Positions 1 through 35,030 of a stretch of 35,030 nucleotides of DNA are shown in pieces. Position 1 is the stretch's first letter, and every line of letters starts with the position of its first letter. Origin of the DNA: a virus; the IMG/VR virus record IMGVR_UViG_3300025769_000394, positions 1 through 35,030 of that record. The stretch is one strand, 5' to 3'. The position numbers and the translations under genes were made by a program. Under the pieces are notes generated by a model. The model made no database searches. It was not told the origin of the DNA and worked only from the letters and a program-made list of their open reading frames with translations.

Positions 1-143
1 TTAATTCTGAAGAGTATATGAAAATGGTTCTAAAAACAAATCCAGAAAAACTTGAAGCAGCACCGGGTAAACTAATTCCAGTATTGGTAAAAGCAATACA
101 GGAACTATCTCAAGAAGTAGAGAGACTAAAGGAAGGAAAGTAA
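1..143 (+). CDS. C-terminal fragment of a tail fibre (chaperone-type end)
   Basis: The frame is open from the left edge and ends with TAA at 141-143, leaving 46 visible residues. They include KLIPVLVKAIQELSQEVERL, a helical, coiled-coil-forming stretch. This kind of ending (two or three hydrophobic turns, then IQELxxEVxxLK) is typical of the intramolecular chaperone (peptidase S74-like) domain at the C terminus of phage tail fibres and spikes. The S74 catalytic region itself would lie upstream and is not visible, so the family call is an inference from the tail only. The gene is followed within 5 bases by the next start codon, so it belongs to the same rightward virion operon. Confidence 0.55.
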   Translation, partial: NSEEYMKMVLKTNPEKLEAAPGKLIPVLVKAIQELSQEVERLKEGK

Positions 144-147
144 AGCC

Positions 148-411
148 ATGACTGAAGAACATAATCCATATGAAGACATTACACCAGAAGAAATTGCAAG
201 CCATTACAATGCTGCAATGGATAGTGTAAACCTAATCAACGAGGTAATTGCTAACCCTGACAAATATATAGATGATCAAACAATACTAGAAAGAAACATA
301 GATCATCTCAAAATTGTGGTTGGCTGGCCGTTCTGGACAGATGAAGATATGACACCATTCAATAATGCTATTGCTGTAGATACTACTGAATTTGATAATC
401 AATTTAATTAA
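148..411 (+). CDS. Small conserved phage protein downstream of tail fibre
   Basis: An 87-residue acidic protein with no signal peptide or membrane segment. A purine-rich ribosome site (GGAAGG) lies within the end of the preceding gene. The pattern RNIDHLKIVV followed by WTDEDMTPFNNAI resembles short proteins often found just after tail-fibre genes in phages (N-terminal helices, then a block reading roughly RNxxHLxxxLxxxxWTxEDLxPFxxAI). From memory these are annotated as hypothetical. Its position suggests a tail-fibre accessory or chaperone, but nothing in the sequence establishes a function. Confidence 0.7.
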   Translation: MTEEHNPYEDITPEEIASHYNAAMDSVNLINEVIANPDKYIDDQTILERNIDHLKIVVGWPFWTDEDMTPFNNAIAVDTTEFDNQFN

Positions 412-437
412 AGAAACTATAACTAAAACAAAATAAC

Positions 438-2843
438 ATGGTATTTAATAATAATCTTCTTTTAGGTGCAGCAGGTGCTGGCGGTGGTTACACCATCGAC
501 CAGTCGATCCGTTTTAATGATGATGATAGTGCCTACCTTACCAAGACTTTTGCCGGAGCCGGAGACGACGCAACAGCAGGAACAGTTTCTGTATGGGTTA
601 AGCGGGGCAATTTAGGTAGTATACAATACATTTTTGCAAACGCTGACACAAACAACACGGTCTATTTAAGATTTGAGTCAAATGACATAATAGGGATAGT
701 TGTAAATAATGGCGGAGCGACAAAACTGTCCGTTCAAACAACCGCCGTTTATCGTGATGTGTCATCTTGGTATCATTTAGTCTTTCAAGTGGATACGTCA
801 CAAGGAAGCGCATCAGCTCGCCGGACTCTTTGGGTCAATGGTGTTGAAGCATCGCTAAGTGGTACGGATAATCTCGGTTTAGACGAGGCATTAGACCTTT
901 TTCAAAACAATCAGCATTACATAGGAAGAGATGCCGCTGGAAGATATTTAGATGGTTATTTGTCAGAATATAATGGCATAGACGGTCAAGCCCTAGCCCC
1001 CACTGAGTTCGGTAAGTTCAACAACTACGGCGTGTGGGTTCCCATCGAGTACACAGGAACCTACGGAACCAACGGCTTCTACATCACAGGCGAAGACTCC
1101 GCTGATCTTGGCGCTGATTACTCCGGCAACGGGAATGATTTCACGTCGTCAGGGTTGACCTCGGACGATCAGGTTACTGATACGCCGACTGCAAATAGCT
1201 GCACCATGAACCCTCTCGATATTGGTGGGCCGGGCGGCAACCCGACACTGAGCGACGGCAACCTTGTTATCACGGGTAACACCTCCGCGGGGAACCAAAA
1301 CTGCCGTGGCACTTTCGCTATGACCACGGGCAAGTGGTACTGGGAGATGGCGTACACCTCGGATGGTACGCAGGCCAAGCGCATGCTCGTTGGCATTTGC
1401 GACAACACAGCGCCGATTTATTACACCTATAGTACACGCACCGCATTCGTCGGCGCTTACGACGGCGTCGCTTACCATTACGACGCCTCTTCATCAATTG
1501 TCGAGACCAACTCGCTCGGTGTGACCTTTGGCAACGGCGATCACATAATGTTCGCCTTTGATGCCGACGCTGGCAAGCTGTGGTTCGGCAAGAACGGTAC
1601 ATGGATGGGCAGTCCAGCTGGTGATCCAGCGGCAGGCACTGGTGCATCACTGGAAAGCATGCCAACAGGTGAGCGATGGCAACCATTTTGTAGCCCGTGG
1701 CGGCTCAATCAGGGTACGTTTTATTTCCTTGAAGACACTTGGACGTATACCGCCCCGACGGGGTTTAACGCACTATCCACCGCCAACCTGCCCACACCTA
1801 CAATCGATGACGGCTCGGCGTATTTTCAGACGACGCTGTATACCGGCAACGGAACGGCTATTGGTAGCGGAGGCAATGCAGTATCTCAGATTGAAAACAG
1901 CACATTCCAACCTGACTTTGTGTGGATAAAGCGTAGAAACGCGTCAGTTGAACATGTTCTTACTGACGCAGTTCGTGGTGTTACAGAGGAACTTAATTCA
2001 AACGATAACACCTTAGAAGAAACTGTTGCAGAAGGTTTAACGAGTTTTGATTCCTCCGGGTTTACGGTTGGGTCAGATGGTTCTTACAATACCAATACTG
2101 GTACATACGTTGCATGGCAATGGTTAGCTGGGAACGGCACGGCGTCGAACGAAGATGGTGACATTACGTCTACGGTGTCGGTTAACACAACATCGGGCGT
2201 GTCCGTGCTAACCTACAGCGGCAACGGTTCTGACAATCAGACCATCGGGCATGGCTTGGGCATAGCCCCAAAAATGATAATTACGAAGCGACGGGATACC
2301 ACCGGCAACTGGATTCCTTACCATGACGCCGTGGGCATCAATAAGACGTTTTACCTAAACAGTACTGCGATCCCCGTAACCGATACCGCTGACGCATATC
2401 GTGCTGTACCGACTAGCAGCGTTTATACCATCGGGGCCGGCAACAACATCAATAACTCAAGCGGAACTTATGTAGCATATGTTTTCGCAGAGATTGAGGG
2501 GTTCAGTAAATTCGGCAGCTACAACGGCAACGGCTCGACATTTGGCCCGTTTATTTGGTGTGGATTCAGACCTGCTTTTATGTTAATTAAGAATATAACT
2601 GTAGCATCCTCTTGGGAAATTTTTGACAGCGAGCGGCCCGGCTATAACGAAACTGATCTCGGATTATATGCAGATCTAACAAGTCCTGAATATTCGGCAC
2701 GCTACATGGACCTGCTGTCCAATGGTTTTAAGGTGCGAAACGCTAATGGCATTACAAACTACAATGGTGCAACACACATCTTCATGGCTTTTGCAGAACA
2801 CCCCTTTGGCGGCGATGGTGTCGCCTCCGTTCCGGCTCGATAG
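438..2843 (+). CDS. Large tail adhesin with LamG-like, SPRY-like and repeated C-terminal modules
   Basis: An 801-residue, Gly/Asn/Thr-rich beta protein without a signal peptide. Residues about 30-200 look like a concanavalin/LamG fold (VSVWVKRG, WYHLVFQVD, LWVNGVEAS, YIGRDAAGRYLDGYLSEY). Residues about 275-430 look like a SPRY domain (GKWYWEMAY, MLVGICDN, GDHIMFAFDADAGKLWFGKNG). The C-terminal third carries three similar modules starting YTGNG (468), YSGNG (593) and YNGNG (695), each followed by a hydrophobic PxFxWIKRR-like strand, as in the DUF7483-type repeats of phage tail proteins. Role: virion surface adhesin that probably binds a host glycan or envelope component. Blocks such as 1020-1860 and 2110-2560 are much richer in GC than neighbouring genes (39 of 60 bases in 1201-1260 against 19 of 60 in 4081-4140), a sign of modular transfer. 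Domain boundaries are approximate. Confidence 0.8.
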   Translation: MVFNNNLLLGAAGAGGGYTIDQSIRFNDDDSAYLTKTFAGAGDDATAGTVSVWVKRGNLGSIQYIFANADTNNTVYLRFESNDIIGIVVNNGGATKLSVQTTAVYRDVSSWYHLVFQVDTSQGSASARRTLWVNGVEASLSGTDNLGLDEALDLFQNNQHYIGRDAAGRYLDGYLSEYNGIDGQALAPTEFGKFNNYGVWVPIEYTGTYGTNGFYITGEDSADLGADYSGNGNDFTSSGLTSDDQVTDTPTANSCTMNPLDIGGPGGNPTLSDGNLVITGNTSAGNQNCRGTFAMTTGKWYWEMAYTSDGTQAKRMLVGICDNTAPIYYTYSTRTAFVGAYDGVAYHYDASSSIVETNSLGVTFGNGDHIMFAFDADAGKLWFGKNGTWMGSPAGDPAAGTGASLESMPTGERWQPFCSPWRLNQGTFYFLEDTWTYTAPTGFNALSTANLPTPTIDDGSAYFQTTLYTGNGTAIGSGGNAVSQIENSTFQPDFVWIKRRNASVEHVLTDAVRGVTEELNSNDNTLEETVAEGLTSFDSSGFTVGSDGSYNTNTGTYVAWQWLAGNGTASNEDGDITSTVSVNTTSGVSVLTYSGNGSDNQTIGHGLGIAPKMIITKRRDTTGNWIPYHDAVGINKTFYLNSTAIPVTDTADAYRAVPTSSVYTIGAGNNINNSSGTYVAYVFAEIEGFSKFGSYNGNGSTFGPFIWCGFRPAFMLIKNITVASSWEIFDSERPGYNETDLGLYADLTSPEYSARYMDLLSNGFKVRNANGITNYNGATHIFMAFAEHPFGGDGVASVPAR

Positions 2844-2852
2844 GAGAAAACT

Positions 2853-3428
2853 ATGTGGACTTATAATGGAAAAACAATTAAAGAAGGTAAAGCTTGGACT
2901 GATGATAATGGTATTCAGCATCCTGCTAACTGGCATGTATGGTCAAAACAAGAAAAAGAAGCTATTGGTCTAGTTGAAGTTATTCTACAAGCACCACCAG
3001 ATAGCCGTCTGTACTGGTGGAGTCAAAATGCTGATGGTACAATTACATCAACACCTAAAGAACTTGAAGATGTTTCAGTAACCGATCCAAATACAGGTAG
3101 TCCTGTACTTGACGAGAAAGGAAATCAGTTAGTTCAATTTGGAGTTAAAACACAGCTTATCAACGAAGTTAAATCACAACAAGGTTCACTTCTGTCTTCA
3201 ACAGATTGGGCAATTGTTAGACAGACAGACACGGGAATTTCTGTTCCAGCTAACATTAAAGGCTGGCGCGATAGTATCCGCATTACTGCTGGTATTATGG
3301 AAAACGAAATTGCTGCATGTACCTCCGTAGGTGCTGTAGAAAAACTATTTTTAAAATATACTTTAAATGCTGATGGTACAACTACTAAAACAGGTATTCT
3401 TTACGATTGGCCTGAAATGGAAAAATAA
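2853..3428 (+). CDS. Phage tail-associated protein, DUF4376-like C-terminus
   Basis: A 191-residue soluble protein preceded by AGGAGAAAACT before ATG. Its C-terminal part contains LLSSTDWAIVRQTDTG, then VPANIKGWRDSIR, then an amphipathic helix. That order (SSTDWxxxRxxDTGxxVPxxxxxWRxxxR) is characteristic of small proteins after phage tail fibres, such as DUF4376/XkdW-like or tail-fibre assembly proteins. The N-terminal half (WTYNGKTIKEGKAWTDDNGIQHPANW) looks like a small beta domain. It most likely assists assembly of the adhesin encoded just upstream or caps the fibre. Codon use returns to the AT-rich style of the rest of the window. Confidence 0.65.
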   Translation: MWTYNGKTIKEGKAWTDDNGIQHPANWHVWSKQEKEAIGLVEVILQAPPDSRLYWWSQNADGTITSTPKELEDVSVTDPNTGSPVLDEKGNQLVQFGVKTQLINEVKSQQGSLLSSTDWAIVRQTDTGISVPANIKGWRDSIRITAGIMENEIAACTSVGAVEKLFLKYTLNADGTTTKTGILYDWPEMEK

Positions 3429-3429
3429 A

Positions 3430-3654
3430 ATGTATTATCTTACTGTACTTGTAGCTTTACTTTTTGTTTCAAAGGACGGTACAATTTATCCAATGTATGA
3501 AAGTAGTAATGTTGGTCCTTTTATAAATCAAGAACTTTGTGTAGAATATGCAAATGGTTTTATGGACTACGTAAACCAATTTTCTAATACTAAAATTGAA
3601 AAAATTAATTGTGTAACTGAAAAGCAGTTAAGAGGAATTAAAATAAATGGCTAG
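3430..3654 (+). CDS. Small secreted or membrane-anchored protein
   Basis: A 74-residue protein starting at ATG 3430, one base after the TAA of the previous gene. An upstream in-frame start would run through the neighbour's coding sequence and is less likely. Residues 1-13 (MYYLTVLVALLFV) form a hydrophobic N-terminal segment with no charged residue, acting either as a short signal sequence or an anchor. The mature part has two cysteines (in ELCVEYANG and INCVTEK) that could form a disulfide in the periplasm. The gene overlaps the start of the next one by eight bases (ATAAATGGCTAG), so it is translationally coupled. No family recognised. Confidence 0.6.
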   Translation: MYYLTVLVALLFVSKDGTIYPMYESSNVGPFINQELCVEYANGFMDYVNQFSNTKIEKINCVTEKQLRGIKING

Positions 3655-4651
3655 TACTTATACTACAAACATTCGCCTTGAAAAGCAGGGAGACGGAGAA
3701 AATCCAAATAGTTGGGGTACAATTCTAAATCAAAATGTTATTGACATTATTGATCAGGCAATTGCTGCTTATACTACTATTTCTCTTTCTACTGTTGACG
3801 TTACACTAACTACTAATGACGGTACTACTGACCAAGCACGTTCACCTTTTCTTGAACTACAGGGAACAGTTTCAAGTTCATTAAATGTTATTATTCCAAG
3901 CCTTCCAAAAGGGTACATGGTAAATAACAAATGTACATATGAAAATAGTGCTTCAGTAACTTTTAAGACTGCTAGTGGTTCAGGATATAACGCAACTGAA
4001 GGATCAATTTTTCTTGTAGTTTGTGATGGTACTTCCGTCTATAGCCTAAACGATACTTCCTTTAATCTTTCAGCTACTTATGCACGTCTTTCTGCTAGTA
4101 ATACATTTACAAATACAAATATTTTTACAAGTGCGGTAGATGTTAATGCACCCTTTACTGTAAGTGCAAGTGCTTCATTTACTGGTCAAACAGATTTTAC
4201 AAGTGCAGTAGATGTTAACGCACCTTTTACTGTAAGTGCAAGTGCTTCATTTACTGGTCAAACAGATTTTACTGGTCAAACAGATTTTACTGGTCAAACA
4301 GATTTTACTGGTCAAGTAGTTGGAGGAGTAACTACTTTAACTGATGCAACAAGTGTCGCAGTTGACTTTTCAAATGGTAATCAGTTTCTTTTACAATTAA
4401 CTTCAGCAGTAGGATCAAGCCGTACACTTGAAAATCCTACCAATACGCAAGTAGGGCAAGTAGGACATATCTATATTATTCAGGACGTTTCTACAGGTTC
4501 AAAAACAGTTTCGTTTGGTGATGCTTATAAATTTGTAGCAGGTACTCCACCTACAATTACTACTTCTGTAAGTGCAGTAGACCTGTGTGTATTTAGTGTA
4601 CGAGGAACTTCAGTAGTTGACGTTCTTGTTGCTCAAGATTTAAAACGATAG
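3647..4651 (+). CDS. Tail fibre protein with internal tandem repeats
   Basis: A 334-residue Ser/Thr/Val-rich protein. The N-terminal 50 residues (RLEKQGDGENPNSWGTILNQNVIDIIDQAI) match a pattern often seen at the start of phage fibre proteins (RLxxxGxGENxxTWGxxLNxxxxxIDxAI), probably the virion-anchoring part. The middle carries two 24-residue copies starting TSAVDVNAPF (residues 161-184 and 185-208) and then extra TGQTDF hexapeptides, a fibrous shaft-like region. The C-terminal 100 residues form a beta-rich tip. It is probably a trimeric side fibre. Repeats of this type can change length by slippage and so vary fibre length. Confidence 0.72.
   Translation: MASTYTTNIRLEKQGDGENPNSWGTILNQNVIDIIDQAIAAYTTISLSTVDVTLTTNDGTTDQARSPFLELQGTVSSSLNVIIPSLPKGYMVNNKCTYENSASVTFKTASGSGYNATEGSIFLVVCDGTSVYSLNDTSFNLSATYARLSASNTFTNTNIFTSAVDVNAPFTVSASASFTGQTDFTSAVDVNAPFTVSASASFTGQTDFTGQTDFTGQTDFTGQVVGGVTTLTDATSVAVDFSNGNQFLLQLTSAVGSSRTLENPTNTQVGQVGHIYIIQDVSTGSKTVSFGDAYKFVAGTPPTITTSVSAVDLCVFSVRGTSVVDVLVAQDLKR
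4127..4315 (+). repeat. Tandem repeats in the fibre gene (72-bp x2, 18-bp x3.5)
   Basis: Two adjacent 72-base units occupy 4127-4198 and 4199-4270. They encode the same 24 residues with a few silent differences. They run directly into an 18-base array (unit ACTGGTCAAACAGATTTT, encoding TGQTDF) at 4253-4270, 4271-4288 and 4289-4306, plus a half copy at 4307-4315. All units are multiples of three, so copy-number change keeps the frame. Confidence 0.95.
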
Positions 4652-4654
4652 TAA

Positions 4655-6523
4655 ATGCCTAGTTCAGCTTCACGTTTTCAAAAACTAAACTTTTTACCCG
4701 GCTTTCACCGTGAGTCAACTCAGTACTCAGAGGAAGGAAAGTGGTACAGGGGTAATCGTGTTCGTTTTCGTGAAGGTAAACCTGAAAACCTAAGAGGTTA
4801 TAAAAAACATTACGACCAAGCAATTATTGGTACTTCTCGTGATCTAGTTACTTGGGTAAATAATAATACTGAAAAACTGATTGCTACAGGTACTGAACAA
4901 CGTCTTTATGTTCTGTATAATGGTTATAACTATGATGTTACTCCAATTACTACAGTTGTCTCAATTGAAGCAGGAGTACAAGGAAACTTTAATACTAGTG
5001 TAGGTTCTCCGCTTATTCAAGTAAGTCTTACAAATAGTGGTGTAAGTGTAGGTGACTGGATTTTTTGGACCAATACTTCTATTAATGGTTTTGGTGGTGC
5101 AACTGATTTTGCAGTGTCAAGTTTTGGTGGACCTACTTTTCAAGTAGTTAGTGTTTCAGGTCTAAATGAGTTTTATATCAGTGTTGCCAGTATTGCTGCC
5201 AGTACTGAAACTAATATGGGTAATGGTACTGCCAGTTTCCTTCTTACTACTGAACAAACAATTAACATTCAAGGTCTTGGTTATGGTGCAAATGTTTATA
5301 ATGCAGGTGCTTCAATTACAGGCTATCGTGCATGGAACCAACCTACATCAGCTTCAGGCATTACCTTCCTTGCCAATCAATGGTCACTAGATAACTGGGG
5401 CGAAGACCTTCTTGCAGTTCGTCGTGGTTCACAACTATTTCATTGGGATGCAGATGCAAGCGTATTACCTGTACGTGCTTCAATTGTAGAAACAGGACCA
5501 ACAAGAATTAATAGTATTGTTGTGTCTCCTAATGATCGTCACGTTATTGCTCTAGGTACAAATGAATTTGGTACAAGTGTTTATAATCCCTTGCTTGTAC
5601 GTTGGTCAGATCAGGAAGATTACAGTAATTGGCAGCCAAGTATTTCTTCAACTTCAGGAGAAATTCAGCTAATTGATGGTACTGAAATTATTGGTGGTAT
5701 TCGTGCCAGAAATGCTATTCATATCTGGACAGATAAAGCAATGTACGGTTTACAGTATGTTGGTCCTCCTTTTATTTTTAGCAATACTCAACTAGGTTCT
5801 AACTGTGGTATGATTGCACCACACGCTGCAATTACACTTGACGGTGTAACTTACTGGATGGGTTACAATAACTTCTATGCCTTTAATGGTAGAGTACAAC
5901 GCCTTGATTGTACACTACGCAGAGACTTATATGACAGCTTTAATATGACTCAGAAGGACAAGGTTTATGCAGGAACCAACTCTGAGTTTAATGAAGTAAT
6001 TTGGCTGTATCCTTCTAGTAATTCAGAAGAACCTGATTCATATGTAATCTATAATGCTGCAGAAAACCATTGGGTAGACGGTACTATGTTCTATAGTACA
6101 TTTGAAGATCGTTTAATCTTTGACAACACAATTACTACAGGTGCAGTAAGTGCAACAGCAAGTAATTATTATTGGGACAATGAACCAGTTTCAGTTTATG
6201 ATGGTGAGGGTGTAGCACTACCTTCTTATATTGAGTCAGCAGACTTTGATATTTCTGAAGGTGACGATATTATGTTTATGGACAAAATGATTCCTGACTT
6301 TGACATCAATGAAGGTTCAACTAAAATTACAATTATTACAAAACAATATCCTAATGGTCCTGAAGTAGTTAAAGGTCCATACATAATCAATACAGGTACA
6401 CAACAAATCAACTTCCGTGCAAGGGGTAGACAAGCAGCAATTAAAGTTTCATGTGAAGATATTCACACAAGCTGGCAATGGGGTAGCTTACGCCTTGCAC
6501 TTCAACCTGACGGTAGACGATAA
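4655..6523 (+). CDS. Tail structural protein (large, beta-rich; gp10/stabilisation-like role possible)
   Basis: A 622-residue soluble protein with repeated beta/WxxG-type segments. The N terminus contains NFLPGFHRESTQYSEEGKWY followed by GNRVRFREGKPENLRGY, a signature I associate with a broad family of phage tail proteins (roughly LNxxPGxxxxxTxYxxxGxWxxxNxVRFRxGxPExxGG). Several later blocks (WVNNNTEKLIATGTEQRLYVLY, VVSPNDRHVIALG, WTDKAMYGLQYV) read like blades of a propeller-type fold. It could be a tail hub or DNA-stabilising tail protein. Its place between fibre genes and internal-virion genes supports a tail role; the exact role is inferred. Confidence 0.7.
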   Translation: MPSSASRFQKLNFLPGFHRESTQYSEEGKWYRGNRVRFREGKPENLRGYKKHYDQAIIGTSRDLVTWVNNNTEKLIATGTEQRLYVLYNGYNYDVTPITTVVSIEAGVQGNFNTSVGSPLIQVSLTNSGVSVGDWIFWTNTSINGFGGATDFAVSSFGGPTFQVVSVSGLNEFYISVASIAASTETNMGNGTASFLLTTEQTINIQGLGYGANVYNAGASITGYRAWNQPTSASGITFLANQWSLDNWGEDLLAVRRGSQLFHWDADASVLPVRASIVETGPTRINSIVVSPNDRHVIALGTNEFGTSVYNPLLVRWSDQEDYSNWQPSISSTSGEIQLIDGTEIIGGIRARNAIHIWTDKAMYGLQYVGPPFIFSNTQLGSNCGMIAPHAAITLDGVTYWMGYNNFYAFNGRVQRLDCTLRRDLYDSFNMTQKDKVYAGTNSEFNEVIWLYPSSNSEEPDSYVIYNAAENHWVDGTMFYSTFEDRLIFDNTITTGAVSATASNYYWDNEPVSVYDGEGVALPSYIESADFDISEGDDIMFMDKMIPDFDINEGSTKITIITKQYPNGPEVVKGPYIINTGTQQINFRARGRQAAIKVSCEDIHTSWQWGSLRLALQPDGRR

Positions 6524-6795
6524 TGGCACTTTATCCTGAACTACCTTTATATGCAGATATTGAAAAGGTTGAACCTAGAGTACTATATCAGGACATGCTT
6601 GCATATGCTGGTCAGTTAAAGTTTCTTCTTGAACAAAGGGACAGACAACAAGATTTAGGATTTGCTTCACGTATTTATACTGTAATTAGTGTTACTGATA
6701 TTCAACGTCCACAGGAAGGTAACGTATCTTTTTCAACTTCTTCAGGTAAATTTAGAGGTTATGTCTCTAGCACAGGTTGGGTAGACTTTAATTAA
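6523..6795 (+). CDS. Small virion-region protein, unknown function
   Basis: A 90-residue protein whose ATG overlaps the TAA stop of the preceding tail gene (TAATGG), so translation is coupled. The first half is helical and acidic (ADIEKVEPRVLYQDMLAYAGQLKFLLEQRDRQQDL). The second half is a short beta region ending GYVSSTGWVDFN, a style of C terminus seen in small phage tail proteins. No catalytic motif. Probably a tail or connector component, by position only. Confidence 0.65.
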   Translation: MALYPELPLYADIEKVEPRVLYQDMLAYAGQLKFLLEQRDRQQDLGFASRIYTVISVTDIQRPQEGNVSFSTSSGKFRGYVSSTGWVDFN

Positions 6796-7014
6796 ATGAA
6801 TAAACAACTTATTGAAATGTTTGATCTTATCCAGAATAGCACATTTATTGAAAATGTCAATAATGGAATTGCCCCTCAAACTGATTATTTTGGTGCCAGA
6901 ACTGGTTCAGGTATGGCATATTCTAAAAACTCATTGTATAATAAACCCAATACGTTACATGCAGACATGACTAAAGAACAGTCACACTACATGAATCTAA
7001 GAGGAAAAAAGTAA
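6796..7014 (+). CDS. Small virion-region protein, unknown function
   Basis: A 72-residue basic/polar protein that starts directly after the stop of its neighbour (TAAATGAAT). It has an N-terminal helix (KQLIEMFDLIQNSTFIENVNNG) and a flexible Gly/Asn/Lys-rich remainder ending in LRGKK. No membrane segment or cysteine. The tight spacing on both sides (0 and 1 base) shows it is part of the virion operon. Function is not recognisable from sequence. Confidence 0.6.
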   Translation: MNKQLIEMFDLIQNSTFIENVNNGIAPQTDYFGARTGSGMAYSKNSLYNKPNTLHADMTKEQSHYMNLRGKK

Positions 7015-7015
7015 A

Positions 7016-8734
7016 ATGGCAGTAATGGTTAATAGGGATGCACCTTATAGTGGTCTTTCTAATCTTATGGCAATGCAGGGACGTTATGGCGACACTGAAC
7101 TGGTGCACATGTCTAAGCCTGAAGTTCAAGGACTTGCTTCACTTGGACAGCTAACCATTAATCCTGAAACTGGTCTTCCAGAAGCTTTTAGTCTTAAATC
7201 ACTTATTCCTTCTATTGCGGGTATTGCTGGTGCTATTCTCTTCCCTCCTGCTGCTGCTGCATTAGGAGCAACTAGTTTAGGAACAGGCTTTATGGGTGCA
7301 GCTATTGGCGCAGGTTTAGGTACTACTGCAGGTAGTTTAGCAATTGGTAAATCAACCGGTGATGCTCTTCTTAGCGGGGCAATGTCATTTGGTACAGGTG
7401 CCATTATGGGAGCATTCTCCGGTGTACCTGCTTTTGCGGATTCTGCAGGAGCAGCATTACCAGCAGGTGTTGATTCTGTAGGAAATTTATCTACAGCCTT
7501 TGATGATTCAGTTTTCACGGGTTTAACAGGTGATATACCAATTTTAGAAACAGCAACTCCTTCTGGTACAGCTTTATCTGGATCAGCAGGTATGACTACT
7601 CAACAAACTTTTAATTTAACAGAACCATTAAAAGCAGAAGCAGGATTTTTAGGTATTGGTGCAAAACCAGAAATTGCTGCTGGACCAGTTTCTCGTACCT
7701 CTCTTCTTGAAAGAGGATTTCAACCTGCAGATATTACAATATCTGAAAGAGCAGGGCAAATATTTTCTAAACCGAGTACATATGCTTCAGCAGGTTTGAC
7801 AGCTTTAACGTCAGAAGAACCTTATGAACTTCCTCCAATGGAACCTCGTCCTGAACCTGAAACTGGTTTTGGTACTCGTCAACTAGTTGGTGGTGAAGTA
7901 ATTCGTCCACCAAAAACTTCACAAGAAATTCTTGACGAAATGACTAGTGGAGGATATACACGAAGATTTACACCTTATCGTTATGCCGCTGAAGGTGGTT
8001 TAGTTGGTCTGCAGCAAGGTGGTATGCCTATGGCACAACCTCAGATGCAAATGCCACAACAGCAGCAACAACCTACTTCTGCAATGGCAGCAATGGTACA
8101 GCAGCCTGTAGCACAGCAACCAGTAATGGTACAGCCTGTTTTTCAACCACAGCCACAGCAGCAAATGCCCACGCCCACACCACAAGCTGTTCAACCTTTT
8201 GACCCTATGCAACAGTATCGTCAAACTTACATGGAAGTTGAAGGAGAACGTAGCAGAAAGAATACTGCATCAGCATTACAACAAGTTTCTGCACTAGGTG
8301 CTATGGCACAACAAGTCTTACAACAAGATAAAGCATTACAGGGAGTTACTCCACAGAAACCTTATGTACCACCAACTAACTATGGTTCACAAGTAAATCT
8401 TGGTGCAGGATTTAATCAGGGAGGATTAATTCGTCTTTCAGAAGGGGGACAATCAAAATATTTTGAAGGTCAGGTAGAAGTTGAAAATGGAGACGGAATG
8501 TCAGACGAAGTTCTGTTTGACGTTGAAGGGGATAATCCTGATATGGCACTACTAAGCCGTGACGAATATGTTCTTCCTGCTGATGTCGTTGCCATGATTG
8601 GTAATGGTTCTTCCAATGCAGGATCAGATAAACTTGACAATTTTGTTAAAGATATTCGTGAAGTATCTTTTGGTACTCGTAAGCAGCAAAAGCAAATGAA
8701 TGCGGAGAAAGGTCTACAAACACTAGTATCTTAA
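7016..8734 (+). CDS. Candidate internal virion / ejection protein
   Basis: A 572-residue protein. Residues 25-58 hold a block beginning GDTELVHMSKPEV and ending INPETGLPEAF, which recurs in the 848-residue protein downstream. Residues about 60-138 are long Gly/Ala-rich hydrophobic stretches that could insert into a membrane. Residues about 332-400 are rich in Gln, Pro and Met. Near residue 517 comes EYVLPADVVAMIGNGSSNAG, a motif I recall from many phage virion proteins of this class (roughly EYVxPADVVxxxGNGxxxAG). The mix of membrane-active and low-complexity regions fits a protein packed in the capsid and ejected into the cell envelope with DNA. No lytic transglycosylase motif is visible. 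Confidence 0.7.
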   Translation: MAVMVNRDAPYSGLSNLMAMQGRYGDTELVHMSKPEVQGLASLGQLTINPETGLPEAFSLKSLIPSIAGIAGAILFPPAAAALGATSLGTGFMGAAIGAGLGTTAGSLAIGKSTGDALLSGAMSFGTGAIMGAFSGVPAFADSAGAALPAGVDSVGNLSTAFDDSVFTGLTGDIPILETATPSGTALSGSAGMTTQQTFNLTEPLKAEAGFLGIGAKPEIAAGPVSRTSLLERGFQPADITISERAGQIFSKPSTYASAGLTALTSEEPYELPPMEPRPEPETGFGTRQLVGGEVIRPPKTSQEILDEMTSGGYTRRFTPYRYAAEGGLVGLQQGGMPMAQPQMQMPQQQQQPTSAMAAMVQQPVAQQPVMVQPVFQPQPQQQMPTPTPQAVQPFDPMQQYRQTYMEVEGERSRKNTASALQQVSALGAMAQQVLQQDKALQGVTPQKPYVPPTNYGSQVNLGAGFNQGGLIRLSEGGQSKYFEGQVEVENGDGMSDEVLFDVEGDNPDMALLSRDEYVLPADVVAMIGNGSSNAGSDKLDNFVKDIREVSFGTRKQQKQMNAEKGLQTLVS

Positions 8735-9165
8735 TGAAGTTAATAAAGATTGAAGCTAATGCCATACAAGTTACTTGGCCTTACGTTAAAGAATTTATTG
8801 AGAAACCTCTAAAAGTAAGTCAAGGAGAATATAATTTATTTGATATTTACTATTGTCTAATACATGGTCAACTTGATCTATGGGTAGGTGTAGACAGTAG
8901 TAAAGGTATTCTAGGGATAATGGTAAGTCAAGTAATTTATTACCCACAATATAAAGCATTAAATATTATGCTTGTTGGTACTGAACCAAACACAATTAAA
9001 TTATGGCTAGATTATTCTTGGAACAAAGAAACAAGTCCAATTTTAAAGTACGCTAAAGAAAATAATATTAAACGTATTGAAGGGTGGACAAGAGATGGTT
9101 GGTCTAAACATCTTAAAAATTATGGTTTTAAAAAGTACAGAACTGTGTTAACAAAGGAAATATAG
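8734..9165 (+). CDS. GNAT-like N-acetyltransferase-fold protein
   Basis: A 143-residue protein whose start overlaps the stop of the preceding gene (TTAATGAAG). The order of elements resembles a compact GNAT fold: an N-terminal helix around residues 15-30, strands ILGIMVSQVIYYP and ALNIMLVG (the usual beta4-beta5 core), a long helix, then IKRIEGWTRDGWSKHLKNYGFKKYRTVLTKEI at the C terminus, as in GNAT proteins where the last helix and strand read like KxGFKxxRxxL. The classical acetyl-CoA loop (Q/RxxGxG/A) is poorly preserved, so activity is uncertain. It sits between two ejection-type proteins, so it may act on a virion or host target early in infection. Confidence 0.6.
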   Translation: MKLIKIEANAIQVTWPYVKEFIEKPLKVSQGEYNLFDIYYCLIHGQLDLWVGVDSSKGILGIMVSQVIYYPQYKALNIMLVGTEPNTIKLWLDYSWNKETSPILKYAKENNIKRIEGWTRDGWSKHLKNYGFKKYRTVLTKEI

Positions 9166-9168
9166 AAA

Positions 9169-11715
9169 ATGGAAACTGAAGTAATCATTGGCAATCTTTC
9201 AAATGCAGATAAAATTTGTCTGTTTAATGCTTTGTATACTGATCTTGCAGGACAGGGTATTGAGGGAGACACTGAACTTGCTCATGTTAATACAGAAGAA
9301 ATGGCTGTACTACGTGCAATGGGTGGATCAGGTACTGTCAACCCTAATACTGGTCTTATTCAGTTTGGTGGTGGTGGTTCTCCTCCACCTCCTCCTCCCG
9401 CTACACAATCAGTTACACAGCAGACTGAATTTCCTTCAGAACTAAAACCTTATATTTCAGATGTACTAAGTAAAGCACAGGCTATTCAGGAGAAACGTGA
9501 AGCTGAAGGTTTTATTCCATATGAAGGTCCACAGATTGCAGAATTTACACCTGAACAGGAAAAAGCTTTTACTGGCATTGAAGGCATGGTAGGAGCAGGT
9601 CAACAGTATTTTGATCCTGCTACACGTCTAGCCGCTTCTTCAGCCTTTGCTCCTCGACCGGAAGAAGTACAGCAGTATATGTCTCCTTACATGCAGCAGG
9701 TTGTTGATATTCAGCAGCGTGAGGCAAAGCGTCAGGCAGACGTAGCAGCACAGCAGCTAGGTGCACAAGCAGTAGGTGCTGGTGGCTTTGGTGGTTCTCG
9801 TCAGGCCATTCTTGAAGCTGAACAACAGCGTAATCTACAACAGCAGCTAGGAGATATTCAAGCACGGGGACTAGCAGCAGCTTATGAAGATGCACAAGCA
9901 CGTCTTGCTGCACAGCGTCAACGTGAACTAGCTGCATCAGGACAGTTTGCAACGCTAGGTCAAGTTGCTCCACAGCAACAAATTAAAGAACTTACTGCAC
10001 TTGAAGCAATTGGTGCACAACGTCAAGCACAACAGCAACAGGCATTGGACATTGCTAAATCACAGTTTCAACAGGAACAACTATTTCCTGAACAGACACT
10101 ACAACAGTATCAGTCAGTTATTCGTGGTTTTCCTCTTGCTCCTACTACTTATCAGACAACTCAAACAACAACTCCTGCACCTAGTTACCTACAGCAAGCT
10201 GCGGGTCTTGGCACCGCTGCTCTAGGACTTTCTAAAGCTTTTGGCAGTGCCAAAGGTGGTAAAGTAGATAGTAAAAACGGTCTAGGTTCTATTGTTGTTA
10301 AACGTCAAGCTGGTAGTCAAATTGGTGGTATGCAGTTTGGTGGGCAAAAATTTGGCGGACAAAAATTTGGAGGAAGACGTTATGGTGGTTATAATCCTCG
10401 TTTAAAAGATTATCCTTATTCTCCAGAAAATGTAGAAGAATATAAAAAGAATTTAAAAGAACGTATTGCTGAGAAAGAAGCTATACTAGAAGCTTCAGGT
10501 ATTGAACAAAGAGAAAAAATGCGTTTAGATGAAGAACGTAGAAGTTTAGATGAAGAACGTAGAAAACGTATTTCTCAATTAGAAATAAAACGTCCCGGTT
10601 TATTTTCTGAATTATTTACACAAACAAAAGATAAACCTGCTTTGGAACAACAGCGAAAAGATATTGAAGCAGAACTTAGTATGCTGCGTAAGCAAACTTC
10701 ACCAGCACTGGAAGGAGACAAGCAGGATATTGACGAGGGTGGTGCCGTACGTTCACCTACTCCTGCTGAAATGAGATTTGATACTTCCAACGCCTCTCCT
10801 TCTAAAACTTCTGATCCGTTAGCTGATTTAGGCAAAAATATTATGGATGAAGTAGACTGGAATGAGGCTTATGATTTAGGCAAAGGTACTCCTGTTTCTC
10901 CAATTAAGGCTAATGCACAAAAAGCAGAAGTAGCAAATACTCTAATCAGTGCAAAAGAAACTACTAATAACCCTTATAAAATTCAGACATACGATAAGAT
11001 GCGGGAAGAATTTATGAATCTTTCCTCAAAGAAGAAAGACCTTCTTAAACAGCGTGAACAAGGACTTAATTCTGATCGTTGGCTGGCTATAGCTAATCTA
11101 GGTCTTAACATTATGTCTCAACCGGGTGGTCAAACATTCCTTGAAGCTATTGGTAAAGGTGCCAAAGAATCAGGAATAATTGGTTCTCTAGCTAAATTAA
11201 ATAAAGAAAAAAGAGATATTGCAGAAAATCTAGCAACAGTAGATATTGAAACTTTAATGAATGTTTATAAAATAGACAAGGATCAGGCTGCTGAGTTTGC
11301 TCGTGAACGTGACTATGACTTTAAAGTTAAACAAGCAGAAGATAATGTAGCAATTGCTAGAGAAAGAATTGCAGTTGCTAGAACAGCTGAGGAACGACAA
11401 CTTGCTCAATCTCAAGCAAGAGCTGCTCGTGAACAACAAAATATGCTTCTAAATGCACGTAAACCTCTTGGAAAAGATGCACAAAAAGAATGGACAAAGC
11501 AGTTTAAAGATATAGTTAAAGAAGATAATTTAAAAACTATTCTTCCTGAAGAAATAATTAAAAAATTTGATAAGTTAAACTTAGATAATGATGATAATTT
11601 AAAGGAAGGTTTAAGAATAAAAATGGCTGAAACAAGGGCATTAAAGCCTTCTTTAACTGAAAGAAAAATTTTAAGGGAAGCGTTTGCCCATGTATATGGT
11701 CCTTACCTAAGATAA
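9169..11715 (+). CDS. Candidate internal virion protein with coiled coils
   Basis: An 848-residue protein. Residues 33-66 (starting GDTELAHVNTEEM) repeat the motif of the 572-residue protein. Then come a Gly/Pro-rich hinge (GGGGSPPPPPP at 67-77), long Gln/Ala/Arg-rich helices (about 90-300) and a Gly-rich repeat (FGGQK-FGGQK-FGGRR-YGGYN at about 390-409). Charged heptad-like coiled coils follow (about 420-520 and 620-800), including an exact repeat of LDEERRS/K. The composition is that of phage core or ejection proteins that line the portal vertex. No enzymatic motif seen. The ATG lies three bases after the GNAT gene's stop, so all belong to one operon. Confidence 0.65.
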   Translation: METEVIIGNLSNADKICLFNALYTDLAGQGIEGDTELAHVNTEEMAVLRAMGGSGTVNPNTGLIQFGGGGSPPPPPPATQSVTQQTEFPSELKPYISDVLSKAQAIQEKREAEGFIPYEGPQIAEFTPEQEKAFTGIEGMVGAGQQYFDPATRLAASSAFAPRPEEVQQYMSPYMQQVVDIQQREAKRQADVAAQQLGAQAVGAGGFGGSRQAILEAEQQRNLQQQLGDIQARGLAAAYEDAQARLAAQRQRELAASGQFATLGQVAPQQQIKELTALEAIGAQRQAQQQQALDIAKSQFQQEQLFPEQTLQQYQSVIRGFPLAPTTYQTTQTTTPAPSYLQQAAGLGTAALGLSKAFGSAKGGKVDSKNGLGSIVVKRQAGSQIGGMQFGGQKFGGQKFGGRRYGGYNPRLKDYPYSPENVEEYKKNLKERIAEKEAILEASGIEQREKMRLDEERRSLDEERRKRISQLEIKRPGLFSELFTQTKDKPALEQQRKDIEAELSMLRKQTSPALEGDKQDIDEGGAVRSPTPAEMRFDTSNASPSKTSDPLADLGKNIMDEVDWNEAYDLGKGTPVSPIKANAQKAEVANTLISAKETTNNPYKIQTYDKMREEFMNLSSKKKDLLKQREQGLNSDRWLAIANLGLNIMSQPGGQTFLEAIGKGAKESGIIGSLAKLNKEKRDIAENLATVDIETLMNVYKIDKDQAAEFARERDYDFKVKQAEDNVAIARERIAVARTAEERQLAQSQARAAREQQNMLLNARKPLGKDAQKEWTKQFKDIVKEDNLKTILPEEIIKKFDKLNLDNDDNLKEGLRIKMAETRALKPSLTERKILREAFAHVYGPYLR
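10336..10380 (+). repeat. Gly-rich 15-bp tandem repeat
   Basis: Three 15-base units in frame at 10336, 10351 and 10366 encode FGGQK, FGGQK and FGGRR, followed by the related YGGYN. The third unit is diverged. It forms a short flexible Gly-rich linker in the 848-residue protein. Confidence 0.85.
10523..10564 (+). repeat. Exact 21-bp tandem duplication in a coiled-coil region
   Basis: Two identical 21-base units lie end to end (10523-10543 and 10544-10564). They encode seven residues each, one helical heptad of the LDEERRS type, so a duplication adds exactly one coiled-coil heptad. Identity at the DNA level implies a recent event. Confidence 0.9.
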
Positions 11716-11719
11716 ATTA

Positions 11720-14700
11720 ATGGCAACTAATTACTCTGATATTTTATTACCAGAAGAACCTACAGCACCAGCAGGTGTTGTAGCTGGTAGTACTACGCTT
11801 CCTGCAGATTATTCTGATATTCTGTTACCAGAAGGTGCAGTAGTATCTCCTGTTACTGTAGAAGACCCAGATGCTTTTTTAAATCGTGCTGGACGTTCAA
11901 TTAATGAATTTCAAAAATCATTCTTTGAAGGTATTGGTACTATTGGTCGTCAATTAGGCAGTACTAATTTAGAAGAATGGGCAAAAGAAAACGCTGAACA
12001 ACAAGAGTACGATATTAAAACTTATGGAAAACCAACAAGAACTTCTTCACTTACTGAAGGCTTGTCTGAAATTTCAAAGAAATATGACGATGAAGGTTTA
12101 GGTGCTGCTATTGAACGTGGTGCTATTCTTCTAAAGGACATGCTTGCAGACGCTGCCGGTTCTGCTGGTGTACCTGTAGCAGCAGGTATTGTTGGAGCAT
12201 TAGCAGGACCAGTTACAGGCGTAGCTGCAGTAGGTACTGGACTAGGTATTCTTCTTCCATTTATTGCAGGAGGTGCTGCTGGTGTAGGTCAAACTAGAGA
12301 AGAAGCTATTTCTATTGGTGCTGATCCTGATACTGCTGATAAAATTTCTATAGCTGCTGGTGCAGGTATGGGTTTTCTAGACAGAGTAGGTGCTGGACTA
12401 CTTATTAATAATCTTGTAAAACAATTTGGTAAAGAAGCTGTAGTTAAAAAATTAGCAGAAGAAGTAGGAGAAGAAACAGCAAAAACTGGAGTAGATAAAG
12501 CGTTGTCTTTTGCTAAGACAGTTGCTGTTGGTGGTACAAAAGCTGCTATAGGTGAAGCTGTAACTGAAGCAGGTCAAGAAGCTTTACAAATGTCTGCGGC
12601 TGGTTTAGCAGCAGGAAGAGGACTTATGCCTTATGAGGCTGCTGTTTATAATAAACGTCTTATTGATGCTGGCGCATTAGGCTTTGTCGGCGGTAAGGCT
12701 ATTGGCACAGTTTCTGATATTGTTGCTACTGGTCTTGAAGCTGATATGCAACGTCAAGCAGAAGATATTGAGCAAACAAAAGAAAAACTTTCTAAAGTTG
12801 TTGAAGATAACGAGACGGAAATTGCAAGTACTTTTGGTGTAGAAACAGGTCTTCGTAAAGAAAATAAACTACGTGAAAATCGTGGTGTATTTGCTAACAT
12901 ATTTAGAACTGCAGTATCTCCATTGTACGATATGGCTAGGCGAGGAGATTCGCAAGCTAGAATAGTTAATTTATTAATTAATTATCCAAATACAGTAAGT
13001 CAGCTAACCGGAACATACCTAGAACAACTTGAACCTGCTCTTCAAGATTTGAAGAGAAGTTTCCGCATTCCTCTTTTACAAAGAGAAATTCCAAAAGCAA
13101 TTAGTAGAAAAGTTTATAAGGTAATTGATACGGGTGTAGCAGATTCTGACGCAAGAGTTAATACGGCAGCGCAAACAATAAAAAATATTCTTGGAGAACT
13201 TCCAATTGATCCTGTTACTAAACAGGTACAACGTCCAGTTAAATTAAGTAAGTCTGAAGTTGAAAAAGCAATTTTTGAAGCAGAACCACTATACTCTGCT
13301 CAAGATGCTTTAGTAACAAATTCAATTACACAAGAACAATATAATACTCTTCAAGAAGAGGTAGCTGGTATTCGTCAGACGTATGAACAACGTGTACAAG
13401 CTGCTCCAAATGAAGAAGCAGCAATTAAAAATGACATAATTAAGTCAGATCAATTTAAATCTTTGTCAGGAAGAAAAATATTTGAACCTGAAATTACAGG
13501 TCTTTATAAACTTCTAACGGATGCTGGTATTGAACTTAACTTTGAAGAAAATTATTTTCCTCGTATTTATAAAACAGGAGTACTTGCACGTAAAAAAATG
13601 ACGCAAGTACTAATGCGTAAAGGCAGAACAAAACAAGCTGCTGCTTCAATTGTAGATAATATTGAAGCTAATGATGGTGCATATAGTTTTAAAGAAGGTG
13701 AAGTTGAGATTAATCGTCCAAGAACTAAGAAGATGTCAAATAAAGAAGAAGGCTTTGAAAAAAATCGTAGGCTTTCTCGTGAAGAAGTTGAAGCTTTAGA
13801 AGAAGCTGGTCTTGTAGAAACTGACATTGCAGGTGTTCTAAGTAAATACATTCTTGATGCAAGCAGAAGGACAGTAGGAAAACAATTAGCAGACGGAATT
13901 AACCAAGAACTTTCTACTATGTCTTCTGAAGATATTTCTCCTACTGAGTTAAATCTTATTAGTGATATTTACGACGCAACTCAAAATAAATTTAAACCTT
14001 TACAGGACAATAGATTTAAAAGCTTTCAAAAATGGTTTTTAACTAGTCAGTATATTTTAACACTGCCACTAGCTGGTCTTACTTCTCTATCAGAACCTTT
14101 AATTATTCTGTCCCGTATATCACCTAAATATGCTTTATTTGGTACAAGCAAAGCATTATTTAATAGCCTTTCAGCAGGATTAAGAAAGTTCTTTCCAAAA
14201 ATTAGTAAGACAAAATGGGAGAAAGCTTTTTCAAGTATTCTTCAAGGTGCAGACGGTGTTTTGGCAGAACGGTTTGGAGACATTTCAGGTGTAACTGTTT
14301 CTCGTAAGGTTACTAATGCTTTCTTTAGGGCAACCCTACTAACTACAATGACTCAGATCAGTCGTGATATTGCCTTTCAAGCAACTCAGATGCAAATGAA
14401 AGACGATTTAAAAACTATTCGTAAAGTTGAAGGGCCAATGAAAGGTCAAAAAACTAAGGGATATTATCAGGCTAAAAAACGTCTTCTTGAACAAGGCATT
14501 GTTGAACCTAATAATGAAGTAGTTCAAAATTGGGCTAATGGTCAAACTGAAGTTGAACCTGAGATTATTCGGAAAAGCATGTCTAAAACTGTAGACGAGT
14601 TTATTATGGCACCTAATGCCATTAACAGACCTTTATGGATGTCTGATCCTCACTATGCTTTAGCAGCACAGTTAAAAGGTTTTATGTTTGCTTTTGGTAA

Positions 14701-15214
14701 TATTGTAGGAACAAGAATGTGGAGAGAAGTTGTCGTTCCACTTGCAAAAGCTAAACGTATTCCTTTAGCTGAAGCACTAAAGTATGCTACTGCATTAACG
14801 GCGATTATGGGAATGTCCATGTTTATTCAGGGTGTTAAAGATCAGATACGTTATGGAGAAGATGCAGATGAAAGTCCATTTTCAAAACTAGAAGGAAATG
14901 AACAATTATTTGAAGCAATCCTACGTACAAATATCTTTGGTCCTATAGGATTTGTTGTTGATTCTTTAAGAGCAAAAAAATATGGATCAAGTTTTACTAC
15001 TGCATTACTAGGGCCAGCAGCTTCAACCCTAGAAGGTGTAGGTGTAGGTGCATATGACTATATTATTGATGGCGAACCAAGGAAAATATCTAGAGAAATT
15101 GCTAATTTAATACCTTTGTTGCGAAACCTTCCTCTTGTACGACCTATTAAAGAAGAAGTAGTAGACAAAATTGAAGAAAATTTTCAAGATGCTCGTGATT
15201 ACATTGTTGATTAA
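11720..15214 (+). CDS. Giant internal virion / DNA ejection protein
   Basis: A 1164-residue protein, the largest here. The N terminus carries two copies of YSDILLPE (residues 5-12 and 31-38). Residues about 144-190 are Gly/Ala-rich and hydrophobic and could form a membrane channel. The rest is mainly helical with charged segments (about 340-620), followed by a Trp/Phe-containing region (about 770-1000) and a conserved-looking tail ending FQDARDYIVD. Size, composition and position as the last long gene of the virion arm match large ejection proteins analogous to T7 gp16. I see no lysozyme-like or transglycosylase motif, so the enzymatic domain of gp16 is not evident. Call by analogy. Confidence 0.65.
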   Translation: MATNYSDILLPEEPTAPAGVVAGSTTLPADYSDILLPEGAVVSPVTVEDPDAFLNRAGRSINEFQKSFFEGIGTIGRQLGSTNLEEWAKENAEQQEYDIKTYGKPTRTSSLTEGLSEISKKYDDEGLGAAIERGAILLKDMLADAAGSAGVPVAAGIVGALAGPVTGVAAVGTGLGILLPFIAGGAAGVGQTREEAISIGADPDTADKISIAAGAGMGFLDRVGAGLLINNLVKQFGKEAVVKKLAEEVGEETAKTGVDKALSFAKTVAVGGTKAAIGEAVTEAGQEALQMSAAGLAAGRGLMPYEAAVYNKRLIDAGALGFVGGKAIGTVSDIVATGLEADMQRQAEDIEQTKEKLSKVVEDNETEIASTFGVETGLRKENKLRENRGVFANIFRTAVSPLYDMARRGDSQARIVNLLINYPNTVSQLTGTYLEQLEPALQDLKRSFRIPLLQREIPKAISRKVYKVIDTGVADSDARVNTAAQTIKNILGELPIDPVTKQVQRPVKLSKSEVEKAIFEAEPLYSAQDALVTNSITQEQYNTLQEEVAGIRQTYEQRVQAAPNEEAAIKNDIIKSDQFKSLSGRKIFEPEITGLYKLLTDAGIELNFEENYFPRIYKTGVLARKKMTQVLMRKGRTKQAAASIVDNIEANDGAYSFKEGEVEINRPRTKKMSNKEEGFEKNRRLSREEVEALEEAGLVETDIAGVLSKYILDASRRTVGKQLADGINQELSTMSSEDISPTELNLISDIYDATQNKFKPLQDNRFKSFQKWFLTSQYILTLPLAGLTSLSEPLIILSRISPKYALFGTSKALFNSLSAGLRKFFPKISKTKWEKAFSSILQGADGVLAERFGDISGVTVSRKVTNAFFRATLLTTMTQISRDIAFQATQMQMKDDLKTIRKVEGPMKGQKTKGYYQAKKRLLEQGIVEPNNEVVQNWANGQTEVEPEIIRKSMSKTVDEFIMAPNAINRPLWMSDPHYALAAQLKGFMFAFGNIVGTRMWREVVVPLAKAKRIPLAEALKYATALTAIMGMSMFIQGVKDQIRYGEDADESPFSKLEGNEQLFEAILRTNIFGPIGFVVDSLRAKKYGSSFTTALLGPAASTLEGVGVGAYDYIIDGEPRKISREIANLIPLLRNLPLVRPIKEEVVDKIEENFQDARDYIVD

Positions 15215-15225
15215 GGAATAAGATA

Positions 15226-15471
15226 ATGCCTGAAGTTTCTATGCTATGGAATATGTTGTTAAGTCTTGCTGCTGCTGGTATAATCTGGTGGGTAAGAGGG
15301 GTTACTACTCGTATTGAATCTATTACAAAACTTGTCAATGTAACACGAGAAGAAATGGCAAAATACTATGCCCTTAAAGAAGACGTAGATAAGGATATCC
15401 AAAAGTTATTAAATAGATTTGATCGTCTTGAAGAAAAACTAGATAAATTATTTGAAAGGCTAGTAAGGTAG
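15226..15471 (+). CDS. Small TM plus coiled-coil protein (lysis-region candidate)
   Basis: An 81-residue protein: a short hydrophobic segment at residues 6-24 (MLWNMLLSLAAAGIIWWV), then a highly charged amphipathic helix from about 28 to the end (RIESITKLVNVTREEMAKYY, then DIQKLLNRFDRLEEKLDKLF). This is a single-pass inner-membrane protein with a coiled-coil tail. The ribosome site is AAGGAATAAGATAATG. It resembles small proteins in the lysis or end-of-virion region of other phages (holin-like or i-spanin-like), but no diagnostic motif is present and the membrane orientation is unknown. Confidence 0.55.
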   Translation: MPEVSMLWNMLLSLAAAGIIWWVRGVTTRIESITKLVNVTREEMAKYYALKEDVDKDIQKLLNRFDRLEEKLDKLFERLVR

Positions 15472-15473
15472 CA

Positions 15474-15608
15474 ATGTCAAATTTGAAATATTTTTCTGTC
15501 GAAGAACTAAAGTGTAAAGGTACATTTGGAGGTATTAAAATGGTTATATTAGGATATATTATTGGATATTTGTTTCTTGCTGTAAGCTATGTAGGGAGTA
15601 TTTTGTAA
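15474..15608 (+). CDS. 44-residue protein: M15-endolysin-like N-terminus fused to a TM segment
   Basis: A small gene from ATG 15474 to TAA 15606-15608, overlapping the next ATG. The first 20 residues, MSNLKYFSVEELKCKGTFGG, resemble the N terminus of phage peptidase M15-type endolysins (YFSxxEFxCKxxG). The catalytic domain is absent; the protein continues as one hydrophobic segment (MVILGYIIGYLFLAVSYV). An internal ATG at 15540 has a very strong Shine-Dalgarno (GGAGGT at 15528-15533, six bases away) and would give a 22-residue membrane peptide. Either product is small. It may be a decayed endolysin remnant whose tail became a micro-membrane protein, or a chance resemblance. Confidence 0.4.
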   Translation: MSNLKYFSVEELKCKGTFGGIKMVILGYIIGYLFLAVSYVGSIL

Positions 15609-16375
15609 TGGCAATACCTTCTTCAATTACAAGATTTGGTAAGACAGAACCATTTGAATTACAAGTTGTTCGTAATCAAATAGAAAACCATAAAACGGTT
15701 TTTAAGTTTGGTTTTAATCCAGACGTAAACGGTACAGAAGAAACTATCTGGGATGTAGGGGGTATTTACGCCTATCCTAGTTCTGCCGTTGCTATGACTG
15801 TAACAACAGATGCCGGTACACCAGCAAACGATAATGGTGTAAAGGTAATAGTCTTTGGTTTGGATGAAGATTACAATGAAGTTAATGAGGAAGTAACTCT
15901 TGCTGGTGCTGGTACAGCCACTACGACACAAACATTTATCCGTGTCTTTCGTGCTTATGTTAGCGGATCACAAGAACCGACAGGCAACCTGAACATTACC
16001 AACGGTGGGACGACATATGCTCGTATTACTCTTGGTGAGAATCAAACACTGATGGCTATGTGGACTGTTCCTGCTGGGTACACAGGATTTTTAGATCACG
16101 TCAACATTGCTACTGGTACGACTAACGCTAACCAGTACGTCACTGCTCAAATTGTTCAACGTACACAGGGTGGTGTGTTTCGAGTTATGATGAAACAGAC
16201 CCTTGGTTCAGGTGGAGTTGCAGATTTTCTTCTACGTTATCCTATTGCGGTATCTGAAAAAACAGATTTAGAAGTTAGAGCAATATCTTCTGGATCAAAT
16301 AACCTTATTTCTGCAAACTTTTCTATGGTATATATAAAAAATAGTTCTGTAGATACTAACAACTATTCGCCATAG
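15608..16375 (+). CDS. Conserved virion-associated beta protein
   Basis: A 255-residue beta-rich protein with no signal peptide. Blocks such as VTLAGAGTATTTQTFIRVFRA, then TNGGTTYARITLGENQTLMAMWTVPAGYTGF, resemble a beta-sandwich protein found in many marine phage virion clusters that I know only as a structural or hypothetical protein. Its start overlaps the small gene before it (TAATG). It may be a head or tail decoration protein. Sequence features do not decide between these. Confidence 0.55.
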   Translation: MAIPSSITRFGKTEPFELQVVRNQIENHKTVFKFGFNPDVNGTEETIWDVGGIYAYPSSAVAMTVTTDAGTPANDNGVKVIVFGLDEDYNEVNEEVTLAGAGTATTTQTFIRVFRAYVSGSQEPTGNLNITNGGTTYARITLGENQTLMAMWTVPAGYTGFLDHVNIATGTTNANQYVTAQIVQRTQGGVFRVMMKQTLGSGGVADFLLRYPIAVSEKTDLEVRAISSGSNNLISANFSMVYIKNSSVDTNNYSP

Positions 16376-16377
16376 AC

Positions 16378-16668
16378 ATGCACAAAGATACTATAAAAAC
16401 TATAGCAATAGGTCTGCTTCCTGTATTGTTAAGTATTATAGGTTATTTGTTTCAAGAGTCAATGACTTTAAAAGATAGAATAGCTACACTAGAACAGAAA
16501 ATGTCAATTCTTGTAGACATAGATAATCAAATTATTCCCAGTCCTAGTAACTCTATAGAAAGACTGAAGCTAAAAGAAGAAATGATAAATGCGTCTACCG
16601 AACTAGATAAGCGACTATCTATTATGGAACATCACGTATTTAAAATGCTAGACGGCGGTAAAAAATAG
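16378..16668 (+). CDS. Small TM plus coiled-coil protein (possible lysis accessory)
   Basis: A 96-residue protein that starts two bases after the stop of its neighbour. Residues about 8-26 are hydrophobic (TIAIGLLPVLLSIIGYLF), followed by charged helices (SMTLKDRIATLEQKMSILVD and IERLKLKEEMINASTELDKR). The layout is the same as that of the 81-residue protein just upstream: N-terminal anchor, coiled-coil domain. It could be a spanin-like or holin-like protein. There is no lipobox partner, so this is topology-based only. It is the last rightward gene before the convergent terminator. Confidence 0.5.
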   Translation: MHKDTIKTIAIGLLPVLLSIIGYLFQESMTLKDRIATLEQKMSILVDIDNQIIPSPSNSIERLKLKEEMINASTELDKRLSIMEHHVFKMLDGGKK

Positions 16669-16722
16669 ATAAAGCATCCGCCTGTAGCTAATGAAAGAAA
16701 AGCTGAGTAGAAGGGGAAAGAC

Positions 16723-17250
16723 TTAGCGCCAAGAAGGGTCTTCAGATGTATTGTCTGTAGACCCTTCTTCTTCGTACTCATACTCTTCACCTTCTTCGTA
16801 TTCGTATTCTTCTTCCTCTTCCTCTGCCTCCATCATCTTTACAAACCATTCACATTTCATAAAGATTTTTAGGCTACGTTCCTCTCCAAGAACTTCAAGA
16901 GATTTAACAATCTGTTGTTCAAGTTCTTCTACGGACTTAGGTTCAACCTCTTCGTCTTTCTTCTTTACCTTAGACAGAAGTTCAAGTGCTTTAAGTGCAG
17001 AGTTAGTATGGTTGCTATTTTTGGCGGCGGTGTACTGCTGTTCAAGTTCAGACAGAACATCAACACTTGTTTCCATTTCACGTTCAAGGTTCTCGATACG
17101 TTCAAGAACTGCTGTGTTATGAATAAGCCTATGGCCTTGGTTATGTGCTGATCGTGGAGAATAACCGGCAGCTTTAGCAGCTTCTGTGGCATTACGATAG
17201 ATAATATATGCCTGTGCAAACTTTTCCTGCTGAGTAGTAAGTCCTGCCAT
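16723..17250 (-). CDS. Terminase small subunit with acidic tail
   Basis: A 175-residue protein. Residues 4-45 match the Terminase_2 (TerS) signature: LTTQQEKFAQAYIIYRNATEAAKAAGYSP, then QGHRLIHN, a helix-turn-helix that binds packaging-site DNA. Residues 50-120 form a coiled coil used for ring assembly. The C-terminal stretch (residues 141-162) is almost only Glu and Tyr, then STDNTSEDPSWR. TerS recognises concatemeric phage DNA and loads the large terminase at the portal. It is the last gene of the leftward arm, separate from the virion genes and without a large subunit beside it. The acidic tail is longer than usual and of unknown role. Confidence 0.85.
   Translation of the reverse strand: MAGLTTQQEKFAQAYIIYRNATEAAKAAGYSPRSAHNQGHRLIHNTAVLERIENLEREMETSVDVLSELEQQYTAAKNSNHTNSALKALELLSKVKKKDEEVEPKSVEELEQQIVKSLEVLGEERSLKIFMKCEWFVKMMEAEEEEEEYEYEEGEEYEYEEEGSTDNTSEDPSWR
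16731..16769. terminator. Hairpin between converging arms (inside the end of terS)
   Basis: A perfect 11-base inverted repeat: AAGAAGGGTCT at 16731-16741 and AGACCCTTCTT at 16759-16769, with a 17-base loop that can form an inner CAGA/TCTG stem. On the + strand it is followed by pyrimidines (CTTCG), so it best fits termination of the rightward transcript, and possibly both directions. The leftward tail after the stem is not T-rich. It overlaps codons for the last residues of TerS. Confidence 0.6.
16765..16830 (-). repeat. Purine-rich low-complexity tract encoding the Glu/Tyr tail of TerS
   Basis: The + strand here is almost only pyrimidine (TTC/CTC/CTT triplets). The minus strand encodes the run of Glu with interspersed Tyr and Gly (residues 141-162). 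It may form unusual DNA structure. Since terS genes often contain the packaging site, it could lie near pac, but nothing proves that. Confidence 0.6.
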
Positions 17251-17253
17251 GTA

Positions 17254-17658
17254 CTATTCCTTCATATTGCTGCGAGCAACGCCTTTGAATTTCTCTGCTG
17301 TACGCATACCACCAAGACCTAATAGAGAAAGCATTAGTGTCATAAGTGATTCTGTATCAAGTACAGGAAGAATAAGTGTAGGATACCAAATAGCTAGTCC
17401 CCAACTGGCAATAGGTGCAAGAATAAACTGCCAAGAAAAAGCAATACAACATACCCACATGATAGCAGGTCTTGCTCCAGCGACGAAGATGCTGGAATGC
17501 TTTGCCTGTTCAAGATTGGTTTGTGCTTGAGCAAGATCAAGTGCAATAATCTGTGACTGTAGTTCAGCGTTAAGTTTTGTCTTCAGGTCTTTGTCCTCAA
17601 CAAACTTGTCAAGAACTTTACCTGCTACACCTACTACTGCTTCTGCAATTCCTAGCAT
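17254..17658 (-). CDS. Three-TM holin (GTA_holin_3TM family)
   Basis: A 134-residue protein. The N-terminal half is an amphipathic helix (GIAEAVVGVAGKVLDKF, then AELQSQIIALDLAQAQTNLEQAK). The second half has GARPAIMWVCCIAFSWQF, a second hydrophobic segment through ILAPIASWGLAIW, and a third near SLMTLMLSLLGLGG, ending MRTAEKFKGV. The GxRPxxxW and LLGLGGMRTxEK blocks are typical of the 3TM holin family first named for gene-transfer-agent release. It would collect in the inner membrane and open it for lysis. Its start lies in the TAATG overlap with the preceding gene's stop, behind a GGAGG Shine-Dalgarno. No endolysin is next to it. Confidence 0.8.
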   Translation of the reverse strand: MLGIAEAVVGVAGKVLDKFVEDKDLKTKLNAELQSQIIALDLAQAQTNLEQAKHSSIFVAGARPAIMWVCCIAFSWQFILAPIASWGLAIWYPTLILPVLDTESLMTLMLSLLGLGGMRTAEKFKGVARSNMKE

Positions 17659-19952
17659 TATTCTACCTCCTTAAATAATGTTGTATAATCTGTCTTGTCG
17701 TACTGTGTAGAAGACTTAAATACTTCAGACACAAGAGTATTCTCACCGTACACATACAGATTCATTTCTATGTCTTTATTAGAAAATAACCGTTCACAAT
17801 CTTGTGCCATTGCAAGCAGTTCTCCAGTAGTCCAGAAATGTACACCATTAGTTTCAACCCTCATGTACTTCTGTTTACCATCATCCGTCTTACTGTTCTG
17901 CATTTCTTCAGTAACTTCAGGAACTGAACAATCAAAACCAAATAGATGGAAAGTCCTGCATCCTAGAATATGGAACATGCCAATTGCTCGCATTGCTGAA
18001 CAAGTACCGCCAGTAACAAATGTAGTATCAGCAGAAATATTAATTGTTTTGTTTACTTCAAACTTTTCACTGATAGCTTTATCACGAATTGCTTCACTAT
18101 AGGCGTGCCAACCATAAACATTGTCAGTCTTTGACATAATTACTTTTGTGGCACTAACGTCAGTCATTGAAGCGACAAGAAACTTGGTGCTAGGATCGAC
18201 TGTTTCAAACAAATCCTTACGAACAATACCATGTGTTGATACGCCTTCTACTGGTCGTGGATCAAGAATTACACAGGCATACGGTTTAATACCGTTCTTT
18301 AATAGTAGCGGATAACTATGCTTTACACAAATAACAGGTCCACCAGTTTCCTTGATCTTTTTCTTTAGTAGCTTCCAATCAATTGAAGGACCGGCAGACA
18401 CAATAATTGCTTCTTTATTGTTAGGCTTACATTGCTTAACAAAATTCCAACGTTTGATAAGATTGACATTTTCATTAATATTTTTAATAATGTCGTCCTT
18501 TGGCATTGAGTCACGCGGCTGTACTATAATAGGCACACGTAGCAGACTATCAGGTAGTGGACCTGCCTTGTCAGTGTTACGGCATACTGCAAGGTGGGTA
18601 ATGCCTCCACCCTTTACACGATCAGTAGAAGGAAGAACTACACAAGGCTTTCCGTCCTTTTCAGTTAGTTCTTTTACAAGCCTGTTAGTACCTTGATGTT
18701 CTTCTCCCAGAATGTTTCCTTCAGGATCAGCGGTAAAGTAATCGTCAAATACGATCAGATCACAATGGTTAAGATTACCATAATCAGAACGTACAGTTTC
18801 TTCACTATGTCCACCATCAATGTAGGCAAACTTACTCTTTAGTACTTCCTCACGTGCTGCAGGAAGTGTTTCTTTACTGTCTCCCTTAAACAGCTTAAAC
18901 GTAAATGTCTTATTGTTCTCTAACATCTTACCTGCAAAATCAGTAAGACGCTTTTCTACTGCTTCAAGAAGATTATGTGGCTTACTATTAAGTTCATAAG
19001 CATCTGATTCTTCAGTAGCTTCTTCAAACAGATCAAAGCCAACATAGTGTACCTTGTCATGCTTTTCAAAAGCAGCTAGTGCCATTTCAATTGCTCTGCC
19101 ACCATTCCATGTACCTACCTCAACAATTGTACCGTCACAGTAATGCCGTACTAGATCGGCAAGTTGTTTGTAGCGGGGCAGCTTAACGTCAGGAGCAACA
19201 GTATCTTTGGACAGATTGTTCTTTAAGTTACCCTTATAATGCACCATGTATTGAGACAGCGGTGAATTTTTAAATGCTGCTAGTCCTTTCACATTAGGTG
19301 TAAGATTGTGTGCTTTCATGCCATGAGCAATATAAATCTTTAGCAGACGTTCAAAAATAAAACCATCATGCCATTCACGATACATGATAGTTTCACCAAT
19401 GTCATAGCATCCACGCAGATCAGCGAGGAGATATAGAGGAGTTTCGTAGTTTAGGTTGAAGGCGACAAAAGAAGTTTCTGAATAGTCAGTATCCTTACGA
19501 CCAAGATGTACAATCTCTGCTTTATCAGGAAGAATCTTACTAATCTTTTCTTCTGAAAGAGGCTTTGTAGTTACTGTGTCAGCATCCAGCCAGATAAGCC
19601 AGCCACCCTGTACTTCATTCTCTGAGATTTCAAAAGCAATATCAGTCATTGCATAGACTTTGTGACACCACTTAACAGCATCCATACGCCAGTTATAAGC
19701 TACCTTGCCACCCGCTGTACCATCATAAAGCTTCATATTATCTCGGTAAGCAAGCATGTCTTCTACTTCATTTAGATTACGATACTCAATATTCTTTGCC
19801 TGTGGAAAAGAAGCAACAAGTTCTTCATCGCAATCGTGGTAGTAAGCTGTAAGGTGTAAGTCTTTATACCAGTTATCTACGACAGATTCAAGCATGTTTC
19901 TAGCATAACGCTCGTATCCATCTGCACTAAATGATGTAACAAATTTTATCAT
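17658..19952 (-). CDS. Three-domain fusion: glycosyltransferase, SAM methyltransferase, DUF115/MptE-like
   Basis: A 764-residue protein starting at ATG 19952, which has GGAGG six bases upstream; a longer in-frame start at 19991 would overlap the previous gene and is unlikely. Domain 1 (about 1-265) is a GT-A-like glycosyltransferase with a DxD-type motif (WLIWLDAD, 118-125). Domain 2 (about 268-475) is a class I SAM methyltransferase (EVGTWNGG 278-285, VGFD 304-307, IDGGH 378-382, FDDYF 402-406). Domain 3 (about 512-690) matches DUF115/6-hydroxymethylpterin pyrophosphokinase MptE-like proteins of the Maf type (VSAGPS 518-523, DPRP 564-567, FVTGGTCS 645-652, FGFDCS 671-676). DUF115 relatives include Maf proteins linked to flagellin glycosylation with nonulosonic acids. 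It probably builds or transfers a methylated sugar onto a virion or host surface molecule; the substrate is unknown. Confidence 0.75.
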   Translation of the reverse strand: MIKFVTSFSADGYERYARNMLESVVDNWYKDLHLTAYYHDCDEELVASFPQAKNIEYRNLNEVEDMLAYRDNMKLYDGTAGGKVAYNWRMDAVKWCHKVYAMTDIAFEISENEVQGGWLIWLDADTVTTKPLSEEKISKILPDKAEIVHLGRKDTDYSETSFVAFNLNYETPLYLLADLRGCYDIGETIMYREWHDGFIFERLLKIYIAHGMKAHNLTPNVKGLAAFKNSPLSQYMVHYKGNLKNNLSKDTVAPDVKLPRYKQLADLVRHYCDGTIVEVGTWNGGRAIEMALAAFEKHDKVHYVGFDLFEEATEESDAYELNSKPHNLLEAVEKRLTDFAGKMLENNKTFTFKLFKGDSKETLPAAREEVLKSKFAYIDGGHSEETVRSDYGNLNHCDLIVFDDYFTADPEGNILGEEHQGTNRLVKELTEKDGKPCVVLPSTDRVKGGGITHLAVCRNTDKAGPLPDSLLRVPIIVQPRDSMPKDDIIKNINENVNLIKRWNFVKQCKPNNKEAIIVSAGPSIDWKLLKKKIKETGGPVICVKHSYPLLLKNGIKPYACVILDPRPVEGVSTHGIVRKDLFETVDPSTKFLVASMTDVSATKVIMSKTDNVYGWHAYSEAIRDKAISEKFEVNKTINISADTTFVTGGTCSAMRAIGMFHILGCRTFHLFGFDCSVPEVTEEMQNSKTDDGKQKYMRVETNGVHFWTTGELLAMAQDCERLFSNKDIEMNLYVYGENTLVSEVFKSSTQYDKTDYTTLFKEVE

Positions 19953-19954
19953 GG

Positions 19955-20704
19955 TTATCCTCCAATTATTCTGGTATAAAAGTCTTTCCACTCTTCAGCA
20001 TACTTGTCATCTATCTCTCGCTTACCCTTCCAAGTAGGATAAACTGGTCCACCCGTTGTAAAGTGTACATTCTTTGGATTTACATCTGCGGCTGAAGTTC
20101 CGTCTAGCCAGTTCCATTCAACTGGAATATCTCCAATAGGAAAGATATCAATCCATTCAAAAGCATGTAACCAGCTTCCACTTCTAACATTAACATCCGA
20201 AATTGTCAACTCTTTCATCCAAGGATGATCACAATTCCATAGAACAAAAGATGACCAGTTCTTTCTGTTATAGACGGTTTGTACCTGCCCATCCATCTTT
20301 TCTTTTTCTTGAGGAACGTGGATATGCTTTACACAGCTAATAACATTCTCTTTATCTGATCCATATACATCAAATACTTCTGTAATGTCTGAACGAACAA
20401 ACATATCAGCATCCATAAATAATGCTAGACCCGACATCTGGTTTAGAAATGGTACTAGAAACCTAGTAAAGCTAAACTCAGTAGAGAAGGGTTTGCCATC
20501 AAAAACATCAACCTTCGTTCCTTCTAAGTTATACTCTGGACTGCGCCAATACAAGCCAGCCCTGCGAACTTCCTTCTGTACAATAGGGACTATATTGTAC
20601 GTATGGGTAGTGTGCATACGTATAGACTTATCTAGCACTCGAACATAGTCATGTTCACGAGGATCATAGCCTATGTATATTGTTGGTATTTTATTGATAG
20701 GCAA
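19955..20704 (-). CDS. Glycosyltransferase (GT8-like, GT-A fold)
   Basis: A 249-residue protein with a TTG start at 20704: no ATG lies before the conserved beta-1 strand IPTIYIGYDPREH, and AGGAG lies eight bases upstream. DxD motif: LFMDADMF at residues 95-102. A C-terminal VHFTTGGP (213-220) is the kind of histidine-Gly motif that helps bind the metal and nucleotide in GT8-type enzymes. NWSSFVLWNC (149-158) matches the N/S-rich acceptor region of this group. It transfers a sugar from a nucleotide-sugar donor; acceptor unknown. Its last codons carry the Shine-Dalgarno of the fusion protein downstream, so the two are coupled and probably work in one pathway. Confidence 0.8.
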   Translation of the reverse strand: MPINKIPTIYIGYDPREHDYVRVLDKSIRMHTTHTYNIVPIVQKEVRRAGLYWRSPEYNLEGTKVDVFDGKPFSTEFSFTRFLVPFLNQMSGLALFMDADMFVRSDITEVFDVYGSDKENVISCVKHIHVPQEKEKMDGQVQTVYNRKNWSSFVLWNCDHPWMKELTISDVNVRSGSWLHAFEWIDIFPIGDIPVEWNWLDGTSAADVNPKNVHFTTGGPVYPTWKGKREIDDKYAEEWKDFYTRIIGG

Positions 20705-20715
20705 ACCCTGTACTC

Positions 20716-21144
20716 CTACTCTATCGTAATTTGTTTTGGTTTTTCTGCTTCAGGAATAATCTTTTCAATTTCAATTTTAAGAATACCATTCTTTAAGGAA
20801 GCATTAATTACTTTCATGTATTCTGAAAGATAGAATACACGGGTAAACTTACGAGCAGCAATCCCACGATAAGTGCAGGAAGGTGCATCTTCTTGCTCAC
20901 GTGTTTCACCGCGAACAGTAAGAATGTTAGGTTCAATTTCAATTGACAGATTGTCTTTATCAAACCCTGCAACTGCCATCTCAATAATGTGCTTATTGTC
21001 TTTTCTATAAATGTTATGTGGGGGATAGGCAGTTGAGTTAAGTACTGATTGTGCAACGTAACTCATTGGTTCAAAATGCTTTTCAATATCAAGCATAAAG
21101 TTACGCATCTTTTCAAATTGTGGGGAAAAGGAAATTAGATTCAT
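20716..21144 (-). CDS. Hsp20 / IbpA-like small heat-shock protein
   Basis: A 142-residue chaperone. The alpha-crystallin domain spans about residues 42-128, including NILTVRGE (73-80), YRGIAARKFTRVFYLSEY (92-109) and the NGIL signature (119-122). The C-terminal ITI motif (139-141), the I-x-I that joins dimers into oligomers, is present. It holds unfolding proteins in a refoldable state in the cytoplasm. Hsp20 genes are recurrent in marine phages, where a role in virion assembly or host stress is assumed. It heads the leftward late block, behind a strong promoter and a terminator-like hairpin. Its Shine-Dalgarno AAGGAGG sits partly in a hairpin loop. Confidence 0.9.
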   Translation of the reverse strand: MNLISFSPQFEKMRNFMLDIEKHFEPMSYVAQSVLNSTAYPPHNIYRKDNKHIIEMAVAGFDKDNLSIEIEPNILTVRGETREQEDAPSCTYRGIAARKFTRVFYLSEYMKVINASLKNGILKIEIEKIIPEAEKPKQITIE

Positions 21145-21145
21145 G

Positions 21146-21161
21146 TATACCTCCTTGTATA
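21146..21161 (-). promoter_or_regulatory. Small hairpin holding the hsp20 Shine-Dalgarno
   Basis: On the transcript, TATAC and GTATA can pair (5 bp) with a loop AAGGAG, that is the ribosome-binding site, one base before ATG. The stem is weak and AU-rich. Such elements can work as RNA thermometers in hsp20 leaders, but this one could be chance. Confidence 0.3.
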
Positions 21162-21172
21162 AGCGAGTTGTT

Positions 21173-21206
21173 AAAAAGGCCAGTCCGCATTTGCCAGACT
21201 GACCTT
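21173..21206 (-). terminator. Intrinsic terminator-like hairpin before hsp20
   Basis: On the minus strand, AAGGTCAGTC pairs with GACTGGCCTT (10 bp with one G-U) around an 11-base loop, followed by TTTTT then AACAAC. It fits a terminator for the replication block that ends at 21239. It also starts within a few bases of the predicted start of the promoter at 21210-21238. Confidence 0.75.
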
Positions 21207-21209
21207 GGA

Positions 21210-21238
21210 AGTATACTTGTTAATTTTTAGTTTGTCAA
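21210..21238 (-). promoter_or_regulatory. Sigma70-type promoter for the hsp20-terS block
   Basis: On the minus strand TTGACA (-35, complement of 21233-21238), a 17-base spacer, and TATACT (-10, complement of 21210-21215). The -35 box is consensus and the -10 has five of six consensus bases. It lies directly after the TAG stop of the preceding gene, so no coding constraint explains it. Confidence 0.75.
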
Positions 21239-21445
21239 CTACTTTTTTTCAAACTGCTTTGCAAGAATGCGAATAGTTGTACTGGCATCAGTCATAAATA
21301 GTGAAGGTACAAAAGCATGTACCATTAACTTTAGACTGGCACTAATTAGCTTATAGATAATATAGAAAGCACCTAGCATATGGCACAGATAAGACATTCT
21401 TACTGACCTAAGATGGTATCTAGATTGTTTGTAAATATTATTCAA
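21239..21445 (-). CDS. DUF6356-like small membrane-associated protein
   Basis: A 68-residue protein. The pattern HLRSVRMSYLCHMLGAF, then MVHAFVPSLFMTDAS followed by a charged C terminus (ILAKQFEKK) matches my memory of the DUF6356 family (HPxSVGxxYxxH, then LxHAxxPxLFxxTAS). A hydrophobic segment lies at about residues 18-48. The gene overlaps the end of the oxygenase upstream by eight bases, so the two are coupled. Function unknown; it is the last gene before the terminator at 21173. Confidence 0.6.
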   Translation of the reverse strand: MNNIYKQSRYHLRSVRMSYLCHMLGAFYIIYKLISASLKLMVHAFVPSLFMTDASTTIRILAKQFEKK

Positions 21446-22013
21446 AGTCTGGTCCTCTAAACCAACATGCTAAACTATAGCGTTGTCCCTTGGTTACTGG
21501 TGTTACCCTATGAAACATAAAGGAAGGAAAGACAAGAATACTTCCCTTGTTTCTCATTTCCTTTACTGTGTTGTATCTGGAGTTAGCATCAGGAGTACAC
21601 CACCTTTGTATCTGAAAGTCACCTCCCTCAAAACTATCATTGAGAGAAACACATAGTGTAAGCTTTCTGATTACAAGATCGTCTTCACTTTCAACGCCAA
21701 CATCCATATGCCAGTCGTACTGTCCCCCTTGGCTGTACGTGCTGAACTGTGGTGTTTCAAAACACATAACATGAAAGTTCCAATTAGCTGCCTCGTTTGC
21801 TTTCTGTGCATAAAGCTGAAGTATTTCAGATAGTTCTGAATTGTTCAGCCAGCTAATTGAACTTTCCCGTACATCAGGATCAAAAAATGTTCCGTCCTTC
21901 TCGTGTAAACCACCAGAGTTTTGCTTATTGGCAAGTCCCATAGTAACAAGACCATCACAAAAAGCTGCTGGTAGTTCTTTGTCAAACACGTAGTAAGGAA
22001 ATTCACTGATCAT
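21438..22013 (-). CDS. 2-oxoglutarate/Fe(II)-dependent dioxygenase (PKHD-type)
   Basis: A 191-residue non-heme iron oxygenase. The iron triad is H102 and D104 (WHMDVG) with H168 (FMFHRV); R178 (GQRYSLACW) binds 2-oxoglutarate. The double-stranded beta helix is visible as GGDFQIQ and GSILVFPSF. It resembles P4Hc/PKHD hydroxylases, which hydroxylate proteins or small molecules with O2 and 2-oxoglutarate. Such genes are common in marine phages, with substrate unknown. It lies between MazG-like and DUF6356 genes with short spacing or overlap, so it is part of the leftward operon. Confidence 0.85.
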   Translation of the reverse strand: MISEFPYYVFDKELPAAFCDGLVTMGLANKQNSGGLHEKDGTFFDPDVRESSISWLNNSELSEILQLYAQKANEAANWNFHVMCFETPQFSTYSQGGQYDWHMDVGVESEDDLVIRKLTLCVSLNDSFEGGDFQIQRWCTPDANSRYNTVKEMRNKGSILVFPSFMFHRVTPVTKGQRYSLACWFRGPDFE

Positions 22014-22018
22014 AGAAA

Positions 22019-22333
22019 TTATCTTTCATCCCCAGAACCAGATAGAACATTTCTTTCTTTTCTTGAATATAGTTTGTTTAAGTTTTGTTCTGCAATATCT
22101 TCAAGAAGAAATCCCATGTCCTCTGCTAAAGCAGCACAGTACCATAAAACATCTCCTATTTCTGCGGCAATAGCGTCTCTATCATATTTACCATCACGCA
22201 TAATTTTCTTTACTTTATTAGCAACTTCTCCTGCCTCTGCAGATAGACCCATAGCGGGATAGTATATATGCCACTGCTTAGGATATATAGCAGTGGTTAC
22301 CGCTGACTTTTGGTATGTTCCAAATGTTAACAT
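22019..22333 (-). CDS. MazG-like nucleotide pyrophosphohydrolase
   Basis: A 104-residue all-helical protein with the metal-binding pattern of MazG/dUTPase-like NTP pyrophosphohydrolases: ExxE at E33/E36 (SAEAGEVANKVKK) and ExxD at E58/D61 (AEIGDVLWYCAALAED). It hydrolyses NTPs or dNTPs to the monophosphate and PPi; phage versions are proposed to adjust nucleotide pools or (p)ppGpp. Its start overlaps the stop of the HNH gene. The neighbours NrdA/NrdB support a nucleotide role. Its length fits the single-domain MazG group. Confidence 0.8.
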   Translation of the reverse strand: MLTFGTYQKSAVTTAIYPKQWHIYYPAMGLSAEAGEVANKVKKIMRDGKYDRDAIAAEIGDVLWYCAALAEDMGFLLEDIAEQNLNKLYSRKERNVLSGSGDER

Positions 22334-22605
22334 TACTTTTTCTTTGGTGTATTCTTTTTAACTGAACTGTCGGAGTTACGACTATAGGAACTGTTCTTAC
22401 TCTTTGTAGTAACTCGAATATTCTTTGGTGAATTGCTGCCACCTTTACTTAGTGGAACAATATGATCCAGTTCTTTACCGTCACCTACTGCAACCTTACC
22501 CGCCTTGATTGCATGTCGTCTTGCCTTGTTGCGTTGTACACGCATCTTGATCTGATCAGGCTTTGATTTGTAGTTCTTGTTCTCCCGCTTGTAGTCTCGT
22601 GCCAT
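22333..22605 (-). CDS. HNH endonuclease, small phage type
   Basis: A 90-residue, very basic protein. The HNH fold is seen in GKELDHIVPLSKGGSNSPKN (D47-H48, then N62) and a downstream Asn (N71); no zinc-binding cysteine pairs. The N-terminal helix (ARDYKRENKNYKSKP) and basic tail (KKNTPKKK) are typical of stand-alone phage HNH proteins. Such enzymes nick DNA and may act as homing endonucleases, or aid packaging when near terminase. Here it sits between nrdB and mazG, far from terS. Homing at nearby RNR genes is possible. Confidence 0.8.
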   Translation of the reverse strand: MARDYKRENKNYKSKPDQIKMRVQRNKARRHAIKAGKVAVGDGKELDHIVPLSKGGSNSPKNIRVTTKSKNSSYSRNSDSSVKKNTPKKK

Positions 22606-22615
22606 TTGTGTCTCC

Positions 22616-23587
22616 TTAATTTGCCCATACCTCTGACCAGTTACCTGTCAATGCACCTTTGGCATAGTCAGTTGCGCGGTTCTCAAAAAAGTTAGTATGT
22701 GTTGGTGCATTGATCATTTCTTCTACCCAAGGAAGGGGATTAGTCTTTACCTTAAAGATACCTTTCATGCCCATAGATATAAGCCTACGGTCTGCTATAT
22801 ATCGTATGTATTCTTTAACGTCAGTATCTCTAAGTCCTTCCACCCTCCCCATGTTAAACGCCAGATCAACAAATTTGTCTTCAAGATCAACCATCTTAGT
22901 TGCAATTGTATAAATTTCTGACTTAATTTTGTCATTCCAAATCTCTCTATTTTCTTCCAGATAAGTACGGAAAAGCCGGATCATTCCTTCAGCGTGTTGT
23001 GTCTCGTCAACAATTGACCATGTGACAATCTGACCCATGCCTTTCATTTTACCATGACGGGGAAAGTTCAGCAACATGATAAAGCTGGAGAATAGTGCAA
23101 GACCTTCAGTAAAAGCAGAAATAGCAGCAATCTTTACTGGCAGCGAAGCACCTGTATCAACCTTAGACAGGAAGTATTCATGCTTCTCGCGCATAGCGTC
23201 ATATTCAAGAAATTCGTTATACGTACTTTCAGGCATACCTAGAGATTCAATAAGGTGAGAATACGCAGCAATGTGTAATGCCTCACGTGCAGCGAAGCTG
23301 GAAAGCATCATACGAATTTCAGGCTGTGGAAACATTGGAAGATAGTTCTTCACATAACCACCGGCAACATCAATGTCTGACTGTGTAAAGAAGCGGAAGA
23401 TATTAGTAAGAAAATACTTCTCTTCAATAGAGAGATTGTTTTTCCAATCCTTTACGTCTTCGATCATAGGTACTTCAGTATGTAGCCAGTGTGACTGCTC
23501 ATGCTTTAACCATAGATCATATGCCCAAGGATAATGAAAAGGCTTGAAGTAATTACGTTCGTCTTGAAGTTTAAGTTTATCAGTCAT
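22616..23587 (-). CDS. nrdB: Ribonucleotide reductase class I, beta subunit
   Basis: A 323-residue ferritin-like protein. Metal ligands are D71, E102, H105, E161, E195 and H198; Y109 follows H105 by four residues, as the radical tyrosine (Y122 of E. coli NrdB) does. It is thus a tyrosyl-radical class I beta subunit with a complete set. It supplies the radical for NrdA to reduce ribonucleotides. Its start lies directly after a second copy of the NrdA tail (23587-23612), whose GAGGG serves as Shine-Dalgarno, while the 66-residue gene separates it from nrdA. Confidence 0.93.
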   Translation of the reverse strand: MTDKLKLQDERNYFKPFHYPWAYDLWLKHEQSHWLHTEVPMIEDVKDWKNNLSIEEKYFLTNIFRFFTQSDIDVAGGYVKNYLPMFPQPEIRMMLSSFAAREALHIAAYSHLIESLGMPESTYNEFLEYDAMREKHEYFLSKVDTGASLPVKIAAISAFTEGLALFSSFIMLLNFPRHGKMKGMGQIVTWSIVDETQHAEGMIRLFRTYLEENREIWNDKIKSEIYTIATKMVDLEDKFVDLAFNMGRVEGLRDTDVKEYIRYIADRRLISMGMKGIFKVKTNPLPWVEEMINAPTHTNFFENRATDYAKGALTGNWSEVWAN

Positions 23588-23612
23588 TATCCCTCACAAG
23601 CTAAACATTCTT
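23587..23612 (-). repeat. Second copy of the nrdA 3' end (copy A)
   Basis: A 26-base sequence matching 23805-23830 at 24 positions. Read on the minus strand it spells the codons of ECLACEG and a stop, but it is preceded by an in-frame TAA and is not translated as part of NrdA. Both differences are synonymous (Leu and Ala codons). It also holds the ribosome site of nrdB. Confidence 0.95.
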
Positions 23613-23801
23613 ATAAATAAAAGAGCCAAAATATTTTATTACTTCATTTTTCCATTCTTCAAATTCTGATTCAGTCCGAATAAATTTTAATACAGTTGCA
23701 ATCTCTTTTTTAGGAGCATTATCTATATGAAAACAATCTTCCAGATATTCTACTGTTAAGTCTTCAGTTTGATCTTCTGATAATCTAATCTCGTATAACA
23801 T
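23601..23801 (-). CDS. Small gene inserted between nrdA and nrdB
   Basis: A 66-residue acidic protein (LYEIRLSEDQTEDLTVEYLED, then FIRTESEFEEWKNEVIKYFG). No known motif; it has helices with Glu/Lys-rich faces. ATG lies four bases after nrdA's stop behind GAGGG. Its end runs into copy A of the nrdA tail. With the flanking 26-base repeats, it looks like a cassette added at the end of nrdA. No homing endonuclease signature is visible. Confidence 0.65.
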   Translation of the reverse strand: MLYEIRLSEDQTEDLTVEYLEDCFHIDNAPKKEIATVLKFIRTESEFEEWKNEVIKYFGSFIYKNV

Positions 23802-23804
23802 TAT

Positions 23805-23830
23805 TTATCCCTCACACGCTAGACATTCTT
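23805..23830 (-). repeat. nrdA 3' end (copy B, used by NrdA)
   Basis: The real end of nrdA, encoding the redox tail ECLACEG and stop. The paired copy lies 218 bases downstream at 23587-23612, on the other side of the 66-residue gene. Confidence 0.95.
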
Positions 23831-25586
23831 CACCAGAGGCTAGTGCCTCCATATCAATCTCTTTGATAATCTGACGTTCAATCTTACGAGAGACGCGATC
23901 AGCCTTATTGATCTTCTCTGAACGACAATAGTACATTGTCTTTAGTCCCTTCTTCCATGCCATGAAGTGTACTGCATGTAGATAGCTGATGTTAACGTCA
24001 GGACGAAAGAAAACATTTAGTGACTGAGATTGATCAATGTACTCCTGACGATCAGCAGCATGTTCAATTACCCAACGCTGGTCAATCTCCATTGAAGTTT
24101 TATATATGTCTTTCTCGTAATCGTCAAGACATTTCAGATGCTGAACTGAACCATCGTTAGCAATAATGGAAGACCAAATCTTGTCGTAGTTAAGTGAACT
24201 ATCTTTGCTGCACTTATCTTTGATAAGCTGATCAAGGAACTTATTCTTGTTTAGAAACGCACCACTAATTGTATCTTGCCTGTAGGCGTTTGCTCGCCAA
24301 GGTTCAATAGAAGGTGATGTGTTTCCCATAATGATCGAAGAAGAAGCATTGGGTGCAATTGCCATGATATGACTACAACGCCGTCCTGTCCCGAAAGCGT
24401 CAGGTGCTTCACCTCTGATCTTTCCAAGGTCGATGTTGGCTTTATCAAGTCCTTCTCTGATGTGTTTGAAAATTCTTCTATTAGTTGACTTTGCAAGTGC
24501 AGATTCAAAGGGCATACCTTTCTTTTGCAGATAGGCGTGGAATCCCAATGCACCAACTCCAACTGATCGTTCGCGTATAGCGGAGTACTTTGCACGGCTA
24601 ATAGAATCAGGAGCAGCATCAATAAACTTTTGTAGAACATTATCAAGCATCTCCAGTACATCACGAAGGAACATTTCGTCCTTGGACCATTCGTCATAGT
24701 ACTCAAGGTTTACGGAAGATAGACAACAAACAGCAGTACGCTCCTTGTCAGTAGGAAGAATAATTTCAGAGCAAAGATTTGACTGCTGAACTTTAAGACC
24801 CTTTTCCTTTAGCCATGAAGGAAGCTTCTCATTGGAACGATCAATGAAATGAAGGTAAGGTTCTCCAGTGTGCATACGTAGTTCAAGAATACGCTGCCAT
24901 AGATCACGTGCAGAAACAACTTCTTTTACTTCATCTGTGTGAGGGTCTTTTAATTCCCAGCTATCGTCAGCATAAGGATTAGTCATACAGTTCTCAATGA
25001 TCTGCATAAACTCGTCAGGAATATTAATGCCGTGGTGCATGTTCAGACAACGAAAGTTCTGATCACCAGTCGGCTTTCTCATTTCAAGAAAAAGTAGGAT
25101 GTCAGGATGGTCAACGCTAAGATATGCAGCGTAAGAACCACGACGTGTTTTACCTTGCCTGTACGCCAATGAGGATGCGTCATACATTCTAAGGTGTGGC
25201 ATAACCCCAGTAGATTTATCATCAGCAGCGCGTATACCGAAACCAATTCCAACTCCACCTCCTAGCATGGACAGCCAGTTAGTCTCTGATAGATTATCTA
25301 CAAGACCTTCTGCTGTATCGTTGATGTAATTTAAATAGCAAGAGATAGGCAGTCCACGTGAAGACCTACCATAAGACAGAATAGGCGTAGAGTAGGACAG
25401 CCAATGCTTTGAAGAATAATCGTACAGTCTCTGTGCATGATCAGGATTGCTGGAAAATGCAGAAGAAACGAAGGCAAATCTTTCCTGTGGAGAAATTTCT
25501 CCGTCTGCCATGTACGATTCTTTTAGTCTTGTTACTCCTAATTTATCAAATAAAGTATCTCTGTTCGGGTCAACCGTGATGCCCAT
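23805..25586 (-). CDS. nrdA: Ribonucleotide reductase class I, alpha subunit (no ATP cone)
   Basis: A 593-residue protein, shorter than E. coli NrdA because the N-terminal ATP-cone is missing. Catalytic residues: C83 (PISC), radical cysteine C272 in NLCSEI (N270, E274), C287/C288 (AVCCLSS), radical-transfer tyrosines Y552/Y553 (TMYYCRS region) and C-terminal redox pair C588/C591 (ECLACEG), which is rereduced by thioredoxin or glutaredoxin. The lack of the cone suggests no dATP inhibition, useful when large dNTP pools are needed for phage DNA. The start at ATG 25586 is preceded by AGGAGACACAATTC. It is followed by a small inserted gene and nrdB. Confidence 0.93.
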   Translation of the reverse strand: MGITVDPNRDTLFDKLGVTRLKESYMADGEISPQERFAFVSSAFSSNPDHAQRLYDYSSKHWLSYSTPILSYGRSSRGLPISCYLNYINDTAEGLVDNLSETNWLSMLGGGVGIGFGIRAADDKSTGVMPHLRMYDASSLAYRQGKTRRGSYAAYLSVDHPDILLFLEMRKPTGDQNFRCLNMHHGINIPDEFMQIIENCMTNPYADDSWELKDPHTDEVKEVVSARDLWQRILELRMHTGEPYLHFIDRSNEKLPSWLKEKGLKVQQSNLCSEIILPTDKERTAVCCLSSVNLEYYDEWSKDEMFLRDVLEMLDNVLQKFIDAAPDSISRAKYSAIRERSVGVGALGFHAYLQKKGMPFESALAKSTNRRIFKHIREGLDKANIDLGKIRGEAPDAFGTGRRCSHIMAIAPNASSSIIMGNTSPSIEPWRANAYRQDTISGAFLNKNKFLDQLIKDKCSKDSSLNYDKIWSSIIANDGSVQHLKCLDDYEKDIYKTSMEIDQRWVIEHAADRQEYIDQSQSLNVFFRPDVNISYLHAVHFMAWKKGLKTMYYCRSEKINKADRVSRKIERQIIKEIDMEALASGEECLACEG

Positions 25587-25598
25587 GAATTGTGTCTC

Positions 25599-25937
25599 CT
25601 ATTTTGTTTGGGTTGAATCGTGAAGGAAAAGCATAATCATAGCATAATGTATGATCTTGAGCAAGTCCTTACGGTTTCTGCCGTCCTTTTTACCGTATCT
25701 CTTCCAGTATTTTAGCACATTACCCATACAAAATCCTTCACCATATTCAGCATCAATGATCGTATCAGTTGCTTGGTATTTACCTTGTGCATAATGCTGG
25801 CTGTATGTAGCATCTATATACTTCTTTAACTCTTCAAGAATCTTATCTTCAGTGTAATTATACTCAATAACAGGAGCAGCATCACTTTCTTTATTCCTGT
25901 TGCGGTACATATTTACAATTTCAGTATCACGATCCAT
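25599..25937 (-). CDS. DUF3310 family protein (T7 gp1.7-like)
   Basis: A 112-residue protein with ATG at 25937, chosen because AGGTG lies six bases before it; an in-frame GTG nine bases upstream is less likely. The C-terminal half, GFCMGNVLKYWKRYGKKDGRN then KDLLKIIHYA, is the DUF3310 signature (GxxxGNVxKYxxRxGKKDGxxxxxDLxKAxxYL). T7 gp1.7, a nucleotide kinase, is placed in this family. A role in nucleotide metabolism therefore fits the neighbouring RNR genes, but the kinase residues are not proven here. Confidence 0.75.
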   Translation of the reverse strand: MDRDTEIVNMYRNRNKESDAAPVIEYNYTEDKILEELKKYIDATYSQHYAQGKYQATDTIIDAEYGEGFCMGNVLKYWKRYGKKDGRNRKDLLKIIHYAMIMLFLHDSTQTK

Positions 25938-25946
25938 GTATATCAC

Positions 25947-26285
25947 CTATTTAAATGAAAGTACAGTGTTAATTCTTCGTCGTACATATTTTACTTCACC
26001 TGAACGAAGAACCTTAAAGGCAAAGCTACGCATATAGTCAGGATCAACTCCTGCCATATCACATACATCAACGTAGTCCTGTGCGGTTACTCCTACTGAA
26101 GCAAAGAACCATGCCTGTGCATGTCTACGTGCATAGATTTCTTCTTCAGGTTCGTGACTGCTTTCAGGCTTTGTTGCGTCTAGAAGTGCTTGAAGTATTA
26201 CGCTTAGAAAGAGTACTCGTTCTTGACTTTGTTCTTTTTCCAGTGTCTGTTCTACTTCCAGAAGAAATGCTTCTTCCTCGTTCAT
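25947..26285 (-). CDS. Conserved phage protein with C-terminal helical domain
   Basis: A 112-residue protein. The core RRHAQAWFFASVGVTAQDYVDVCDMAGVDPDYMRSFA resembles a small family common in phages (A-x-x-WFF, then F-x-x-VCxxxGxDPDxxR), of unknown function. The N-terminal 38 residues are acidic (NEEEAFLLEVEQTLEKEQSQE) and are read over the same bases that encode the C-terminal tail of the endonuclease I gene in another frame (122-base overlap, 26164-26285). The Shine-Dalgarno is weak, so reinitiation or coupling with the overlapping gene is likely. Confidence 0.65.
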   Translation of the reverse strand: MNEEEAFLLEVEQTLEKEQSQERVLFLSVILQALLDATKPESSHEPEEEIYARRHAQAWFFASVGVTAQDYVDVCDMAGVDPDYMRSFAFKVLRSGEVKYVRRRINTVLSFK

Positions 26286-26649
26286 TATACCACTTTTCTA
26301 CTACTGAAACTTCAGCTAGGCTGGTGAACTGAAAACCATTCTTCAAACACCAGTCAGCATAAGTTGACTTACCACCTTTGTTTAATTTCTTTTTAGGATT
26401 ATCAAATACAAAACGAACATCAAGATCAGGATGTGTTTCCTTTAGAAACATATGCTTCTTTCTGTCTTCAAGAGTAAACCTACCTTTAACTTCTATGATA
26501 ATTCCGTTGGGAAGGACAAAATCTGGAAGGTACTTTTTGTACTCTAACCAAGTGTACTGAATATAGTACGGTTCAAACTTGTATTGAAGTTCGGCTAGGT
26601 TAAGATAATCTGCTGTGGTTCTTTCTGACTTTGATCTAAATTTTATCAT
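26164..26649 (-). CDS. T7-type endonuclease I (Holliday-junction resolvase)
   Basis: A 161-residue protein similar to T7 gp3. Catalytic residues of the PD-(D/E)XK fold: E9, D43 (YLPDFVLPNG), E53 and K55 (IIEVKGRF). The block EDRKKHMFLKETHPDLDVRFVFDNPKKKL parallels the T7 DDRKKH...EQHPELDIRIVF region. It cleaves branched DNA and, in T7, also degrades host DNA and supports packaging. The core ends near residue 122. The last 40 residues are a Ser/Arg/Thr-rich basic tail that lies over the next gene. The start at 26649 overlaps the stop of the exonuclease gene by four bases (ATGA). Confidence 0.88.
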   Translation of the reverse strand: MIKFRSKSERTTADYLNLAELQYKFEPYYIQYTWLEYKKYLPDFVLPNGIIIEVKGRFTLEDRKKHMFLKETHPDLDVRFVFDNPKKKLNKGGKSTYADWCLKNGFQFTSLAEVSVVEKWYNERGRSISSGSRTDTGKRTKSRTSTLSKRNTSSTSRRNKA

Positions 26650-27494
26650 GTTATTTCCGGCACATTAGGTTCTTTACCTACTTGGACAAGATGCTTCGGA
26701 CCATTTGAGTAATTGAATGTACGAATACCTTTACCACCATTAGCATCTTTCCAACAATCAAACTTGTAGTCACAAAAAGAACAGCCAACAGCCAGACGCA
26801 TATTACCACTGGAACCATCAGGAATAGGATCATAACACTTTTTTGGAGGAGTATCATGTTCAAGAAATGCTTTGATATAATTGATTCTATTTTCTGCATT
26901 GATCATGTCCATGCTGTGAATAGGACAGTAAGCAATCTCTCCTCCTGATTTATCAATTGCAATAAATCCTGCTTCAGTAGTGTTGTTTGCTGTGCTGTAT
27001 GCAGATATTTGTGCAATGTATCCAAAAGGATCATCTGAAACTACAGTACCCTCTTTAAACTTCTTAAAGCCATAAGGTGAAGCTGACTTAAAATCAACTA
27101 GTACACCATCAACGATAGCATCGTGATGACCTACAACACCTGCAACCTCGACTTCCTTCTGTTCTTCTTTTACTGTATGACCTGACTGCTTGCACAGAAA
27201 GATAAGCAACGCCTCAAGAATATCACCATACAGAAACTTGATTAGCGTAGGACTGGAAAGCTGTTCTTTCTCTGCGCCACTTTTTAGATCATACCAAATC
27301 TTCCTGTCTGGATGACCAATAAGAGAAAGGCGAAGTGTCTTCTTACGATCCTGTTGCTTACGAGAGAGGGCAGAGACAATAGACTTCTTGATCGACTCGG
27401 CTAGTTCTTCCAGATCATTATTATTAATTGTTATCTCTGTGTTGCTGGTAAAAAGATCATAAATATCTTCTACCAGAGTGTCGATTTTTTTCAT
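26646..27494 (-). CDS. PD-(D/E)XK exonuclease, Cas4/AddB-like with likely Fe-S cluster
   Basis: A 282-residue protein. Core residues: H123-H124, D125, D134 and K136 (GHHDAIVDGVLVDFKSAS) then QISAY (Q162, Y166), the RecB/Cas4-type nuclease motifs. Four cysteines fit a [4Fe-4S] cluster arranged as in Cas4/AddB: C101 before the core and C238, C241, C247 after it (CX2CX5C). It is a candidate 5'-to-3' or 3'-to-5' DNA exonuclease, the functional counterpart of T7 gp6 in replication and host DNA breakdown. It is located next to endonuclease I, with which it overlaps by four bases. Confidence 0.82.
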   Translation of the reverse strand: MKKIDTLVEDIYDLFTSNTEITINNNDLEELAESIKKSIVSALSRKQQDRKKTLRLSLIGHPDRKIWYDLKSGAEKEQLSSPTLIKFLYGDILEALLIFLCKQSGHTVKEEQKEVEVAGVVGHHDAIVDGVLVDFKSASPYGFKKFKEGTVVSDDPFGYIAQISAYSTANNTTEAGFIAIDKSGGEIAYCPIHSMDMINAENRINYIKAFLEHDTPPKKCYDPIPDGSSGNMRLAVGCSFCDYKFDCWKDANGGKGIRTFNYSNGPKHLVQVGKEPNVPEIT

Positions 27495-27521
27495 TGGCCT
27501 ATCATCCCTGCCCTAACCTAG

Positions 27522-27746
27522 TTAGGCAGCAGCCTTTGCGGGAGCGGCTGAACTTACTAGGCGATAGCGAGTATACGGTACACCTTCCGGTGTCATGGCC
27601 TTTAGAGTAAGAATCTTGTAGCCACGCTTGCGGAGACGAGCAATAGTAGCAGTTAGATTTTCACACCAGCCATGCTCAATGGCAGTCTTACGAGTAACAC
27701 GCATACGACGCTTTAGTGCTGATAGAATCTTGTCTTCGTTAGTCAT
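27522..27746 (-). CDS. Small winged-helix DNA-binding protein (HTH_39-like)
   Basis: A 74-residue basic protein. DKILSALKRRMRVTRKTAIEHGWCENLTATIARLRKRGYKI fits the small helix-turn-helix/wing fold seen in phage HTH_39-like proteins (xxxLxxLKxxxxxTxxxAxxxxxxxNLxxxIxxLRKRGYxI). The tail is Ala/Pro-rich. It may regulate transcription or bind DNA near replication forks. It has an AGGAAAGG ribosome site upstream. The 99 bases between it and ssb hold only a weak promoter-like pair (TTGTCA, 17 bases, TAATAC) and a short inverted repeat. Confidence 0.65.
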   Translation of the reverse strand: MTNEDKILSALKRRMRVTRKTAIEHGWCENLTATIARLRKRGYKILTLKAMTPEGVPYTRYRLVSSAAPAKAAA

Positions 27747-27845
27747 TCTGTTTTACCTTTCCTATGATCAAGCAGTCCCACTCCACACCTGCTTGTATTA
27801 TGTTGTCCAACTCCAAATGACAACCCCTTGGTGAATTACGTTATG

Positions 27846-28322
27846 TTATAGAGCGATTTCTTCCAGATCATTTGATCCATTTGAAACGGTGTAACCACCT
27901 TCAACAGTATCAAAATCGCTACGAGCATACTCAACAAGCTTAACTACTTGAACAGCATCAAGTTCAGCAAAGGTACCATAGCTGTTAGTGTACACATGGA
28001 ACTTTGCATTGATCTTGCTACCGTTACCAATCAGCATACCATTCCAAGGATTATTCTGTGAATCCTTTACGATGGGAGGACTCTTCTGTTCACCGGACTG
28101 ATAAGCCACCTTACGCTTTAGCGTAATAAACATACCTCGATTATGTTCTTGCTTGTCGCACTTACGAACATTAAGGTCTAAATCTTTTAGCATCTTAGCA
28201 GTATTGTCGTCTAGATTTCCTACGTCTACCTGCCAAGAAGGTACATACTTAGTATTAGGTTGTACAAGGCTTGCCCAGAAAGCTTCGCCGCTAATGATGT
28301 AGTTCTTGCTCTTTTCAACCAT
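27846..28322 (-). CDS. Single-stranded DNA-binding protein (T7 gp2.5-like)
   Basis: A 158-residue protein from ATG 28322, with AAAGGAAG upstream; a longer frame from 28361 adds 13 residues and is less supported. IGNGSKINAKFHVYTNSYG is the OB-fold strand region typical of T7 gp2.5-like phage SSBs. The C terminus SNDLEEIAL is acidic and hydrophobic, as needed to recruit DNA polymerase and helicase. It coats ssDNA in replication. It is driven by its own promoter-like sequence at 28383-28411. Confidence 0.7.
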   Translation of the reverse strand: MVEKSKNYIISGEAFWASLVQPNTKYVPSWQVDVGNLDDNTAKMLKDLDLNVRKCDKQEHNRGMFITLKRKVAYQSGEQKSPPIVKDSQNNPWNGMLIGNGSKINAKFHVYTNSYGTFAELDAVQVVKLVEYARSDFDTVEGGYTVSNGSNDLEEIAL

Positions 28323-28352
28323 AGTCTGTTTTCTTCCTTTCATTTTCATAGT

Positions 28353-28367
28353 GCCACACAATGTGGC
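28353..28367 (-). promoter_or_regulatory. Short hairpin at the 5' end of the ssb transcript
   Basis: GCCACA and TGTGGC are a perfect 6-base inverted repeat with a 3-base loop, starting roughly nine bases downstream of the predicted start of the promoter at 28383-28411. It lacks a T-tract and may stabilise the mRNA. Confidence 0.4.
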
Positions 28368-28382
28368 TGTCTAAGGATTGCT

Positions 28383-28411
28383 AATATACACAACTCACTT
28401 ACGCATGTCAA
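28383..28411 (-). promoter_or_regulatory. Sigma70-type promoter for ssb
   Basis: On the minus strand TTGACA (complement of 28406-28411), 17 bases, then TATATT (complement of 28383-28388). The -35 is consensus and lies over the last codons of the nuclease gene; the -10 is just after its stop. Confidence 0.65.
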
Positions 28412-28979
28412 GCACTTTTTTTACACAGTCACCATACTCCATTAAGTCAGTTTGCTCAACCATAAAACACGGCCTACCGGGAAAGTGTTTACCATAATTC
28501 TCTTCACGAAGCAACATCTTTGCAGGATAAAAGCCTTTTAGTCTATAGGAATTTTCTCCCTCTTTGATCATAAGACAGAAAAGATCAACTGAAGGTACTG
28601 AAAGTTTCGTTAGTGAACCAGATTGAACAAGTCTTCCTGTCTTATATCTGGTTGACTTGATGTCGATAGCCATGTTGTCAATAAGGGCATCTCCATCATC
28701 TGTTCCCTTTTCTTTTGACTTTACTGAAAAGTCAAAGATAGGTTCAGGATACTTTCCTATAAGTTTAAAGAAAGCAAGTTCAGATTCAACTCCATCTCTG
28801 TCAATTTCAATTGAAGTTCTTTTCTTATCTTGCTTATTATCAAACACACCTTCTTTCCTGTTTTTAGCATACCTACTGTCAGCAATCAAATGTGCTAACT
28901 GTATCTCTGCATCATTAAGAATTACTAGTGTGTCTCTGCCCAGTTCAGGCCGATTTTGTATTCGCTTCCTAGTGGACAT
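28395..28979 (-). CDS. PD-(D/E)XK-like nuclease protein
   Basis: A 194-residue protein. GVESELAFFKLIG (E65/E67) followed by GDALIDNMAIDIKST (D97, D106, K108) is the E...D-X(n)-(D/E)XK layout of restriction-like nucleases. The rest is beta-alpha. It may act on host DNA or be a DNA-repair nuclease; specificity unknown. Its start overlaps the 3' end of the polymerase gene by 55 bases. No in-frame ATG lies nearer until residue 103, so the overlap seems real. Confidence 0.6.
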   Translation of the reverse strand: MSTRKRIQNRPELGRDTLVILNDAEIQLAHLIADSRYAKNRKEGVFDNKQDKKRTSIEIDRDGVESELAFFKLIGKYPEPIFDFSVKSKEKGTDDGDALIDNMAIDIKSTRYKTGRLVQSGSLTKLSVPSVDLFCLMIKEGENSYRLKGFYPAKMLLREENYGKHFPGRPCFMVEQTDLMEYGDCVKKVLDMRK

Positions 28980-30583
28980 CGTACATTCAGCTTCCTTTCT
29001 GTTTCCTTCATTGCAAGCTTGGTAACTTCACCAAACTTTTCAGCATCTTCCTTGTGTACTTCAAACTGATACTCGTCGTGTATGCTTGCGACAAGATCAG
29101 CACGTAGTTTACGAATTTTCTTCAGCTTGTCAATCTCAATCAACCACTGCTTACAAATAATCGCACCTCCTCCTTGAATTAGAAGGTTCAATGCTGCATG
29201 TTGAGAACGAACGATAAGCTTACGTCCATCAAGACCAGCTAGGTTTCCTCTTGCTGCAACTTTATCAACTTTTTCTCTGAAAGTTTTTAGAGAGGGTACG
29301 TTCTCAAGAAACTTGTCAATCAAACCCTGACCTTCATTCCAACCACCACCAACAATGCTACCAATCTTTGCAGGACCAGCACCATAGATAAAAGCATAGA
29401 TAAACGTTTTTGCTTGATCACGTGTTTCAAGTCCTGCTGCATTCTGGTTAGCTGTATGAATATCTCCTTCAACTACTTCTTTGATAAACTTAGTGTCACC
29501 AAGATAATGTGCTAGAACACGTAGTTCAAGAGAAGAAGCATCACAACCAACAAGAACATTGTTTGGGGAAGCAACAGTCCAACACTCCCTACATTCTTTT
29601 CCATAAGGAGAATAAACTGCCGGAACCTGCGCGACATTGGGAGAATTATGTGCCATTCTACCAGTGACTGCACGCAGTGTAAGAACCTTTCCATGTACTT
29701 TACCGTCCTCCTGTACAAGTTCAAGCCATGACTTGACCTGTGCTACACGTTTCTGAAGAAGAAGATACTCTGCAATTATCTTTGCATCAGGTAAATCAAT
29801 TTCCATCAGAACAGTTTCGTCAACGATTGGATGACCCTTTTCAGTAGTCTTCTGGGGTACCCAACCCTGTTCCATCAGTCTACTTGCAATTTGCTGTCGG
29901 CTTGCAGGATTGAAGATAGTTACTTTGTCCTTTAACTTTTTACCTGTCTTCTCTGAATATCTTTCTTCAACGATAGGAGGATACCTTTCTTGAAGATCGT
30001 TCTCAATCTTCGTTGCCATATCCTCCAGCTTGTTAACTAAACACATTGACTTTGGAATGTCCAGAGCAAATCCGTTACGTTCTTGCTGATTGATTAATGC
30101 ACGTACCTTATGTTCAAGATCAATTGATTGCTGAGAAACACCCAGTGTTTTGATTTCTTCCTGCAAGAAGATGTATACACGTTGTGTAACGTCTACGTCA
30201 CGCTTGCAGTAAGTAAGCATCTCTTCAGTGAACTGTGAGTAGTCACTGAAATCAATCTTATTGAAATTAAGACGTTCACCCCATGCTTCCAAAGAATGTC
30301 CACCATCACGAATAGGATTGCAAAGCTGCGACAGGATAAGCGTATCCTTAATCTGTGAAAGCTTTATGTTCGTTCCGGCAAGACGATTAAGTACTGGTGC
30401 ATCGAAGCTAATGCCATTGTGCATAACGAAAGTTTCGATGTTCTTAGCGAAGTTAGGAAAAGAAGTATAGCAGTCATCCTTAGTCCATTCGTAAACCTTT
30501 CCACTTTTAACTTCCTTGGCAACAATACAATGTATCTGTGTAGCGTTGAGGCTATCAGTTTCAATGTCAAGAATAACTTCCAT
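28925..30583 (-). CDS. polA: Family A DNA polymerase, T7-like
   Basis: A 552-residue replicative polymerase with 3'-5' exonuclease. Exo motifs: D6/E8 (LDIETDS), HNGISFDAPVL (D61) and YCKRDVDVT (Y125, D129). Polymerase motifs: A at 345-355 (VGCDASSLELR, D348), B at 388-401 (RDQAKTFIYAFIYG; K392, Y396) and C at 501-504 (IHDE). Y396 takes the place of T7 Y526/E. coli F762. The 5' nuclease domain is absent, and the protein is shorter than T7 gp5 (704), so the thioredoxin-binding loop is probably missing. AGGAG lies five bases before ATG. Confidence 0.93.
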   Translation of the reverse strand: MEVILDIETDSLNATQIHCIVAKEVKSGKVYEWTKDDCYTSFPNFAKNIETFVMHNGISFDAPVLNRLAGTNIKLSQIKDTLILSQLCNPIRDGGHSLEAWGERLNFNKIDFSDYSQFTEEMLTYCKRDVDVTQRVYIFLQEEIKTLGVSQQSIDLEHKVRALINQQERNGFALDIPKSMCLVNKLEDMATKIENDLQERYPPIVEERYSEKTGKKLKDKVTIFNPASRQQIASRLMEQGWVPQKTTEKGHPIVDETVLMEIDLPDAKIIAEYLLLQKRVAQVKSWLELVQEDGKVHGKVLTLRAVTGRMAHNSPNVAQVPAVYSPYGKECRECWTVASPNNVLVGCDASSLELRVLAHYLGDTKFIKEVVEGDIHTANQNAAGLETRDQAKTFIYAFIYGAGPAKIGSIVGGGWNEGQGLIDKFLENVPSLKTFREKVDKVAARGNLAGLDGRKLIVRSQHAALNLLIQGGGAIICKQWLIEIDKLKKIRKLRADLVASIHDEYQFEVHKEDAEKFGEVTKLAMKETERKLNVRCPLGSEYKIGLNWAETH

Positions 30584-30591
30584 GTTTACTC

Positions 30592-32268
30592 CTAAAGAGA
30601 AATGTCGTCGTCGTTATCCGGTGAGTCACCTATGTTAGTAACTTCATGCAGTCTACCAGTTTCCTTGTTAAAGAACAAGTGACAAGCTACCCCAGTTTCA
30701 CCTGCATAACGATTTTTCAGAACACGAATGGTAGTAGTGTTTGCTACGTTAGGATCGTCAGCCTGTTGATCACGTTCCATAGCAACCACAGCATCACTCA
30801 ACTGTGCAATGGACTGTGATCCACGTAGATGTGCCAAGCTTACTTCCTTTCCTTCTTCATGTCCAGAATCAGAACCTGTACGGCGAAGGTGAGAGACAAG
30901 TAGCAATGAACAGTTTGTTTCTTCTACCAGACTACGTAGCTTTGTCATCAGAATGTCAATGTTCCTACGTTCGTCCATGCCTTCCAATCCTGACACAAGA
31001 ATGGAAAGATGGTCAAGGAAAATCCACTTACAGTCCAAAGCTTTTACCATGTATCTGACACGTGCCAGAATTTCTTCTGTACCCATAGAACCGAAATGGT
31101 CAAAGGCAAAGAACCTTCCTGTACCTACAGTATTCTTTTGCCAGTTAGTAAGGTCTTCCTTACCAAAAGCTTCACGTACTTCACGAATGTACAGCCGTGC
31201 GTTAGCTTCAACTGACATGAGGTGAAAGATAGTGTTACGCACATTCTCTTCCAGAGAAATAACACCAATGTTGTCTTCAGTATTCTTGAGGACATGGTGC
31301 ATCAGTTCTCGCATTACACTTGACTTACCTGTACCTGTGCCAGCAGTGAGGGTAACAAGTTCACCAGTACGAATACCGTACAGCTTTTCGTTCAGACCTG
31401 CAAAGGGATACAGGCATGTCTGCTGTTGCGTCTCTTCGTACAGTGCATCACCATAGTCGGCAAGGTTAACAATACCTGCTGGAGTGTACACCTTCGCTGC
31501 CCACCAGCAACGAATGTATTCTTCCTGCTTACCAATCTTCAGGTACTCGTTAGCATCCTTCAGTTCATGCTGTACGATCTTACACTTGTTAGGTTCAAAC
31601 AGTTCAGCAACCTGACGCGCAGCTTTCTTGCCCTGTTCATCCATGTCGAATGAAATGATAATGTTGTCAAAGCTGTTAAGAAAGTCATAGCTTCCTTTAC
31701 AGTTTCGTACTGCTGATGCTGCTCCGTCCTTGATTGAAACGACAGGCCATTTGTTACCCATCATCTGTGAGATGGAAAGTGTATCAATTTCACCTTCACA
31801 GATAGTGACGTACTTACCTCCCTGCTGGCAGACGTTCTGACCAAACAGGACTGCACGACCAAGCGAACCTGCCGGTTCAGCGACAAAAGATTTATCTTCA
31901 ACTACGCGAACTTTGTTGGCAACATGCGTACCATGCTTGTCGAAGTAAGGATATAGATGTTTGATTACATTGCCTTCTGCGTCTTGTGCAATACGCACAC
32001 CGTAACGCTGGCAAGTTTCCTTTGTAATTTTCCTGTCTTTGATTTCAGACACAAAGCCATAGTTGTTAGGCTTTCCCACGCTATACGCAACTGCAAGTAC
32101 GCTATCATCAAGAGGCATTGAATTTTCTCCGTTTGGTGAAAAATAAGTGTTACAGGAATAGCAGAAGCTATGACCGTCGTTGTACAAGACACAGCCGTCA
32201 GAAGATGCACAAGTTTCACTAGGGCATTCCCCACGGCTTACCTCACGGCTAGTCGTTTGATGTATCAT
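30592..32268 (-). CDS. Primase-helicase, T7 gp4-like
   Basis: A 558-residue bifunctional protein. The N-terminal zinc motif is C15, C20, C36 and C39 (CPSETC, CYSC). The TOPRIM domain has EGEIDTLS (E158/E160) and FDMDEQGKKA (D208, D210). The helicase domain has Walker A AGTGTGKSS (309-317, K315), Walker B WIFLDHLS (D419) and a hexameric helicase H4-like block (RGSQSIAQLSD). The acidic tail (DNDDDISL) can bind the polymerase, as in T7. It primes Okazaki fragments and unwinds DNA in a hexamer. It overlaps the preceding gene by four bases (ATGA). Confidence 0.93.
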   Translation of the reverse strand: MIHQTTSREVSRGECPSETCASSDGCVLYNDGHSFCYSCNTYFSPNGENSMPLDDSVLAVAYSVGKPNNYGFVSEIKDRKITKETCQRYGVRIAQDAEGNVIKHLYPYFDKHGTHVANKVRVVEDKSFVAEPAGSLGRAVLFGQNVCQQGGKYVTICEGEIDTLSISQMMGNKWPVVSIKDGAASAVRNCKGSYDFLNSFDNIIISFDMDEQGKKAARQVAELFEPNKCKIVQHELKDANEYLKIGKQEEYIRCWWAAKVYTPAGIVNLADYGDALYEETQQQTCLYPFAGLNEKLYGIRTGELVTLTAGTGTGKSSVMRELMHHVLKNTEDNIGVISLEENVRNTIFHLMSVEANARLYIREVREAFGKEDLTNWQKNTVGTGRFFAFDHFGSMGTEEILARVRYMVKALDCKWIFLDHLSILVSGLEGMDERRNIDILMTKLRSLVEETNCSLLLVSHLRRTGSDSGHEEGKEVSLAHLRGSQSIAQLSDAVVAMERDQQADDPNVANTTTIRVLKNRYAGETGVACHLFFNKETGRLHEVTNIGDSPDNDDDISL

Positions 32269-32525
32269 CGCTTTTCGCTTCTTTGATTTATACCAGAAAA
32301 ATATTCTTCTCTTTCTTTATCTATTAGAAAATAACCTACAGGACGTTCGTTGTCAATAAGATTAGCAAAGGTGTAGGGATGTTGGTGCACTTCGACCTTG
32401 TACTTCAATGTTTCTGCAAGAGAAATACGGTTGTAGAAACATTCAACAATTTCTTCATAGCTATCAGACGTATCTGTTTCGTACATATGTCCAGTCTTCT
32501 GTTTAACGTAAACAACATTATACAT
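32265..32525 (-). CDS. Small phage protein, unknown
   Basis: An 86-residue protein with no recognised domain (MYNVVYVKQKTGHMYETD, then SYEEIVECFYNRISLAETLKY). It has alternating strand and helix elements and no membrane segment. It overlaps the primase-helicase start. A candidate promoter at 32328-32356 lies inside it. Confidence 0.6.
   Translation of the reverse strand: MYNVVYVKQKTGHMYETDTSDSYEEIVECFYNRISLAETLKYKVEVHQHPYTFANLIDNERPVGYFLIDKEREEYFSGINQRSEKR
32328..32356 (-). promoter_or_regulatory. Possible promoter upstream of primase-helicase
   Basis: Minus strand TTGACA, 17 bases, TATTTT. The -35 is consensus, the -10 matches at four of six positions. It lies inside a coding sequence (LIDNERPVGYFL), which makes chance more likely. 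Confidence 0.25.
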
Positions 32526-32528
32526 TTT

Positions 32529-32708
32529 CTAATCCTCGTATTCTGCTGAAAATATCTCGTTTACAAAGTCTTCGTCCATGCTACAAAACTCGTCAGTTTC
32601 TTCTGACGCAAATTTCTTAGCTTCCTTATAGCTGTACCCTTCGTCAAGATACTGCTGCAACAGTTCTCTAAAGACACGCTTTCTTTCTTTATGCCATAGG
32701 TTTCTCAT
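32529..32708 (-). CDS. 59-residue acidic helical protein
   Basis: ATG at 32708, stop TAG at 32529-32531. It reads MRNLWHKERKRVFRELLQQY, then LDEGYSYKEAKKFASEE, and ends EIFSAEYED. The N terminus is basic, the C terminus acidic. It overlaps the zinc-ribbon gene's stop by four bases (ATGA), strong evidence that it is translated. No family recognised. Confidence 0.6.
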   Translation of the reverse strand: MRNLWHKERKRVFRELLQQYLDEGYSYKEAKKFASEETDEFCSMDEDFVNEIFSAEYED

Positions 32709-33025
32709 TCTATTTGTTTCTCTGGATTTTGAATTATGTGATTACATTCAGGACATACAAGAAGTTCCCAGTCCATATGCCATAGCTTATGTTCAGTTCC
32801 ACAATCTTCACACTGAACATGAGTTATGCCTTCTTCCAAGTCAACTTCAATTTCCATCATGGAATCTAACATAAGTTCGTATTGTTTACGATCTTCTTCG
32901 CTATTAGGATCAAAATCAAGTTCCATCATTTCATAGCGGGTAAAATTTTCGTGGGACATTCTTCCTTCGACATAACGCTTCTGTAGTTTTTCAATGAACC
33001 AGATTACGTTATCCTCATCTGACAT
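32705..33025 (-). CDS. Zinc-ribbon protein
   Basis: A 106-residue protein with an acidic helical N-terminal two thirds and a C-terminal zinc ribbon: C72/C75 (VQCEDCG) and C91/C94 (VCPECN). It may bind DNA or a protein partner in the replication region. It ends in the four-base overlap with the next small gene. No enzyme motif. Confidence 0.65.
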   Translation of the reverse strand: MSDEDNVIWFIEKLQKRYVEGRMSHENFTRYEMMELDFDPNSEEDRKQYELMLDSMMEIEVDLEEGITHVQCEDCGTEHKLWHMDWELLVCPECNHIIQNPEKQIE

Positions 33026-33026
33026 A

Positions 33027-33179
33027 TCAGTTTCCCTGTCCGCGATACTTTTTCCATGAACGTCTTTTGTCCTTGTTTTTGGGTGAACTATTATTTGACC
33101 TACCGATACTGGTACGTATGTGTTGCTTTATCCCTGCTGGCTTTTCAGTTGCACCTGATCGTTTACCTTTTATTGCCAT
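33027..33179 (-). CDS. 50-residue very basic protein
   Basis: ATG 33179 to TGA 33027-33029. The residues (MAIKGKRSGATEKPAGIK, then SIGRSNNSSPKNKDKRRSWK) are Lys/Arg/Ser-rich and disordered. It fits between ThyX and the zinc-ribbon gene with one-base gaps on both sides, and the end of thyX supplies its ribosome site (ACAGGAGAAATG). A nucleic-acid-binding role is plausible. Confidence 0.65.
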   Translation of the reverse strand: MAIKGKRSGATEKPAGIKQHIRTSIGRSNNSSPKNKDKRRSWKKYRGQGN

Positions 33180-33180
33180 C

Positions 33181-33849
33181 TTACATTTCTCCTGTTAAAG
33201 CTACCCAAGATACGGGAAACAGTTTGGAACAAATCTCACCCCACTGTTTCGCCAGTAGTTGTATCTCAAGCTGTGCATGGTCGTCAACCCTTAATTTATA
33301 TGCACGGGCAAAGGCAGACAATGATCCTGTCACATAGTAGCTTGTATACATTGACTGTGGAAGAACCATACGTGCTTGTTCAGGTGCTACTTTAAGAGAC
33401 AGCATTGTTTTGTACATTGACTCACACTCAATCATAAAATTTTTGTACAGTTTCTTAACTAACGTATGGGATGGCACCGTAGTCTTACAAGAACCTTGCT
33501 TTAAATTTTCTGCACGTTTTCTCCACGTGTCAGGAAAATAAAATTTAGGATCGTCGTCAACATATCGACGGCTTACCTCATTGTAACTAAATCCTACCAT
33601 ATGCTTGAACCGCTGTCTTGCGACAAATATGGGAACTTCTTCACGAAGAGTAATCGTACAATGCGTGAAAGGTGTAAAATGATTGTGCTTTGCAAGATAC
33701 TTAATAAGTTTCTGATCTTCATAGCTAAGTTCATTAACACCAATAACCTTGTTTTCCCTCGCCCATTTAGATTCCTTGTCAAAGGACACGCGAGCAGAAT
33801 TAACTACAGTAAGATCAGTACCTACTGCCTGTATCAGTTCACATTTCAT
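33181..33849 (-). CDS. thyX: Flavin-dependent thymidylate synthase ThyX
   Basis: A 222-residue protein. It makes dTMP from dUMP with methylene-tetrahydrofolate and FAD/NADPH. The ThyX motif region at 77-97 reads VARQRFKHMVGFSYNEVSRRY; the usual RHRxxSxNExSxRY has become KHMVGFSYNEVSRRY, keeping NExSxRY (residues 90-96) but altering the RHR triplet to KHM. Other signature parts (SARVSFDKES, HFTPFTH, EQARMVLPQSMYT) are intact. It overlaps the gene upstream by four bases and feeds, with dCMP deaminase and RNR, the dTTP pool. Confidence 0.9.
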   Translation of the reverse strand: MKCELIQAVGTDLTVVNSARVSFDKESKWARENKVIGVNELSYEDQKLIKYLAKHNHFTPFTHCTITLREEVPIFVARQRFKHMVGFSYNEVSRRYVDDDPKFYFPDTWRKRAENLKQGSCKTTVPSHTLVKKLYKNFMIECESMYKTMLSLKVAPEQARMVLPQSMYTSYYVTGSLSAFARAYKLRVDDHAQLEIQLLAKQWGEICSKLFPVSWVALTGEM

Positions 33850-34142
33850 TTTGTTGGCCTATTATTTTTCAGGACTTCAAAGCTGTCCTTTAAGTATTTT
33901 AAACACTCTTCCATACTTTCAATAATTTCCAATACCTCTTCTTCTGACGAAGAAGAAAGGTAAGGAGTATTTGTATATACGGTGTGCATATCAAAAAAAT
34001 CGTCAACAAGATTTTCATAGGGACAAAAACCTGTGCCACATTCTTCGTCGCCTACCCATACAGAATAATGAATACCTTTTTCTGTAAGGGAAGGGAAAAT
34101 GTCTAATGGTATCGTTAGCTTAGATTCTGTTTTTTCTTTCAT
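33846..34142 (-). CDS. Small acidic protein, unknown
   Basis: A 98-residue acidic protein lying between dCMP deaminase and ThyX genes and overlapping the start of thyX by four bases. It has a beta N-terminal half (KLTIPLDIFPSLTEKGIHYSVW) and two close cysteines in ECGTGFCPYE, then a helical tail (EEEVLEIIESMEECLKYLKDSFEVL). A dTMP-synthesis accessory role is possible by position only. Confidence 0.6.
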   Translation of the reverse strand: MKEKTESKLTIPLDIFPSLTEKGIHYSVWVGDEECGTGFCPYENLVDDFFDMHTVYTNTPYLSSSSEEEVLEIIESMEECLKYLKDSFEVLKNNRPTK

Positions 34143-34156
34143 AACTTCCTTTCTCC

Positions 34157-34564
34157 TTACAAGTAATGGACGTTACCGTCTTCACCAGTGTAGATGACGT
34201 TACGTATATCAAACTCTGCGATACAACGCTGGCATCCTTTACACGGCTTAGATATGGCAGGTATGAATGGTCCTGTCAAGTGTTTTCTTTTTACACGTAC
34301 AACTATCAGTGTGGATTTTCTAAAATCGTCAACGTCCATCTGACGTAGGCTGTTCTTTATGGCAGCAATCTCTGCATGAAGATAAATCGCCTTGTCGTTG
34401 CTACCGTACTTAGCCTGAAAAGGATCAGTCTTATACTGATTTACTCCTATACCTACAATAGTATTTTTGTAGATAATACCTGCTGCCAAACGGAAACACT
34501 TGACAGGTTCCTCAATAGCTTCCGCTACACGAAGCAGAGTATTTACGTGTCGATCAATACGCAT
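34157..34564 (-). CDS. dCMP / cytidine deaminase-like zinc hydrolase
   Basis: A 135-residue protein with the CDA zinc site: H63-A-E65 (YLHAEIAAIKN) and P107-C108-K-G-C111 (SKPCKGCQRC). E65 is the proton shuttle. The family deaminates dCMP to dUMP or cytidine/deoxycytidine; the neighbouring ThyX needs dUMP, so dCMP deaminase is the likelier role. The ATG lacks a clear Shine-Dalgarno close by. It follows a strong hairpin, so a promoter or processed start may lie in the 74-base gap. Confidence 0.85.
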   Translation of the reverse strand: MRIDRHVNTLLRVAEAIEEPVKCFRLAAGIIYKNTIVGIGVNQYKTDPFQAKYGSNDKAIYLHAEIAAIKNSLRQMDVDDFRKSTLIVVRVKRKHLTGPFIPAISKPCKGCQRCIAEFDIRNVIYTGEDGNVHYL

Positions 34565-34601
34565 TGTAAAACAGGTGACTGCCTATTATTCTCCTGAGAA
34601 G

Positions 34602-34632
34602 AAGTAGGGCCAGCGTTTAACTGACCCTACTT
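34602..34632 (-). terminator. Strong inverted repeat between small gene and deaminase
   Basis: On the minus strand AAGTAGGGTCAG pairs with CTGGCCCTACTT (12 bp including one G-U) around a 7-base loop, followed by CTTCTC. The T-run is interrupted, so it is a weaker terminator or an RNase-processing/mRNA-protection hairpin. A promoter for the deaminase was not clear in the adjoining 74 bases. Confidence 0.5.
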
Positions 34633-34638
34633 TATTCT

Positions 34639-34839
34639 CTAGTTAAGAATCTTACGGTTCATACGCCTGACAGGTTCAGTCAATTGTACTTCCCGTTCCC
34701 ATTCTTCCAGACCATTCAGAAATCCGTTGATTTCTTCCAGAGAAACATTTTCAATGTTGTCTGAATTTGACACATTTAGAAGATAGTCCCTCATGTAAGC
34801 AGGAATTTCTGAATGTTTCTTGTAGTTGTATCTAGGCAT
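34639..34839 (-). CDS. 66-residue protein, unknown
   Basis: A small protein (MPRYNYKKHSEIPAYMRDYL, then IENVSLEEINGFLNGLEEWE). ATG at 34839 has AAAGGAAAGG nearby. The N-terminal part is basic, the rest a helix. No known family. It lies upstream of the hairpin, with a partial gene further right. Confidence 0.55.
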   Translation of the reverse strand: MPRYNYKKHSEIPAYMRDYLLNVSNSDNIENVSLEEINGFLNGLEEWEREVQLTEPVRRMNRKILN

Positions 34840-34859
34840 AGCCTTTCCTTTTGTTAGGG

Positions 34860-35030
34860 TTACGCAGCTACAGACAAGTCCTCAACAAAGTTCTTCCACA
34901 CATTAGAAGAAAGCCACTTAGTGACCTGTTCGCTGCGTTTATACAACGTAGCACCATCGCCAGCCTTTGTCAAGGCAAAACGATCATCGTCATGTGAGCT
35001 ATAGTGAGTAAGGGCAGATTGTACAGAGAA
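34860..35030 (-). CDS. C-terminal part of a gene cut by the right edge
   Basis: On the minus strand the frame is open from the right edge to a TAA at 34860-34862, giving 56 residues: FSVQSALTHYSSHDDDRFAL, then TKAGDGATLYKRSEQVTKWL, ending WKNFVEDLSVAA. It has acidic and helical parts and no recognised motif. The start is outside the window. The coupling to the downstream 66-residue gene (20-base gap) is tight. Confidence 0.6.
   Translation of the reverse strand, partial: FSVQSALTHYSSHDDDRFALTKAGDGATLYKRSEQVTKWLSSNVWKNFVEDLSVAA

Follow-up and report, generated by a model that had tools for sequence, protein, structure and literature searches.

A glycosyltransferase-methyltransferase-Maf-like fusion protein and its GT8-like partner in a clade of uncultured phages: a candidate glycan-assembly pair

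Maf and FlmG glycosylate flagellin in the cytoplasm, before its export (PMC7591256), and the N-terminal domain of Maf weakly resembles methyltransferases (PMC11339370). Among viruses, mycobacteriophage capsids carry glycans (PMC11256854), and the 638 amino acid long protein A064R of chlorovirus PBCV-1, which has a GT-GT-MT architecture (GT, glycosyltransferase; MT, methyltransferase), finishes a methylated glycan on the major capsid protein (PMC9614988). Here, we describe a protein that combines GT, O-methyltransferase and Maf-like (DUF115) parts and is encoded in a linear viral contig of 35 kb (the window, i.e. the whole stretch of DNA that was analysed). Like A064R, it appears to unite two glycosyltransferases and a sugar O-methyltransferase in one viral polypeptide, but the order of the parts is different and the second glycosyltransferase is Maf-like, whereas A064R belongs to an algal virus with N-glycans. 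We consider this resemblance a functional analogy only and do not claim common descent.

The resemblance to Maf is structural. The first-pass annotation had tied the DUF115 part to Maf-type flagellin glycosylation, and the best solved match of this part is indeed Maf of Magnetospirillum (5mu5; Z 19.5, rmsd 3.4, 229 residues). In both proteins, the Maf core fold follows a Rossmann-type domain. In the fusion, however, this Rossmann-type domain has matches to methyltransferase families and carries a GT-A domain ahead of it, while the C-terminal helical (FliS/flagellin-like) domain of Maf is absent: alignment to Maf stops at residue 751 of 764 and the model contains no further domain. Moreover, the fusion is a phage gene with no flagellin genes nearby. 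A Foldseek alignment of 599 columns hints at homology between the Maf N-terminal domain and the methyltransferase part, but a structural aligner matched the Maf-like part alone. Since the C-terminal domain is missing and both donor and acceptor are putative, filing the fusion as a Maf is unwarranted.

Architecture of the fusion protein and its partner

The reading frame is open from 17658 to 19991 on the minus strand, and the ATG at 19952 is its natural start (Table 1). A three-part polypeptide of 764 residues had been proposed from the sequence, and this is borne out by Pfam for the MptE-like and methyltransferase parts and by the predicted folds, all three of which match solved structures. 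At the level of folds, the protein thus passes the refutation test that accompanied the first-pass annotation. Chance is excluded because the same three-domain reading frame recurs in 122 distinct full-length proteins, and because dN lies well below dS in each of the three parts for those pairs that were tested.

Table 1. Features of the hsp20-terS region of the window
Feature	Position	Strand	Remarks
Promoter	21210..21238	(-)	sigma70-like, TTGACA-17-TATACT; ahead of hsp20-GT8-fusion-holin-terS
hsp20	20716..21144	(-)	PF00011, 67.7 bits; first gene of probable transcription unit
GT8-like glycosyltransferase	19955..20704	(-)	249 aa, TTG start; MDADM at 97; PHROG 28018
Shine-Dalgarno of fusion	19959..19963	(-)	GGAGG, within last two codons of GT8-like gene
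Fusion protein gene	17658..19952	(-)	ATG start, 764 aa; GT-A + O-methyltransferase + Maf/DUF115-like
Part 1, aa 1-250	19203..19952	(-)	GT-A glycosyltransferase; DxD D123-D125; conserved YREW.D
Part 2, aa 251-462	18567..19202	(-)	class I COMT/TylF-like O-methyltransferase; PF13578 + PF05711; EVGTWNGG 278, IDGGH D379, FDDYF D403/D404
Part 3, aa 484-751	17700..18503	(-)	DUF115/MptE-like (Maf_flag10) domain; PF01973; SAGPS 519, CVKH 542, LDPR 563, STHG 572, GGT 648, FGFD 671, TTGELLAMAQD 708
Holin (GTA_holin_3TM)	17254..17658	(-)	start overlaps fusion stop
Terminase small subunit (terS)	16723..17250	(-)	PF03592, 61.1 bits

Searches of solved structures by sequence, using either the protein or the family profile, found nothing, and a fold search was needed to match the parts of the fusion. 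It was based on an AlphaFold2 model built from 58 sequences, with a mean pLDDT of 89.3 and a pTM of 0.55, which leaves the relative placement of the domains uncertain. The DxD, SAM and acidic motifs are located at the ends of predicted strands. Part 1 matched no Pfam family in the Pfam search, and its model (residues 1-248) aligns with glycogenin (GT8; Z 14.7, 195 residues); further Foldseek matches include alpha-1,3-galactosyltransferase, xyloside xylosyltransferase and LARGE1. Its WLDADTV sequence (121-127) sits at the end of a predicted strand.

Part 2 contains Methyltransf_24 (31.3 bits, cut-off 26.3) and TylF (25.8 bits, cut-off 23) matches, which cover about residues 265-430 of the fusion. 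Residues 244-462 align with solved cation-dependent O-methyltransferases (Z about 15-16), including the sugar O-methyltransferases MycF and CalS11. Thus, family profiles, fold, SAM motifs and acidic metal residues all agree with a cation-dependent class I O-methyltransferase. The PHROGs name 'DNA methyltransferase' (phrog_2675, E 7e-5) was rejected, because both Pfam and the fold point to small-molecule or sugar O-methyltransferases.

Part 3 matches the MptE-like family at residues 488-678 (63.1 bits, cut-off 34.6), and among 58 diverse family members PF01973 is found in 56 at E<=0.01 and Methyltransf_24 in 48. The Pfam name and a match to the archaeal MptE/HPPK of Methanocaldococcus jannaschii (8sd5; Z 14.7, 197 residues) would allow Part 3 to be a pterin or small-molecule diphosphokinase and the fusion to produce a small metabolite. 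We regard this as very improbable, because the Maf match is better and longer, the part is constantly fused to a GT next to a GT8 neighbour, and no pterin genes were noticed nearby. All three parts are, with high probability, glycan-related enzymes.

The adjacent gene encodes a second glycosyltransferase, whose TTG start is preceded by AGGAG at 20717-20713. Its model (pLDDT 92.7) matches WbbM, LgtC, glycogenin and a chlorovirus PBCV-1 capsid-glycan GT (2p6w). PF01501 scores 14.8 bits in the window protein, below the cut-off of 24.3, and is detected at E<=0.05 in 38 of 51 relatives; D98 and D100 are invariant, in agreement with a GT8-like fold carrying a DxD motif. Profile comparison detected no relationship between this protein and the GT of the fusion, which rules out a simple recent duplication. 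No strong hydrophobic segment was found, and soluble cytoplasmic enzymes are the best supported assignment for both proteins.

Genomic setting and spread of the gene pair

The window encodes a DNA polymerase A, a primase/helicase, ribonucleotide reductase, ThyX and the terminase small subunit, while its structural genes (438-15214) form a block on the strand opposite to the fusion pair. The polymerase is closest to those of the pelagiphages HTVC104P and HTVC103P (50% identity), to which uncultured 'group IV' genomes with unknown hosts are related (PMC8528129), and the window probably belongs near this group. The GT8-like and fusion pair was not present in the stretch of HTVC103P that was read, and no near-identical phages were found in the annotated phage collection.

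Translational coupling of the GT8-like gene to the fusion had been predicted, and the Shine-Dalgarno sequence of the fusion does lie in the last GT8-like codons: the GT8-like reading frame terminates with GGA GGA TAA, and GGAGG (19963-19959) precedes the fusion ATG by 6 nt. The fusion is also coupled to the downstream holin, because its stop and the holin start overlap in TAATG (17660-17656). Domain searches confirmed all three flanking genes, and with them the proposed location between hsp20 and holin/terS. Promoter sites of 10/12 or more are found in 27 of 34 relatives, as compared to 6.7% of shuffles, and the five genes from hsp20 to terS form a probable transcription unit. As hsp20, with a promoter of its own, stands first in this unit, strictly late timing lacks support. 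In another clade (L014), the pair comes after the structural genes and on their strand.

Scans of IMG/VR first identified 19 relatives and then at least 560 stretches encoding one, of which the best 80 were kept, plus two further clades. The reading frames examined comprise 185 GT-MT-DUF and 16 GT-DUF forms, the rest being contig ends, single-domain or bacterial forms, and the 122 distinct full-length triple fusions all come from uncultured phages. A GT8-like gene adjoins 205 of 207 fusion reading frames (181 within 150 nt and 24 with a gap of 489-677 nt), as expected if it is the partner of the fusion; in these counts (185, 16 and 205/207), overlapping loci of one contig are taken separately. 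As a safeguard against sampling bias, conservation was also sampled from another gene, a Cas4-like exonuclease. All 20 contigs that have an identity of at least 56% and reach the site carry the pair, and more distant phages are without it, including contigs that run well past the site. The GT8-like and fusion pair noticed in the first-pass annotation is real, and it is a core feature of one phage clade and not a stray cassette. The hosts of this clade are probably marine Alphaproteobacteria.

We rejected the idea that the whole fusion came from a bacterium or a prophage: none of 385 alphaproteobacterial genomes encodes the full fusion, and a pattern scan of genome contigs yielded a single GT-MT hit only.

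Optional methylation and module exchange

In a tree of the fusions computed without the MT columns, proteins that lack the MT are found in three separate places (L188; L209, L213 and L219; L216). In one clade (L016), the MT region is kept but IGSGN replaces IDGGH and MDH replaces FDD, so that the metal motif is lost. The acidic MT residues are kept in 46 representatives, and in four others the second site reads NN or NG. The MT part of the L016 clade has a dN of 0.07 and a dS of 0.59 in the one pair tested; this apparent purifying selection suggests that the part may have changed its role rather than died. The GT motifs (W.DxD, YREW.D) and the Maf-like motifs (CVKH, LDPR, STHG, GGT, TTGEL) are kept almost throughout. 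Judging from sequence, methylation appears to be an optional and not a constant element of the fusion's core; loss versus later gain of the MT was assessed only with the tree and with bacterial GT-MT proteins as outgroup. The idea of a one-polypeptide pathway is therefore upheld for the three enzyme folds but not for methylation as a fixed step.

Parts of the pair have also been exchanged between relatives. Compared with the window, L006 shows about 97-99% identity in hsp20 and in the segment that runs from about fusion residue 100 to terS, whereas its GT8 together with fusion residues 1-95 is only about 65% identical. The pattern is inverted in L008 and L012, with about 87-98% identity in GT8 and residues 1-95 and mostly 58-82% elsewhere. 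These opposite patterns indicate that a block of about 1 kb was exchanged. In other pairs, the exchanged segment appears to be GT8 alone (L043/L092), the MT part (L043 or L046 versus L052) or the Maf-like part (L147/L150). Module exchange with conserved motifs may reflect diversification of the product structure, and swapping that spares the motifs agrees with diversifying selection acting on a surface glycan.

Putative product and target of the pair

From the observed folds, motifs, gene coupling, conservation and module exchange, we infer a scheme of catalysis, donor sugars and order of steps in which the two enzymes would jointly assemble a short glycan out of nucleotide sugars of the host. 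The GT-A part of the fusion and the GT8-like enzyme would add sugars, the Maf-like part would transfer a CMP-activated nonulosonic- or Kdo-like sugar or attach a sugar to protein, and in fusions that have it the methyltransferase would O-methylate the product as a cap. No nonulosonic acid synthesis genes were recognised within the window, so the host would have to supply such a donor. The most likely acceptor would be a phage structural protein that is modified before assembly, as Maf and FlmG do with flagellin. By analogy to Maf and A064R, there is about an even chance that the pair is a glycan assembler that probably decorates a virion protein, and we rate the virion itself as target at similar strength. 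This acceptor is preferred on account of the Maf likeness, the coupling to holin and terS, the placement in the L014 clade and the swapping of alleles.

A glycan role is supported by the partner genes of relatives. In Nisaea (L163, 7980-9344), a 454 amino acid long GT-MT protein (E 9.6e-132 to the family profile) has the same GT followed by the same MT as the phage fusion, but it lacks the Maf-like part, is encoded in a chromosomal glycan-type locus and has no GT8-like neighbour that we could find; it is followed by a GDP-mannose-dehydratase-like and then an FkbM-like gene (names from reading the sequences). Such GT-MT proteins without the Maf-like part also occur in two further genomes of the order to which Nisaea belongs. 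In pelagiphage Mosig, a homologue of the fusion GT is directly followed by a GT8-like homologue, with FkbM-like methyltransferase genes upstream, and the block around these relatives contains sulfotransferase-like genes besides the FkbM-like ones. Phage ct7QV12 encodes a homologue of the fusion GT near a 'glycosyltransferase tibC', and another bacterium (L226) a reversed, methyltransferase-GT fusion.

The same neighbours feed the main rival explanation, in which the target is a glycan of the host surface (lipopolysaccharide core or capsule) that the pair would alter during infection, for instance against superinfection or against re-adsorption of progeny to debris. The GDP-mannose-dehydratase-like and FkbM-like genes beside the bacterial GT-MT relative, the Mosig block and the match of the GT8-like model to WbbM and LgtC, builders of bacterial polysaccharide or lipooligosaccharide, all speak for it. 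The surroundings of this bacterial relative, surface-polysaccharide-type genes, count against a virion protein as target, as does the lack of the C-terminal helical domain of Maf in the fusion. Lipopolysaccharide cores, too, are built on the inner membrane by soluble enzymes of the GT8 and sialyltransferase-like kinds, and a cytoplasmic location is therefore no proof of a protein target. However, the pair is without a gtr-type membrane protein or flippase, it is coupled to holin and terS, and Part 3 is closest in fold to a protein glycosyltransferase; we consider a host glycan possible but rather unlikely as the target.

DNA-modifying phage glycosyltransferases are known, and the pair is located after nucleotide-metabolism genes, so that modification of phage DNA to evade restriction was also considered. 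Yet relatives of the parts occur in glycan-type and not in DNA-modification clusters, no hydroxymethyl-pyrimidine gene was recognised, and Maf relatives act on protein. No support for DNA as target was found, and this explanation appears highly unlikely.

Beyond a virion target as such, we tentatively envisage, at less than even odds, a Maf-type O-glycosylation machine that is core to a widespread marine phage clade, in which the fusion and GT8 would decorate the virion, and module exchange together with gain and loss of the methyl cap would change the glycan in a manner resembling serotype switching. If the virion is the target, Maf (flagellin-type) protein glycosylation would extend to phages and abundant marine phages would carry swappable glycan coats. 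The compact polypeptide with two GT-type parts and an optional methyl cap would also provide a test case for the evolution of glycan-building enzymes by fusion and a possible glycoengineering tool.

IMG/VR contains many phages with the fusion, whereas the annotated phage collection searched has neither such phages nor the full fusion itself, which explains why the function of the fusion has been overlooked. A literature search on DUF115/MptE-like, phage and glycosyltransferase found no published description of the three-part fusion. A 714 amino acid long protein of an uncultured Caudovirales phage (UniProt A0A6J7X5Q0) matches it over the full length (E 1.3e-64, 776 columns, 32% identity) with apparently the same architecture, and is deposited as 'Methyltransferase domain containing protein'; the fusion is thus new only as a described kind.

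Putative regulatory elements upstream of hsp20

A strong, conserved sigma70-like promoter precedes hsp20, the first gene of the probable hsp20-GT8-fusion-holin-terS transcription unit, and is directly followed on its 3' side by a hairpin. Both sides of the stem vary across relatives, and in many of them a T-run lies 3' of the hairpin. This hairpin may be attenuator-like or RNA-stabilising.

The hsp20 leader itself is possibly a ROSE-type RNA thermometer. Rfam ROSE_3 matches it weakly over the full length of the model (18.5 bits, gathering threshold 43; E 0.43 in 1 kb). A U[UC]GC[UC]...AGGA motif is present in 17 of 25 hsp20 leaders, compared with 1 of 461 leaders that precede genes of ten other families in these phages, and pairs with the Shine-Dalgarno sequence in several predicted folds.

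Features of the window
Feature	Position	Strand	Remark
572-aa protein	7016-8734	+	structural block
Terminase small subunit	16723-17250	-	C-terminal tail is an E/Y repeat
ROSE-type RNA thermometer, candidate	21139-21209	-	leader of hsp20
Promoter and hairpin	21176-21238	-	promoter conserved among relatives
2OG-Fe(II) oxygenase	21438-22013	-	

Other genes of the window

In many relatives, the 2OG-Fe(II) oxygenase gene lies directly upstream of the unit. The terminase tail is very acidic (EEEEEEYEYEEGEEYEYEEEG). A PHROG search with the 572-aa protein gave no match at E<=0.001.

Variants and bacterial relatives of the fusion protein

In the L016-L020 clade of phage relatives, the methyltransferase region is retained and, in the one pair tested, appears to be under purifying selection, despite loss of its metal-site motif (IGSGN, MDHFF). 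The bacterial locus L226 (601-2280) encodes a fusion in reversed order, in which an FkbM-like methyltransferase precedes a homologue of the N-terminal GT-A part. In a second bacterial locus, L230, a stand-alone protein (1378-2184) matches the Maf-like part and is adjoined by sulfotransferase-like genes.
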